A stretch of 64,000 nt of DNA from Pseudopedobacter saltans DSM 12145. Its GTDB lineage: Bacteria > Bacteroidota > Bacteroidia > Sphingobacteriales > Sphingobacteriaceae. A program made the translations under genes and the position numbers. The stretch's first letter is position 1; every line of letters starts with the position of its first letter. Below, piece after piece: positions 1 to 64,000 of the stretch. Below the pieces are notes generated by a model that saw only the letters and a program-made list of their open reading frames with translations, was not told where the DNA came from and made no database searches. The stretch is taken from assembly GCF_000190735.1 (NCBI RefSeq), contig NC_015177.1, positions 2,976,001 through 3,040,000 on the forward strand, read 5' to 3'.

Positions 1-475
1 GCCTGAAAAAAATAAATTCCTCACCTGACCATATAGGAAACCAGTCGGGAAAGCTGCCTTTCAATATTGGAAAATAAAACATGTCTACCACTCTGCCATG
101 GAACAATTTTTCATATCCATAAATAACGCCATAAAAAACTGAGTCTATGATATTCCCCAGCGCTCCCGCGAAAATCAAGGCTACGCTTAAAATAAAACCG
201 CGGTGATATTTATGCTTTATCAGGTAATGCAAACCATAACCTATTCCCCCTACAGCTAATATTCTAAACAAAGACAATGCTAACTTTCCGGCTTCACCGC
301 CAAACTCCATACCAAATGCCATCCCATTATTCTCCGTAAAGTGAATAATAAAAAAATTCTTAATAATATGGAACTCCTGACCAATAAACATATTGGTTTT
401 TATCCATGTTTTAAGAACTTGATCAGCAATTAATACTAATAGAATAAGGATAATTGGTTTATTATATCCTTTCAT
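1..475 (-). CDS. lspA: Signal peptidase II, C-terminus cut by window start
   Basis: Lipoprotein signal peptidase of the inner membrane, which cleaves the signal peptide of prolipoproteins in front of the lipidated cysteine. My translation from the ATG at 475 gives 158 codons with the family hallmarks: hydrophobic first helix containing LIADQVLKTW, the NNGMAFG segment, GALGNIID, and GRVVDMF; the Asp residues of the last two motifs are the expected catalytic pair. The 3' end lies outside the window. The start overlaps the stop of the upstream DksA-like gene as TAATG, so the two are translationally coupled in the ileS operon. The many predicted lipoproteins in this window would be its substrates. 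Confidence 0.93.
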   Translation of the reverse strand, partial: MKGYNKPIILILLVLIADQVLKTWIKTNMFIGQEFHIIKNFFIIHFTENNGMAFGMEFGGEAGKLALSLFRILAVGGIGYGLHYLIKHKYHRGFILSVALIFAGALGNIIDSVFYGVIYGYEKLFHGRVVDMFYFPILKGSFPDWFPIWSGEEFIFFR

Positions 476-858
476 TAATTCTGTTTTAATTTAGCTTCCA
501 TACTTAAAGTGGCATGTGGTACAGCTCTTAAACGTTCTTTCTGAATAAGCTTACCTGTTTCGCGGCAAATGCCATATGTTTTATTTTCTATTCTTACCAG
601 TGCAGCTTCTAAATTCTCTATAAATTTTTTCTGCCTTGCTGCCAACTGATTAATTTGTTCTTTTTCTAATGTTGCAGAACCATCTTCCAATGTTTTAAAA
701 GTTCCTGCCGTATCATCTGTACCATTTGCATTAGGATTACTTAATGAATTGGCTAACAATGCTAACTCTTCCTTAGCACTATTCAACTTAGTGGTGATTA
801 ATTCTTTGAACTCTTGAAGTTCTGCATCTGAGTAACGGTTTTTAGCAACATTTTCCAT
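475..858 (-). CDS. DksA/TraR-family regulator without a complete zinc finger
   Basis: 127-aa protein of the DksA/TraR family, small proteins that bind RNA polymerase through the secondary channel. The N-terminal two-thirds is a charged helical, probably coiled-coil region (residues 5-90); the C-terminus has the family pattern YGICRETGKLI followed by ERLRAVPHATLS. The classical four-cysteine zinc finger is absent: only the first Cys remains, the CxxC partner is Thr and the second CxxC pair is replaced by residues without Cys. I recall cysteine-poor versions as common in Bacteroidetes. The gene sits 4 bp after ileS and overlaps lspA, an arrangement typical of this phylum. Its specific regulatory target cannot be read from the sequence. 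Confidence 0.85.
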   Translation of the reverse strand: MENVAKNRYSDAELQEFKELITTKLNSAKEELALLANSLSNPNANGTDDTAGTFKTLEDGSATLEKEQINQLAARQKKFIENLEAALVRIENKTYGICRETGKLIQKERLRAVPHATLSMEAKLKQN

Positions 859-862
859 AGTC

Positions 863-3800
863 TTAAATTTTACTTAGCAAGATAAATAATTTTTCGTTCT
901 CTATTTCTATGCTATCTCCTTCTGTCAATTTTAATATCTCAAACTCTTCAGAAAGGGTCTCGGCACAAATATATAATTTATTTTTTTCTACAGATTTTGA
1001 GATTAAAGAGTTATCCTCTAATAAAACCTTTATCTTATCTGTCACTTCAAAACCTTTATCTTTTCTTAGGTTTTGAATTCTATTGATAACTTCCCTTGCA
1101 ATCCCTTCTTCCTTTAACTCCTCTGTGATGGTAACATCTAATGCTACAGTCAATCTTCCAATATTTGTAACCTGCCATCCCGGTACATCCTCAGCAATTA
1201 TTTCTACATCTTCCACCGGTATGTCAAATGTTAGACCATCAACATCAAAAACGATGTTTCTGTTTGTCTCAAATGAATTTATTTGTTCATCCGTAAGATT
1301 TGTCAGATAATTACCAACAGCTTTCATGTTCTTTCCAACTTTAGGTCCCAAAGACTTAAAGTTTGGTTTGATTTTCTTTTTAATAATACCAGCCGTATCT
1401 GTAATATACTCAATTTCTTTGATATTAGTTTCTGATAAGATCAATTCCTTAACCTTTTCTACTTTTGCCTGAAACGCAGCATCCAAAACAGGTAACAATA
1501 TCTTATTTAATGGCTGCCTTACATTTATTCCAACTTTTTTACGTAACGATAATACCATCGAAGAAATATCCTGAGCTAACTGCATTCTTTCTTCTAGAGA
1601 TTTGTCAACTAATTCCTCATGATAAATAGGAAAATCCGCTAAATGAACAGATTCTACTTTCTCTCTGTCCGTTTCGCTGTTCAAATCATTAAATAACCTG
1701 TCGGAGAAAAACGGGGCAATTGGAGACATCAATTTAGCAACAGTTTCCAAACAAGTATATAAAGTTTGATATGCTGATATCTTATCTTCTGAATAATCAC
1801 CTTTCCAAAAACGCCTTCTGCTTAATCTAACGAACCAGTTACTTAAATGCTCATCCACAAAGTTTTGTATAGACCTTGCCGCTTTAGTAGGTTCAAAATC
1901 TTCGTAAAACTCATCAACCTCCTTAGTTAAGGTATTCAGTAAAGAAATAATCCAACGATCTATTTCCGGACGTTTACTGATGTCAATATCAGCTTCGCTA
2001 TACTTAAACCCGTCAATATTTGCATAAAGCGCAAAGAAAGCGTAAGTATTGTATAATGTACCGAAGAATTTTCTTCGCACCTCATCCAATCCTTCTATAT
2101 TAAACTTCAGATTATCCCAGGGAGAAGCATTACTTATCATGTACCAACGGGTTGCATCGGCACTATATTGTTCGATAGTAGAGAAAGGATCGACTGCATT
2201 TCCCAGACGTTTAGACATTTTATTTCCATTCTTATCTAGTACAAGTCCGTTAGAAATCACGTTTTTAAAAGCAATTCCTTGATTTCCATTCTCAAAATTT
2301 ACAGCTTTAATTTCAGGAGAGCATTCGCTCAACAAAGCGGCAATAGTATGTAGAGTAAAAAACCAGCCCCTTGTTTGGTCCACACCTTCTGCGATGAAAT
2401 CAGCAGGATAAGCCTTAGCGAATTCTTCCTGATTTTCGAAAGGATAATGCCATTGTGCGTAAGGCATTGCTCCCGAATCAAACCAAACATCTATCAGATC
2501 TGGTTCTCTAAACATTTTTTCTCCTTTTGAAGATACCAGAACAACATCATCAACAAAAGGTCTATGCATATCCTTCAAACGGAATCCTTCTGGCATAAAA
2601 CCTGCCTGCGCTGCTTCATCAATTTTAGAATTCAGCTCCCCTACCGATCCGATACAAATTTCTTCCGATCCATCTTCAGTTCTCCAGATAGGTAAAGGAG
2701 TCCCCCAATATCTGGAACGAGATAAATTCCAATCAACTAAATTTTCCAGCCAGTTACCGAAACGTCCGGTTCCAGTAGATTCCGGCTTCCAATTGATAGT
2801 TTTATTTAAAGCTACTAGCTTATCTTTAATAGCTGTTGTTTTAATAAACCAGCTATCTAAAGGATAGTAAAGCACTGGCTTGTCAGTTCTCCAGCAATGA
2901 GGATAACTGTGTTCGTATTTCTTAACGTCAAATGCTTTATTCTCTTCCTTTAGCTTAATTGCAATAAGAACATCTGTTGGTTTAAAATCCTCAGCTTTTC
3001 GCTCTTCATCAGAATAGTATTCCTCTTTCACGAATCTTCCTGCAAAATCTGTTACCTCCGGAATAAACCTTCCTTGTTTATCAACCAAAGGCAACTCATT
3101 TCCTCGCTCATCCTTAATCATTATAGATGGTACACCATTTTCCTTAGCTACCCTAAAGTCGTCCGCACCATATACAGACGCTATATGTACAATACCAGTA
3201 CCATCTTCAGTAGTTACAAAATCTCCTGGGATTACTCTAAAAGCATTAGCTTCAATTTCTTCACTGCTTACATAAGGAAGTAACTGATAATAGCGCAGAC
3301 CTACCAGTTCACTTCCTTTAAATTCATCTGTAACTTCCCATGGAATCAACTTGTCACCACCTTTATAATCTTGAAAAGACAAATCCTTTGCTTCCGCCTT
3401 AAAATGCTTTGCAACCAAATCCCTCGCCAAAACAACACTTACTGGCAAATGGGTATATTGATTAAAAGTCTTTACTTTAACATAATCTATATTCTCTCCA
3501 ATTGCCAAAGCACAATTCGATGGAAGCGTCCATGGAGTAGTGGTCCAGGCTATTATTACAGTATCTTCCTCATCCTCTTCAAATAAACGAGGTATTAAAG
3601 GATGAATTTGATCGCCCTTTAATCTAAACTCCGCTACAACGGAAGTATCCTTTACATCTCGATAAGTTCCGGGTTGATTGAGTTCATGCGAACTTAAGCC
3701 GGTACCTGCAGCAGGAGAATATGGCTGAACAGTATAACCTTTGTATAAGAACCCAGCGGTATGAAGTTCCTTTAAAATCCACCAAAGTGATTCTATATAG

Positions 3801-4258
3801 TCGTTTTTATAAGTAATATAAGGTTCATCCAAGTCAACCCAATATCCCATTTTCTCCGTTAGGTCGTTCCAGACATCCGTATAGCGCATAACCTCCTTCC
3901 GACAAGCTTCGTTATAGTCCTCAACTGAAATCTTCTTACCTATATCCTCTTTAGTTATACCCAATGATTTTTCTACAGCCAATTCAATTGGCAGGCCATG
4001 AGTATCCCAACCACCCTTTCTTTTTACCTGGTAGCCTTTAAGCGTCTTATAACGACAAAAAATATCTTTAATAGAACGGGCCATTACATGATGTATGCCG
4101 GGCATACCGTTTGCAGAAGGAGGACCTTCGAAAAAAGTATACGGTTTAGAATCTGGCCTATTATTAATGCTTTTAGCAAAAACATCATTTTCCTTCCAAT
4201 TCTCTAAAACCTCTTTTCCAATTTGAGATAAATTCAGTTGTTTATATTCCTTATACAT
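863..4258 (-). CDS. ileS: Isoleucyl-tRNA synthetase
   Basis: Class I aminoacyl-tRNA synthetase, 1131 aa, charging tRNA-Ile with isoleucine in the cytoplasm. The HIGH-type signature is PGIHH near residue 53 and the KMSKR loop is at about residues 679-683. The editing (CP1) domain carries TTTPWTLPSN and GTGIVH. The C-terminal part is long and I see no cysteine-rich zinc finger at the very end, which together with the length resembles the eukaryote-like (type 2) IleRS lineage rather than the roughly 940-aa type 1; this class assignment is inference. First gene of the operon with the DksA-like gene and lspA. The start at 4258 is supported by the conserved N-terminus and a promoter-like box about 28 bp upstream. 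Confidence 0.97.
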   Translation of the reverse strand: MYKEYKQLNLSQIGKEVLENWKENDVFAKSINNRPDSKPYTFFEGPPSANGMPGIHHVMARSIKDIFCRYKTLKGYQVKRKGGWDTHGLPIELAVEKSLGITKEDIGKKISVEDYNEACRKEVMRYTDVWNDLTEKMGYWVDLDEPYITYKNDYIESLWWILKELHTAGFLYKGYTVQPYSPAAGTGLSSHELNQPGTYRDVKDTSVVAEFRLKGDQIHPLIPRLFEEDEEDTVIIAWTTTPWTLPSNCALAIGENIDYVKVKTFNQYTHLPVSVVLARDLVAKHFKAEAKDLSFQDYKGGDKLIPWEVTDEFKGSELVGLRYYQLLPYVSSEEIEANAFRVIPGDFVTTEDGTGIVHIASVYGADDFRVAKENGVPSIMIKDERGNELPLVDKQGRFIPEVTDFAGRFVKEEYYSDEERKAEDFKPTDVLIAIKLKEENKAFDVKKYEHSYPHCWRTDKPVLYYPLDSWFIKTTAIKDKLVALNKTINWKPESTGTGRFGNWLENLVDWNLSRSRYWGTPLPIWRTEDGSEEICIGSVGELNSKIDEAAQAGFMPEGFRLKDMHRPFVDDVVLVSSKGEKMFREPDLIDVWFDSGAMPYAQWHYPFENQEEFAKAYPADFIAEGVDQTRGWFFTLHTIAALLSECSPEIKAVNFENGNQGIAFKNVISNGLVLDKNGNKMSKRLGNAVDPFSTIEQYSADATRWYMISNASPWDNLKFNIEGLDEVRRKFFGTLYNTYAFFALYANIDGFKYSEADIDISKRPEIDRWIISLLNTLTKEVDEFYEDFEPTKAARSIQNFVDEHLSNWFVRLSRRRFWKGDYSEDKISAYQTLYTCLETVAKLMSPIAPFFSDRLFNDLNSETDREKVESVHLADFPIYHEELVDKSLEERMQLAQDISSMVLSLRKKVGINVRQPLNKILLPVLDAAFQAKVEKVKELILSETNIKEIEYITDTAGIIKKKIKPNFKSLGPKVGKNMKAVGNYLTNLTDEQINSFETNRNIVFDVDGLTFDIPVEDVEIIAEDVPGWQVTNIGRLTVALDVTITEELKEEGIAREVINRIQNLRKDKGFEVTDKIKVLLEDNSLISKSVEKNKLYICAETLSEEFEILKLTEGDSIEIENEKLFILLSKI

Positions 4259-4285
4259 CGGCTAATGTCTTCAATTTTAAGGTTG

Positions 4286-4293
4286 CAAATTTA
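4286..4293 (-). promoter_or_regulatory. Candidate -7 box for the ileS operon
   Basis: On the minus strand this reads TAAATTTG, an exact match to the Bacteroidetes -7 consensus TAnnTTTG. No good TTG is found at the expected -33 distance, so only half of the promoter is convincing. It would give a leader of roughly 20 nt in front of ileS. Confidence 0.4.
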
Positions 4294-4497
4294 CTAAATA
4301 TGTCTCTCAATTTCACTTTTGTTTTGAAAATTAAGAGTTTATAGATATTAAGGGTATATATCAAAAATAACGCTCGTGAGTAAAAGTAAATTTCTTCTAC
4401 AAGAGCCCGCTTCTCAGGAGAAGTATCATATCTAAAAGCAAAACTATATGGAAATACAAGAGATATCATTACATGATAGAGTAAATATTGGAATTGG

Positions 4498-4680
4498 TTA
4501 GCTGGAGGTCCCTTGCCTTTAGGGCTATCTTATACGGAACAGGAAAGCTACCCGTAGTACGCCTGGCCTTGGACTTACCAATATTCTGCCTCATTCCCCG
4601 CTATGCACCGCCCAGGACAGGAAGCAACATGGGATCTGACATACATCATTCAACCAGCTGGGATCCTCCCTGAAATAATG
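4498..4680. other. GC-rich, apparently structured stretch without a clear gene
   Basis: The interval 4320-4780 between ileS and the rRNA terminator has no credible protein gene. Its section 4498-4680 is clearly richer in G and C than the surrounding intergenic DNA. Its ends can pair: GGAGGTCCC at 4504-4512 with GGGATCCTCC at 4660-4669 (9 bp, one bulged base). Inside, TATG (4602-4605) and CCC (4611-4613) can pair with GGG (4631-4633) and CATA (4640-4643) around a loop containing CAGGACAGGAAGCAAC. That loop recalls, but does not match, the SRP RNA domain IV pattern; the distal stem would be about 4 nt too short. It could be a structured RNA or a degenerate remnant. Strand unknown. Confidence 0.25.
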
Positions 4681-4787
4681 TGAACATACCTGGTAATAAT
4701 AGATGGAATGGAAAGGCTACGACGGGTTGGGTTTATGTGATTGGGCCGCGGCGGGATATGCGCCCTGGCCTCGCCCAAAAACAATAA

Positions 4788-4818
4788 AAGGGACCTTCGC
4801 AATAGCTGAAGATCCCTT
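4788..4818 (-). terminator. Intrinsic terminator of the rRNA operon
   Basis: Perfect 11-bp stem (4788-4798 with 4808-4818, one G-U pair) and a 9-nt loop. On the minus strand it is followed by TTTATTGTTTTTGG. It lies just beyond the 3' end of the 5S gene, where the operon should end. Confidence 0.8.
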
Positions 4819-4825
4819 CTTTAAG

Positions 4826-4937
4826 GTAAGGCACCGACCTACTCTCCCACATGTTACTGCAGTACCATCGGCTCTGGCGGGCTTAACTGCTCTGTTCGGA
4901 ATGGGAAGAGGTGGACACCGCCGATATAGGCACCCGA
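4826..4937 (-). rRNA. rrf: 5S ribosomal RNA
   Basis: The minus strand carries the conserved 5S core (CCCATTCCGAACAGAG, GTTAAGCCCGCCAGAGCC, GATGGTACTGC, GGGAGAGTAGGTCGGTGCC). The terminal helix pairs GGTGCC at 4934-4929 with GGTGCC at 4835-4830 through G-U pairs. Ends are set by this helix and are good to a few bases. Last gene of the rRNA operon. Confidence 0.93.
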
Positions 4938-5008
4938 ATATCTTTGTTCGGTATGACATATCATTGAAAGAAGCAGGACAGAGAAAACAACAGTTAGGCA
5001 AGCCCAAT

Positions 5009-7878
<2,870 letters not shown>

Positions 7879-8011
7879 CATTGCTGATGGCATACGCCAT
7901 CTGCTGTCTTCTCTTTTTCTACTTCTTCCAATATGTCAAAGAACTTTCTGAAGTTCATAGCTAGATGTTATTAGTATCGCTACTCTTTTCATTTCACTAT
8001 TTACTTCCTCG

Positions 8012-8085
8012 TGGAGAATAACGGATTCGAACCGTTGACCCCCTGCGTGCAAGGCAGGTGCTCTAGCCAGCTGAGCTAATTCCCC
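8012..8085 (-). tRNA. tRNA-Ala (anticodon TGC)
   Basis: 74 nt. The 5' GGGGAAT acceptor strand pairs with ATTCTCC at the 3' end; D-arm AGCTCAGCTGGCTAGAGC, anticodon loop CTTGCAC giving TGC, and T-arm GGTTCGAATCC are all present. The 3' CCA is not encoded. Lies in the 16S-23S spacer. Confidence 0.95.
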
Positions 8086-8103
8086 TCTTAAGGATGTCCC
8101 CTG

Positions 8104-8177
8104 TAGTCCCGAGCAGATTTGAACTGCTGACCCCTACATTATCAGTGTAGTGCTCTAACCAACTGAGCTACGGGACT
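8104..8177 (-). tRNA. tRNA-Ile (anticodon GAT)
   Basis: 74 nt. Acceptor AGTCCCG pairs with CGGGACT; D-arm AGCTCAGTTGGTTAGAGC, anticodon loop CTGATAA giving GAT, T-arm AGTTCAAATCT. CCA is not encoded. The Ile-then-Ala order in the spacer is the usual one for Bacteroidetes rRNA operons. Confidence 0.95.
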
Positions 8178-8290
8178 ATATTCCCCTTAGCCTGCCGTTA
8201 TCTTCACTAACCGGCTACATCTCTTTAAAGGTTCATCTCTTTTTTTGATTAAGATATATTCATATAGCACCGTCCGTCTCGGACAGCTCC

Positions 8291-9821
<1,531 letters not shown>

Positions 9822-10035
9822 AAAATGTTATGTTCGATACTGACATGATGTCAATATTTCTTTTTTCTTGTCTTCCGTCTGTCCCGACGTTTGTTGACTG
9901 TGCTATATGATATGATCTTAAAGAACTTCCCGCCTTCCAGTCACTGGTCGGCTTTTATATCTTCCACCCATTCAGGTGGGAAATCTTTTTCGCTTTGTTT
10001 CCGTAGCCCTCGTGGCTCCGTCCCGTTCGGGAGTG

Positions 10036-10065
10036 CAAAGGTAGGAATCTTTTTCTTTCCTGCAA
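10036..10065 (-). promoter_or_regulatory. rRNA promoter P2 (proximal)
   Basis: Minus strand: TTG at 10065-10063, a spacer of exactly 19 bp, and TACCTTTG at 10043-10036, a full match to the Bacteroidetes -33/-7 promoter. An A-rich block directly upstream (10066-10087) could serve as an UP-like element. CACTCCC follows the -7 box, as in P1. Confidence 0.85.
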
Positions 10066-10194
10066 GAACTTTTTTTTATTTTTTTTCAGCAACCCTTTTT
10101 TCTCTCTTTATCCCTCTCCTGCTAACCCTTTAAGCTGCTGCCGTTCCTGCCTATTCCTTCAGTTTCCTATGCCCCTTCCTCGCGATTGGGAGTG

Positions 10195-10224
10195 CAAATG
10201 TACGAACTTTATATTAACCCGCAA
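10195..10224 (-). promoter_or_regulatory. rRNA promoter P1 (distal)
   Basis: Minus strand: TTG at 10224-10222, exactly 19 bp spacer, TACATTTG at 10202-10195. It shares the box-spacer-box geometry and the following CACTCCC with P2, 159 bp downstream. Confidence 0.83.
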
Positions 10225-10304
10225 ATCTTTTTAAAACCTTTTTATACCATTAAACGCAATCAACTGGCTGACAGGGGAATACTTTTAAAGAAATTCGATT
10301 TTAC

Positions 10305-11156
10305 TTAAAACCCTTCTCGATTACGCACAAAATTAAAAAGCTCGTTGATTGGCTTTTCCAGAATAATCCCTACGTTAACCCCATGTTTTTTACAAACCTT
10401 CTTTAAAATACTCTGAAATTCGAAAGCTGTTGGCCCCACAAAATTGCAGACATATTCTTTATAGTGTTTATAAGTTAATATATGAGTCCTTACAAAATCA
10501 TCCAATCCTTTCTCTAAAAGATCCGAACAGTATGGATGATCGATATGCCTTTTTAAGAATATATTATGGGATGAAAGGTAAAAATTAGGCAATGGCTTTT
10601 GATATATACTTTGAATTACATCTTCTTTTGTCACTTTGAATTCTTCGAAGAACAAAGCTTCTAAGTCAGAAGGCATCTTTTTATAAAGGAACTCTGTGAT
10701 TAATTTCTTCCCAAAAAGGGTCCCAGATCCTTCGTCATCGAATATATATCCTAGCCCATGTACTCCTTCATGGAGAATCTTACCATCATAAAAAGATATA
10801 TTTGATCCTGTTCCTAAAATGCAATTGATACCAGGCTTGTCCTTACAGGTTGCGTAAGCCGAACCGAGTATATCATTTTCTACATTTACAAAAGCATTAG
10901 GAAATCTTAAAGTAAGTGCATTTGTCACAGTCTCTCTACGGTCCGGGCTGTTGCACCCTGCTCCAAAAAAATGAACTTCTGTTATACCTGATATATACTC
11001 ATCAAGTATTTTAATAGCATTGAGAACTTTAACTATTTCTCTCTCCGAAAGAAAAAAAGGGTTAATTCCGGGGCTGGAAAATTCTAAAATCTCTTTATTC
11101 TCCAACAACAACACCCAATCGGTAACCGCAGATCCCCCGTCAGCAACTAATAACAT
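10305..11156 (-). CDS. BadF/BadG-type ATPase, probable N-acetylglucosamine kinase-like sugar kinase
   Basis: 283-aa cytoplasmic protein of the ASKHA fold. The N-terminal phosphate-1 motif reads DGGSAVTDW (residues 6-14) and the phosphate-2 motif is CILGTGSN near residue 117; GFDDEGSG-like GYIFDDEGSG follows, as in Bacteroidetes proteins annotated as BadF/BadG/BcrA/BcrD ATPases or N-acetylglucosamine kinases. The substrate is not shown by the sequence; amino-sugar phosphorylation is the family-based guess. It begins 2 bp after the response regulator gene and is probably co-transcribed with it. Confidence 0.85.
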   Translation of the reverse strand: MLLVADGGSAVTDWVLLLENKEILEFSSPGINPFFLSEREIVKVLNAIKILDEYISGITEVHFFGAGCNSPDRRETVTNALTLRFPNAFVNVENDILGSAYATCKDKPGINCILGTGSNISFYDGKILHEGVHGLGYIFDDEGSGTLFGKKLITEFLYKKMPSDLEALFFEEFKVTKEDVIQSIYQKPLPNFYLSSHNIFLKRHIDHPYCSDLLEKGLDDFVRTHILTYKHYKEYVCNFVGPTAFEFQSILKKVCKKHGVNVGIILEKPINELFNFVRNREGF

Positions 11157-11158
11157 TT

Positions 11159-11551
11159 CTAAATTCCCTTTAAAGTATCTGCAGTAAGCGGTTTTCCGTA
11201 AAAATCTGAAACATTATTAAATTCATCGATCTTTTTATGATCTGTAGGATCCAGAGAGGACGATAGCATGACTATCTTCACTTCGTTTTTATGATAGAAA
11301 GGCAATTGTTGAAATTCTACTAAAAAATCGAAACCCGTCTTGACCGGCATTTTTATATCGACAAAAATAACCTGTGGTAATTGCTCAGGATTAGCAGAAA
11401 GCTGTTTTAAAAACTTAATAGCGTCTTCGCAAGATTGCTGGATGTACACTTTCTCCGCAAAAAAAGTACTGGAGATAACTTTCTCATTAATCGCATTGTC
11501 TATGTGATTATCATCAACCAGCAGCACATTTTTATATTTATATGATGACAT
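11159..11551 (-). CDS. Single-domain response regulator (REC only)
   Basis: 130-aa CheY-like receiver without an output domain. VLLVDDN near residue 10 provides the acidic pocket, IFVDIKMP the phosphoacceptor Asp, MLSSS the conserved Ser/Thr position and YGKPL the conserved Lys. No sensor kinase is next to it. It shares a transcript with the BadF-type kinase gene (2 bp gap). The partner kinase and the target are unknown. Confidence 0.88.
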   Translation of the reverse strand: MSSYKYKNVLLVDDNHIDNAINEKVISSTFFAEKVYIQQSCEDAIKFLKQLSANPEQLPQVIFVDIKMPVKTGFDFLVEFQQLPFYHKNEVKIVMLSSSLDPTDHKKIDEFNNVSDFYGKPLTADTLKGI

Positions 11552-11572
11552 ATAGATAGTTTATAAAGTCAA

Positions 11573-11580
11573 CAAATATA
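11573..11580 (-). promoter_or_regulatory. Candidate -7 box for the response regulator/kinase pair
   Basis: Minus strand TATATTTG matches TAnnTTTG exactly, 22 bp upstream of the start codon. At the 19-bp distance the -33 position reads TTT, one base off TTG. It falls inside the 59-bp gap after the TolC-like gene, separating the pair from the efflux operon. Confidence 0.45.
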
Positions 11581-11610
11581 GAAAAGATGAAGGATATAAA
11601 AATCTTTCTC

Positions 11611-12927
11611 TTAAAGTTCTATAGTTCCTGCCAGTTCTCTAAGTGAAATTTCGGCAAGCTTCGCCTTAAATTGAGCGTTTGAAAACCTTGCGTTTGCGTC
11701 TACAAAGTTTCTCTGTGCCTCTCTCAATTCCAGCGGGCCAATACTTCCTAATTTGTACTTTTCTAATGTGATCTTTAAATTTTCTTCGGCTACATCCACA
11801 TTTCGCTTCTCTAATTCAACCAATCTTAGATTAGTTTGATAATCGCTATACAGATTAATTAATTGCGCATTAACGTTTTGGATTATTTTTTCTGTATTAA
11901 GCTTGGAGTTGTTCAGCTCGATCTTAGCATTCTTTTCATTTTTATTCTGCTGAAGCCCGTTAAAAATATTTACAGAGGCTGTTATTCCATAATTAAATCC
12001 ATGACTATTGGATCGGATGGAAAAACCGGTAGGAGGCGATGTTGTTTTGGCAAAATTATAGCCGGATGTAAGCGCTATTGTAGGATATCTTGCTCCCCGC
12101 ACACTCTTAAGGTTTAGTTCTGATAACTTTTGATTTACCGCAGCGATCTGTAATTGAGGATTCTGTGATGATAATTGCTGTTGTAATGTTTCGTAAGAAA
12201 GAGACTTATCCACAATAATAGTATCCGAAATATTAAAAGAAGTATTCAAATCTCTGGCTAATAACTCATTCAGCTTTGTTTTGCTGGTGCTATATTGCCC
12301 TCTTTGCCTCAACAAAAGCGAACTATCGGCAGTTAAATCTACTTTTGCTGCGAGTAATTCCAATTTTGATCCTTTTCCGATTTTATAGCGGCTATCCGCA
12401 TTTTTCAAGCGGGTTTGCGATACTTCCAATGCAGTTTGCGTAGCGTCCAGCTGTTGTTCCTGAGAAACTAAATCAAAATAAGAAGCTATGATATCCGCTA
12501 TCGTGGCTTGGATATTCGACTTAACATTTAATTCTCCCAGTCTATCAAACTCCTTTAATTTATCATAATTGGTGAACATCTGGAATCCATCGAAGATCCT
12601 CCAGTTTAAACTGGCTCCATAATTCAGATTAGTTGTTTTAGCATTATCGGCATTTCTTGTTCCTCCGTTTGACAACTCCACTTCCGACGTTTGCACATTG
12701 TTTACATCTGTCAAATTACCTGTAACAACTGGCAGCATACCAGAAATACCATATTTTAAATCATTGGCACTGATCTCTTTTAAATTCTTACTTAATTTTA
12801 TGTCGTAGTTATTTTCTAAGCCTATTTTAATAGCATCCTCTAAAGTCAGTCTATTATTCTGTGCATTTATCTTATTTGTACAGAATAGAGATAGGATTAC
12901 TAAGAAATAGATTATCTGCTTCTTCAT
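11611..12927 (-). CDS. TolC-like outer membrane efflux protein
   Basis: 438-aa outer-membrane channel of the OEP/TolC family, exporting substrates delivered by the RND pump. A signal peptide ends at INAQN (about residue 22). Two repeated OEP units follow, each with long helices rich in Ala, Leu, Gln and Asn (residues 25-215 and 225-435); GSKLELLAAKVDL and GPLELREAQRNFVDA are the typical turning segments. It starts 1 bp after the pump gene and is the last gene of the adaptor-pump-channel operon. No N-terminal lipobox is visible, so anchoring is by the barrel alone. Confidence 0.93.
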   Translation of the reverse strand: MKKQIIYFLVILSLFCTNKINAQNNRLTLEDAIKIGLENNYDIKLSKNLKEISANDLKYGISGMLPVVTGNLTDVNNVQTSEVELSNGGTRNADNAKTTNLNYGASLNWRIFDGFQMFTNYDKLKEFDRLGELNVKSNIQATIADIIASYFDLVSQEQQLDATQTALEVSQTRLKNADSRYKIGKGSKLELLAAKVDLTADSSLLLRQRGQYSTSKTKLNELLARDLNTSFNISDTIIVDKSLSYETLQQQLSSQNPQLQIAAVNQKLSELNLKSVRGARYPTIALTSGYNFAKTTSPPTGFSIRSNSHGFNYGITASVNIFNGLQQNKNEKNAKIELNNSKLNTEKIIQNVNAQLINLYSDYQTNLRLVELEKRNVDVAEENLKITLEKYKLGSIGPLELREAQRNFVDANARFSNAQFKAKLAEISLRELAGTIEL

Positions 12928-12928
12928 A

Positions 12929-15900
12929 TTATGAATTTCTTTCTGCTAATTCAATTTCTTTTGCTGCCATTTCAGCTTTACTTATTTTGTGCTCTCTGGA
13001 CCAGTAGGAATATATAGCGGGAATAACATATAAGGTTAATATTAAAGAGAACATTGTTCCTCCTATAATTACAGTTCCCATACTCATCCTACTCTTTGCT
13101 GCCGCTCCCAGCGCCATAGCAATAGGCAAAGCACCTAATGCGATGGCCAAACTTGTCATCAAAATTGGTCTTAACCTGGCAACAGCCGATTGCCTGATTG
13201 CCTGAGGAAGCGGCACTCCCTGCTCTTTAAGCTGATTGGCAAATTCTACAATCAGGATACCATTCTTGGTTACCAGACCAATTAACATAATGGTACCGAT
13301 CTGACTGAATATATTCCAGCTTTGTCCCAATATCCACAAAGAGAAGAATGCTCCTGCAACCGCAAGTGGCACCGTCACAATAATAATAATCGGATCTATA
13401 AAACTCTCGAACTGTGCCGAAAGTATCAGGTAAACCAGTAAAAGTGCCAGGCCAAAGGCAAATATCGTATTCGAATTACTTTCACTAAAGTCTCTTGACT
13501 CTCCGGCCAAATCTGTCGAGAACGTATCATCCAGGACTTTTTCTTTTGCCCTTTCCATTGCTGCTATGCCATCTCCCATTGTCTTACCCGGCGCTAATCC
13601 TGCCGAAACAGTAGCCGAAGCGAAACGATTATTTCTATATAATTGTGGAGGGCTGCTACGCTCTTCTATCGTAACCAGATTATCAAGTTGAATCAGTTCT
13701 CCTTTTTTATTTCTTACAAAGACTGAAGTTAAATCGTAGGGATCATCTCTTTTATCACGGTCAAACTGTCCTATTACCTGATATTGCTTTCCGTTCATGA
13801 TAAAATAGGCAAAGCGTTGTGCACTAAAAGAAAGTTGTAATGTTTGCGCAATATCCAATACTGATACGCCTAAATCCTGCGCTTTATTTCTATCTATAGA
13901 GATACTCAATTCAGGTTTATTGAATTTAAGATTCACATCTGTATTGGTAAAAGTTGGATCCTGAGAAATTTCATGCATAAACAGCGGTACTTTCTCCCGC
14001 AAATCTTCGAAACTATTTGCCTGTATAATGTACTGCACAGGTAAACCTCTCACCCTACCTACCGAAATTGTTGGCTGCTGGATGACGAAAGCCCTTGCTT
14101 CGGAAAGCTTTCTTGTTATCTGTGTAAGTTCCTGTGCTATTTCCTGTTGGGTTCTTTCCCTTTTATCGGCATCCACTAATCGAAGCCTGATTGTTCCCGT
14201 ATTGGGAGCCCCGGTACCTGAAAAACCCGGAGATGTAATCGATATATGACTCAATACTTCGGGTACTGTATCTTTAATTATATGGTTTACCTTTTGGATA
14301 AATGCATCTGTATACTCAAAAGATGCACCTTCTGGTGCTGTTATAGTTAGGTTTACGCCACTTCTGTCATCCAAAGGTGCCGTTTCCTTAGGCAATACTT
14401 TCCAGAAAATCCCAATCAGAACAAAACATAAAATAACAATAGGGAATGCTAACCAGCGCCTTTTCATAAATTTATTAAGCGAGGTCTCATAACTGTTATT
14501 CATCAGTTCAAAATAGGGTTCTGTCTTATCATAAAACTTAGAATGCTTATGCTCGCTCTTCATTAAATAAGCATTTAACATTGGCGTAAGTGTTAATGAT
14601 ACAAAAGCAGATATCAGAACCGCAGCACCAATAACCACACCGAACTCCCGGAATAAGCGTCCCACAAATCCTTCCAGAAATATAACGGGTAAGAAAACTG
14701 CCGCAAGTGTTATCGAGATTGAAATGATAGCAAAAAATATCTCATTCGAGCCACGTATCGCTGCTTCAAAAGGCGACATTCCCTCCTCTACTTTTTTATA
14801 AATATTCTCTGTAACAACAATACCATCATCAACCACCAATCCCGTTGCAAGCACTATCGCCAACAATGTCAACACATTGATGGAGAATCCCAACAAATAC
14901 ATGATAAAAAATGTGGCTATCAATGATACTGGAATATCAATTAAAGGTCTGAATGCTATACTCCAATCTCTAAAGAACAGATAAATGATAATGATAACCA
15001 AAACCAGTGCTATCAAAATTGTTTCGGCAACTTCTGTAACCGACCTTTTAATAAATAAAGTATTGTCTAATGCTATATTTAAAGTATAATCTTCCGGCAA
15101 TTCCTTTTTCAGCTCGTCATAACGCTTATAAAATTCTTTGGCTATATCCAGATAATTTGCTCCAGGCTGAGGAATAATAGCTGTTGCAACCATTGGCTTT
15201 CCGGAAGAACGTAATACTGTTTCTTCATTTTCGGGACCTAAAACCGCAGAGCCCACATCCTTTAAACGAATGATATTTGTACCATCGTTTTTAATAATCA
15301 GCTCTTCAAATTCATCTTCAGAGCTTAGGTTTCCAGATGTTTTTACTACCAGTTCGGTATTATCACCAGAAATCTTTCCCGATGGCAAATCCACATTCTG
15401 TGCCTCCAGTGCATTTCTAACATCTAAAGGCGTCAATGCATAAGAAGCCAATTTATCCGGATTCAGCCATAATCTCATTGCAAACTTCTTTTGCCCCCAA
15501 ATTTGTACACTCGAAACACCGGGTATGGTTTGGATTCGCTGTGCAATAACGTTCTCTGCAAAATCGCTCACTTCCAAAATATTCCTTTTATCACTTTGGA
15601 TTGTCATAGAGATTATTGCATCCGAGTTAGCGTCTGCCTTAGAAACTATTGGCAAGCCATCTATATCTTTAGGAAGCTGCCTGGCCGCCTGTGAAACTTT
15701 ATCTCTTACGTCATTCGCAGCTTCTTCTAAGTTTTTGTTCAGATTAAATTCTATAGTAATTACACTACTCCCCTGATTACTTGAAGAAGAGAGGTTTTTG
15801 ATACCGTCTATACTATTTAAAGACTTTTCCAGCGGTTCGGTTATCTGCGATTCTACGATATCTGCGTTTGCCCCCGGATAACTTGTCCTTACCGATACAA

Positions 15901-16030
15901 CCGGTGGGTCTATGGAGGGAAACTCTCTTACCCCTAGAAATGTGTAGCCAATAATTCCAAACAGAACAATCACAAGGTTCATTACAATGGCAAGTACCGG
16001 CCTTTTTATACTTGTTGTTGAAATACTCAT
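12929..16030 (-). CDS. RND multidrug efflux pump (HAE1/AcrB family)
   Basis: 1033-aa inner-membrane proton-driven transporter, the normal length for the hydrophobe/amphiphile efflux family. It starts with a short cytoplasmic tail and TM1 (residues 12-32), and the porter loop begins RTSYPGANADIVE. The proton-relay segment in TM4 reads ATGLVVDDGIVVTENIY with both Asp residues. Two large periplasmic loops flank the two six-helix bundles, and the second bundle ends with GAAAKSRMSMGTVIIGG. Cargo cannot be deduced. The adaptor gene precedes it by 12 bp and the channel follows by 1 bp. Confidence 0.96.
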   Translation of the reverse strand: MSISTTSIKRPVLAIVMNLVIVLFGIIGYTFLGVREFPSIDPPVVSVRTSYPGANADIVESQITEPLEKSLNSIDGIKNLSSSSNQGSSVITIEFNLNKNLEEAANDVRDKVSQAARQLPKDIDGLPIVSKADANSDAIISMTIQSDKRNILEVSDFAENVIAQRIQTIPGVSSVQIWGQKKFAMRLWLNPDKLASYALTPLDVRNALEAQNVDLPSGKISGDNTELVVKTSGNLSSEDEFEELIIKNDGTNIIRLKDVGSAVLGPENEETVLRSSGKPMVATAIIPQPGANYLDIAKEFYKRYDELKKELPEDYTLNIALDNTLFIKRSVTEVAETILIALVLVIIIIYLFFRDWSIAFRPLIDIPVSLIATFFIMYLLGFSINVLTLLAIVLATGLVVDDGIVVTENIYKKVEEGMSPFEAAIRGSNEIFFAIISISITLAAVFLPVIFLEGFVGRLFREFGVVIGAAVLISAFVSLTLTPMLNAYLMKSEHKHSKFYDKTEPYFELMNNSYETSLNKFMKRRWLAFPIVILCFVLIGIFWKVLPKETAPLDDRSGVNLTITAPEGASFEYTDAFIQKVNHIIKDTVPEVLSHISITSPGFSGTGAPNTGTIRLRLVDADKRERTQQEIAQELTQITRKLSEARAFVIQQPTISVGRVRGLPVQYIIQANSFEDLREKVPLFMHEISQDPTFTNTDVNLKFNKPELSISIDRNKAQDLGVSVLDIAQTLQLSFSAQRFAYFIMNGKQYQVIGQFDRDKRDDPYDLTSVFVRNKKGELIQLDNLVTIEERSSPPQLYRNNRFASATVSAGLAPGKTMGDGIAAMERAKEKVLDDTFSTDLAGESRDFSESNSNTIFAFGLALLLVYLILSAQFESFIDPIIIIVTVPLAVAGAFFSLWILGQSWNIFSQIGTIMLIGLVTKNGILIVEFANQLKEQGVPLPQAIRQSAVARLRPILMTSLAIALGALPIAMALGAAAKSRMSMGTVIIGGTMFSLILTLYVIPAIYSYWSREHKISKAEMAAKEIELAERNS

Positions 16031-16042
16031 TGAGACTGCTTT

Positions 16043-17113
16043 TTATTGTTTTACCACTTTTACCTTAACTTCCTGATCTGCCCTAAGCGACATTAATCCT
16101 GATATTATTACTGTATCGCCTGCATTTAAACCAGATGTGATCAAAACATCCTTATCTGTTCTGATATCTGTGTCTACATCTTTAGCAACTGCTTTTCCAT
16201 TCTCGTAAACAAACACCTGTTTCCCTTTTAACACCGGAACAATCGCTTCTGTAGGAACAAGAATCGCATTTTCAATAGATTCTAACGGCAATTTAACATT
16301 CGCAAATGTGCCGGGAAGTAAATTGCCGGAAGCATTATCTGCTCTGGCTCTCAAAAGCAAAGTTCTTGTATTCACATTGATAGACGGTTCAATAGCATAT
16401 ACTACGGCCTCCATCGATTTATTATTGCCTGCTACTGTAAAATCGAATTTAGACCCCACTTTTACACGATTTGCATATTTCTCTGGAATCGAAAAATCAA
16501 TTTTCACAGGATTTACACTCACCAGATTAGCAATATCAGTAGTTGGTGTAATATAAGCACCTACAGAGATGCTCCTTAAACCAATTCGGCCCGAAAACGG
16601 AGCGCGGATTTCTGTTTTAGACAACTGAGCCTTTATCAATTGCGATTGAGCTTGAAGTGATTTCAATTCTGCCAGCGCATTATCATATTCTTCCTGACTG
16701 ATGGCCTCTGCTTCTAACAATTTCGAAGCTCTGCGCTCGACTTCAAAAGCAAGTTTCTCTTTTGTTACTGCCTGCGCTAGTTGTGCTTTTAACTCCCTAT
16801 CATCTATTTTCACCAAAGTAGCACCTTTAGAAACCACTGTCCCTTCTTTAAAATAAATCTCTCTTACCAGACCAGAGATCTCACTTTTGAGACTAACCTG
16901 TTCATTAGCTTCTACAGATCCAGAAACGGAAATGGCATTATTAAACTTTTGAGATTTTACGACGATTGCCTGAAGTGTGCCCGATGGCCCTTTGTTTGAA
17001 GCCTTCCCCCCGCCTGCTGCTGAATCAGCTTTCGATTCTCCCTGAACTCTTTTATAAATTAGATAAGCTAAAACTAGAACTATTAAAGTGTAAACAATAT
17101 ATTTTATTTTCAT
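16043..17113 (-). CDS. RND efflux periplasmic adaptor (membrane fusion protein)
   Basis: 356-aa adaptor that joins the pump to the TolC-like channel. An N-terminal membrane anchor or uncleaved signal (residues 4-20) is followed by a barrel-sandwich hybrid split into two lipoyl half-motifs (VSGSVEANEQVSLKSEISGLV and the half ending APFSGRIGLRSISVGAYITP), with a helical hairpin between them (residues 110-165), then a beta-barrel domain and the membrane-proximal domain. First gene of the efflux operon. No TetR-type regulator adjoins it; the divergent neighbour is the M61 peptidase 167 bp away. Confidence 0.94.
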   Translation of the reverse strand: MKIKYIVYTLIVLVLAYLIYKRVQGESKADSAAGGGKASNKGPSGTLQAIVVKSQKFNNAISVSGSVEANEQVSLKSEISGLVREIYFKEGTVVSKGATLVKIDDRELKAQLAQAVTKEKLAFEVERRASKLLEAEAISQEEYDNALAELKSLQAQSQLIKAQLSKTEIRAPFSGRIGLRSISVGAYITPTTDIANLVSVNPVKIDFSIPEKYANRVKVGSKFDFTVAGNNKSMEAVVYAIEPSINVNTRTLLLRARADNASGNLLPGTFANVKLPLESIENAILVPTEAIVPVLKGKQVFVYENGKAVAKDVDTDIRTDKDVLITSGLNAGDTVIISGLMSLRADQEVKVKVVKQ

Positions 17114-17246
17114 CGTTAGGTTTGATTACAAAAAAAGTGCGACTCCAATTTGCTAATATGCTGAATATCTACAAATTTTCTGCCTATATAAGTATCATTC
17201 GCATTACAATTATAATCTATATGACTACAAAAGCCTATAGAAAGTT

Positions 17247-17254
17247 TAATTTTG
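17247..17254 (+). promoter_or_regulatory. Possible -7 box for the M61 gene
   Basis: TAATTTTG fits TAnnTTTG, 26 bp before the chosen start at 17281, which agrees with that start. No TTG at the -33 distance, so support is partial. Confidence 0.3.
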
Positions 17255-17280
17255 AAATTCATAATTGTCTATTTTCACTT

Positions 17281-19065
17281 ATGCATCTAAAATCAGTTTA
17301 CATATTTTTCATAGTTATTTTTATGACTAACACCATTTCTAAAGCTCAAAATAACCAGTCTGTTTCTTACACTTTATCATTTCCCCAACCTCATACTCAC
17401 TATGTAGAGGTAGAAATGCGAATCGATCATGTAAACAGCAACGAACTGGAAGTCATCCTCCCTGTCTGGGCTCCCGGCTCTTATCTCATTCGCGAATTTT
17501 CTAAGAATATCGAAGGTTTTAAAGCTGCAAGCGCTTCAGGAAAACCTTTGAATTGCAACAAGATAAGAAAGAACGCATGGAAAATAGAAACCAATGGCGA
17601 AAAAAATATCGTTGCCAGGTATAAAATATATGCTTTTGAAATTTCGGTAAGAACAAGTTTTGTTGATGAAAATCACGCCTTCATCTCCCCAACAGGTGTC
17701 TTTATGTATACCCAAGAAGCTTTTAACAATCCAGTAAATGTTAGTATCAAGCCTTACGAGAATTGGTCCAAAATATCTACCGGATTAGCCCAAAGTTCAT
17801 CAGACAAAAACACTTTTACAGCACAAAATTTCGATTGGCTGTATGATTCTCCTATCGAGATAGGTAATCAGGATGTATTTGAGTTTACCGCCGCAGGGGT
17901 GTTGCATGAAGTCGCTATGGTAGGCGGCGGAAATTATGACATCAACAGCCTGAAGACTGATATGACAAAAGTGATAGAGGAATCAACTTCTATTTTTGGA
18001 GAAAACCCTAATAAAAAATATGTATTTATTGTTCATAACTATAAAAATGGCGGTGGCGGCCTGGAGCATCTAAACTCTACTGTTTTGGGCGCCAAAAGAA
18101 TGGGATATAATGACCCTGTGATTTACGCCAACTTTTTAGGTCTTGTTGCTCATGAATATTTTCACCTTTGGAATGTAAAACGCTTAAGGCCGGCCGCATT
18201 GGGACCTTTTGATTACGAAAAAGAGAATTATACCACCGATCTATGGATAGCCGAAGGTTTCACAGCTTACTATGATAATCTTTTAATCAAAAGAGCACAT
18301 CTGATTAATGAAGATCGTTATTTACAGCTGTTAGGCGAAGATATTCAATCACAAATGAATTTGGGCGGGGACAAAATCCAACCTGTAGCCGAAGCAAGTT
18401 TCGATGCCTGGATAAAATACTACAGACAAAATGAAAACAGCTCCAACTCGCAGGTTTCATATTATACTAAAGGCTCGCTTTTAGCATTAATTCTTAACCT
18501 GGAAATTCTGCATCAAACTAAAGGAAAGAAAAGTCTGGACGATGTACTTAAAACAGCCTATTTCGAGTTCTATAAAGAAAAAAATATTGGCTTTACCAGT
18601 GAGGAGTTTAAGGGTTTACTAGAAAAAACCGCAGGTATAAATTTAGATACCTTCTATCAGGATTATGTATACGGAACCACTCCTATAGATTTTGATAAAT
18701 ATCTGGGCTATGTTGGCTTAACCTTAAAATATATAGTCCCTATGGAAAATCCATCTTTGGGAATCGTTGCCAACAAAAGTAACATCATCACAAAAGTTGT
18801 AAGAGATGGCAGTGCATGGAATAGCGGATTAAATGTTAATGATGAAATATTAGCCATCAACCAACAACGTATTGAGGATATACCAACGGCGTTGGAAAAT
18901 AGAAAAATTGGCGAGAAAATAGATGTTTTGATCAGTCGAGACGGAATCCTTAAAACCATAACCGTCACTCTGCAAAAAGACAATAACAATAAAATACAGA
19001 TTGTAAAGAAAGATCGAGCAGATAAGGACGCTATCAAATTGTATAATAAATGGTTGAAAAATTAA
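17281..19065 (+). CDS. M61 family peptidase with C-terminal PDZ domain
   Basis: 594-aa exported zinc peptidase of the glycyl-aminopeptidase (M61) family. The zinc site is HEYFH at residues 291-295, followed by WNVKRLRP and the downstream LWIAEGFTAYY with the third ligand Glu; GGGLEH precedes it. The N-terminal half (25-180) is the M61 beta-rich domain, and residues about 485-570 form a PDZ domain (LGIVA, VVRDGSAWNSGLNVNDEILAIN). The ORF is open upstream to 16966, but the start at 17281 is chosen because it begins the signal peptide MHLKSVYIFFIVIF...SKAQ; earlier starts would run into the divergent adaptor gene. Physiological substrate unknown. Confidence 0.92.
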   Translation: MHLKSVYIFFIVIFMTNTISKAQNNQSVSYTLSFPQPHTHYVEVEMRIDHVNSNELEVILPVWAPGSYLIREFSKNIEGFKAASASGKPLNCNKIRKNAWKIETNGEKNIVARYKIYAFEISVRTSFVDENHAFISPTGVFMYTQEAFNNPVNVSIKPYENWSKISTGLAQSSSDKNTFTAQNFDWLYDSPIEIGNQDVFEFTAAGVLHEVAMVGGGNYDINSLKTDMTKVIEESTSIFGENPNKKYVFIVHNYKNGGGGLEHLNSTVLGAKRMGYNDPVIYANFLGLVAHEYFHLWNVKRLRPAALGPFDYEKENYTTDLWIAEGFTAYYDNLLIKRAHLINEDRYLQLLGEDIQSQMNLGGDKIQPVAEASFDAWIKYYRQNENSSNSQVSYYTKGSLLALILNLEILHQTKGKKSLDDVLKTAYFEFYKEKNIGFTSEEFKGLLEKTAGINLDTFYQDYVYGTTPIDFDKYLGYVGLTLKYIVPMENPSLGIVANKSNIITKVVRDGSAWNSGLNVNDEILAINQQRIEDIPTALENRKIGEKIDVLISRDGILKTITVTLQKDNNNKIQIVKKDRADKDAIKLYNKWLKN

Positions 19066-19066
19066 G

Positions 19067-19118
19067 ACCCCTGAAGTGATAAAAGGTCGGAAGTCGAAGT
19101 CTGGATGACCACAGGGGT
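19067..19118. other. Structured element directly after the M61 stop
   Basis: Perfect outer stem ACCCCTG (19067-19073) with CAGGGGT (19112-19118), and an inner GGTC (19085-19088) with GACC (19107-19110). It could be the M61 transcript terminator, although no T-run follows, or the 5' part of the adjoining RNA element. Confidence 0.35.
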
Positions 19119-19134
19119 AGTCTGCACTTGTTAT

Positions 19135-19240
19135 CGCAGAGTCCTCTATGAGAGACCATTGCTCAGACAGTAGGATTTGTATTGTTCAAGGAACTTAAAA
19201 ATCCCATAAGAAAGGGGCTATTCAACCTTTAGACTCTGCG
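19135..19240. ncRNA. Candidate 6S-like structured RNA
   Basis: 106 nt closed by a perfect 9-bp inverted repeat, CGCAGAGTC (19135-19143) with GACTCTGCG (19232-19240). Read on the plus strand, a large mostly unpaired central bulge of about 28 nt per side leads to an inner stem GGATTT/AAATCC with an apical GTTC-AAG-GAAC hairpin. Closing stem, big central bulge and terminal stem-loop are the architecture of 6S RNA, which mimics an open promoter and binds RNA polymerase. The length is close to what I recall for the 6S-like RNA motif of Flavobacteria. Family membership is inference; either strand could be the RNA, as the fold is nearly symmetric. The region between 19066 and 19528 has no protein gene. 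Confidence 0.42.
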
Positions 19241-19308
19241 TTAATATACAAGTCAATTTTATATTTTTTGTAATTTTGGGTTTTAGGCAGTCTTGTACCA
19301 GCCTGTTT

Positions 19309-19332
19309 AGGGTGGCCGTTTTTGGCCGCCCT
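19309..19332. terminator. GC-rich hairpin, terminator-like
   Basis: Nine-base-pair stem (19309-19317 with 19324-19332, one G-U pair) around the loop GTTTTT. Neither strand has a long T-run after it, so termination is likely but unproven. It could end the RNA element on the plus strand. Confidence 0.4.
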
Positions 19333-19528
19333 AATTTGTATCTAGCTTTTCGTTCTGATACTTTTTGAGATGGTATTGTGGGAAGGAACGACGACTAATC
19401 TCACTTAAAGATTATGCAAACAACGAATGATGGTCGAACTCAGGTTCCCAGGACAATTTCATTAAACATTAAAAATTCAGCATTTAACATTTTTCCGTTG
19501 TTAGCTTTTTTAGTAAGAATAATTATTT

Positions 19529-20017
19529 CTAAAATATATAGCGGATAGTGATTGCCGGTTCCAAATCTAAAAACGGACCTTTAGCTAATTCCAATCTCGG
19601 ATGCAAATCAGCTCCTAAAGATAAAGGCGCATTAGGAATTAACCACTCGGCTCCTATTACGGCATCCGCACCCAATAAAAGTCCACTTTTGTAAACTTTA
19701 TCATCATTTCCTGTATATCTTCTATACCTTTCCCCATTGATTCCGCCTATATGAGCTCCAAGACCAAAATACCATTTCAAATCAGGCACATCCAACAGAG
19801 GCGCATGTTTTTCATATAATCCTGTCAGAACAAAAACTCCTGTTCTAAAACCTAAAATACCTTCGTAAGCAGTATTTTCATCCACGAAATATTTACCGGT
19901 TAAACCATTTTCATAACCTCCAAATCTAAGGCCTACTCCCGCAGTGTAATCCTGAGCTTTGGTATTCAAGAAGAATAAAATAGAGAATAGAGCTGTTAAA
20001 AAAAATCTGTGTTTCAT
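19529..20017 (-). CDS. Small predicted outer-membrane protein, unknown function
   Basis: 162 aa. A clear signal peptide (MKHRFFLTALFSILFFLNTKAQ) is followed by Gly- and aromatic-rich alternating segments (YTAGVGLRFGGYENGLTGKYF, KWYFGLGAHIGGI, LLLGADAVIGAEWLI, LEPAITIRYIF) and a C-terminal Phe, the pattern of a small beta-barrel outer-membrane protein of about eight strands. I do not recognise a named family. It lies alone, convergent with the M61 gene and divergent from the acyl-CoA synthetase gene. Confidence 0.75.
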   Translation of the reverse strand: MKHRFFLTALFSILFFLNTKAQDYTAGVGLRFGGYENGLTGKYFVDENTAYEGILGFRTGVFVLTGLYEKHAPLLDVPDLKWYFGLGAHIGGINGERYRRYTGNDDKVYKSGLLLGADAVIGAEWLIPNAPLSLGADLHPRLELAKGPFLDLEPAITIRYIF

Positions 20018-20167
20018 GTAAGTAATCTTTGAAAGTACAACGCCGTGTACAGCATTAAATTTTGTGCAAGTATAGAAATAAAAAAAACTTATATTCCCTT
20101 AAATCGTTAATTTAATACTGTTAGAGACTGATATTGTATCTTTTTTAGTCGGTATGTCGCCTGAAAA

Positions 20168-20175
20168 TATTTTTG
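20168..20175 (+). promoter_or_regulatory. Candidate -7 box for the acyl-CoA synthetase gene
   Basis: TATTTTTG matches TAnnTTTG. The -33 position is a T-run rather than a clean TTG. It would start transcription about 40 nt before the start chosen at 20221 and argues against the earlier in-frame start at 20173. Confidence 0.4.
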
Positions 20176-20220
20176 CATTGCAGACTAAAAATCAGTAATT
20201 TAAGACAACAGATTAACTTT

Positions 20221-22005
20221 ATGTCTATGCAAGGAATTTCAAGAGTATTCGATCTGCTTTCTTATAACAAGGCAAATTATAGTTACAACGATGTTTTAGC
20301 CTATAAAAAAGACTCCAAATGGGTAAAATATTCCTGCGAAGACTTCATAAAAATCTCTGACCAGGTGAGTAAAGGACTCATTCGATTAGGAATAAAAAAA
20401 GATGACAAAGTCGCGATTATGGCGGAAAATATGCCCGAATGGAATTTTTGCGATTTCGGGATCATGCAAATTGGCGCCGCTCAGGTCCCAATGTACCCAA
20501 CTTTGGCCGAGAATGATATTAAGTTTATTTTTAAAGACGCAGATATAAAAGTGGTATTTGTCTCGTCTGAACCATTATACCAAAAGCTCAAACGCATTGC
20601 AGAGGAAAATGGTCAGGATATCAAAATCTATACCTTCGAAAAGATTGATGGTGCGCCCCATTGGACAGAAATTATCGAAACACATGATGATGAGTCGTTT
20701 ATTGATTTGGACGAATACCGAAGTAAAATCACGGGAGACGACTTATTAACTTTAATATACACATCCGGTACAACAGGTACGCCAAAGGGCGTAATGCTAA
20801 CGCATAAAAACCTTTTAAGTAATATCGAGGCCTCTGCCAAACTTTATCCCGAAGGTGTTACAAGGGCACTAAGCTTTTTACCCTTATCTCATATTTTCGA
20901 AAGAATGGTGGTATATATGTATTTTTATTTGGGAATCTCTGTTTACTATGCAGAGAGCCTGGATACAATTGTACAAAACCTCTCGGAAGTAAAACCACAT
21001 TGTTTTACAAGTGTACCGCGATTGCTGGAAAAGGTATACGATAAAATTGTAGCTAAAGGTCACGAACTTACAGGGATAAAGAAAAGCCTGTTCTTTTGGG
21101 CACTAAATCTGGGATTAAAATACGAGCTTGACGGAGCCAATGGCGCATGGTATGAACTGCAATTAAAGCTTGCAAGGAAGCTGATCTTCAAAAAATGGAA
21201 AGATGCACTTGGCGGAGAAATCATGCTGATTGTATCAGGTGGCGCTGCTCTGCAAGAAAGATTAGCAAGAGTATTTTGGGGTGCCGGCATAAAAGTTCTG
21301 GAAGGTTACGGCTTAACGGAAACATCTCCTGTTATTTCGGTAAATGGGCCGCGTAAAGGTGAAACGAAGTTCGGTACTGTAGGAAAACCTTTATTCAATG
21401 TAGAGGTAAAAATTGCAGAAGACGGTGAAATCTTGTGTAAAGGACCAAGCCTAATGAAGGGTTATTATAAAAGGGACGATGCTACGCAGGAAGCCGTTAC
21501 AGAAGGAGGATGGTTTCATACCGGTGATATAGGAAATCTGAAAGATGGATTTCTTACAATAACAGACCGTAAAAAAGAAGTATTTAAAACTGCCGGAGGA
21601 AAATATGTAGCGCCTCAGGTTCTAGAAACCAAGTTCAAAGAATCCACGTTCATAGAGCAGGTGATGGTTCTGGGTGAAAACAGACGTTTCCCGTCGGCTC
21701 TAATTGTTCCAAATTTCGAAAAAGTGATTGAGTGGGCTAAACGCAACCAAATTGCGGAAACTGATCACCAAAAGCTGGCCAAAAACCAGAAAGTAATTGA
21801 TAAAATATGGTCTGAGGTGGACCGGTTAAACGCCGATTTCGGCAAATGGGAAAAGGTAAAAAAGATAGCGCTGCTACCACATGAATTTACCATCGACGGC
21901 GGGGAATTAACTCCAAAACTTAGCCTAAGAAGAAAGGTAATCCTCAAAAATAATGAAGCCGCTATAGAGGAGATCTACAAAGACGAAGAACATCATGATA
22001 TTTAA
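20221..22005 (+). CDS. Long-chain acyl-CoA synthetase (AMP-forming)
   Basis: 594-aa member of the adenylate-forming superfamily, activating fatty acids to acyl-CoA with ATP. The P-loop is LIYTSGTTGTPKGVMLTHKN (residues about 178-197); the A5 motif is GYGLTETSPVIS, A7 is GWFHTGDIG, A8 is DRKKEVFKTAGGKYVAP. The type with the long helical insert after the P-loop and the EEIYKDE-type C-terminus is the FadD/long-chain form common in Bacteroidetes. The ORF extends to an ATG at 20173, but 20221 (MSMQGISRVFDLL) is preferred because the extra residues overlap the promoter-like box. Monocistronic: a strong terminator follows directly. Confidence 0.93.
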   Translation: MSMQGISRVFDLLSYNKANYSYNDVLAYKKDSKWVKYSCEDFIKISDQVSKGLIRLGIKKDDKVAIMAENMPEWNFCDFGIMQIGAAQVPMYPTLAENDIKFIFKDADIKVVFVSSEPLYQKLKRIAEENGQDIKIYTFEKIDGAPHWTEIIETHDDESFIDLDEYRSKITGDDLLTLIYTSGTTGTPKGVMLTHKNLLSNIEASAKLYPEGVTRALSFLPLSHIFERMVVYMYFYLGISVYYAESLDTIVQNLSEVKPHCFTSVPRLLEKVYDKIVAKGHELTGIKKSLFFWALNLGLKYELDGANGAWYELQLKLARKLIFKKWKDALGGEIMLIVSGGAALQERLARVFWGAGIKVLEGYGLTETSPVISVNGPRKGETKFGTVGKPLFNVEVKIAEDGEILCKGPSLMKGYYKRDDATQEAVTEGGWFHTGDIGNLKDGFLTITDRKKEVFKTAGGKYVAPQVLETKFKESTFIEQVMVLGENRRFPSALIVPNFEKVIEWAKRNQIAETDHQKLAKNQKVIDKIWSEVDRLNADFGKWEKVKKIALLPHEFTIDGGELTPKLSLRRKVILKNNEAAIEEIYKDEEHHDI

Positions 22006-22008
22006 AAA

Positions 22009-22040
22009 CAAAAGGGATTTTTACAATCCCTTTTGTTTTT
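22009..22040 (+). terminator. Intrinsic terminator of the acyl-CoA synthetase gene
   Basis: Perfect 11-bp stem CAAAAGGGATT (22009-22019) with AATCCCTTTTG (22025-22035), 5-nt loop, followed by a T-run. Four bases after the stop codon. Confidence 0.9.
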
Positions 22041-22389
22041 TACTTTCCTAATAATCAATATTGTATTAGGACATCGCTCCTTCGAGTGAATTACCAACCT
22101 GATAAGTTTTATACAAATCCAAACATTTAAGATTATGCCCCCTATGGTTCAATAAAACTGAACAAATTCTCCTGCAGCTTGCTTACTAATAGGCAGTATA
22201 TATTATACTTTCTTTCTGAAATCATGTAAAATGATACGAGTCTCGTTAAAAACAGAGGGCAGATATCTTATTCATATATCTACTTTTATTCTGCATTTAT
22301 ACCAGAGTGAGTCCACCTTTTTTATAAAAAACATGGATTTATAATTGATTCTTAACTATTTTATTCTATTTTCATAGATAGCTAATCTG
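22041..22389. other. Intergenic stretch, nothing recognised
   Basis: About 350 bp of AT-rich DNA between the acyl-CoA synthetase terminator and the promoter of the next gene. I see no coding frame, tRNA, repeat or strong hairpin in it. Confidence 0.6.
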
Positions 22390-22420
22390 TTGTTTGTCTG
22401 CCAATTATACCGTATCTTTA
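22390..22420 (+). promoter_or_regulatory. Candidate promoter of the 22464 gene
   Basis: TTG at 22390-22392, a 20-bp spacer, then TATCTTTA at 22413-22420, one base off the TAnnTTTG consensus. It would give a leader of roughly 36 nt. Confidence 0.45.
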
Positions 22421-22449
22421 TTAAAGAGAGCTTGTACTGATATAAAAAA

Positions 22450-22457
22450 AAGGAGGT
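22450..22457 (+). promoter_or_regulatory. Full-strength Shine-Dalgarno sequence
   Basis: AAGGAGGT, fully complementary to the anti-SD of the 16S gene in this window (ACCTCCTT), with 7 nt between GGAGG and the ATG at 22464. I saw no comparable sequence before the other starts I inspected in this window, as expected for Bacteroidetes. It fixes the start of the next gene. Confidence 0.85.
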
Positions 22458-22463
22458 TTACAC

Positions 22464-23318
22464 ATGGCAATTATTGACAAAAAAGGTTTTATCCGTGGCA
22501 GAATTGGTAATATGGTATACCGAAAAGTGGGCGACACCAATATTATCCAGAGCAGACCCGGAGAAGTGCGCCAAACAGCGGCCACCAAAGAGAGTGCACT
22601 GGAATTTGGATTGGCGAGTAGTACAGCTAAGGTATTGCGTCAAATGTTTACAGGATTATCACACTATGCGGATGGCAGCATGATTAACCGTTTGAACAAT
22701 ACTGTATTAAATGCTATCAGAAGTGGGACGGAGGAAACCCGGGGCCAACGTGATCTGCATCATGCAGATCTTTCTACCTTAATAGGTTTCCAGTTCAACA
22801 GAAACTCTCCCCTGGATGAAACACTGTTGATATCACCAGATATTGTAATAAACAATAATGGTTTGGTAAAGATAACCATACCTGCATTTGAGAGTAATGA
22901 ATTATGTTGGTTGCCCGCTGCCAATGGCTGTTTCCTTCGCTTTACGGTAATATCCGTAGATTTCAAACAGCAATACCACCAGTTATTGGGACATCACGAG
23001 ATAGATGTATCAAAAGGTAAAAATATGGAACAAATGGAGTGGACCACACCTGAAAGGGCCGAAAAGGGTAGCATTATTCTGGTTGCTCTCTCTGTTGTAT
23101 TTTATGCGCCTGACGGTATCCGACGCGACGGTATTGTTCTCAACGATAAGAGTTTCTTTCCGGCAGCTATCATTGCTGCTTTTCATAGTCCGTATACAGC
23201 AAATGGCAAGGAAAATAAAGAAACAGATTCTTACAGATTCCCACTTGCCGGCTATCAGGGTGAGGATATGTTACGTGAACTGAAACGCTTACAACTTAAA
23301 GAAAGTAAAAAGAAGTAA
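22464..23318 (+). CDS. Unrecognised 284-aa protein
   Basis: No signal peptide or membrane segment. The N-terminus is KKGFIRGRIGNMVYRKVGDTNIIQSRPG followed by a segment with many Thr, Ala and Phe (TKESALEFGLASSTAKVLRQMF). The layout, a short basic Gly-rich start then a helical FGLAS.A..LR segment, resembles Bacteroidetes proteins of the DUF6266 type, but I cannot confirm membership. Residues about 120-265 look beta-rich (VKITIPAF, CFLRFTVISVDF, GSIILVALSVVFY); the C-terminus is Lys-rich (QLKESKKK). By eye its codons are richer in G and C than those of the acyl-CoA synthetase gene. It stands alone, with its own promoter and the only strong Shine-Dalgarno sequence of the window. Function unknown. 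Confidence 0.8.
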   Translation: MAIIDKKGFIRGRIGNMVYRKVGDTNIIQSRPGEVRQTAATKESALEFGLASSTAKVLRQMFTGLSHYADGSMINRLNNTVLNAIRSGTEETRGQRDLHHADLSTLIGFQFNRNSPLDETLLISPDIVINNNGLVKITIPAFESNELCWLPAANGCFLRFTVISVDFKQQYHQLLGHHEIDVSKGKNMEQMEWTTPERAEKGSIILVALSVVFYAPDGIRRDGIVLNDKSFFPAAIIAAFHSPYTANGKENKETDSYRFPLAGYQGEDMLRELKRLQLKESKKK

Positions 23319-23518
23319 AACAATAGCGGTGCGATTGATCTTTCAGTTTTTACATTTCTATAAAATTACAAAAAATAGTGACCTTTAGCTAAGTGCCTCT
23401 CTTACTTTCATAGTTGTTTTGTAAATAGTAAAAGAGATATATCCAATATAAACAGCATTGAATAAATTGGCTATAACGTTGATTCGCTATAAGACTGTTG
23501 ATGTAATGAGCCCTTAAT

Positions 23519-24352
23519 TTACAATACAGACCTGCATAAGCGCAAGCCCTGATCTGTCCCTTTTCCGGATGCTTCAAAACTATGGCGATTGAAAATCTGG
23601 CAACGGCTATCTGCCCCCATCCAACCTCCTCCTCTCTGAGATCTTAACAATCCCATTGGTGTCTGGTAATCCTGGTACCAATCCTCACACCACTCTCTTA
23701 CATTACCAGACATATCATAAACACCCAACTCATTTGGTTTTTTAACTCCTATTTTTTTTGTTGAACAACGATTGTTTTCTAAAATCATCCAGGACCACTC
23801 TCCTTTTAGCTCTTTATTGCCCGAGTTTTTCCAGAACCATGCTACTTCGTTGATATCGTCACTACCACTATAGCTATAATTTAAACTCTCCTGTCCTCCA
23901 CTCGCGGCATATTCCCACTCCAACTCGGTTGGCAATCTGTAGCCGTTGGCATTTTTCCTGACCTTTACTGTATATTTCAAGCTATCAAACTCACTTTTAT
24001 TGTCTGTGTCTTTTTTCATCTTATCAAGCAGATACACAGGCTCCAACCCTTCTTTAAGGCTTCGTTTATTACAGTATTCAATACTTTCATACCAATTTAT
24101 GCTTTCTACCGGTAGGCTGTCTCCTTTAAAGCCAGAAGGATTATATCCCATTACTTCCCACCATTCTTTCTGAGTAACCTCATACTTACTTATGTAAAAA
24201 TCACGGATGAGAACTGAACTATTATAAAGATTTGATTTTATATTTTTTGTAAATCCTCCTTTTACAAAAACGAAACCGGGGGGAGCACTCTTGTTGAATT
24301 TGCAAGAATCAATACTAAATATTATTACCAGCAAACCATATAATAATCTCAT
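23519..24352 (-). CDS. Formylglycine-generating-enzyme-fold (SUMF1) lipoprotein
   Basis: 277 aa. Residues 1-17 form a signal with a Cys at IDSC, suggesting a lipoprotein although the lipobox is poor. The rest is a FGE-sulfatase/SUMF1 domain: FYISKYEVTQKEWWEVMG, PVESINWYESIEYCNKRS, GYRLPTELEWEYAA, GVYDMSGNVREWCEDWY, RGGGWMG and the closing GLRLCRS. True sulfatase-activating enzymes need two active-site cysteines and no sulfatase gene is visible here; in Bacteroidetes many such proteins belong to other processes (for example gliding or type IX secretion), so catalysis is not implied. It lies downstream of the GH11 terminator and is probably separately transcribed. Confidence 0.88.
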   Translation of the reverse strand: MRLLYGLLVIIFSIDSCKFNKSAPPGFVFVKGGFTKNIKSNLYNSSVLIRDFYISKYEVTQKEWWEVMGYNPSGFKGDSLPVESINWYESIEYCNKRSLKEGLEPVYLLDKMKKDTDNKSEFDSLKYTVKVRKNANGYRLPTELEWEYAASGGQESLNYSYSGSDDINEVAWFWKNSGNKELKGEWSWMILENNRCSTKKIGVKKPNELGVYDMSGNVREWCEDWYQDYQTPMGLLRSQRGGGWMGADSRCQIFNRHSFEASGKGTDQGLRLCRSVL

Positions 24353-24392
24353 AAATTTTGTTATATTCTATCAGGAGATTTACAATCAGATT

Positions 24393-24431
24393 GGGGACTA
24401 TACAAAACCAAAAAGCATTTTTATAGTCCCC
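24393..24431 (-). terminator. Terminator after the GH11 gene
   Basis: Perfect 10-bp arms GGGGACTATA (24393-24402) and TATAGTCCCC (24422-24431). Placed 29 bp after the GH11 stop and 41 bp before the start of the SUMF1 gene. No long T-run follows on the minus strand. Confidence 0.65.
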
Positions 24432-24459
24432 TTCAATTGAGTTTATTTATAGCAGATTA

Positions 24460-25221
24460 TTATTGCTGCCATACCGTTGCATTTACATAACCGTTGCTTC
24501 CGCCATAAGCTTCAGTTAACAGAATAGCGGCAGGAGAAAAGTCACTACCTAAAGATAAACCAGCCTGTTGCCATGCATAAGCATGATTCCCAAAGGTAAT
24601 TACTTTGTTTTGTCCTGTTGGAGCCTGTGAAGTACGGGTACTAAAAATTTGACGAAACGTTTGTGTTCCATCAATAGATGGAGCATTGTAACGCATAGCT
24701 GTGTAGATGTCATATTGTGCATCATCCGACCAAAACGAGCCCTTCTTTTCTCCTGTAGGTCTACTACTTCCCCACTTTTCATTAACATAGTACTCGATAA
24801 GCGGACTTCTTGTCCAGCCATAATAAGCCAATACTCCCCCGCCGTTACAGGTATATGCTCCGCAATTATAACCAATTTTACGGGTCGGAGATCCATTGCT
24901 CCAGCCTTTTCCACACGTAAAATTGCCTGTATAGTTCCATGATACGCTATAATTTCCTCCGGATCCATTGGTATAGGTTACATAACCACTCTGATCGTCT
25001 TTCCAAAGCGACCAGAAATACCCGTTGTTAGTACCCGATTGATAAGATTGTACTTCTGCACCTCCTTTAGATGAGTTTTTAGCAAGTGTAAGCTGTTCGC
25101 TTTCTGCCACACTTTCTTTTTTGCAGCTACTTAAAATTGTTGTACCTACAGCAATAGCTACTACTGCTGCACCTAAAGCAACCTTATGGGATGCTTTACT
25201 CCTTAGAGATTGTTTTTTCAT
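24460..25221 (-). CDS. GH11 endo-1,4-beta-xylanase, predicted lipoprotein
   Basis: 253 aa. The signal ends in a lipobox (TTILSSC, Cys near residue 33) followed by KKES, so a cell-surface or periplasmic lipid-anchored enzyme is expected. The catalytic domain (about 55-253) follows the GH11 consensus: NGYFWSLWKDDQSGYVTYTNGSGGNYSVSW split over two strands, GKGW, AYYGWTRSPLIEYYVNEKWG, RYNAPSIDGTQTFRQIFS, NHAYAW and LTEAYGG. The retaining pair are E143 (PLIEYY) and E237 (LLTEAY). The reading frame is open to 25287, but 25221 is chosen because it starts a normal signal peptide. GH11 enzymes hydrolyse unsubstituted stretches of xylan. It has its own upstream region of 184 bp after the GH30 gene. Confidence 0.94.
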   Translation of the reverse strand: MKKQSLRSKASHKVALGAAVVAIAVGTTILSSCKKESVAESEQLTLAKNSSKGGAEVQSYQSGTNNGYFWSLWKDDQSGYVTYTNGSGGNYSVSWNYTGNFTCGKGWSNGSPTRKIGYNCGAYTCNGGGVLAYYGWTRSPLIEYYVNEKWGSSRPTGEKKGSFWSDDAQYDIYTAMRYNAPSIDGTQTFRQIFSTRTSQAPTGQNKVITFGNHAYAWQQAGLSLGSDFSPAAILLTEAYGGSNGYVNATVWQQ

Positions 25222-25300
25222 AAAATATTTACAATTGATTAACAAACTCAAAACAAGCGAGTTAACACCAAAACCAATAGCACACATCGATATTTTACTG

Positions 25301-25312
25301 GAACAAATGTTC
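25301..25312. promoter_or_regulatory. Palindromic GAACA-AA-TGTTC site upstream of GH11
   Basis: Perfect 5-bp arms around AA, 80-91 bp upstream of the GH11 start. The core ACAAATGT recurs at 48586-48593 (inverted), 52980-52987 and 53151-53158, all in noncoding DNA around the regulator and the SusC gene. Candidate regulator-binding site; not proven. Confidence 0.35.
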
Positions 25313-25405
25313 TTCGGAGAAATATAGCTACCTATAACCTTTCCTATGTTCTATATCTTGAAGACGTCTGGGGCCACCATTATTACTATTACACAGATTA
25401 CTAAC

Positions 25406-26938
25406 TCATTTCATCAACTTCACCGAAACCACTGATTTTAAAGGCAGACTCACTGTTACCGATTGTTTATCACTACCCAGTATCACACTTTTCTTTTCCA
25501 TATTCTGTGTTTCTGTAGTTACTACGGCTTCACCACTTTTTACCGCAACAGGTAAATTTATTTTGAGCGACACCGGTGTATTCCCCTGATTAAGCACTAC
25601 AAACGTTAAATCTGTACTGCCACTATAAGCTGTAATTTCTACCTGGTTGTTATTAGCTATATTCCCTACTTGTATTCGCTTTCTACCGGTGGCGTATTTA
25701 GCATAATGCGACAGTACATAACCCCTTTTCAGTACTTCTCCCATCACGGTTCCTTTATCACCATCACCAAGCATGCTGTAAGAACGCTTTAAGTACCACC
25801 AGAAATAGGCGTTAAAATTAGCCTTCATACAATCGTTCAATTCTTTAGCCAGCACCATGGCCTGCTCCCAACCCATTCCATTGTTAACTTCGTTCAGCAG
25901 GTGTTCCGTCATCCACATTTCTTTTCCTTTGGCTCTTGCCAGCGGATAGTCCTGCAAACCGCCCCCGTACAGGTGCCCACCAACAATATCCAGGTTATTT
26001 ACTGCTACTGCATCGTTTAAAACGGGGTCTGTATACATTTTCTTAAAGTTTACAGCTTCTGCCGCCAGTACTTTTGCATTGATATTTGCCCCATGATTCT
26101 TTATAAAGTCGAGTATCTGCTCAGGTGTCCATTCGCAGCCGTCATATTCCGGGCTCCAGTCCGGCTCATTTTGTATAGATACCGCTTCTATGTTTATTCC
26201 CTGATTCTTCATATATGCTACGAAATCGTTGAGATGGGCTACATAATCAGCATATTTCTCTGGCAGCAAATGTCCATGAAGGTTGCTGTTGCTGCTTTTC
26301 ATTTCCGCGGGTGGTGTCCATGGCGATGCCAGTATCCGGGCTCCCAATGATTGCGCTTTTAACGTAGTTGCCACGTCTCTGCTCCAGTCGTTTTTATTGG
26401 GCCATATCATAATCCGCATCATATTATAACCCAGTCCATCCTGCGAATACATTTTCTCTACTTCTGCGAGAGAAAGCGTCCCGGCCGCCCATACATTATT
26501 CATACCTCCAAAACCGGTTACATTTTGGTAAGTTTCCCCTGGGTTTACTGATATTTCTACTGGTGGCCGTGTATCTTGTCTGATAGTTACGATACTTTGC
26601 TCACCCGTGGTTTTATTGGTAAGGGTAATTTTCTGTTGTCTTTCTTCAGCATTGATGTTATCTCCATAGCTGAAAGTGATGCGGGTATTGCCACTATGAT
26701 TGATACTGCCTCCATTTAAATAAGTAAATCCTGACAGGAAACCTGATTTATCGGTACTTATTTCCCATTCGGCAAATGTCCATCTTACTGTTACTTCTGC
26801 TTTACCTGCGGTGCTGGATACTACTATTTCCGATGCATTGAAACTACATTGTGAATTCCCTGATACCTCTTCTTTCTTTTTACAGTTTAATAGCAACAAT
26901 GATGGCAGGAGGATTAACATGTAAAGCTTTCTTTTCAT
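25406..26938 (-). CDS. BACON-GH30 endo-xylanase, predicted lipoprotein
   Basis: 510 aa. Lipoprotein signal with LLLNC at residues 15-19. Residues 30-125 are a BACON-like beta-sandwich (VTVRWTFAEWEIS, GNTRITFSYGDNIN, QQKITLTNKTTGEQSIVTIRQ), often a spacer or carbohydrate-contacting domain in Bacteroidetes glycosidases. The GH30 (beta/alpha)8 barrel follows (GFGGMNNVWAAG, SPWTPPAEMKSS, SIQNEPDW, WMTEHLL) with acid/base E258 and nucleophile E345, and residues 420-510 form the GH30 side beta-domain. Sequence style and neighbours fit a xylanase or glucuronoxylanase. Starts 37 bp after the MG2/plug gene with no terminator between, so it may be the last gene of the TonB/DUF4249 operon. Confidence 0.9.
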   Translation of the reverse strand: MKRKLYMLILLPSLLLLNCKKKEEVSGNSQCSFNASEIVVSSTAGKAEVTVRWTFAEWEISTDKSGFLSGFTYLNGGSINHSGNTRITFSYGDNINAEERQQKITLTNKTTGEQSIVTIRQDTRPPVEISVNPGETYQNVTGFGGMNNVWAAGTLSLAEVEKMYSQDGLGYNMMRIMIWPNKNDWSRDVATTLKAQSLGARILASPWTPPAEMKSSNSNLHGHLLPEKYADYVAHLNDFVAYMKNQGINIEAVSIQNEPDWSPEYDGCEWTPEQILDFIKNHGANINAKVLAAEAVNFKKMYTDPVLNDAVAVNNLDIVGGHLYGGGLQDYPLARAKGKEMWMTEHLLNEVNNGMGWEQAMVLAKELNDCMKANFNAYFWWYLKRSYSMLGDGDKGTVMGEVLKRGYVLSHYAKYATGRKRIQVGNIANNNQVEITAYSGSTDLTFVVLNQGNTPVSLKINLPVAVKSGEAVVTTETQNMEKKSVILGSDKQSVTVSLPLKSVVSVKLMK

Positions 26939-26975
26939 TTTCTGTCGTTTTTTTGTTTGGTATCGTTTATAATGG

Positions 26976-29363
26976 TTAATTTATTTTGATTGGTTCTTTC
27001 CCGGTTACATTAAAGGTAGTGCTTGCTGTACCTAACTTTCCGTCTGCTGTTATCGACTGTATATCTACCACATACTTTCCTTTTACCTCCGAGGTAAAGA
27101 AACTCATCGTGGCTTGTCCTCTGGCGTCGGTCACATTGGTTCCGCTCCAGAGCAAAGTGGTACGGTAATCCGGCGAACGCGAGAACCCTGTATGGTCTCC
27201 TTCGTACATGGGTGAATAGAATTCCCTGTTGGTTTGCAGACTTTCGTAATCAAGCACCAGTGCTGTTGCTGGTAGCTGATAACCTGCCAGGTCTCCTTTA
27301 TAACTATAGAAACTAGCGATACCACTAAAACTGTTCTTGCCATAAGTATAGGCTGTGGGTATAAGCTCAAGTCGCTGTATTTTTATGGGGTCTGTTTTTA
27401 TAATAGCATTTCCATCATCAAACAGCGGTACTCCGTCTAAAAGTATCAATGGGGCTCTTTCGCCAAACTGTCCAACTTTATTGTCCAGCACCCTAAGGTA
27501 GTAGTTCTTTTTACGCAGGCTTACCGATATTTCTGTTACATATTCCCTCAACACTTCTTCCATCGTGGTAAACCTTACATAATCGTCTAACTTATACACT
27601 TTATCCGGCTGATGATAAAAGCTAAATGATGGCTGGGAGGTTAGTTTCTGGTTGTTTAGTTGCCGGGCCTGAAAGGCATTGTTTACCTGCATGGCTATGC
27701 TTCTTTCAAGCAGGCCTTTTTGCGATGGCTGCTCGTTGAATTGAGCAGGGTACCAGGCAGAAAATTCGTCTGAAAAGGGCGAGTAAATCGCTACCTGCAA
27801 CAGGCTATCTGTACGGGCATCTGTTTGTACGATAATCTCGTTGCCACTATAGAAATTTCGGGTAAAAAAGTTGATTTTTCCACCTTTGTGAGACGATGAG
27901 GTATAAAACTGGCCATGTTGTCCTGGTATAGACAGATAAGCCTGCCCGTTTTCTACTGCATCCCCGGTTAATGAGTTATACATCCTGCCACTAATGATAT
28001 GCCCTTCCAATTCCGGCGGGTAATTTATGCTAGGTGGTTCCTGCCCAAAAATGTTTTCCCATTTAAACCTGCGCCAGCCGTGTGTAAGCATCAGGTTGTC
28101 TGTGGCATCTCCTGTAGGATCTTTCAGGTACCACGCCACATTTTCTATTTTTCCTTTCAGTTCTGAGCTTAACCATAAAGAGGAAATAATGCTTTCTTCT
28201 TCGTTTATATCCGAATCAGTCTGGTAAACAGATATGGAATAATTTGTTTTTACCGGTAAACCCGCATGTATGTTAAGCTGCACTTTCTCTTTTGGAACAT
28301 AATCTTGTTTATCTGTCTCTGTCCGGATATTAAGTAGGTTTGCAGGCTTTTTAAAGTACAGGCGCTGACAAATAGCTGTTCCTTTGGAACTAAATAGTGT
28401 AAAATGCGAAATACCATCGCCTAAAAGGGATACTGCCACAGGATATTCTTTGCCCGTATCTTCTTTTGAAATTGTTTTTACACATACTATTTTTTGTCCG
28501 CTGTGTACCAGCAATGTATATTTTTCGTCTGGCTGCACCAGATTGCTTTGCAATAAAACAGATAGATATGCAGGATCTTTTCTCTTTATACTTATTACTG
28601 TACCTTTTTCAAAAATGGGTGGCAGGGTTGTGCTAAATTCGTTTCCTCCCTTAGGCTTTATCAGTACTTTGTATTTTTCTGCTTTGTATGGACAGAAGTA
28701 AAAACTACCTATACCGAATTTTAGTGGGGAAAACTTGCTTATGGTATCGTTATTATGGTTGAGTATGACTCCTTCAAACTCTACACTCTTACCCCGCCGG
28801 TCTACTGCCCTGAAAGCTATCCTGCTGGTTAAACCGTCTACCAGATTTCCACCTTCCGGAAAAAAATGTACTCTATATATATTGTCATCTACTTTCTTTT
28901 CTTCGTTAAAATTCTCTTCTTTTAAAGTGTTATACACCGACAAATCTTTATGGTAGTAATAATCGGCTCCAAAGTTTTTCATCCAGCTGGTATAGGTCCT
29001 CAGCACATAGCTGCCCGAGTTTATAGATACCGGCAGATACAATGTTCCTTCTCCTCCACCTTCTTTTAGGGTTACCTTGGTTTGCAATATGGGTTTGTTT
29101 TGGTTATCCAGCAGTTCTATATATGCAACCTTGCTTATATTCACCGGACGGTTTGTATAAGCTTCCGTATTGTATATTTTAAACCAGATAATCTCTCCTG
29201 CCAGGTATGTATTTTTATCAGTATGTACATAGAGTTTTTCCTGAAAGTTATTTTGCAGATAATCTGTCAGGCGCTTCTTTAACAGGCTGGTATCTACTGT
29301 TTGTGCATGTAAACAGATGATGCAGACTTGTAAACATAAAAATAGAATGGTTATCTTTCTCAT
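26976..29363 (-). CDS. Secreted MG2-domain protein with TonB-receptor plug-like segment
   Basis: 795 aa with a signal peptide ending at HAQT (residue 21). Residues 40-135 look like a macroglobulin MG2 domain (KLYVHTDKNTYLAGEIIWFKIY, GSYVLRTYTSWMKN). A central beta-rich part follows. Residues about 600-690 resemble the plug of TonB-dependent receptors (YYLRVLDNKVGQFGERAPLILLDGVPLFDDGNAIIKTDPIKIQRLELI, then GIASFYSYKGDL), and the C-terminus (WSGTNVTDARGQATMSFFTSEVKGKYVVDI) is another Ig-like domain. There is no beta-barrel, so it cannot be a channel. Bacteroidetes have many such proteins beside TonB receptors; their role is unclear. 9 bp after the second DUF4249 gene. Confidence 0.8.
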   Translation of the reverse strand: MRKITILFLCLQVCIICLHAQTVDTSLLKKRLTDYLQNNFQEKLYVHTDKNTYLAGEIIWFKIYNTEAYTNRPVNISKVAYIELLDNQNKPILQTKVTLKEGGGEGTLYLPVSINSGSYVLRTYTSWMKNFGADYYYHKDLSVYNTLKEENFNEEKKVDDNIYRVHFFPEGGNLVDGLTSRIAFRAVDRRGKSVEFEGVILNHNNDTISKFSPLKFGIGSFYFCPYKAEKYKVLIKPKGGNEFSTTLPPIFEKGTVISIKRKDPAYLSVLLQSNLVQPDEKYTLLVHSGQKIVCVKTISKEDTGKEYPVAVSLLGDGISHFTLFSSKGTAICQRLYFKKPANLLNIRTETDKQDYVPKEKVQLNIHAGLPVKTNYSISVYQTDSDINEEESIISSLWLSSELKGKIENVAWYLKDPTGDATDNLMLTHGWRRFKWENIFGQEPPSINYPPELEGHIISGRMYNSLTGDAVENGQAYLSIPGQHGQFYTSSSHKGGKINFFTRNFYSGNEIIVQTDARTDSLLQVAIYSPFSDEFSAWYPAQFNEQPSQKGLLERSIAMQVNNAFQARQLNNQKLTSQPSFSFYHQPDKVYKLDDYVRFTTMEEVLREYVTEISVSLRKKNYYLRVLDNKVGQFGERAPLILLDGVPLFDDGNAIIKTDPIKIQRLELIPTAYTYGKNSFSGIASFYSYKGDLAGYQLPATALVLDYESLQTNREFYSPMYEGDHTGFSRSPDYRTTLLWSGTNVTDARGQATMSFFTSEVKGKYVVDIQSITADGKLGTASTTFNVTGKEPIKIN

Positions 29364-29372
29364 ATCCTGTGG

Positions 29373-30521
29373 TTAATTATTCGGCCAATAAGTTGGCTTT
29401 ACGTTCGATCCTCTTAAACGGCAGTCTATGCAATCGTCCTTTGCCATGGTATAATTAATAAAGATTTCGCCATTGGGTTGAGGAAAACGATTTTCGGAAA
29501 TAATCGCATTTCTACCACCCAGATAGTAAAGCAGGCTATCCTTCGATGCCGTAAATGGCTCGCACAGCTGGCCGTACACCCAGTCGCTTCCGGCTTCCGG
29601 TTTATCGCGGTAGCTTATAAACAGTCTCTTTTGCGATATCGTACCTGCACTGACCCAACCAAGAACCTGCTCCTGAGAGTCGGAGGGATTATATAGGTTG
29701 CCTTTTAATTCGGAGGGTTGCGAGTCGAAAATGCTTCCTATCTGCTCTGTGTTCTTCTTCATGTTCTCCAGGTATTGGTAGGCCTCCCGGGTCAGTCCGT
29801 ATTGCCTTACCAGAATGCTGTAAAGATGCGCTACTTTTACAGAGTTTCCCTTAACATGTACAACGGGAGCGAGTGTTACCCTATCTTCTGAAAGCCGTTC
29901 TGTACTACCCAGCAATATCCGGGTGGATAAGGCATCGGCCCAACAGTATTCTATGTTGACCGCCGGATCTCTGCGAACTACCTCTCCGTTCTTATATTCA
30001 TAGGCAGAGGTGAACGCCGATCTTATTTCCCAGGTCTCCTGGTAATCCCAGTTATAGTACCGGGTGCTGTTGCGTTGGTCATGTGTATTTACATAGATCT
30101 GGAACCCCTTATCTTCTATCCTAAAATTTAAGCTATCTATTTCCGGCGTTTCCTTGCCTTCCAGATAGTCTGTCTGGTAGGTTTTTCCATTGCTTACTAT
30201 CCTTAACCGGTATTTTTCATCCATGTCCAACTGCTGTGTGGCAAGTACGCACCTCCCGTCCTCTCCTGTTGTTCCGCTCAGGCTTGTTCCTCCACCGCCT
30301 TCTACAAATACAGTGGCATTCTTTTCGGGCTTAATGTTTTGCCAGTCTTGCAAATCGCCCGTACGGCTTATACGAATGGTGGTTTCACCACCTATATGAA
30401 TAAACCCTTCTACCACCAGTAAATTACGGTAATGTGCAGATACTTCGGGTGTAAAAGGATCTTTGCACCCCGAACACATCAGCATACTAAACAACGCTAT
30501 ATATATTTGCAATGGTTTCAT
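29373..30521 (-). CDS. DUF4249 lipoprotein, copy 2
   Basis: 382-aa predicted lipoprotein (LMCSGC lipobox, Cys 19) with the DUF4249 layout: N-terminal Ig-like beta domain (VVEGFIHIGGETTIRISRTGDL, residues 35-115) and a C-terminal part with the helical QYGLTREAYQYLENMKKNTEQIGSIFDSQPSELKGNLYN segment and the closing CIDCRLRGSNVKPTYWPNN with a Cys pair. DUF4249 genes regularly follow TonB receptors and may play a SusD-like capture role, but this is not demonstrated. It is a tandem paralogue of the next upstream gene: the first 170 residues are nearly identical while residues 172-230 and the last 90 differ widely. Confidence 0.86.
   Translation of the reverse strand: MKPLQIYIALFSMLMCSGCKDPFTPEVSAHYRNLLVVEGFIHIGGETTIRISRTGDLQDWQNIKPEKNATVFVEGGGGTSLSGTTGEDGRCVLATQQLDMDEKYRLRIVSNGKTYQTDYLEGKETPEIDSLNFRIEDKGFQIYVNTHDQRNSTRYYNWDYQETWEIRSAFTSAYEYKNGEVVRRDPAVNIEYCWADALSTRILLGSTERLSEDRVTLAPVVHVKGNSVKVAHLYSILVRQYGLTREAYQYLENMKKNTEQIGSIFDSQPSELKGNLYNPSDSQEQVLGWVSAGTISQKRLFISYRDKPEAGSDWVYGQLCEPFTASKDSLLYYLGGRNAIISENRFPQPNGEIFINYTMAKDDCIDCRLRGSNVKPTYWPNN
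30011..30521 (-). repeat. 511-bp direct repeat, copy B (5' part of DUF4249 copy 2)
   Basis: Aligns without gaps to 31155-31665 and differs by scattered single bases only. Corresponds to residues 1-170. Confidence 0.9.
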
Positions 30522-30528
30522 CGGTTTA

Positions 30529-31665
30529 TTAATTCGGCCAGTAAGCCGGTTTTATGTTCGATCCTCTTAAACGGCAGTCTATACATACAGTGGGAGCCAT
30601 TATATAACCTAAAATTTCCCCCGTTAAACCATCCCCAATTTGATCGACAATTCCATTATTTCCGTTCATGTAATAAACGAGACTGTCTTTAGTTATATTT
30701 AAAGCATCACATCTTTGGCTAAACAACCAGTCTCTTTCCGCCGGCTTATCGTTTGAAGTAATAAATAATCTTTTCTCTGTTGCTTTCCCTGAACTTATCC
30801 ATCCAATAACCTGCTCTGCACTATCAGAAACACAATATACATTTCCTCTAAGTTCGGAGGGCTGCGAATCGAAGATACTACCTATCTGCTCTGTATTTTT
30901 CTTCATGTTCTCCAGATATTGGTAGGCTTCCCGCGTTAACCCGTATTGCTTTACCAAAATACTGTAGAAATGGGCTATCTTTTCAGAATTTCCTTTAATG
31001 TAGTTAACGGGCATATTTGTTATTCTATCTTCTGAAAAACGCTCCGTCGAACTTAGCAGGACTTTGGAAGAATGTTCATCCTTCCAACAATAGGTTATAT
31101 TGATGTTTGGATCTCTATCTATTACCTGCCCATTTTTATACTCGAAATAAGAAATGAACGCCGATCTTATTTCCCAGGTCTCCTGATAATCCCAGTTATA
31201 GTACCGGGTGCTGTTGCGTTCGTCATGCGTATTTACATAGATCTGGAACCCCTTATCTTCTATCCTAAAATTTAAACTATCTATCTCCGGCGTTTCCTTG
31301 CCTTCCAGATAGTCTGTCTGGTAGGTTTTTCCATTGCTTACTATCCTTAACCGGTATTTTTCATCCATGCCCAACTGCTGTGTGGCAAGTACGCACCTCC
31401 CGTCTTCACCTGTTGTTCCGCTCAGGCTTGTTCCTCCATTGCCTTCTACAAATACAGTGGCATTCTTTTCGGGTTTGATGCTTTGCCAGTCTTGCAAATC
31501 GCCCGTACGGCTTATACGAATGGTGGTTTCACCTCCTATATGAATAAATCCTTCTACTACCAGTAAATTACGGTAATGTGCAGATACTTCGGGTGTAAAA
31601 GGATCTTTGCACCCCGAACACATCAGCATACTAAACAACGCTATATATATTTGCAATGGTTTCAT
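30529..31665 (-). CDS. DUF4249 lipoprotein, copy 1
   Basis: 378-aa predicted lipoprotein, same architecture as copy 2, which follows 7 bp downstream. Lipobox LMCSGC, N-terminal Ig-like domain, the REAYQYLENMKKNTEQIGSIFDSQPSEL helix-loop, and the terminal CIDCRLRGSNIKPAYWPN. Its start overlaps the stop of the TonB receptor gene as ATGA, so the two are translationally coupled, which argues for a shared complex in the outer membrane. Ligand unknown. Confidence 0.86.
   Translation of the reverse strand: MKPLQIYIALFSMLMCSGCKDPFTPEVSAHYRNLLVVEGFIHIGGETTIRISRTGDLQDWQSIKPEKNATVFVEGNGGTSLSGTTGEDGRCVLATQQLGMDEKYRLRIVSNGKTYQTDYLEGKETPEIDSLNFRIEDKGFQIYVNTHDERNSTRYYNWDYQETWEIRSAFISYFEYKNGQVIDRDPNINITYCWKDEHSSKVLLSSTERFSEDRITNMPVNYIKGNSEKIAHFYSILVKQYGLTREAYQYLENMKKNTEQIGSIFDSQPSELRGNVYCVSDSAEQVIGWISSGKATEKRLFITSNDKPAERDWLFSQRCDALNITKDSLVYYMNGNNGIVDQIGDGLTGEILGYIMAPTVCIDCRLRGSNIKPAYWPN
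31155..31665 (-). repeat. 511-bp direct repeat, copy A (5' part of DUF4249 copy 1)
   Basis: Partner of 30011-30521. Similarity falls off sharply on the downstream side of both copies, then partly returns in the segment coding for the conserved helix (around 29700-29830 and 30840-30970). Confidence 0.9.
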
Positions 31666-34430
31666 TTAAATCGGATGTTATAGTTAACATAAGGGATTGC
31701 AGTACCAAAAATGGATAATTGGTATCCGTTGATCAGCTTATTCTCACTGGAAAAAAACGTAGAGAAGACATTTTTCCTTCCTGTAAGGTTATATACACCA
31801 AAAGTCCACGAACTATGCGTTAGCTGTGTTTTTTTATGGTTTCCAAGTATATTAAACGATATATCTGAACGTAAATAATCGGGTATACGGTATTGATTCC
31901 GCTCTGAATAAAGCAGGCGCTGCCCACCTGCATAATAGTATTTGCCAACTGGAAGTGTAATTGGTCTGCCAGTGCTATAAGTAAGGTTTAGCGAAAAACT
32001 GACACGGTGCGAAAAGCGGTAATTTCCTATCAGGGTAAAATCATGTGGCTTATCGTAATTGGCGGGATAATACTTTCCATCATTAATAGAATTACTGCCA
32101 CTTACATCTTCTGTTTTCAATAGTGTTCTGGAGTAGGTATAGCTTAGCCATCCGTTGAGCTTTCCGGTAAGTTTTTTAACCAGAAATTCTATCCCGTAAG
32201 CCTTGCCTTGTGTTGGCAGCACATCTTGTTCTATTTTATGATTAAGTATTAAAACCGCCCCGCTCTTGTAATCGAGAAAGTTGTTTATCTTCTTATGGTA
32301 CGCTTCTATAGATGTTTCTATGGTGTTTGCTTTAAAATTCTTATACAGGCCTACGGATACCTGACTACCATGTTGCGGCGCAATGTTCCTGTCACTTAGC
32401 TTCCAAACATCGGTTGGCGATATGGATGTGGTATTGGAAAGCATGTGTATATACTGCCTTTGGGTATTATACCCTGCTTTCACGGAAAAATCAGGAGTGA
32501 TTGCAATTCTTGCCCCTAAACGATACTCGGGGCTGTGGTATGTTTTTATTGTCTTTTTACTACCGTAATTCTCTACCGTAACAATGTTTGCATCGGTTTT
32601 GTCGAGTCCGTCTGCATAGATATTTACGTTTGCCGGCCCCAGATAGTTGAAAAACGAGTAGCGTAAACCAGCGTTCAGGGTAATGGCATCAGTTAAATCG
32701 TAACGATGTTCGGCAAATACGGCGCTTTCCAATGCCTGCTCTGTTTGCAAAATATCAGCAACAACTAAGGATTTATCACTGTAAGGTTCCAAAGATCCCT
32801 GATAGTTTTTGTAATAAATGGTGCTTCCTCCAAAATCTATATTCCACCTCGCCGTTGGATAATAATTGAAATTGGTTTTGAGATTGGTTTGCCCAATAGC
32901 AAACTTTAGCTTATAGTCTACATCGTCTTTATATTTGCTGTAGTTATTATAACTGTATTTATCATAACCGCCAGATAGTATCCCATATAATTTATTGTTA
33001 AAAGAGTGTTTCCATCGTAGGGAAACATTCTGATTACTGTACATAAACGTGGTATCTGTTGCCAGATTAGATTTATCATTACTGAAATAGCCTGTGGCAT
33101 AAAAGCTGTTCTTATCGTTTTGCTGATGGCTGACGTGAAGGTTTATATCGTAAAAACTGGCTTTTGCTCCACGGTAGCCGGACTTTTCGGGCAACAGATC
33201 GGTTATCCAGTTGGAGTAGGTAGTTCTACCACCCACAATGAAAGATGTCTTGTCTTTAATAAGGGGTCCTTCTATGTTTAAGCGACTTGTTATCAAACCA
33301 ATTCCTGCGGTTCCGGTGAATGCCTTTTTATTTCCTTCTCTGCTGTTCAGTTCCAGCACAGAAGATAGTCTACCTCCATATTTTGCGGGTAAACTGCCTT
33401 TATAAAGCTGTACATCTTTGATTACTTCGGGGTTGAATGCCGAAAAGAAACCAAAAAAATGAGATGGATTGTATATGGTAGCATCGTTAAAGAGGATGAG
33501 GTTCTGGTCTACCGATCCTCCACGTACGTTAAAGCCTGTGCTAGACTCTCCTACCGATTTAACACCCGGAAGCGTTAGCACTACTCTTAGTATATCTGCC
33601 TCACCAAATACCGTAGGCACCTGTTTAATGGTTTTGATGTCTAGTTTTTCTATTCCCATTTGAGTGCGTCTGATATTGGATGCTTTTTCGGTAGTGATTA
33701 CTACTTCTTTAAGTGAGAATGGCTCATCTGTCAGGTTTATATCCAGCTTCCCATCGCCCTGTAACAGTATTTGTCTACGGGTGTCTTTTAATCCTACTGC
33801 CCTGATATTAATTTCATGTTTTCCTAAAGGCAAGGTAAGGGAATAAAACCCAAACTCATTGGTAATTGCTCCTATACGCGGTTTATCTACAAAAACGGAT
33901 ACTCCCGAAATAGGTTCACCAGTTTCTACATTTTTGATATTCCCGGCAAGGGTTCCGGTAGTCTGTGACATTGCAGTCTTTTTCCCAATGGTATACAGTT
34001 TATTTTCAAGCGTTGCTATCTGGACTGTTTTCGTAGAAATATCTGCAGCCAGCCGAATGTCCTCTTTTTGTGTTGTTATTTTCGACCTGCCAGTAAACTG
34101 TGATGGAAGCTCGGTTAATATCTCTTTGTCTTTGGTAAGAAAAACAGCCTTTCCGTAAATAGCGTACTTAAAGTCTGTGCCTTTAAAGGCTTTGTTCAAT
34201 ATCTCTTTTAAAGAAGCTTTTGTGTGATTGATATTTACTTTCAGACTGTCAAAAAGTGTCTGCTCATAGTAAAAACGATAGCCACCTTGTTTTTCTATGT
34301 TTTCTGCAAGGTCTTTTACAGAAGCATTGTAAAGATTTATTTCTATACTTTCTACTTGTTCCTGCGCTTTACTTTGGAAGACTACAAAAAACACTACGAT
34401 GATAAAAAGGTATTTTTTTACTTTCGTCAT
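31662..34430 (-). CDS. TonB-dependent receptor with N-terminal STN domain
   Basis: 922-aa outer-membrane transporter. Signal peptide to SKAQ (residue 22); STN (secretin and TonB N-terminus) domain at about 26-105; carboxypeptidase-regulatory-like beta domain at about 155-245 (GTLAGNIKNVETGEPISGVSVFVDKPRIGAITNEFGFYSLTL); plug at about 255-365 (LPGVKSVGESSTGFNVRGGSVDQNLILFNDATIYNPSHFFGFFSAFNPEVIKDVQLYKGSLPAKYGGRLSSVLEL split here for description); then the barrel ending in YNIRFK. STN domains usually mean a receptor that signals through an anti-sigma factor or resembles FecA, but no sigma/anti-sigma pair is present here. It is not SusC-like, and its partners are DUF4249 proteins rather than SusD. 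Confidence 0.93.
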   Translation of the reverse strand: MTKVKKYLFIIVVFFVVFQSKAQEQVESIEINLYNASVKDLAENIEKQGGYRFYYEQTLFDSLKVNINHTKASLKEILNKAFKGTDFKYAIYGKAVFLTKDKEILTELPSQFTGRSKITTQKEDIRLAADISTKTVQIATLENKLYTIGKKTAMSQTTGTLAGNIKNVETGEPISGVSVFVDKPRIGAITNEFGFYSLTLPLGKHEINIRAVGLKDTRRQILLQGDGKLDINLTDEPFSLKEVVITTEKASNIRRTQMGIEKLDIKTIKQVPTVFGEADILRVVLTLPGVKSVGESSTGFNVRGGSVDQNLILFNDATIYNPSHFFGFFSAFNPEVIKDVQLYKGSLPAKYGGRLSSVLELNSREGNKKAFTGTAGIGLITSRLNIEGPLIKDKTSFIVGGRTTYSNWITDLLPEKSGYRGAKASFYDINLHVSHQQNDKNSFYATGYFSNDKSNLATDTTFMYSNQNVSLRWKHSFNNKLYGILSGGYDKYSYNNYSKYKDDVDYKLKFAIGQTNLKTNFNYYPTARWNIDFGGSTIYYKNYQGSLEPYSDKSLVVADILQTEQALESAVFAEHRYDLTDAITLNAGLRYSFFNYLGPANVNIYADGLDKTDANIVTVENYGSKKTIKTYHSPEYRLGARIAITPDFSVKAGYNTQRQYIHMLSNTTSISPTDVWKLSDRNIAPQHGSQVSVGLYKNFKANTIETSIEAYHKKINNFLDYKSGAVLILNHKIEQDVLPTQGKAYGIEFLVKKLTGKLNGWLSYTYSRTLLKTEDVSGSNSINDGKYYPANYDKPHDFTLIGNYRFSHRVSFSLNLTYSTGRPITLPVGKYYYAGGQRLLYSERNQYRIPDYLRSDISFNILGNHKKTQLTHSSWTFGVYNLTGRKNVFSTFFSSENKLINGYQLSIFGTAIPYVNYNIRFK

Positions 34431-34432
34431 TA

Positions 34433-35173
34433 CTATCTGTTTAGTGAATCATGAAACTTCAATAATTCTACCATGGAGTTTTCTTTTTCTTTTCTGAAAT
34501 TTAAACGCTGTTGTTTTATAAATAGCTGGTTCTGTTGCCTGGTTTCTGACAGCTGCTTCAGGAAATCATTCTTGCTTTTGACGGGTATATATGTTGTATC
34601 TTTCAACAGATAGTATTTATCTCTCTGCGATACTGTTCTTACTACTTTATGCTGCCCGATGGTTTCGGTTATTTTCTTTGTTCTTTTTACCAAAAGGTCT
34701 TTGGTTCCGCTATATAATAGATCGTAATACCCGGGATCGATACCTGCTACCTGTGTTTTTCCAGGCTTCAGATTAATAAATGTATGATTATGTAAAGAAA
34801 ATTCGTCTATATGATCGGAAGGAATCATGATCCCCCCTGCTTTATCCAGGTTCAGCAACACTAACTGGTCGAGTACCAAATCGTACAGTAGCATTATATT
34901 ATTATAGGTTAATCCGTTATAAATAACTGTTCCTGTAGTGTACCTACTATCGTAGAACAGGGTATGCCCATCTCCGTCCAGTTTTAAATCTGGCCTGTAT
35001 ACCTTACCATTATAGATTGGGGCCTGGCTGTATTGGGCATTTGTGTAATTTTCTACCATGATCCTGGTTAGCTCCCTTACATATAAACTGTCGTTTAATG
35101 CCTGTGCCTGCGTCATTTTGGCAAAAAGAAAGGGCATAATAAATATTCCGAAAAATCGCACATTAAACCCCAT
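34433..35173 (-). CDS. Secreted protein of unknown function, first gene of the TonB/DUF4249 operon
   Basis: 246 aa. Signal peptide to TQAQ (residue 24), then a beta-rich middle (GHTLFYDSRYTTGTVIYNGLTYNNIMLLYDLVLDQLVLL, residues 70-110, split by short turns) and a charged helical C-terminus (FLKQLSETRQQNQLFIKQQRLNFRKEKENS). I do not recognise a named domain. It ends 2 bp before the TonB receptor start, so it should be part of the same system. Starts of this operon lie 63 bp from the GH10 terminator. Confidence 0.75.
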   Translation of the reverse strand: MGFNVRFFGIFIMPFLFAKMTQAQALNDSLYVRELTRIMVENYTNAQYSQAPIYNGKVYRPDLKLDGDGHTLFYDSRYTTGTVIYNGLTYNNIMLLYDLVLDQLVLLNLDKAGGIMIPSDHIDEFSLHNHTFINLKPGKTQVAGIDPGYYDLLYSGTKDLLVKRTKKITETIGQHKVVRTVSQRDKYYLLKDTTYIPVKSKNDFLKQLSETRQQNQLFIKQQRLNFRKEKENSMVELLKFHDSLNR

Positions 35174-35236
35174 TGCTTTATATAGTTTTAAAGACTTGAC
35201 TATAAAATATAGTTTGGCTTCTTTTTATGAATTAGA

Positions 35237-35262
35237 AATACCGGGAGAAATCTCCCGGTATT
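35237..35262 (-). terminator. Terminator of the Xus operon
   Basis: Perfect inverted repeat AATACCGGGAGA with TCTCCCGGTATT (12-base arms, AA between), 25 bp after the GH10 stop. It is the most stable hairpin in the neighbourhood and separates the SusC/SusD operon from the TonB/DUF4249 operon. Confidence 0.8.
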
Positions 35263-35286
35263 AAACCCGACTAATTACCAACTATT

Positions 35287-37452
35287 TTATTTACCATTTA
35301 AACCTTCTGCTACTCCTACATATGAAGGCTTACGCGTATATCCCTCTGTCCATAAACCGATTGGTTCTCCTGCTCTCCAGCTTGAATTTGCCGGGCTGTC
35401 TTTCGGACTCCAGATGGTAATACCGTAGCGCTGGCTGGCAGGAATAAGCTCGAAATATTTATCTATTACGTACTTGTACATTTCTGCCTGTGCTTTATAA
35501 TCTCCTTCAGTTGCATCGGCAGTTTTCTTACCAGCAATACCAATATCCAATTCTGAGACTTTAATCAATTTGCCTGTAGCAGCAAGGAGGGTAAACATTT
35601 CTGCTATCTTCTGCTTATCAGCCGTTGTGGATATATGCATTTGTGTACCTATTCCATCTACCCTGGCTCCTTTACTCTCAATATACTTTGCATATTCAAT
35701 CAGCCCTTTACATTTGTCTATACTGTATTCTAAATTATAATCGTTGATAAACAATTTATCATTTGGATTACCATGTTGCATAGCCAATTTGAAAGCCTCA
35801 ACGGCGTAGTCTTTTCCTAAATAATCTTGCCAATAAAACTCATCACTTGTCATATTTGCTTTTCCTATACCGGTCTTCAGTTCATAAGGTTTACCATCAT
35901 CCATCGGTTCGTTTACTACATCCCATGCTTTTACATACCATTTACAGGTATCTACCATTCCAGATATAAACGTAGTCAGGGCGTTCCTAATAATAATTTT
36001 CTTTTCTTCTGGTGTTTTTTCCACAACCAAATCTCCGGTAGACTTCCAATTTAATACGATGTTATCTATATAATAGTCCCCTGAACCCGTACCAGAACCT
36101 ACTTCTAGTGTAAAACTATTTAACTTTTTTTGTTCGGCTGTTAATGAGAGAGAGGAAAAAGGAAGTACTATTTTGCCTCTTCCCCAACCTCCGTCCGGAC
36201 ACCCGAATACTGATGGACTATTAAAACTGGCCAACGTACCTCCATTAATACTCATTTTCATACCCTGTCCATACAGACCTGTACTTCCAGTACCGTAAAA
36301 ATCTAATGTTACAGATTCACAATGGCCTAAATTAACTCCTACTGGTAATGTCACATTAAACTTAGGGTGCGATTGATTTGATTTTACATTTAAAACTTTT
36401 CCCGCATTATCTGGTCCATTTACTACGGTTGCACTTCCTCCGTTTGTCATCGTATAGGTTTTTCCAAGTGCATCTGAATCAAAATTAGCAATAATCTCTG
36501 TCCCGGAGGAACCTCCACCTTTTGGATTAAACTTCTTTAAAGTAACGTTATCGAAATAATAATTTGTGGCTGCTTTCCCTAAGTTAAATGCTATTGCTCC
36601 ACAGTTATCCTCATTATCAGAAATCGTAATAACTTTGGTATACTTAGTCCAGGTTGGTGTTGAAGAAATAGTTCCAAAAAAGTCCCAATGTTTATAAGAG
36701 TATGGCACAGTATGCGCCTGAGTACTGAAAGATGCATTAATATCCGAACGAACGTCCATACTAAACTCATATTGCTCTCCTTTTTTTACAGCTGGACTAA
36801 CTTTGATAAAAAACTGAACGTCCCAATCATTTGTTCGTACAACATCATTTGTAATTTTTAAAGCTCTCCCTTTTCCACCAGCTCCTTCACCTACCGCTGT
36901 AAAAGACAGCCTTGCATTAGTATTAGCTTCATAGTTAGCGTTATTGTCGGTTTCAAAATCTGCAGCTGTCACTATATCCCAACTAGGCCCACCTGTTGCT
37001 GGGATGATCATTGGTGCAATTAATCCGTTTAAATAGGCAGCATTCTGGTTTGCATGCCAACAAAGTGTATGTCCATATATACCAATTCCTGCTGCAGATG
37101 CCGTTTTTAATAGCTTCTTAACATTTTCCAAATCGAGTTTCCCATCTGATTTGACTACTGCTCCATGCTTCATTTCGTAACCCATTACGAGTTCATCGAA
37201 ATTAGTATTGGCTAAACGATACATCACTCCTTTGTCTACATATTCAGATATAGACATAGCTACACCCAATTTGAAGTTTGGATTAGACTCCTTGTTGATA
37301 TAAGATTTGAGTGTCTTATAGGCATCTATCTGCTCCTGATTGGCAAAACTAAGTGGCTTATCTACGTGATAATCGAGAAGCTCATGTTTAGTACAAGAAG
37401 CCGCTACTGCCGAAACAGTTAGGCCAATTATTATTCTATATATCTGGTTCAT
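35287..37452 (-). CDS. xyn10A: GH10 endo-1,4-beta-xylanase with inserted carbohydrate-binding modules, lipoprotein
   Basis: 721 aa. Lipobox AASC (Cys 20). The (beta/alpha)8 catalytic barrel is split: its first part spans residues 40-145 (NFKLGVAMSISEYVDKGV, GIYGHTLCWHANQN) and the second 477-715 (KAWDVVNEPMDD with acid/base E515, KVSELDIGI with nucleophile E634, GITIWSPKD). The roughly 325-residue insert contains two beta-sandwich modules: a CBM4/9/22-like one (GPSWDIVTAADFETD to NYYFDNVTLKKF) and a second (EIIANFDSDALGKTYTM to GDYYIDNIVL). This is the design of the GH10 enzyme that ends the Xus cluster of gut Bacteroidetes. It would act at the cell surface, feeding the SusC/SusD channels. 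23 bp after the DUF1735 gene. Confidence 0.94.
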   Translation of the reverse strand: MNQIYRIIIGLTVSAVAASCTKHELLDYHVDKPLSFANQEQIDAYKTLKSYINKESNPNFKLGVAMSISEYVDKGVMYRLANTNFDELVMGYEMKHGAVVKSDGKLDLENVKKLLKTASAAGIGIYGHTLCWHANQNAAYLNGLIAPMIIPATGGPSWDIVTAADFETDNNANYEANTNARLSFTAVGEGAGGKGRALKITNDVVRTNDWDVQFFIKVSPAVKKGEQYEFSMDVRSDINASFSTQAHTVPYSYKHWDFFGTISSTPTWTKYTKVITISDNEDNCGAIAFNLGKAATNYYFDNVTLKKFNPKGGGSSGTEIIANFDSDALGKTYTMTNGGSATVVNGPDNAGKVLNVKSNQSHPKFNVTLPVGVNLGHCESVTLDFYGTGSTGLYGQGMKMSINGGTLASFNSPSVFGCPDGGWGRGKIVLPFSSLSLTAEQKKLNSFTLEVGSGTGSGDYYIDNIVLNWKSTGDLVVEKTPEEKKIIIRNALTTFISGMVDTCKWYVKAWDVVNEPMDDGKPYELKTGIGKANMTSDEFYWQDYLGKDYAVEAFKLAMQHGNPNDKLFINDYNLEYSIDKCKGLIEYAKYIESKGARVDGIGTQMHISTTADKQKIAEMFTLLAATGKLIKVSELDIGIAGKKTADATEGDYKAQAEMYKYVIDKYFELIPASQRYGITIWSPKDSPANSSWRAGEPIGLWTEGYTRKPSYVGVAEGLNGK

Positions 37453-37475
37453 AATTTTTAGATAAAATTTGAAAG

Positions 37476-38444
37476 CTATTTTGATACAGCGGTAAATGTT
37501 TCCATTTTAACTCCACGGTCACGCATTACCAAAGTATCTGTTGAAGTGATATTTCTGGTTGGCAAATCTATCTGATAATTGAGATATAGGGCATCACGAT
37601 CTTTGGCCCCCCAACTGTTCTTTTCTCCTTTTGTCACAAATTTTCCACTACCAGTAGCAGTAAACGTATTGTCACCATTTGTGATGGCACAATTCCCATT
37701 TCCATCAAAAGTTAATAATAGTTTACAGTTGATATTTTGGTTATTTTCGTCTTTAAAAACGACTGGAAATTCTGCTACTGTCAATGAAGCTGTTTTTAAA
37801 GACGAAATCTCGTCTTCTTCTACATACTGTTTATGACGAATAATTGTTTTATTCAGAGCTGTATTACCACCTTTTCCTACAACAACGTCTTTACCTCTTC
37901 TTAAATAATTACCATGCCATTTGTTAATGTATTTAATAGCATAAAGGGTATAGTCTTTTCCAGATAAAATAGAATCAGCATTATTTACATTAACCATTTT
38001 TAGAGGTATAACGTAAGTGTTTTTTAAAGATAATGGATCTGCGAAAAATGCATCTGTCAATTGCACTTGAACGCCACCAGTAATTTTACCTTTTGGGATA
38101 ACTATTTTGTCTGATGCCAGGCTGTAATAACTAGCTGGCATAGGAATAATATCGCCTCCCGAATTAAACGCCTTATTTACGGCAATGCTATTATCAACCT
38201 GAATGCCCACAGTTACATCTTTTTTATTCTGGTAGACGCCTCCCATAGTTGCTATGATCTCGCATTTGTGTTCGTTATCCAATGAGGTATCAAAAACGTC
38301 CTCTCCCAGCGTAATGGTTCTAACTGGCCCCTGATAAGCAAAATAAACGGACTGATGCTCAAAATCATCAAATTCCCAATCACCGTTTTTACAGGAACCT
38401 AAACACACTACTCCAGCTAATAACATCAATATTCTTTTTTTCAT
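37476..38444 (-). CDS. DUF1735/DUF4361 surface glycan-binding lipoprotein (XusE-like)
   Basis: 322 aa. Lipobox CLGSC (Cys 18). The N-terminal part (residues 30-160) fits DUF1735 (QSVYFAYQGPVRTITLGEDVFDTS, KDVTVGIQVDNSIAVNKAFN, MPASYYSLASDKIVIPKGKITGGVQVQLTDAFF), and the C-terminal part fits DUF4361 (WHGNYLRRG, KTASLTVAEFPVVFKDENN, DALYLNYQIDL). Proteins of this kind sit between SusD and the GH10 gene in the known Xus cluster and are thought to bind xylan at the surface. Binding has not been shown here. Confidence 0.85.
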   Translation of the reverse strand: MKKRILMLLAGVVCLGSCKNGDWEFDDFEHQSVYFAYQGPVRTITLGEDVFDTSLDNEHKCEIIATMGGVYQNKKDVTVGIQVDNSIAVNKAFNSGGDIIPMPASYYSLASDKIVIPKGKITGGVQVQLTDAFFADPLSLKNTYVIPLKMVNVNNADSILSGKDYTLYAIKYINKWHGNYLRRGKDVVVGKGGNTALNKTIIRHKQYVEEDEISSLKTASLTVAEFPVVFKDENNQNINCKLLLTFDGNGNCAITNGDNTFTATGSGKFVTKGEKNSWGAKDRDALYLNYQIDLPTRNITSTDTLVMRDRGVKMETFTAVSK

Positions 38445-38473
38445 CGTATTCTTTTTAAATCTATATTTTCAAA

Positions 38474-40228
38474 TTATTGCCACCCGTTATTCTGTATTAA
38501 ATTGTTATATTTCAAGGTCTCGCTATAAGGAATTGGACCATAAATCATATGGCTTTGATAAACCCTGTTTTCTACATCAATGATGGAGTAGTTTCCATTT
38601 GAAATACTTACACCCTTAGCAGTTTCATTTAGGTTAGCATTCCACCTGCGTAAATCCCAAAAACGAAATCCTTCAAAACATAATTCCAATCTTCTTTCAT
38701 TTCTAATCAGCTTTCTCATCGCATCTTTGTCATTCTTAATAGACTCTAAGTATGGATCTCCATTAGAAACACCTACTCCAGCTCTGGTGCGTATAGCTTT
38801 GATTACATTATATGCAGAAAAAGCATGACCGCCTGTTCCTTGAGGTCCCCAGGCTTCATTAGCAGCTTCAGCGTATGCTAAATAAATTTCGGTATACCTT
38901 ATATGCGGATTGTAGTGTTTCTGAGTAGTCGTAGAAGAGGGATTAAGATTTACATCTTGTCTTAATAATTTCTTTAAGTAATAACCTGTACGGGTAGATG
39001 TTTCCACTTTATTAAGTCCGTCGTTAGTAGTACTATTAACGGTAGTGTTTATTACTGTATTTGAAGTTCCTGCTGTGCTTCCATTTACCAAAACATATAG
39101 TTTTAAACGAGGATCCCTATTATCATAAGGAGCTAGTGCATTATAACCGCTATTGGTGAGATCAGAAATAGGATAACCATTAGCCATTGGGAAAGCATCT
39201 ACCAAATTCTGACTTGGATTTAGACGGCCGCTACCATTTAAGGTTGGCGGAAAATGGTCTCTCTCAAGGCTGTTATTTGTAGCCACATCACCGCGCCAAA
39301 GAATTTCAGATGGATTAACCCCTGCTCCTAAACCATCAATTCCGCCAGTTGCATTGTACCAAACTAAATCCTTATCAGTTAAATTGGTTAACCCCCCCCG
39401 AAGATTGATGACTTCTGCAGCATAATTTGCAGCATTTGTCCATTTAGTTACATCTCCCTTGTTAAAAGCTGGACTTGCCGCCAGCAAAGCGGCCTTTACT
39501 CTAATTCCTTTTGCAATCCTAGCCGTCATACGACCTATAAAACTTGCTCCAAAAACCCTATGATAATCATCTGCATTTATTCCTGCATATTTTGCGGGAA
39601 CAGGCGAGCTGTCTGAATAATCTAAAGGAAGCAATTCTTCTGCCTTTACCAGATCCGCATATAACTGTTGCAAACAAGCATCAAAGGTTGCTCTTGGCTG
39701 GTTAAAATCGGAGTTCACCGTTTCATGTTGTAATAGAAGAGGTACACCCAATAATTCGCCGTTGATACCCTGACCTCCATGATGTTGAAGCAAATAAAAC
39801 ATATACAAAGCTCTAAGACCATAGGCTTCGCCTTTCATACGATCATTAAACATCCTACTGATAGTTGGATCTACCGCCCATTTAACGCTATCGCTTACTG
39901 CAAAGAACTGATTCAGGTACTGAATCGCCGAGCGGCTATTTCTCCATTGGTCAACCGGGTTGTTCATTGATGTCCACTGCCCGGTTGCCATTTTTAAAAA
40001 GCCGCTGTTTATATTATTGGTTACCGCATCATCCGTTGCTACATCATTAAATGACCACGAGTTTGTTGGAATTCTTGTATATCCATTCAGCAATAGTCCC
40101 TGAGCATAGGTTGCATTAGTATATGCGTTTTCCAGTTCAAGGTTGTTTTCTATAGCCGGTTCAAACATATCTTTGCAACCGCTGAATAACAACATTGCTG
40201 ATAAACAGGTTAATAATACTTTTCTCAT
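38474..40228 (-). CDS. SusD-family glycan-binding lipoprotein (second pair, XusD-like)
   Basis: 584 aa. Lipobox LFSGC (Cys 19), then the SusD/RagB helical TPR-like body (LRALYMFYLLQHHGG, RFNDRMKGEAYG, GIRVKAALLAASPAFNKGD) and the C-terminal signature LIRNERRLELCFEGFRFWDLRRW. Sits as a lid on the partner SusC barrel. 30 bp after its SusC gene and 29 bp before the DUF1735 gene. The codons for LRGGL contain a run of eight G (complement of 39392-39399), unusual for this AT-rich genome. Confidence 0.94.
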   Translation of the reverse strand: MRKVLLTCLSAMLLFSGCKDMFEPAIENNLELENAYTNATYAQGLLLNGYTRIPTNSWSFNDVATDDAVTNNINSGFLKMATGQWTSMNNPVDQWRNSRSAIQYLNQFFAVSDSVKWAVDPTISRMFNDRMKGEAYGLRALYMFYLLQHHGGQGINGELLGVPLLLQHETVNSDFNQPRATFDACLQQLYADLVKAEELLPLDYSDSSPVPAKYAGINADDYHRVFGASFIGRMTARIAKGIRVKAALLAASPAFNKGDVTKWTNAANYAAEVINLRGGLTNLTDKDLVWYNATGGIDGLGAGVNPSEILWRGDVATNNSLERDHFPPTLNGSGRLNPSQNLVDAFPMANGYPISDLTNSGYNALAPYDNRDPRLKLYVLVNGSTAGTSNTVINTTVNSTTNDGLNKVETSTRTGYYLKKLLRQDVNLNPSSTTTQKHYNPHIRYTEIYLAYAEAANEAWGPQGTGGHAFSAYNVIKAIRTRAGVGVSNGDPYLESIKNDKDAMRKLIRNERRLELCFEGFRFWDLRRWNANLNETAKGVSISNGNYSIIDVENRVYQSHMIYGPIPYSETLKYNNLIQNNGWQ

Positions 40229-40257
40229 ATCTTAAAATTTTATGTCGAAACCATCTA

Positions 40258-43158
40258 TTAGAATAACGCCTTTAAGCCTAGATTATAGAATCTGGTTTGA
40301 GGACTTAAACCTATGTTCATCTCTAAAATCTCCCTCTCTTCAGCGATTGTTAGTAAATTAAATCCATTAACATAAGCTCCCAGCTCTCGTATGAAACCCT
40401 TACCTAACATTTTAGTAGGGAACTGGTAAGACAACTGTACCTTAGCTAAATCGAAGCGGTTAGTATTGTAAAGCCAAAAATCAGAATTACGATAATTGTT
40501 ATCACTTGTACCGGTAGTTAACCTCGGAAAAGTAGCTGTATCTTTTGTCTCTTCAGTCCAACGATCTCTAACAACTATAGAATATTTGTCTTGCCCGTCT
40601 ACCCAGAAATAAGAGCTATTCTTAATAGCTTTCGCTCCAAAACGCCCTGTGGCTAAAGCAAAAACGGTGAAGTTTTTCCATTTAGCTGTTAAATTTACAC
40701 CGAGTGTCAACGGTGCTCCATACCAACCGGCTCTTCCCAGATAAATTTCATCACGCGAATCGATTATACCATCTCCGTTTTGATCTTTGTATTTAAGATC
40801 GCCTGGTTTAATTTCGCCAAAAGCGGATTGGTCTGGTGAATTGGCTATATCATTACCATCCATAAAGAAGCCCTCGTTCTGCAGTCCGAAGATCGCATCA
40901 ATTGGTCTTCCTGATCTGTATTGGTAATCATATTCAAACTGACTATCAGACGCCCTGATCTTAGCTTCAGTTCTATAGTAGGTCCCGTTGAATCCCAATC
41001 TCCAGGCAACTTCTCCTAACTTTCTATTGAAATTCAAGCTAAAATCAAAACCTTTACGTGAGTCGCTATCATAATTTACATAAGGAATATCCGAGTAAAC
41101 CGGCCAACCTGTAGAGAAATAAATTGGAAAAAGAGCACCTGGCTGTACAATATTTCCTTTAGTTTCACTAAAGAAAGCGTTTGCACTTAAGTCGATTAAA
41201 TTCTTAAAAAATGAACCTTCCAAACCAAAACTAATCTCTCTCCTTTGAGGGAAAGCCATATCAAAATTGTTCCCTCTTCTTCTATCGAAACTGTGCACTA
41301 ACTGTCCGTCTTTCCAGCTGTACCATGCTGCATCATTATAAGTGTAATACCCCTGGTATAAATAATAACCAGTAATATCTAAATCTGTATTTAATATACC
41401 TGCAGACGCGGTAAGTTTAAGATTATCTATGGCATCCACATCTTTTAAGAAATTTTCCTGGCTTATTCTCCATCCCAAACTTAATGTTGGAGAAAAAGCG
41501 GTCCGTTTTCCTTCGGGTAATCTGGTTGAGTAGACGTAGGCACTACTAAAATCTGCATAATATTTTTGATTAAAGTTATATCCGAAGTTTAGTCCCAGAT
41601 TAGTATTGTTATTTTTTTGATAAATTTGAGATTCACCTATTTGGAACGCGTATCCTAATAACGAGCCGGAAACATTATGAACCTTATTAAAGGTTCTGTT
41701 ATAAGCAAGTTGACCGGAAAACGCCAGATTCTGACGGTAATAACTATTACTTATATTTTCTACGCCTGACTTAGAATCATCGCCATATTTAATCAGGTTA
41801 CTGATTTGATCGAAACCCGCATAGTTATTCCAATTTGCCTGATATGTTGCGTAATTATTATTAAATGACTGTGTAAACGAGGTCAAATAATCTATAGCCA
41901 GATTGGTTTTAAATGCCAGACCCTGGGTTATTCCTTTTAAATCAAAATCAACCCCCGTATTAAACTGAAACTGTCTGTTAATATTTTTATTTGATCCGCC
42001 GGCATAAATACTCGCAAACACATTGGTTTGATCTAACTGCGTTCCACCTAATAAATACTGTCCATTTATGATGTAATTACTATTGTTTACATAAATCATG
42101 GACGGGTCGTCTCCTTCTTCTATCATACTTATTGGAATTAGCGGAGAAAAACGGTTTGGACGTACGGTAGCGGCACTACCCCAAAAATCGGCATTAACTC
42201 CCCTCCCGGTATAGAAACTTGCCGATGCATCAACATTTAACTTAATAATATTATTCAGCCTCATATTAATATTTCCACGCAGGTTGAACCTGTTTGCGCC
42301 TCTGCTTTTTGTTGCTTCACCAAAATTCAGGAGGGCATCATTAGTCCAAAAACCCATATTGGTATAATATTGTGCTTTCTCATTTCCTCCAGATATCTCA
42401 GTAGTTACATCGTAACGATTGTAACTATCTTTTAGATAGTCAGATGAATAGAAGTTAATATTGGGATAGCGAAAAGGGTTTAATCCAGCTCCATAATTAT
42501 AAATTTCACTCTCTGTGTATAAATTAGCTAAGCCATCATTTCTCCGGGCCTCATTATACAAAGTCATATACTCTGCTGACCCCAAATATTGCGGGTAAAC
42601 TTTTGGAACGTTAATACCTGCATTTGCCCTAACATTAACTTTTTGATCGTAGTTACCACCGCGTTTCGTAGTAATATAAACTACACCTTTTGCAGCCTTA
42701 CTTCCATACAATGCCACGGCACCTACTCCTTTCATCACTGTAATTTGATCTATTTCTGTAGGCATGATATTGTTTGCATCTCTTGGAAATCCATCAACCA
42801 AAACTAAATAGCTGCTATTTCCCCAGATGTTACCATGAAAACCAGATGTTAAAGCTTCCAGATTTTCTAAACTGTATGTTGCATAATTATTCTCCATAAG
42901 CTCAGAAAAATTCAAAACGGATACTCCACCAAGTAAATCTTCTTTTTTCACCTTCCTGAAAGCTACTTGTACCAGAGAATCTGAATCATTTCCCTTTAGT
43001 ATAGAATCTTGTGTTAATATGTTATTAGGGGAAATGCCCGCATTTGTTTTATGATTACTTGATATTTTGTCTTTATTAAAAGCAGCTTTTGCCGAACTCA
43101 CACCGTACAATCCACTTGTAACGGTAAGGCATATTGCAATTCCTATAATTCGCTTCAT
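40258..43158 (-). CDS. SusC-family TonB-dependent transporter, short form (second pair, XusC-like)
   Basis: 966 aa. Signal peptide ends near SSAKA (residue 25). Unlike the first SusC, it lacks the carboxypeptidase-regulatory beta domain (no GxVxD..G.PL.GVxVxVKGT motif); a short linker with LVQVAFRKVKKEDLLGGVSVLN leads straight to the plug (residues 75-175, SSYLVLVDGFPRDANNIMPTEIDQITVMKG, ALYGSKAAKGVVYITTKRGG). The barrel ends FYNLGLKALF. Short SusC forms like this do occur. It would import xylo-oligosaccharides together with the SusD protein encoded 30 bp downstream. Confidence 0.92.
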   Translation of the reverse strand: MKRIIGIAICLTVTSGLYGVSSAKAAFNKDKISSNHKTNAGISPNNILTQDSILKGNDSDSLVQVAFRKVKKEDLLGGVSVLNFSELMENNYATYSLENLEALTSGFHGNIWGNSSYLVLVDGFPRDANNIMPTEIDQITVMKGVGAVALYGSKAAKGVVYITTKRGGNYDQKVNVRANAGINVPKVYPQYLGSAEYMTLYNEARRNDGLANLYTESEIYNYGAGLNPFRYPNINFYSSDYLKDSYNRYDVTTEISGGNEKAQYYTNMGFWTNDALLNFGEATKSRGANRFNLRGNINMRLNNIIKLNVDASASFYTGRGVNADFWGSAATVRPNRFSPLIPISMIEEGDDPSMIYVNNSNYIINGQYLLGGTQLDQTNVFASIYAGGSNKNINRQFQFNTGVDFDLKGITQGLAFKTNLAIDYLTSFTQSFNNNYATYQANWNNYAGFDQISNLIKYGDDSKSGVENISNSYYRQNLAFSGQLAYNRTFNKVHNVSGSLLGYAFQIGESQIYQKNNNTNLGLNFGYNFNQKYYADFSSAYVYSTRLPEGKRTAFSPTLSLGWRISQENFLKDVDAIDNLKLTASAGILNTDLDITGYYLYQGYYTYNDAAWYSWKDGQLVHSFDRRRGNNFDMAFPQRREISFGLEGSFFKNLIDLSANAFFSETKGNIVQPGALFPIYFSTGWPVYSDIPYVNYDSDSRKGFDFSLNFNRKLGEVAWRLGFNGTYYRTEAKIRASDSQFEYDYQYRSGRPIDAIFGLQNEGFFMDGNDIANSPDQSAFGEIKPGDLKYKDQNGDGIIDSRDEIYLGRAGWYGAPLTLGVNLTAKWKNFTVFALATGRFGAKAIKNSSYFWVDGQDKYSIVVRDRWTEETKDTATFPRLTTGTSDNNYRNSDFWLYNTNRFDLAKVQLSYQFPTKMLGKGFIRELGAYVNGFNLLTIAEEREILEMNIGLSPQTRFYNLGLKALF

Positions 43159-43186
43159 TTTCGTCTCTTTTAAATTTTAAACCAGG

Positions 43187-45073
43187 TTACCATCCGGGAT
43201 TTTGTGAAAATTCCGCATACATATTCACATCTACGTTTTTAAGAGGTAGCCAATAATGTTTATTTGTGTAATTCCTTTGAACTATTACCACCTCGCGTAA
43301 ATTTGCCACTCTATTTTCTGTAGGATCAGTGGTATTAAAAGTTCCTGATCGATCGAATTCTAACGATGTTTTTATTGTATAAGGATGTTCAGTAAGCAAC
43401 AACCATCTTCTCAAATCATTAAAGCGATGACCTTCAAAAGCAAGCTCAACAGCTCTTTCGCGTCGCAATTCGCTTAAGAAATTGTCAACAGATCCGAGGA
43501 ATTTTGTGTTTACAGGATCTACTCCCGCCCTATTCCTGATAATGTTTACAGATTCTACTGCAGTTTTGCTAAAATTTGGGTCTTTTCCTTGAGGGCTATT
43601 ATATCCCATAAGTGCTGCTTCTGCGTACATTAAATAAACGTCCGCTAAACGCATATAGGGAACATAAATATGAAGGCTATAACCCCAACTGTAAGCGTTA
43701 TCGTATTTATTTGCTGTAATAGGAATGAATTTGCGGAGAACATAACCCGTACGGCTACCTGTGCTAACATTTCTATAGCTACCTCCAGTATATAAATTGG
43801 CATATCTATTTGGCTGTTCATCCACATTTGGAATTGCTCCCTGGACAAATTTCACTCCGTCGAATACTATATCATTGTAAAAACGGGGGTCTCTGTTTTT
43901 CCAAGGGTATGTGGGATCGTAACCTGATGCAGCATCTGGCTTGGTAATATCAGGAATAGGTAGTCCGTTCTTCATGCCATAATAGCTGACATAATTAGAA
44001 GTAGGGACAAATTTCAAGTCGCCTTCAGATACAATTACTGGTGTGTATTGCTTACTGGTTCCCCAGTTAGAGTCGTTTGCGCTATTAAAAGGTCCGCGAA
44101 ATATAGCTTCAGTACTACCAGGAAGTGCCCAGCCCTCACCCGTTGTATAAAAATTCTTATAATAATCAGCAAATGACACCAAACTATATTGAGTAGAACC
44201 ACCCTCGACAAGCTTTAACAACTCGCCAAACGCCGCGGCTGCCTTTTTACAATACTCAACATTATAAGTTTTGCTGCCTGTAGATTCGTAGTTCATTAAT
44301 GGACTGCCTGCCCATAAATAGTTTTTGCCTAAATATGCCAGCGCCATTATCTTATTTATTCTCAGCTGATTTTTTCCAAGCGTTCTTCTACCAGGTTCAG
44401 TATTATCCCAATTGATGGGTAACAAATCAGCAGCAGCTCTAAAGTCTGCTGCAGCCTTGTCAGCACATTCATGGTATTTTAAACGTGGTAAGCGAATTTC
44501 TCCGGCGCTAGGTAAGACGTAATCAATATAAGGCAGTCCTCCAAAATACTCCATTAAGCGATGGTGAAACCATGCTCTAAAAAACAATAACTGACCTCTT
44601 ATTATATTTTTCTCTTCAGTAGTCGCATCTGTCATTAAATCCATATTGGCTAAACCAATATTTGCTTTTCTAATCCCATACCAGGCGGCATTCCAGAGAT
44701 CCTTATTAAAACGTCCGTTTACAGTGGAGAAATTAGATTTATCCATCCATCCAGAGCCCCATCCATCAAATTGTGATTGCCAACCCCAAAAATTGCCATC
44801 ATCTATTTTATGAATGTAGTGGTAATTTCCTGCGGTAGAGGTTATTTCATCCTCTCCCCAATTCCATGAGTTGGTCCAATAATTATTGGTGAAGTTTACT
44901 ATACAATTATACAATTCTTCGGTAAAGCCCTGAAAATTCACAAAGTTCTTAAAAGCTTCCTTTTCGGAAATATTCGTTTGTTCATCTTTATCCAGGTATT
45001 TCTCGCAAGCGGAGAGGCTTATACATCCCCACACTATCAAACAAGACACAATGGTTTTTATATGCTTTTTCAT
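43187..45073 (-). CDS. SusD-family glycan-binding lipoprotein (first pair, XusB-like)
   Basis: 628 aa. Lipobox LSAC (Cys 23) followed by EKYLDKDEQ. Typical SusD body (LLFFRAWFHHRLMEYFGGLPYIDYVL, KIMALAYLGKNYLWAGSPLMNYES) and the C-terminal signature LRRERAVELAFEGHRFNDLRRW. The N-terminal region is rich in Trp (WTNSWNWGEDE, NFWGWQSQFDGWGSGWM), suitable for stacking on sugar rings. 17 bp upstream lies its SusC partner; 28 bp downstream the second SusC starts. All Xus genes are closely spaced and on one strand, so one operon. Confidence 0.95.
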   Translation of the reverse strand: MKKHIKTIVSCLIVWGCISLSACEKYLDKDEQTNISEKEAFKNFVNFQGFTEELYNCIVNFTNNYWTNSWNWGEDEITSTAGNYHYIHKIDDGNFWGWQSQFDGWGSGWMDKSNFSTVNGRFNKDLWNAAWYGIRKANIGLANMDLMTDATTEEKNIIRGQLLFFRAWFHHRLMEYFGGLPYIDYVLPSAGEIRLPRLKYHECADKAAADFRAAADLLPINWDNTEPGRRTLGKNQLRINKIMALAYLGKNYLWAGSPLMNYESTGSKTYNVEYCKKAAAAFGELLKLVEGGSTQYSLVSFADYYKNFYTTGEGWALPGSTEAIFRGPFNSANDSNWGTSKQYTPVIVSEGDLKFVPTSNYVSYYGMKNGLPIPDITKPDAASGYDPTYPWKNRDPRFYNDIVFDGVKFVQGAIPNVDEQPNRYANLYTGGSYRNVSTGSRTGYVLRKFIPITANKYDNAYSWGYSLHIYVPYMRLADVYLMYAEAALMGYNSPQGKDPNFSKTAVESVNIIRNRAGVDPVNTKFLGSVDNFLSELRRERAVELAFEGHRFNDLRRWLLLTEHPYTIKTSLEFDRSGTFNTTDPTENRVANLREVVIVQRNYTNKHYWLPLKNVDVNMYAEFSQNPGW

Positions 45074-45089
45074 CTGTTTATTTTTATTT

Positions 45090-48000
45090 TTAGAAGATGA
45101 TATTGGTTCCTAGATTAAAACGCTTCACGGTTGGATAGGCTCCTTGAGATGCCCAACCTGTTCCGGCAAAGTTGGATTCCCTATCATCAGGCATTTTTGT
45201 CCATACTGCCAAATTATTACCATTCATAAAAATTCTGAGGCTTTCTATACCAATACGTTTAATAAAACTTGTGTTTTTTTGAAAAGTATAAGCTATCTCA
45301 GCATTCTTCAAGCGGATATATGATCCATCGAACATATATCTATTGCCCGGGCTGTAATTACTTGGAGTCGACAACCATCTTGGCAAAGGCACATCTGCAT
45401 TTATATCGTCCTTAGACCAATAAGTCCCTTCATTATAAACCAGCTGATTTTGCCCTGACAGACTATTGAAAACCACCTGACGAGTAACATTAGTTACACC
45501 ATAAACCTGAACAAATGCGCTGAACCCTTTCCAATCAAAACCTAATATTGCATTGAAAGTATGCTGGGGATTAGAAGGGAATCCGAAAGGAATATTGTCC
45601 TTTGAATCTATTATTCCATCTGCATTATAATCAAGTATATGATAGTTTCCCGGTAATTTTTGACCATCACCATTATCTGTAACAGTACTTCCATAAAGCT
45701 CATCCCAGGTATTATAATAACCGGCTCCAACATATGAATAGGTTTGACCAATTTGTTTATTTTGCCTTTTTTGGTACTCAGGTAATAACTGAGCATCATC
45801 GGCATCTAAAACCTTGTCCTTAGCTCTGGTATAGTTCACATTCCCCCACACTCTCCAGTCTGCATTCAGCTTTTTGTCTATAGCTATTTCTAATTCGAAG
45901 CCTTTATTCTCTACTTCGCCTAAATTGGCCGCAGGTGCAACTGCTCCAAAATAAGAAGGTATAGCCCTATTTGTTAATATTATATCTGACCGTTTATCTC
46001 TGAAATAATCAAACTTACCGGAAATAAAACCTCTTAGAAAACTGAAGTCTAACCCAACGTTGATTTTCCTCACTTTTTCCCAGCGTATGTCCGGATTTCC
46101 AAGAGTACTTTCTTTATACCATGTATAAGGACTTAACTCTGAATCTACTCCCGTTACCCCTAATTTTGTTTTATCTCCATAAGTCCATTGAGTAAGGTAT
46201 AACCAACGGGGTCCTGAGCTATCATCTCCTATCTCTCCGTAAGAACCTCTAATCTTTAAATTGTCAATAAAGGTTAAGGGTTTCATAAAATTCTCGTTGG
46301 ACATAGTCCAACCTAAACCGCCAGACTGAAAGAAAGCAAAACGATAGCCCGGACCAAATTTAGAAGAGCCATTGTAGCTTCCATTATATTCTACGATATA
46401 TTTATTTGCATAATTGTAAGTAGTTCTAAAAACCCAATCTTCACGATTAAAAGGAATTTCACTTCCTGTAGCAACTTGATTACGATTGAACAAGCCCATT
46501 GCTGTAATCGTATGTTTATCCGCTAGGGTAGTATTGTAATCCAGCTTCGCTTGATAAAAAAGACGACGATAAGTAGCCCAATTTTGAACAGATCCCGGAC
46601 TAACAGCCCAATTGATACTATTTTGAAAATCAAATCGATTAGTAGCATCGTAAGCTATTTGATACACAGTTTTTCCTGTTTTAGGATCAATCCATTTACT
46701 CTGAACATCATTATATAAATCATTCACCCCTCTGTTTCCTTCAACGAAGGTATTGTCTAAGGCCACTGTTCCTACAGCACTCAACCCCTTTACTAAACGA
46801 CTTAAATCCTGATTTAAAGTAAAATCAGTAGTTATACGATTTGTAGTTGTATAGGAAACACCACTCATGGCCAGAATTCTGGCAGAGTTTAGTCCTCTTT
46901 GCACATTAGGAGCATGATATCCCCATGTACCGTCAGAATATTGTGGCATAAACACGTTAGGAGCTGTCGAGTAAGCTGATATCCAATAATTATAATCTCC
47001 ATTATTGGCTCCCCACGGCATTTTTTTCACTCCTCTTGAACCCGCAACGTTAGCTTTTAGGCTAGTGGATTTGGTTAGTTGAAAGTCCAGATTGCTTCTC
47101 ATATTCAACCTATTGAAACCATAACCTGGTTCGTAACCTCTATTATTTTCAAACGTTCTGAATAAATCACCTTCGTACAGGTAATCTGCACTAGCAAAAT
47201 ATTTCACCTTTTCGGTACCACCCGAAATATTCAGGTTGGCATTATGAGACATTGCATAATCTTTGAATAACACCTCATCCCAGTTTACATTTGGATAACG
47301 TTCTGATTCTGCCAAATCAGCAGGAAAACGATACTTATCTATAATGGCTTGGGGAAGAATATCATTCCAACTTTCAGGACGCAGTGCAAGTTCATATTCA
47401 ATAACCTCATTACGAATTCTTAAAGCGTCGTAAGCGTCATACTTTCCCGGCAACTTTGAAGGTACCTTAGCGACATTATTTATTGTTCCGCGAATAGATG
47501 CCCGCCCTTCTTTACCGCGTTTAGTAGTAATCAAGATCACACCATTTGCACCTCTAACTCCGAATACGGCAGTTGCAGAAGCATCTTTTAATATAGAAAC
47601 AGATTCTACCGATCCGATATCTACACTATTCATAGGGCGTTCGATACCATCTACCAATATTAAAGGGCTGGTATTATTCATTGTACTTCTTCCGCGGATT
47701 ATAATTTGCGGATCCTCTTCTCCAGGCATACCTGTACTGGCAGAAGTTACGACACCAGGAACATTACCTGTAAGCGCAGCCCCAATACTCGACACACCCC
47801 CTGCTCTCTCCAATACCTTTCCTGTTGTCTGTGTAACTGCAGCAACTATACTCTCCCTTTTTTGCGTACCGTAACCAACTACCACCACCTCACTCAGTTG
47901 TGCCATATCATCTTGCAGTACAACTTTTATTTCAGTTTTTCCCCTTACATCTATTTCCTGGCTTACCATCCCTATATATGCAAAGGACAGTATATATTTA

Positions 48001-48233
48001 TCCGCGGGAAGGTCTATGGAGAACTGTCCATCTATATTGGTCATAGAGTTAATTGAGGTTCCTTTAACAGAAACAGAAACTCCTATAAGGGGGATATTCT
48101 TGACATCATGTACAGTCCCTCTGACTATCCGCTTTTGTTGCCCTAAAACCCCTTTAGCTAAAAGAGAGAGCGCTAGAATAGCAAAATAAAACTTACGGTA
48201 TATCCCTATGCTTACTTTTTGTTTTTTTTTCAT
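45090..48233 (-). CDS. SusC-family TonB-dependent transporter (first pair, XusA-like)
   Basis: 1047 aa, canonical SusC. Signal peptide to VLGQ (residue 32), carboxypeptidase-regulatory beta domain at 37-112 (IVRGTVHDVKNIPLIGVSVSVKGT, SIDLPADKYILSFAYIGM), TonB-box region EVVVVGYGTQKRES, plug at 125-240 (GRSTMNNTSPLILVDGIERPM, SILKDASATAVFGVRGANGVILITTKRG), then the 22-strand barrel to LGTNIIF. First gene of the Xus operon. Codons 2-4 form a run of nine A directly after the ATG. The leader is about 350 nt from the putative operator. Confidence 0.96.
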   Translation of the reverse strand: MKKKQKVSIGIYRKFYFAILALSLLAKGVLGQQKRIVRGTVHDVKNIPLIGVSVSVKGTSINSMTNIDGQFSIDLPADKYILSFAYIGMVSQEIDVRGKTEIKVVLQDDMAQLSEVVVVGYGTQKRESIVAAVTQTTGKVLERAGGVSSIGAALTGNVPGVVTSASTGMPGEEDPQIIIRGRSTMNNTSPLILVDGIERPMNSVDIGSVESVSILKDASATAVFGVRGANGVILITTKRGKEGRASIRGTINNVAKVPSKLPGKYDAYDALRIRNEVIEYELALRPESWNDILPQAIIDKYRFPADLAESERYPNVNWDEVLFKDYAMSHNANLNISGGTEKVKYFASADYLYEGDLFRTFENNRGYEPGYGFNRLNMRSNLDFQLTKSTSLKANVAGSRGVKKMPWGANNGDYNYWISAYSTAPNVFMPQYSDGTWGYHAPNVQRGLNSARILAMSGVSYTTTNRITTDFTLNQDLSRLVKGLSAVGTVALDNTFVEGNRGVNDLYNDVQSKWIDPKTGKTVYQIAYDATNRFDFQNSINWAVSPGSVQNWATYRRLFYQAKLDYNTTLADKHTITAMGLFNRNQVATGSEIPFNREDWVFRTTYNYANKYIVEYNGSYNGSSKFGPGYRFAFFQSGGLGWTMSNENFMKPLTFIDNLKIRGSYGEIGDDSSGPRWLYLTQWTYGDKTKLGVTGVDSELSPYTWYKESTLGNPDIRWEKVRKINVGLDFSFLRGFISGKFDYFRDKRSDIILTNRAIPSYFGAVAPAANLGEVENKGFELEIAIDKKLNADWRVWGNVNYTRAKDKVLDADDAQLLPEYQKRQNKQIGQTYSYVGAGYYNTWDELYGSTVTDNGDGQKLPGNYHILDYNADGIIDSKDNIPFGFPSNPQHTFNAILGFDWKGFSAFVQVYGVTNVTRQVVFNSLSGQNQLVYNEGTYWSKDDINADVPLPRWLSTPSNYSPGNRYMFDGSYIRLKNAEIAYTFQKNTSFIKRIGIESLRIFMNGNNLAVWTKMPDDRESNFAGTGWASQGAYPTVKRFNLGTNIIF

Positions 48234-48590
48234 TTATTAAAAAATAATTAGGATTTAGAAAATTGTTCTTCACTTATCATTATCTGAGAATAGCTTTTAA
48301 TCATAGTATTATTTGTCGATCATAATATTGTTGGATAAATAAGAGATAAGCGGGCCATCGCCTGTCTTTAAGTTCATTTGCCGTTAAGTTGGTGCTTTCA
48401 TTTATACATTTGGTTTAGTTGGTTTATAACTCCAGTTTATATATCTAAATAATATTTGAGATCAATGCAATCGGTTGCTTTAATTCACCAAAACAACTTA
48501 ATTCCCCAATCTGTAATTTTATCAGCTATAGAAACCGGCTTATAATTAAGCTCTAAACTAAACCTGAGTCGGATTTATAGATAGCACATT
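48234..48590 (-). other. Leader region of the Xus operon
   Basis: AT-rich noncoding DNA upstream of the first SusC. A long-range inverted repeat, TTAAGTTGGTG (48384-48394) with CACC and AACTTAA (48486-48489, 48495-48501), could structure the leader. I find no clean TTG-N19-TAnnTTTG promoter; the best -7 match is TAGTTTTG on the minus strand at 48595-48602, which overlaps the operator candidate and lacks a -33 box. Confidence 0.45.
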
Positions 48591-48620
48591 TGTCCAAAAC
48601 TATAGACTACATGTTCAAGA
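48591..48620 (-). promoter_or_regulatory. Candidate HTCS operator upstream of the Xus operon
   Basis: Two half-sites, TGTCCAAAA (48591-48599) and TGTTCAAGA (48612-48620), in direct repeat exactly 21 bp apart (two helical turns). The same pair with the same spacing occurs upstream of the HTCS gene at 52964-52993. AraC-type DNA-binding domains, as in the HTCS, usually recognise such spaced direct repeats. Confidence 0.5.
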
Positions 48621-48725
48621 CGTTGTTTAGTGTGAGTAAAAGTGGTATTTAGGTTATAAAATGAAGATGTAAAAAGTCGTTATCACATATTAATCTAAAT
48701 ATGTTACCAGTTAATCGAAATTATT

Positions 48726-51700
48726 TTAAACATTGTCATTCCTATCCTGCCTTTTTAGCATCATGTATTCTGACGGGAGCATATTATATTTTACTTTAAA
48801 GGCTCTTGCAAAATAATTTGGAGTAGCAAAGCCCACCGAATAACATATTTGTGATACGTTCATATCACTTTTTTCTAAAAGCAATGCGGCCCGTTCTAAT
48901 TTTAGCCTTCTAATGTACTCTACAGGAGTCTGTCCTGTAAGATTTAAAACCTTAGTATAAAGAGAGCCCCTGCTCATTGCTAAATACTTACTAAGATCCT
49001 CTACGGATAATTGAGAATTAGTAAGATTATCTTCTATATATTGCACTATTTTACTCAAAAGTTTCTCATTGTCAGACTCTATGGCAACCTCTCCCAAAGT
49101 TAAGTTAACTCTATTACCATAGGTGGTCTTAAGATTATTATTGAGTGTAAGAAGATTTCTAATTTTGATATTCAATATGTCAAAATTAAATGGCTTTGAC
49201 ATATAATCATTTGCCCCGGTTTCTAATCCGCTTAACTCATCCTCTTCCCCCGTAAGAGCGGTTAATAATAAAACAGGAATATGCTTCGTTCTTTTGTCTG
49301 CCCTGATTTTTTTACAGAGATCCATTCCACTGAGATAAGGCATACTTACATCCGTTATTACAATATCAGGATGTGAAGATAGAGCTTTTTGCCAGCCTTC
49401 TTTTCCATCGCAAGCCTCTATAACTCTGTAGCTTTTTGTTAAGTTATCTTTTAGATAAGATCTAAAATCTTCATTATCTTCGACTAATAACACAAGTGGC
49501 AATTCACTTTTGTCCAATGTAGGCAGTCCAACTAACTCATCTTCAACATCATTATTGAATGATTCATTAAAAATTACCGCATCATCTTCCAATATTAGTC
49601 TGTCTTCTATTTTTTGCAATGGCAAAAATATTGAAAAGGTGGTTCCTTCGCCACTCACACTTTCCACTTCAATATTCCCATTATGCATCTTAACAAACTC
49701 TTTTACAATTGATAAACCTATACCGCTACCTTGATTGAGTATAGCATCGTTATTATCACTCTGAAAAAATCTATCAAATATTTTCGCTTTCGCATTTTCC
49801 TGAATACCGATACCTGTATCGATTATCTTAACGACTACCCCTGTCTTTTCAAATAAATCTATTTGGAATGAAATCGTTCCACTTTTCAAAGTGAATTTGA
49901 AGGCATTGGACAAAATATTGAAAAAAATTCTTTCCAACTTATCATGATCAAAAGAAGTGAAATAAAACTTTATATTGCTCCTAAACTCAAAATTGATAGC
50001 TTTTCGTTCTGCCAGGTCTTTAAAAGATTCAGCTACATCTTTAGCAAAAGCAATAAAATCCCCCTCTTCTAAATTTAGCTTTTGTTCCTCCTGCTTTATA
50101 TTTCTAAAATCTAATAATTGATTTACTAAGTTGAGTAAGCGCTTAGAATTTCTTCGCACCATATTTAATTGGGCCCACTTCTCTTTATTATTTTCTTGCT
50201 GCAATAACTGTTCTATCGGGCCAACTATCAGCGAAATAGGCGTACGAAACTCATGACTTATATTAGTAAGAAATTTAATTTTTAATTGATCAAATTTATG
50301 GATTCGATCCGCCTCGCGCCTTTCCTCAGCTAGAAGTTGCTGCACCTTAATTCTTTCTTGTTCTATTGCAAATTTCGCTTCTAACTTTTTTATTCCCCTG
50401 TACCTCATATACCATAGTCCAATAACTACGATCAGGAAATAACCTACATAAGCATATATGCTAAGCCATATAGGCGGATGAATTTTTATTACTATGGATG
50501 TTAAAGGCGTACTCCATTCTCCCGCATCGCTTTTTGCTTTAACTTTGAATATATATTCTCCAGGAGTTACATTGGTATAAACCGCTGTATTTTCCATACC
50601 AACATTATTCCATTCTTTATCAAAACCTTCTAATTTATAGAAGTAACGGTTTTCTTGTGGCGATGTATAATTCAAGGCGGCAAAACTTAAAGAAAAATTC
50701 TGCTTATAATCCAGATTAACTTCTTTAGCTATGGAAATATGTTCCTGAAGTTGTCCTGCCTGACCAGGTACTACACTTTGATTGGCGACCTTTAAATCAG
50801 TAAGTATTACATTTGGAATATTTTTATTCTGAAATAGCTTAGACGGATTGAAGTAATTGAATCCGTCTGTACCTCCAAAGAAAATCCTGCCATCCCATAG
50901 TTTCAGGCCAGAACCATATACAAATGGACTTTTTTGTACTCCGTTATTACTGGAATAGTTCTTAAACGCTCTGACTTTGGGATCAAAACTGCTGATTCCT
51001 TTGTTTGTACTTAACCATAATTTACCATTATCGTCTTCTAAAATCTTATATATGACGTCGTTAGCAAGCCCTTCATGTTCTGAATAAACGACAAATTTAT
51101 CAGTTTTAACATCATACTTAACTAGTCCGGAATTCGCCAATCCCAGCCAAATAGATCCGTCTTTTGTACATAGGATAGTATATATATTATCATTTGGCAA
51201 ATTACTGTTAATTCTATTAAATGTTTTGGAATATCCATTTACCGGATTATAGACCGCCACGCCACTTCCACATGAACCGACCCAAATATTCCCATTCCTA
51301 TCTTCTTCAATAGCTCTTATAAATCCATTAAGCTGGATTTCTTTCGGTTCGGCTCCATATTTAAGAAATACATTCTTTTCCGAATCGTAGCGATTAAGGC
51401 CCTGTCCATTAGTTCCAATCCAAATATTCCCTCTAGAATCCTTTTTTATACAAAAAATATCTGAGCCACTGATATTTTCCTTTCCATTTCCTTTTTTTAT
51501 TTGTCTACTTTTCCCCGTATTGATATTATACACAAACAGACCATGCAAAAAAGTCCCTATCCATACTTCATCTTTTACTTTCTCCATAGACAAAATAGAC
51601 AGCCCATCCGATTTTATTTGATCAGAGACTTGTATTTTATGAAAAGTCCCCTCTTCCATATCAAATAAATTAAGTCCACCACCGTCGGTTCCTACATAAA

Positions 51701-52817
51701 CCATTTTATCTGATTTTTGTACGAACGAAGTGACTACCGGAGCGCTTAACCCCAATGGATCATAAACATTACTCTGTACCAGGTTAAAAAAAGCTAAATT
51801 CTTGTCATATTTATTTACACCTCCTCTAAATGTTGCCAGCCAGTAAATACCTTGTTTATCTATCATGATAGACTTTATCGCTTTGCCAACCAAGCCATAA
51901 TTATTCCGCCCCCCTTTATTTACTCTGGTTATTTTATCACTTCTTACATTGTAAATATTCAGGCCTTCTTCCGTTCCAATCCATATATTGCCACAGGGTT
52001 CCACAGCCAGAGAATAAATCATATTAGAACTAAGCGACTGGATATCCCCGGGATTAGAAACATAATTATGAAATGTCATATCTTTTACGTTCAGCCTGCT
52101 CAGTCCGTTATTTGTGCCTAACCATATATTTCCTTGATTATCTTCACAAATAGCACTTACTGCATCGTTAATAAGACTATTAGAATTATTTGGCAATTTT
52201 TTAAAATGTGAAACGGCACCTTTATTTGGTCCATAACGATAAACTCCTGTATTAGTTCCGATCCAAATATTTCCGGATCTATCTTTAAACAATTTATTTA
52301 CCGATTTCGTTGCTATTGTCTGATCAATATTCCTTCCTAAACCTGGAGAAGTAAATTCTCCTGTATGAGGGTTAAGCACTTCGAGTCCCTGATAACCACC
52401 CACCCAAATAGCTCCGGTATTGTCACTGCAGGTAGATAGCACAGGAAAGTTTTTTCCTTTTAGATAACTGATAAAAGAGTCTAAATTTCTGTTGTAAAGA
52501 GTCAGCCCTCCAGATGTAGATACCCACAAATTACCAGATTTGTCTTCATACAAATCCAATACCTCATTGGAGACTATATTTGAAGCATTTTTTCGATATA
52601 TCGTGAAGTTTTTCCCGTCATATTTATTAAGACCATCATCTGTTGCAAACCATATGAATCCATAACGATCTTTGTGAATACTATTTACAATATTTGACGA
52701 AAGCCCATTCTTAGTACTTAAATTCATAAAATTTAAGTCTTTTTCATCGGCTTTAACGGTTAGGATACTTCCTAATGTGAAAATACAAATAAGTGAGAGT
52801 GTAAAAACCCTAATCAT
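48726..52817 (-). CDS. Hybrid two-component system regulator (HTCS) of the xylan locus
   Basis: 1363 aa, all parts of a two-component system in one chain. Signal peptide (1-23); periplasmic sensor of about 14 propeller-type repeats with the motif GNIWxGT/S..G (residues 28-690); Y_Y_Y domain (about 695-780, GFDKEW); transmembrane helix (783-805); histidine kinase with H855 in NISHEFRTP, the N-box NILSNAFKFT, DTGIGI and GSGIGLSI; receiver domain with phosphoacceptor D1156 (VITDVSMP) and Lys in YMSKPF; C-terminal AraC-type helix-turn-helix (1260-1360, VSQICYSVGFATPNYFARAFK). Family members bind oligosaccharides in the periplasm and activate the neighbouring utilisation genes. Placed between the Xus operon and the GH cassette; likely autoregulated through the operator at 52964. 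Confidence 0.96.
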   Translation of the reverse strand: MIRVFTLSLICIFTLGSILTVKADEKDLNFMNLSTKNGLSSNIVNSIHKDRYGFIWFATDDGLNKYDGKNFTIYRKNASNIVSNEVLDLYEDKSGNLWVSTSGGLTLYNRNLDSFISYLKGKNFPVLSTCSDNTGAIWVGGYQGLEVLNPHTGEFTSPGLGRNIDQTIATKSVNKLFKDRSGNIWIGTNTGVYRYGPNKGAVSHFKKLPNNSNSLINDAVSAICEDNQGNIWLGTNNGLSRLNVKDMTFHNYVSNPGDIQSLSSNMIYSLAVEPCGNIWIGTEEGLNIYNVRSDKITRVNKGGRNNYGLVGKAIKSIMIDKQGIYWLATFRGGVNKYDKNLAFFNLVQSNVYDPLGLSAPVVTSFVQKSDKMVYVGTDGGGLNLFDMEEGTFHKIQVSDQIKSDGLSILSMEKVKDEVWIGTFLHGLFVYNINTGKSRQIKKGNGKENISGSDIFCIKKDSRGNIWIGTNGQGLNRYDSEKNVFLKYGAEPKEIQLNGFIRAIEEDRNGNIWVGSCGSGVAVYNPVNGYSKTFNRINSNLPNDNIYTILCTKDGSIWLGLANSGLVKYDVKTDKFVVYSEHEGLANDVIYKILEDDNGKLWLSTNKGISSFDPKVRAFKNYSSNNGVQKSPFVYGSGLKLWDGRIFFGGTDGFNYFNPSKLFQNKNIPNVILTDLKVANQSVVPGQAGQLQEHISIAKEVNLDYKQNFSLSFAALNYTSPQENRYFYKLEGFDKEWNNVGMENTAVYTNVTPGEYIFKVKAKSDAGEWSTPLTSIVIKIHPPIWLSIYAYVGYFLIVVIGLWYMRYRGIKKLEAKFAIEQERIKVQQLLAEERREADRIHKFDQLKIKFLTNISHEFRTPISLIVGPIEQLLQQENNKEKWAQLNMVRRNSKRLLNLVNQLLDFRNIKQEEQKLNLEEGDFIAFAKDVAESFKDLAERKAINFEFRSNIKFYFTSFDHDKLERIFFNILSNAFKFTLKSGTISFQIDLFEKTGVVVKIIDTGIGIQENAKAKIFDRFFQSDNNDAILNQGSGIGLSIVKEFVKMHNGNIEVESVSGEGTTFSIFLPLQKIEDRLILEDDAVIFNESFNNDVEDELVGLPTLDKSELPLVLLVEDNEDFRSYLKDNLTKSYRVIEACDGKEGWQKALSSHPDIVITDVSMPYLSGMDLCKKIRADKRTKHIPVLLLTALTGEEDELSGLETGANDYMSKPFNFDILNIKIRNLLTLNNNLKTTYGNRVNLTLGEVAIESDNEKLLSKIVQYIEDNLTNSQLSVEDLSKYLAMSRGSLYTKVLNLTGQTPVEYIRRLKLERAALLLEKSDMNVSQICYSVGFATPNYFARAFKVKYNMLPSEYMMLKRQDRNDNV

Positions 52818-52860
52818 ATATCAAACCTTTTATTTGGATACAATGCCATTAGACTCTTTG

Positions 52861-52904
52861 ATCAATTGTTGTAAATAAATTACAACCTGTTGTTTATAAT
52901 TGAT
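52861..52904. promoter_or_regulatory. Nested inverted repeat upstream of the HTCS gene
   Basis: Inner perfect arms GTTGTAA (52868-52874) and TTACAAC (52880-52886), outer arms ATCAATT (52861-52867) and AATTGAT (52898-52904). It lies 44-87 bp before the HTCS start, in the expected promoter zone. Possible operator or leader hairpin. Confidence 0.35.
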
Positions 52905-52963
52905 ACTATTTCCTGGTTAAATATATAAAGCTACTATTATAAATGGTCTTTGACTGTTCTTTT

Positions 52964-52993
52964 TGTTCAAAATAACGAAACAAATGTTCAAAA
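52964..52993 (-). promoter_or_regulatory. Candidate HTCS operator upstream of its own gene
   Basis: TGTTCAAAA at 52964-52972 and again at 52985-52993, exactly 21 bp apart, 147-176 bp before the HTCS start. 20 of 30 positions equal the site upstream of the first SusC, with the identities concentrated in the two 9-bp half-sites. It also contains the ACAAATGT core. Confidence 0.5.
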
Positions 52994-53329
52994 CAAAAAA
53001 GCAGAGCCGATCCAAAGACCGCCCTGCCTTTAATAATAAACCAATTAAAGAACTTTATGAAATCTGCCAATTACGAGACAAACGTTCTTTACAAGTACAA
53101 TATCCGATAACTTCCCTATTTTAAGGGGTAATTTTCGATAGAAAGATAGAACAAATGTCATTCTATAAAATCGGGATAAAAGATGGTTACATAACTCACA
53201 CTGCAACCTGGTTTTCCCTTTAAAAAAGCTATGTCTCCATCTTCCATAATTTAGAATATATTAACGCTGTACTCGACGACTCCTTTATAGTCATTGCTGT
53301 CAATAATAACTTAATATATTTTGTTATTT
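52994..53329. other. Noncoding interval after the GH43 gene
   Basis: About 335 bp without a coding frame. It contains GAACAAATGTCA at 53149-53160, a third copy of the ACAAATGT core near the regulator. I find no clear terminator hairpin for the upstream GH cassette. Confidence 0.5.
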
Positions 53330-54898
53330 CTATTGCTTAATATTAAAAAAGTCAAAATCGGCATAGCCTCCTGTATATTTTGTAGAATAGCTAAATAATC
53401 CAAAACGATAGCCCATGAAATGAGGTATTGTATAAGCCATTTTTAGCTGAGTACCAATAGGCTGCCAGTTCTTTCCATCCAAACTATAGAAAAAGTTAGC
53501 AATATCTTTTTTATTAGTAAAATCACATTCGGCCTTAAGAAAGACTTTCTTTCCGCTAAAAGGTATTCGGGCTGCCTCTTGGGGAGTCCCAGTAGTGGCA
53601 TTTTCCATAACCAGGTATTTTTTCCCTTCTATCATTTTAACTCCTACCAATCCATAATTTTTTTGCAATAGAGACAGTCCAGCAAAATCACCGTCTTTCA
53701 TTCCCGACACATCTACAGCTGTAGATCCGGAACATGTTGGACCTATTGTGCGCTGGGTTAGGGTATTTCGAGCCTGTAAAAAGCTACTATCTATACATCC
53801 GGTTTGTAATCTCAGGTAACCTTTTCTTTTGGTTACAGACCAAAGACTATTATCTGGGTTATGATTCCACTGCCATACTAAAGGTAAATTTGGTTCACCT
53901 TTTTTCCTTGAAAAATCGTCTGAATTTACGATATGGGGAATCAAACTTTTGTTGGCCGGAAGATTTAAGGTATAAGGAACCTTGCCATCGACACCTAATA
54001 CAGGCCAACCATCTTCCCATTTTACCGGGACTAAAAACGGAATACGTCCAACTGCACCATAATCCTGAAATAAATAGGCATACCATTTTCCATCAGGCAT
54101 ATCTATCAATCCTCCTTGTGCAACACCTTTATCTTGAAGAACAACGCGTCCTTCATAAGGTCCATCTATCTTATCTGAGCGATGTACGATTACAGTACGC
54201 ATACCTCCGGGAGGCCAAGAAATATTAAACAGGTAATATTTCCCATTTATTTTAAATAATTGCGACCCTTCGGCCGGAAGTCCTCCACGAACTCCTTCGG
54301 GTGTACTGGGTAAAGTTGCATTTTCAATAAGTACACGTTGAGTTTCGGGTTTAATACCTGATAAATCTGGCTGCAATTCTACAATATTTAACTTTCCGCC
54401 ACCCCATATCATATAGACCTTCTCGCCTTCAAAAAACAAGGTATGATCATGCATCATAGGTTTAAATTCTTTAACTTCCCATGGACCTTTTTCTATGTCT
54501 TTTGTAGTAAAGATGTAAGTTTTTCCAGTGGTCTGAGCGAATGTACTTACATAATAGGTTCCATTGTGATAACGCATACTGCTTGCCCATGATCCTCGTC
54601 CGTAAGTATTTTTTCCATTCGCCAAATTAAGCTCATCCATGTTTGCTAACGTATCATAAGCATAACCTATCAGTTCCCAATTAACCAAATCTTTTGATTT
54701 CATAATCGGTACCCCGGGATTCATATGCATAGTGGTGCTACTCATATAGTAATTTTCTCCAACCCTTATCATTGACATATCCGGGACATCCGCAAAAATA
54801 ATGGGATTGTGAGCACTCATTGGCTCCGAAGATTGAGCTTTTAAGAAAAAGGCAATAAACAAAATGGTCAAAACCATTAAACTAAATTTTAACTTCAT
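53330..54898 (-). CDS. GH43 family beta-xylosidase/alpha-arabinofuranosidase with C-terminal beta-sandwich
   Basis: 522 aa, secreted (signal to FLKAQ, residue 22). The five-bladed propeller (30-325) has the three acidic residues of GH43: Asp in IIFADVPDMSMIRV, Asp in MMHDHTLFFEGEKVYMIWGGG, and Glu in GLPAEGSQLFKINGKYYL. Residues 335-522 form the C-terminal concanavalin-like beta-sandwich common in two-domain GH43 enzymes (AVDVSGMKDGDFAGLSLLQ, YRFGLFSYSTKYTGGYADFDFF). The pattern recalls subfamily 12, arabinofuranosidase type, but the exact activity is not decided by sequence. Last gene of the GH cassette, 40 bp after the preceding GH43 gene. Confidence 0.9.
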   Translation of the reverse strand: MKLKFSLMVLTILFIAFFLKAQSSEPMSAHNPIIFADVPDMSMIRVGENYYMSSTTMHMNPGVPIMKSKDLVNWELIGYAYDTLANMDELNLANGKNTYGRGSWASSMRYHNGTYYVSTFAQTTGKTYIFTTKDIEKGPWEVKEFKPMMHDHTLFFEGEKVYMIWGGGKLNIVELQPDLSGIKPETQRVLIENATLPSTPEGVRGGLPAEGSQLFKINGKYYLFNISWPPGGMRTVIVHRSDKIDGPYEGRVVLQDKGVAQGGLIDMPDGKWYAYLFQDYGAVGRIPFLVPVKWEDGWPVLGVDGKVPYTLNLPANKSLIPHIVNSDDFSRKKGEPNLPLVWQWNHNPDNSLWSVTKRKGYLRLQTGCIDSSFLQARNTLTQRTIGPTCSGSTAVDVSGMKDGDFAGLSLLQKNYGLVGVKMIEGKKYLVMENATTGTPQEAARIPFSGKKVFLKAECDFTNKKDIANFFYSLDGKNWQPIGTQLKMAYTIPHFMGYRFGLFSYSTKYTGGYADFDFFNIKQ

Positions 54899-54938
54899 AT
54901 TTAACTATTTGAGTTCTTAAAACTTTACGCCTTTCTAT

Positions 54939-56312
<1,374 letters not shown>

Positions 56313-56327
56313 CTAAAAACTAAGGTC

Positions 56328-57734
56328 TTACTTCTTAAAAGTCCAGTGATCAAAATTGAATAGCTCACGTCCCGCAGTGATATTTTCGCCTTTGAAAACA
56401 AAATATACATCATGCACTCCTGAAACTTTTTCCGCTATTGTAGAAGTCAATGTTTTCCAGGTATTCCAACCTCCAGTCCGTGGTACATCAATACCAGCTA
56501 TTTTTGTACCTCCAACACTATCAATACGCACCTCAAGTATACCTCCGTCAAGTCCCGCAGCAACAGTCGCTGAAAACTCTGTAGGAGAACTTTTACCAAA
56601 GTCTACAGCTTTTACCTTTATAAATCCTCCGGTTCGAATATCAGTTACATATACCCCAATTGCTTTGCTTTCTTTGGTGCTACATTTTTCTGACCATGCT
56701 ATTGTTTCCGCCTCATTTCGTTGATATGGATTTAATACGCCTATTGGTTCAACGCCATTTTTAGTCATCTTTATTGAAGGTATAGATCCATCTGCATTAA
56801 ATTTAAACTCTTCAATTGCAGAAGATCGGCCGTAACTTCCACCTTTAGGCAGTAAGCCGGTATGATAAAACAAATACGATTTACCTTTGAAGTCTATAAT
56901 GCCCCCATGGTTAGTAAAACTATTCGTCGGTTGATCAGTCATAATTTTACCCTGATATTTCCAGGGACCTGTTGGCGTGTCGCTTATTGAATAAGATAAA
57001 CATTCCGTTCCCTTCGTCATCCCTGCATATATAAGATAATACTTGCTATTACGTTTAAATAACCAGGGACCTTCTACAAATACATCTTTGTATTGCTCTC
57101 CTTTTTGCAGGACTTCTTCGGGACGTCCAGGACGCCTTAAACCGCCAAATGCTTCTACAGATTGCGGAACTTCTACAATCTCTCCAGAATAAGACACCAT
57201 GTCTTTATTCAATTTCACATAAAAAAGAGTACCGTTACCCCAATACATGTAAGCCTGTCCATCATCATCGATATACACCGTCGGATCGATATTAGACCAA
57301 CTGCCATTACTTATTAAAGGTTTTCCAAGGGCATCTTTAAATGGACCGGTTGGACTATCTGACACGGCTACTCCAATTGCCATATCGTTATTTACTGTTT
57401 GCGCACAGATATACCAATAAAACTTTCCGTTTCTTTCTATACATTGGGCAGCCCAAGCCCTATCTCTGGCCCAGGAAAAAGACTCCAAAGAGATAGGCAC
57501 ACCATGATCGGTCCAGTTTGCCATATCGCTGGATGAATACACCCTCCATTTAGTCATGTAATAGAAGTCAAAGCCTGGGATATCATCGCCAGCATACATA
57601 TATACCCTATCTTTATATACCATTGGCGCCGGGTCTGGTGTAAAATTTGTTTGTACTACCGGATTTTGTGCCGATGCTATAAAACCTATTCCGGAAAGGA
57701 CCAAGACACTGTACGCGATTTTAAGTTTTTTCAT
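56328..57734 (-). CDS. GH43-CBM6 enzyme, copy 1
   Basis: 468 aa, secreted (signal to IASAQ, residue 22). GH43 propeller with Asp in FTPDPAPMVYKDRVYMYAGDD, Asp in NIDPTVYIDDDGQAYMYWGNG and Glu in FVEGPWLFKRNSKYYLIY; CBM6 at about 340-468 ([34 protein letters not shown]). The loop between blades differs from copy 2 (an extra GLRRPGRPEEVLQKGEQYKD stretch), which may alter side-chain specificity. 13 bp after the GH31 gene. Confidence 0.91.
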   Translation of the reverse strand: MKKLKIAYSVLVLSGIGFIASAQNPVVQTNFTPDPAPMVYKDRVYMYAGDDIPGFDFYYMTKWRVYSSSDMANWTDHGVPISLESFSWARDRAWAAQCIERNGKFYWYICAQTVNNDMAIGVAVSDSPTGPFKDALGKPLISNGSWSNIDPTVYIDDDGQAYMYWGNGTLFYVKLNKDMVSYSGEIVEVPQSVEAFGGLRRPGRPEEVLQKGEQYKDVFVEGPWLFKRNSKYYLIYAGMTKGTECLSYSISDTPTGPWKYQGKIMTDQPTNSFTNHGGIIDFKGKSYLFYHTGLLPKGGSYGRSSAIEEFKFNADGSIPSIKMTKNGVEPIGVLNPYQRNEAETIAWSEKCSTKESKAIGVYVTDIRTGGFIKVKAVDFGKSSPTEFSATVAAGLDGGILEVRIDSVGGTKIAGIDVPRTGGWNTWKTLTSTIAEKVSGVHDVYFVFKGENITAGRELFNFDHWTFKK

Positions 57735-57746
57735 ATAAATTGCTTA

Positions 57747-60329
57747 TTAAATTTTTAGAGAAAGAGGATTGCCTTCATATATCACTTTTTGCTCAACAAT
57801 TTCTCCGTCTAGCCCAACAATTCTTATATTAAACGCTCTTTTTTCTATACTTCCTTGAAAAGTCCCCACACGTTTTCCTATTGTCAGCATTCTTTTTTTC
57901 TCATTCCATGAAATTGGAATCACGGTATAACGCCCCTTTTCATAATTGTAATTGTCTCCTTCATCTTCATATAGCTCGAAAAAGCCGTTGCTACCGCGAT
58001 ATATATCAAGCGTTAAGGCTTCATTTGATTTTTCAGATGAATATTGCATAACTGGGCCTAAGGGAATAATAGACCCCGATTTAATAAATAAAGGAATTTT
58101 ATTTTTTGAAGCATCCGCCATTACTTCCCGGCCGCCTTTTTGAATTTTATTTGTCCAGAAATCAAACCATAAGCTTCCTTCGGGAAGGTAAACCTTCCAT
58201 TCTTCAATTTCTGACTTAACTACAGGAGCAACTAAGATGGCTGGGCCAAACATATATTGATAAAGTTGCTTTATTGCATTTTCGTCTCCTTTAAAATCCA
58301 TTACCATAGGACGCATGATGGTAGTATTGTTTCGATTGACGTCCCCTGCAAGAGAGTAGATATATGGTAGAAGCCGATAGCGAATATTAAGTAGTTCCCG
58401 CATCTCAGCTTCTACCTTTCCGCCATATTTCCATGGCTCCGTTTCTGATTGATAGCCATGCATTCTAAAAATCGGGCAAAACACACCCCATTGAAACCAA
58501 CGCATCAGGATATCATGATATTTTGGATCATGATATTGAGAGGCTCCCGGTCGAAAGAAACCGCCAATATCGGTAGTCCAGTAAGGCATTCCTGTTAAGG
58601 AGAAATTCAGTCCGGCTACAATTTGCCTTTTATAGGTATCCCAATCCCAGCCAATATCGCCAGACCAGTTAATTGTTCCGTAACGCTGTTGGCCGGGAAA
58701 AGCAGAACGCGTTAATATAGTCACCCTTTTGTCCGGATTTGTCGCTCTCTGTCCCTCGTAAACGGCTTTACTAACAAATAAAGGATATGTTAAACGATAG
58801 AATTCACCTTGTCCGAAATATGTATTTTTATCTTTTAAAGCATCGTTTTCTGGTTCTGTTGCATCCATCCACCAGGAATCAACACCATGCTTAAAAAGGT
58901 TTTGATTTAGGGCATTCCAATGCACTTTTTGCGTTTGGGGATTGTAAATATCAATCCAGGGACTGTCTTTGATGTATAATCCTTCATAATCTTTTGCTAC
59001 GCTTGATTTCTTATCCAGATTCTCCCATACCGAGATAGAAAATTTTGCATTTAAATCATGTAATTCCTTTATAAATTGACTTGGATTTGGATAATTAGCT
59101 TCATCAAACTTCGGAACTCCCCATCCATATTTCCCCCAATATTGCCAATCCTGGACAATCACATCTAATGGCAATTTTCTTTTTCTGAATTCTTTTACTG
59201 TTTCTACCAGATGTGAAGAAGACGTATATCTTTCCCTGCATTGCCAATAGCCAAAAGCCCATTTCGGTAGCATAGGTACTTTTCCTGAAAGGTTCCTATA
59301 TGTTGAAATAATATCATCAGCATCCTCGCCTAAGAAAACTACATAGTTTAAAGATTTAGCATTTGGCGAGCGAAAGGTTGTAACGTTACCAGCTTTTCTC
59401 CAATGTAAGGAAGGAGTATTTGTAGATTTACATACCACTTGTACATGATGTGTTCCCTCTTTCAGCTTCACTTTAGCACTTACTGCAGGAGGTAACCACA
59501 AATTTGACTGATCTATAATTGGTTGTCCGTCTATCACCAATAAATGGCGATTATCCATATCTCCCAAATCCAACATAAAAGTATATTCACCATCGCTCTC
59601 CAAATGAAACTTTCCTTTATATAAAGTTTGTTGCTGCGAAACTTTTTGTGTTCCGCTTGTACTCGTTACCTCTCGCTCCCTACTATTGGTGTAGGACTCT
59701 TTATTTAAATTAATAATGCTGTCTGCGGGATTAAACCATGACAGCCCGTATTGATGCCATAAAATTCCATATCCTTTAGATGAATACAGAAAAGGCAAGG
59801 CAATTTGACTATTAACCTGAATTAACTTTCTACTTAGATTTTTTAGATTGTAGTGCCCGTCCTGAAATTGACCTAAACCAAAAAGATACTCATCGGGCTT
59901 AGATTCGAAACCTTGTTCGGCGATGTAACATGGTTCTGAATGAACTGTATTACTGCTTAATTTACGGCTATTTAGTGCCTCGTTTAGTATAATCTTTCCC
60001 TTTTTATCAAGGAAGCTTAGCGTAGATGTTTTTTTATCAAATAAAACGCTATAGTCGTTTGTTACAAGTTTTAACAGGGATGTAGTTTCTGAACAATTGA
60101 ACGGAGGAACAGGTTGTTGATTAACCAGAATAAACTCGCGTTCTTCCTCAGTCAAATCCTTTGTCCACTGTATTCTTACCGCTTTACCGTGAATTGGTTG
60201 GATATTCAAAAAACCTTCGGAAAGCCTCACTTTCAATCCATCTTGCTGAATGGTATGACTGGTGTAAGTCTGTCCATTTAATAGCAATGGAGTTAACACA
60301 AACAGATATATGAAAAAATTCCAGTTCAT
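57747..60329 (-). CDS. GH31 alpha-xylosidase-like enzyme with PA14-like insert
   Basis: 860 aa, secreted (signal to LLLNGQ, residue 20). N-terminal beta-sandwich (30-215, LFGLGQFQDGHYNLKNLSRKLIQ) interrupted or followed by a PA14-like module at about 225-315 (GKFHLESDGEYTFMLDLGDMDNRHLLVIDGQ, KLKEGTHHVQVVCKS). The barrel has nucleophile D489 (SWWMDATEPE) and acid/base D558 (NWSGDIGWDWDT). PA14 inserts are known from GH31 alpha-xylosidases acting on longer oligosaccharides. Alpha-xylosidase is the likely activity given the family style and the context, though alpha-glucosidase cannot be excluded. 19 bp after the GH97 gene. Confidence 0.9.
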   Translation of the reverse strand: MNWNFFIYLFVLTPLLLNGQTYTSHTIQQDGLKVRLSEGFLNIQPIHGKAVRIQWTKDLTEEEREFILVNQQPVPPFNCSETTSLLKLVTNDYSVLFDKKTSTLSFLDKKGKIILNEALNSRKLSSNTVHSEPCYIAEQGFESKPDEYLFGLGQFQDGHYNLKNLSRKLIQVNSQIALPFLYSSKGYGILWHQYGLSWFNPADSIINLNKESYTNSREREVTSTSGTQKVSQQQTLYKGKFHLESDGEYTFMLDLGDMDNRHLLVIDGQPIIDQSNLWLPPAVSAKVKLKEGTHHVQVVCKSTNTPSLHWRKAGNVTTFRSPNAKSLNYVVFLGEDADDIISTYRNLSGKVPMLPKWAFGYWQCRERYTSSSHLVETVKEFRKRKLPLDVIVQDWQYWGKYGWGVPKFDEANYPNPSQFIKELHDLNAKFSISVWENLDKKSSVAKDYEGLYIKDSPWIDIYNPQTQKVHWNALNQNLFKHGVDSWWMDATEPENDALKDKNTYFGQGEFYRLTYPLFVSKAVYEGQRATNPDKRVTILTRSAFPGQQRYGTINWSGDIGWDWDTYKRQIVAGLNFSLTGMPYWTTDIGGFFRPGASQYHDPKYHDILMRWFQWGVFCPIFRMHGYQSETEPWKYGGKVEAEMRELLNIRYRLLPYIYSLAGDVNRNNTTIMRPMVMDFKGDENAIKQLYQYMFGPAILVAPVVKSEIEEWKVYLPEGSLWFDFWTNKIQKGGREVMADASKNKIPLFIKSGSIIPLGPVMQYSSEKSNEALTLDIYRGSNGFFELYEDEGDNYNYEKGRYTVIPISWNEKKRMLTIGKRVGTFQGSIEKRAFNIRIVGLDGEIVEQKVIYEGNPLSLKI

Positions 60330-60348
60330 TTCAGATATATTTACAAGG

Positions 60349-62298
60349 CTACTTTAAGGGTGATAGTTTAGCGACAAAACCTCCTCTTCTCAACATTTTC
60401 ACATCAATAGAAGACATTTTATCTACGGTTAAGTATGAAACATCAAAATCCTGATCATGCTTCCCATCGGCGATAAGCACTAGTTTGTATTTAGTATTAT
60501 CATCCAGAAAATCAAATCCAACTTTTTCCCTTTTTTCTTTATTCTCGCCATTTATACCGCCTATATACCAGTCTTCATCTTTTCTTCTTGCAATAATTAC
60601 ATCTTTACCAGGGTAGCCGTCTAATAATAGTGTTTGATTCCATGCAGATGGTACTTCTTTAATAAAACTTTTTGGAGCATCCGGAAGTTTCTCATATCCT
60701 TCCGGTCGGTCTGCGAAGTGCTGCAAAGCAGATTCAAACAGGACACTTAATGCGATTTCATGTCCGTAAGAAGTGAGGTGAGGATATTGAGAATTGGTAA
60801 ATGTTACCGGTGTATAGTCCATAGAGCCTACTACATTACGGGTAAAGGGCATAATGGTATTATGTACCGGAGCGGTCGTGGTAAATTCCGGACCATTGTT
60901 GTACCATTCGGCACCGCGGACCGCTTCGTAAGTCATCAGATTTGGATAGGTTCTTGACCATCCTCTGGGAACCAGACATCCGTGAAAATACACCATCATG
61001 TTGAAACTGGCTGCGTCTTCCAGAATATCCAGATAGTATTTGATCATATCCTGCTTTTCGCTTTCAAAAAAATCGATTTTCACACCTGCAACTCCCATTT
61101 TTTTGAGCTTTGCAAATTCCTGCATTCTATTCTCGTGAGTCAGCATTCTATCCTTAGGCGTTGCAGGTACCCAGGTATGGTCTCCTCCGGAATTATACCA
61201 TATCAAAGACTTTATACCTTTGGAATGTATATATTTTAAAGCGTCATCAAGATTTCCGCCATTACCCATGGCATCCCACTCCCAATCTAATAACGTGTAT
61301 GGCCAATCCATTGCGGCCGCCAAATCGACAAAATCACAAACGGTTTTAAAATCTTTCGTTCCGTGGTTGTCTGACCAATAATTCCAGGATACGATTCCCG
61401 GTTTTATCCAATCTGTATTTTTAATTACAGATGGCGAAGCCACATCATCTACTAAGGTCGAAGCTACTATATCATTTAGATTTCCAATTATAATCACTCT
61501 CCACGGAGATTTCCAGGGAAGGAAGATTGTTGGTTCAGACTGTCCCTGTCCGCGACCATCCTTTTGATCGGGAAAAGTGACTTTATATGTATTCTTATCA
61601 GCTTTATTACTGAGTTTAGAGCCACAATAATTACGGTCAAGAGCAGATTCGTGTAATAAAAACCAACAATTACCTTTGGTCTTAAATAATGCAGGATAAC
61701 ACCAATCTTCTTGCTGAACTTTTTCACCAACGGCAGAAGTATACAAGCCTTCATTCGCTGGATTCCACTTTTGGGTCCATCGTGTTACAGCTGTATCTAT
61801 TGAGTAGGAAGTGAGTTCTTCTTTAACGGTAAATGTTCCTTTTCCTGAAATTGAGTACCGGAACGCAATTCCGTCATTATATACCCGAACAATTAAATCC
61901 AGTTTTTTCTTTTCTTTATTTTCGAAAGAACAAACCACTTCGTGGCCAATATTTTCTCTTACTGAACTCTTGCCGTGAGGCATTGTATAATTTTCCTTAA
62001 CTAATAAGGGTTTTGTTGCTTTCAGGAGTTTCATATCGCTGAAGGTGATATCTTCTGATAGCATTAACCCCAGGTCGATCGAAGGGATGGCTTCTGTAAT
62101 TTCATCTTTGGTATCATAATATACCTTTAATGCCCACTTTCCACTTTCTGTATTATAAAAATTAATAACTATTTTTTGATTGGGCGATTTTACAGTTACG
62201 TTTTGAGCGAAAATCTTACAGAAAGAAAATGAAAAGACAATTATTAAAATGATTTTTTCGGGCGAATATTTATTACAAAAAGTCCTCATTATATTCAT
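60349..62298 (-). CDS. GH97 enzyme, probably retaining alpha-galactosidase type
   Basis: 649 aa with a signal peptide to KIFAQN (residue 32); the ATG at codon 4 is an alternative start. N-terminal beta-super-sandwich (35-290), central barrel (295-560), C-terminal beta domain (565-649): the GH97 layout. The barrel has D409 in GVKIDFFESEKQ, the position of the nucleophile in retaining GH97 alpha-galactosidases, and TYEAVRGAEW with the likely acid/base Glu. Inverting SusB-type enzymes carry Glu bases instead. So alpha-galactosidase (or a related retaining activity) rather than alpha-glucosidase is inferred. 50 or so bp after the GH27 gene, same operon. Confidence 0.9.
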   Translation of the reverse strand: MNIMRTFCNKYSPEKIILIIVFSFSFCKIFAQNVTVKSPNQKIVINFYNTESGKWALKVYYDTKDEITEAIPSIDLGLMLSEDITFSDMKLLKATKPLLVKENYTMPHGKSSVRENIGHEVVCSFENKEKKKLDLIVRVYNDGIAFRYSISGKGTFTVKEELTSYSIDTAVTRWTQKWNPANEGLYTSAVGEKVQQEDWCYPALFKTKGNCWFLLHESALDRNYCGSKLSNKADKNTYKVTFPDQKDGRGQGQSEPTIFLPWKSPWRVIIIGNLNDIVASTLVDDVASPSVIKNTDWIKPGIVSWNYWSDNHGTKDFKTVCDFVDLAAAMDWPYTLLDWEWDAMGNGGNLDDALKYIHSKGIKSLIWYNSGGDHTWVPATPKDRMLTHENRMQEFAKLKKMGVAGVKIDFFESEKQDMIKYYLDILEDAASFNMMVYFHGCLVPRGWSRTYPNLMTYEAVRGAEWYNNGPEFTTTAPVHNTIMPFTRNVVGSMDYTPVTFTNSQYPHLTSYGHEIALSVLFESALQHFADRPEGYEKLPDAPKSFIKEVPSAWNQTLLLDGYPGKDVIIARRKDEDWYIGGINGENKEKREKVGFDFLDDNTKYKLVLIADGKHDQDFDVSYLTVDKMSSIDVKMLRRGGFVAKLSPLK

Positions 62299-62361
62299 TT
62301 TAAATGTTTCCGATTATTTATATTTTTCCTTTTTTCTAAGCTCAATCTGGTTAGAAGCACA

Positions 62362-64000
62362 TTATTTAGTCCCCGTAAACTTATAATAAGCAACACCGTG
62401 TGCCGGAATTTCAAGTGCTAAACTCTGGTTTGATGTGTTGATTTTTGCGATATTTTTTTGTCTCCAAAGATCACGTACGGTTTGATGTTCTGTAATCCCC
62501 AATTTTTGAAAATCCTTGTACGACATATTTACCTTTTCTCTTCCGAAATTGGCAAACGCCACTGCTTTTCCTCCGTCTTCTAATTCTTTTACATAAATCT
62601 TTAGCTCGCCAATGGTTTGCTGGCAGACCCCTTGTTTACCCAGTGCATCCTGATTTACTGCAATTACCTCGTCATTTGTAAGTAGATTTATTGTAAAATC
62701 GTCCAATTTCTCCAGGTCACAACCAATAAGCAACGGTGCCGAGAAAATACTCCAAAGGCTGATATGTAAGTATTGTTCATCTGGTTTCAGGCGGCTTTGG
62801 TGTGCATTACCCCAACCAACAACACCTACAACAAGCATATCCGGATCATTCCAGTTGCCCGGTTTGGCGTATGGCGCAGCTTTGTCCTGCGCTAAAGCAA
62901 TACTTTTTACACTTGCCCAGGTATCAGTAATATCATTGGTGGTACGCCAGGATTGGGCATCGGCATCATCTCCCCATTTCCATACATCGCCCATACCGTA
63001 TTGACAAAGATTGTATACAATATCTCTTGACTGTTTTTTCAGCAAATCTCCCATCACCTTGAAAGGCTTAACACCTTTATCCAAATCTGCTCCACCCTGA
63101 AATGCAAGAGAAGGCACCTTATTAGGGTCGTTATCTGGCAAACCATCTATCACACCTCCATAACTGCACCAATCATACTTAAGATAATCGAATCCCCATT
63201 TTGCATAACTCTCCGCATCTTGTTTTTCGTAACCATAACTTCCTGCACAGCCGCCACAGGTCCACGGACCGGGGGAAGAATAGATTCCTGCTTTGAGACC
63301 ATTGGAATGCATATAATCGGTAAGTCCTTTCATATCTGGAAACTTGGAATTGGTAAGGATATATCCGTTCTCATCTCTCATTTTTCCTTTGAAAGAAGTG
63401 TCTTTGCCATCTCTGTTATATTGCCAGGAATCATCAATATTAATGTAATTCCAGCCATGATTTACCAGTCCTGTTTTAATAAGCGCATCAGCGGCGCGTT
63501 TTACTTTTTCGGCAGAGACTTCGTGTCCGAAACAGTTCCAGCTGTTCCATCCCATCGTAGGCGTTAGGGCTATTTTGTCTCCGCATACTATCCTTAATTT
63601 TTTTGATGCTGAACCTTTTGCGTTTTTTGCAGAAAGTATCACTTCATAAGTGCCTTTTTCTGCGATTTTTCCCGTAATGATTCCGGTCTTTGTATCAACT
63701 GCCAAACCTTTTGGCAGATTCTTCACAGAAAATGTCATCGGTCTTTCTCCGGTAGCGGGAATTCTGAAGAGAAACGGTGAACCAGGACGCACTCCGTAAA
63801 CGCTTGCTGAGTTGATACGTGGAGTAACGGCAGGTTTTGGAGTTAAAATATAAGGGGTGGATGCAATTGGATTAAAGGTTTCAAAAGTGGAAACGCCTAC
63901 GGCTTCGAATCTGGCATTGGCCCAATTTGCGTGGTCATAGTATGGGCCATTACCGCCATCGGTTACTACCAGCTCCAACTGATTGATGCCTTGTAAAGAA
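62362..64000 (-). CDS. GH27 alpha-galactosidase with N-terminal NPCBM domain, 5' end outside window
   Basis: The frame is open to the window end; 546 codons are visible. The first visible residues (SLQGINQLELVVTDGGNG followed by YYDHANWANARFE) are the end of an NPCBM domain, so the true start and signal peptide lie beyond 64000; the TTG at 63978 is an internal Leu, not a start. Residues after it include a putative Ig-like domain (PRINSASVYGVRPGSPFLFRIPATGERPMTFSVKNLPKGL) and a GH27 barrel: TPTMGWNSWNCFGHE, NYINIDDSWQ, nucleophile Asp in FDYLKYDWCSYGG, acid/base Asp in SWRTTNDITDTW, and GNWNDPDMLVVG. Removes alpha-linked galactose from oligosaccharides. First visible gene of the GH cassette. 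Confidence 0.92.
   Translation of the reverse strand, partial: SLQGINQLELVVTDGGNGPYYDHANWANARFEAVGVSTFETFNPIASTPYILTPKPAVTPRINSASVYGVRPGSPFLFRIPATGERPMTFSVKNLPKGLAVDTKTGIITGKIAEKGTYEVILSAKNAKGSASKKLRIVCGDKIALTPTMGWNSWNCFGHEVSAEKVKRAADALIKTGLVNHGWNYINIDDSWQYNRDGKDTSFKGKMRDENGYILTNSKFPDMKGLTDYMHSNGLKAGIYSSPGPWTCGGCAGSYGYEKQDAESYAKWGFDYLKYDWCSYGGVIDGLPDNDPNKVPSLAFQGGADLDKGVKPFKVMGDLLKKQSRDIVYNLCQYGMGDVWKWGDDADAQSWRTTNDITDTWASVKSIALAQDKAAPYAKPGNWNDPDMLVVGVVGWGNAHQSRLKPDEQYLHISLWSIFSAPLLIGCDLEKLDDFTINLLTNDEVIAVNQDALGKQGVCQQTIGELKIYVKELEDGGKAVAFANFGREKVNMSYKDFQKLGITEHQTVRDLWRQKNIAKINTSNQSLALEIPAHGVAYYKFTGTK

Follow-up and report, generated by a model that had tools for sequence, protein, structure and literature searches.

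The gene for an HTCS in a xylan-type PUL of Pseudopedobacter saltans lies between two similar direct repeats, one in the gap towards susC and the other upstream of the HTCS gene itself, which raises the question of what protein uses these repeats and which genes it controls through them. Judging from sequence comparison, we consider it very probable that the two repeats (sites A and B) are operators of the HTCS encoded at 48726-52817, through which it would activate its own gene and the susCD operon, as it would also activate GH3-GH10 genes outside the window. The window is the whole stretch of 64,000 nucleotides that was analyzed (positions 2976001-3040000 of a one-contig genome of 4,635,236 bases), and coordinates refer to it unless the genome or another locus is named. 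Its features, in the direction of transcription, are as follows:

52964-52993, minus strand: site B, a direct repeat of the form TTTTGAACA-N12-TTTTGAACA in front of the HTCS gene, predicted to be autoregulatory; 29.2 bits with profile R1 (described below)
52926-52933, minus strand: TAGCTTTA, a predicted -7 box for the HTCS gene, 30 nt past the end of site B
48726-52817, minus strand: HTCS with Reg_prop propellers, Y_Y_Y, HisKA, HATPase_c, receiver and AraC-type HTH_18; predicted activator
48591-48620, minus strand: site A, a direct repeat of the form TCTTGAACA-N12-TTTTGGACA between the HTCS gene and susC, directed towards susC; 27.8 bits with profile R1
48553-48560, minus strand: TAGTTTAG, a predicted -7 box for susC that differs from TAnnTTTG by one letter, 30 nt past site A
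48234-48552, minus strand: predicted susC 5' leader (~315 nt) with an AACCAA-type start-like signal and very short ORFs
45090-48233, minus strand: susC-like TonB-dependent receptor (TIGR04056, 770.7 bits), predicted first gene of the target operon
43187-45073, minus strand: susD-like lipoprotein of the target operon (SusD_RagB)
40258-43158, minus strand: second susC-like receptor (Plug; TIGR04056 above its cut-off at 3016267-3018822 of the genome)
38474-40228, minus strand: second susD-like lipoprotein (SusD_RagB)
37476-38444, minus strand: DUF5627/BT_3987-like protein of the operon
35287-37452, minus strand: GH10 protein, probably a xylanase, that carries a CBM_4_9 domain

HTCS, susC, susD, susC, susD, the DUF5627 protein and the GH10 protein follow one another in this order on the minus strand, the two susC/susD pairs with a GH10 protein and an HTCS forming the gene set of a Xus-type PUL. 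The HTCS has sensor, histidine kinase, receiver and HTH in one chain, all above the Pfam cut-offs (Reg_prop 179.8 bits, Y_Y_Y 65.5, HisKA 46.3, HATPase_c 94, Response_reg 81.3, and HTH_18 70), and its gene adjoins susC/susD-like genes, as is characteristic of the class. On its 5' side lie GH43, GH31, GH97, GH95, esterase, and other hydrolase genes and, farther out, GH10 and GH3; because the genes around the HTCS are of xylan type, xylan is its presumed ligand. The 4.6-Mb genome encodes 54 SusC-type receptors above the family cut-off. The xylan cluster also contains a TonB-dependent receptor followed by two DUF4249 proteins (29373-34430). The preliminary description had seen no repeat pair upstream of this operon, and indeed neither the half-site pattern nor profile R1 has a match in front of it, although the operon could still be transcribed by read-through from the susC promoter since only small gaps separate it from the upstream GH10 gene.

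Both sites described earlier, with their repeat period of 21 bp, are present (site A at 48591-48620, TGTCCAAAACTATAGACTACATGTTCAAGA; site B at 52964-52993, TGTTCAAAATAACGAAACAAATGTTCAAAA), and they agree at 20 of 30 positions, mostly within the half-sites. Because all genes here are on the minus strand, the functional orientation is the reverse complement of the plus-strand pattern, TYTTGRACA-N12-TYTTGRACA, with 357 nt between site A and the ATG of susC and 146 nt between site B and the ATG of the HTCS gene. The plus-strand form, TGTYCAARA-N12-TGTYCAARA, occurs without mismatch only twice in the 4.64-Mb genome, at sites A and B, and two further matches have one mismatch; since the pattern was derived from these same sites, its rarity alone proves little. 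With up to 3 mismatches, the window has 4 matches (one, at 48612, overlapping site A) against 1.13 expected, a number reached by 2 of 100 shuffles, and the genome has 155 against 161 for a reversed-pattern control. Such looser matches are thus noise, and we rejected the loose pattern as a means of defining the regulon in favor of profile R1.

The spacing of the half-sites could be examined beside orthologous HTCS genes. We scanned spacings of 9-45 within 500 bp on each side of 30 such genes, the window excluded, and found a gene-strand TTTTGAACA pair with at most 3 mismatches in 18 at 21 bp in 10 of the 30 loci (1 of 30 on the opposite strand), as against at most 3 loci of 30 for any of the 36 other spacings and a mean of 0.145 (maximum 2) for the 21-bp pair in 200 shuffles. 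Allowing up to 4 mismatches, the 21-bp spacing appears in 13 of the 30 loci and the next best spacing in 7; in a second set of 20 loci it appears in 11 (other spacings in at most 4), or in 3 (other spacings in at most 2) when the limit is 3 mismatches. On the gene strand beside orthologous HTCS genes, 21 bp is a clear peak among these spacings. Near many close HTCS orthologues, the repeat lies in the gap after the HTCS gene, or upstream of that gene or of a hydrolase gene preceding it. Four loci share the window's arrangement (L063, L064, L065, and L072), and their repeats stop 312-361 nt short of the next ATG, compared with 357 nt in the window, the next gene being called susC-like there by size and place only. 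Conservation of the repeat before orthologous operons, as expected of HTCS operators, thus extends to many of the promoters compared, with misses: five loci with HTCS identity of 36-42% (L069, L070, L071, L073, and L075) have no gene-strand pair with up to 3 mismatches beside the HTCS, and identity sets no sharp border, since L068 (49%) is without such a pair and L072 (40%), one of the training sites of R1, has one.

Profile R1 is a sequence-only profile made from 25 sites of relatives (alignment A1) with the window's sites excluded, which makes it an independent test where the pattern, made from the window's sites, is not. The training sites were picked by hand (gene strand, non-coding according to the ORF lists, at most 5 mismatches, near-identical copies mostly dropped), leaving out, among others, opposite-strand matches at L034, L096, L097, L102, L114, and L117, gene-strand matches at L036, L095, L111, and L112, and some gene-strand matches at L034, L035, L037, L100, L102, and L113; the choice preceded our look at the -7 box, yet was not blind. 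Adding the two sites of the window gives 27 sites selected on the repeat alone, and 16 of these have TAnnTTT at an offset of 30 bp (11 sites) or 31 bp (5 sites) from the end of the repeat, while the rest of the scanned range, which extended to about 83, has 4 matches together. The 16 comprise 15 of the 25 relatives' sites and one of the two in the window, site A's imperfect -7 box falling outside the exact matches. Across the 25 sites of A1, TA..TT shows no variation in its A and its last two T, and its first T is at least 90% conserved.

In the available text of PMC7366714, a -7 TAnnTTTG and a -33 TTTG constitute the sigma-ABfr promoter of Bacteroidota. The box downstream of the repeats is the first of these elements; the sites differ in that no TTTG is evident by eye at the place expected for the -33 box, and the repeat lies just upstream of that place. 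A repeat immediately upstream of the core promoter has the position of an activator, and we read the missing -33 TTTG as a sign that the promoter depends on one. The predicted leaders would be ~100 nt for the HTCS gene and ~315 nt for susC.

In the genome that contains the window, R1 finds three strong sites, at 31.0 bits (3061903-3061973), 29.2 bits (site B), and 27.8 bits (site A), followed by a match of 15.7 bits; 150 of 5135 first-look candidates were scored, so weak sites may escape. Equally good pairs at unrelated genes, which would have spoken against the preliminary description, turn up with neither the pattern nor the profile. The third strong site (L130:11903-11973) lies 21.9 kb past the end of the window, in front of a GH3 gene and the GH10 gene that comes after it, the profile match ending 52 nt ahead of the GH3 ATG. 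All three strong sites thus belong to one xylan cluster. The regulon probably holds a fourth, weaker site at 3056110-3056172 (13.3-13.7 bits), before a 702-aa gene, which we retain as a candidate because the orthologue of that gene (71% identity) has a 30.3-bit site in genome G001. The ~700-aa protein (L130:3883-5991, minus strand, and L159:865-2967), which sits behind motif sites in these two species, has no Pfam or NCBIfam match, and it is possibly an undescribed hydrolase of the xylan regulon.

The sites co-occur with a particular clade of HTCSs. Among 18 genus genomes, each searched by scoring 150 first-look candidates, R1 reaches at least 24 bits in exactly the four that have a close HTCS orthologue (G000, G001, G007, and G013), three of which supplied training sites, and its best match in the other 14 is 21.8 bits. 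Six matches of at least 24 bits lie outside the training set, before two GH43 genes, GH95, GH10, GH8, and the gene for the 700-aa protein. Of 80 named HTCS loci, 21 have an HTCS at least 45% identical to the present one, and 13 of these show a match of at least 16 bits (8 of 16 once loci holding training sites are removed), among them loci of Chitinophaga and Niastella; none of the 59 with lower identity does, the highest score there being 11.8. A further 20 unnamed loci include 14 with such a match. In 4 of the 13 positive loci (L175, L176, L182, and L191), the sole match of at least 16 bits is upstream on the opposite strand, facing away from the HTCS gene. The 8 close loci lacking one near the HTCS (L168, L172, L174, L177, L178, L184, L185, and L241) have short flanks, but some may use another site. 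The second HTH shows a related difference: in an alignment of 25 motif-bearing HTCSs, listed by hand from a larger number and including the window and some near-duplicates, T1332 is found in 23 and N1334 in 25, whereas D/S and S/L/K are commonest at these two positions in 56 distant HTCSs; N1334 is also found in 6 of the 8 close HTCSs without an R1 match.

Of the alternatives to our reading, the one that fares best, though we hold it to be unlikely, is that only the susC and GH3 sites activate and that site B is either non-functional or repressing. In the three further genus genomes that have orthologues, no such site stands right before the HTCS gene; there the HTCS gene comes after one or two genes that bear the upstream site, namely a GH10 gene and then a 571-aa ORF in L063, a GH43 gene in L064 and L065, and in L062 a 362-aa ORF that by eye resembles the GH10 of L063. 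Autoregulation in these genomes needs read-through, and feedback on the HTCS by that route is plausible, given that its gene follows hydrolase genes bearing the site. The passages on HTCS autoregulation within reach in the literature also concern other genes, and our search, in which subscription papers, figures, and additional files were beyond reach, found no report of HTCS autoregulation. Against a silent or repressing site B stand its score, slightly above that of site A, its two perfect half-sites, and its TAGCTTTA at offset 30, as well as gene-strand pairs directly before HTCS genes elsewhere (L037, L097, L099, and L100, with 3 or 4 mismatches) and a 35.9-bit site directly upstream of the HTCS gene in L181.

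We think it very unlikely that the repeats are real operators of another DNA-binding protein, such as a global carbon or stress regulator, with the HTCS a bystander. Some close HTCS orthologues do have no site nearby, and binding by the HTCS is a prediction; but from a global regulator one would expect numerous sites scattered over the genome, whereas the three strong sites of this genome all lie in one xylan cluster around the HTCS, the 14 genus genomes without an orthologue have no match of at least 24 bits, none of the 59 more distant HTCSs has one of at least 16 bits beside it, and the spacing agrees with that predicted for HTCSs in the accessible text of PMC3878776. Chance similarity of two AT-rich gaps, which the equal abundance of pattern and reversed control at up to 3 mismatches might suggest, deserves next to no credence in view of the spacing scan, the offset of the -7 box, the genome search with R1, and the co-occurrence across the genus and the named loci.

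If sites A and B are operators of the HTCS, the pathway might run as follows. The propeller of the HTCS, presumably periplasmic, would sense a xylo-oligosaccharide and its kinase would phosphorylate the fused receiver, upon which two AraC-type DNA-binding modules would dock on the two TTTTGAACA half-sites, 21 bp or two turns apart on the same DNA face. The core promoter would follow at once, its -7 box (TAnnTTTG) usually starting 30-31 bp past the second half-site. The docked HTCS could then bring the primary sigma factor to three targets: the susCD-susCD-GH10 genes, its own gene in a positive feedback, and, outside the window, GH3-GH10. The sequences show the sites with their spacing and conservation, their usual distance to the -7 box, their rarity in the genome, and their co-occurrence with this HTCS clade; ligand, phosphorylation, binding, and the sign of regulation are what we infer. 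The earlier proposals of a two-turn AraC-type dimer, of activation of the SusC/SusD operon, and of autoregulation are compatible with what we find: the 21-bp architecture matches the one predicted for Bacteroides HTCSs in the available text of the literature, site A is directed towards susC, and a putative site is present at the HTCS promoter.

This arrangement is close to that of known systems. According to the accessible text of Ravcheev et al. 2013 (PMC3878776), direct repeats with an average distance of 21 bp were predicted for 16 Bacteroides HTCSs, and dimers on one DNA face, two turns apart, were proposed; sites A and B, direct repeats of about 21 bp upstream of PUL operons, are of this type. 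As described there, the Bacteroides thetaiotaomicron operators share with ours the direct repeat with a non-conserved spacer and a period of about 21 bp, and the location in promoters of susC-type loci adjoining the HTCS gene. Set against that text description rather than the logos, the present sites differ in belonging to other families (Sphingobacteriaceae and Chitinophagaceae) and to a xylan locus, in the half-site TTTTGAACA, in the usual 30-31 bp to the -7 box, and in the site at the HTCS gene. For susCD promoters that contain predicted sites, a 2024 mBio paper (PMC11253607) reports EMSAs with the response-regulator parts of HTCSs, and it also reports that interface substitutions relieve inhibition of binding; our sites fit the scheme of both papers as far as their text is available. 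Xylan genes are under HTCS control in Prevotella bryantii (XynR/Xus) and in Bacteroides ovatus PULs, as the accessible text of a review describes (PMC8002723), and these systems resemble the present one in their HTCS-controlled SusC/SusD-type genes, GH10 xylanase, GH43, and GH3, with two SusC/SusD-type pairs in P. bryantii xusABCD as here, a likeness in gene content. A search combining TTTGAACA with Bacteroidetes direct repeats gave no report among the matches listed, figures and additional files being outside the search. A further xylan paper (PMC12125979) concerns, in its available text, a Vibrio-type XylR regulator and not an HTCS operator, and was set aside.

The long susC leader offers a separate lead. 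AACCAA...ATG starts of short ORFs occur in all nine leaders compared (window, L063, L064, L065, L072, L097, L100, L110, and L113), 16 in all, against a mean of 0.92 and a maximum of 5 in 500 shuffles, and in four of four further leaders, in one of which (L283) the start is only 13 nt before the large ORF; in this comparison, the family test for SusC covered the window's large ORF only. The short ORFs of L063, L064, and L065 (34, 42, and 35 codons, respectively) begin 135-138 nt upstream of the susC-like ORF. No AACCAA lies within 22 nt of the start of the large ORF itself (nine contexts compared), and the AACCAA...ATG context is also found at real gene starts in this genome. A generic role for such upstream starts at all susC genes is unsupported: among 30 other susC genes, taken from the 56 susC matches in the genome and many of them with short upstream gaps, one has such a start upstream and five have it at the susC start itself. 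We likewise rejected a conserved peptide in the leader ORFs, whose coding function is doubtful: in L110, L113, L287, L288, and L290, roughly the first 12 codons of one ORF are kept with small changes and the sequences diverge after that. The window's susC leader shows no RNA structure by folding energy (z 0.26), and 48234-53330 has no Rfam match up to E 1. Because the start pattern was noticed first and tested after, and some of the loci are close relatives, we rate it as a lead; that upstream ORFs or decoy starts in the long leader add a second, translational layer to the HTCS switch is a tentative and somewhat doubtful idea.

The sites are a new example of a design already proposed for HTCSs rather than a new principle. 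Relative to the known work, taken by its description in the text available, they contribute a clade and a half-site that are new, together with the usual spacing to the -7 box and a site in front of the HTCS gene. They provide a clean, testable predicted operator for an HTCS that probably senses xylan in a bacterium other than the gut Bacteroides and suggest a geometry of two half-sites 21 bp apart with the -7 box usually 30-31 bp further. A profile trained on relatives' sites singles out a small, coherent regulon in the whole genome, which makes it practical to predict regulons for the uncharacterised HTCSs of other Bacteroidota.
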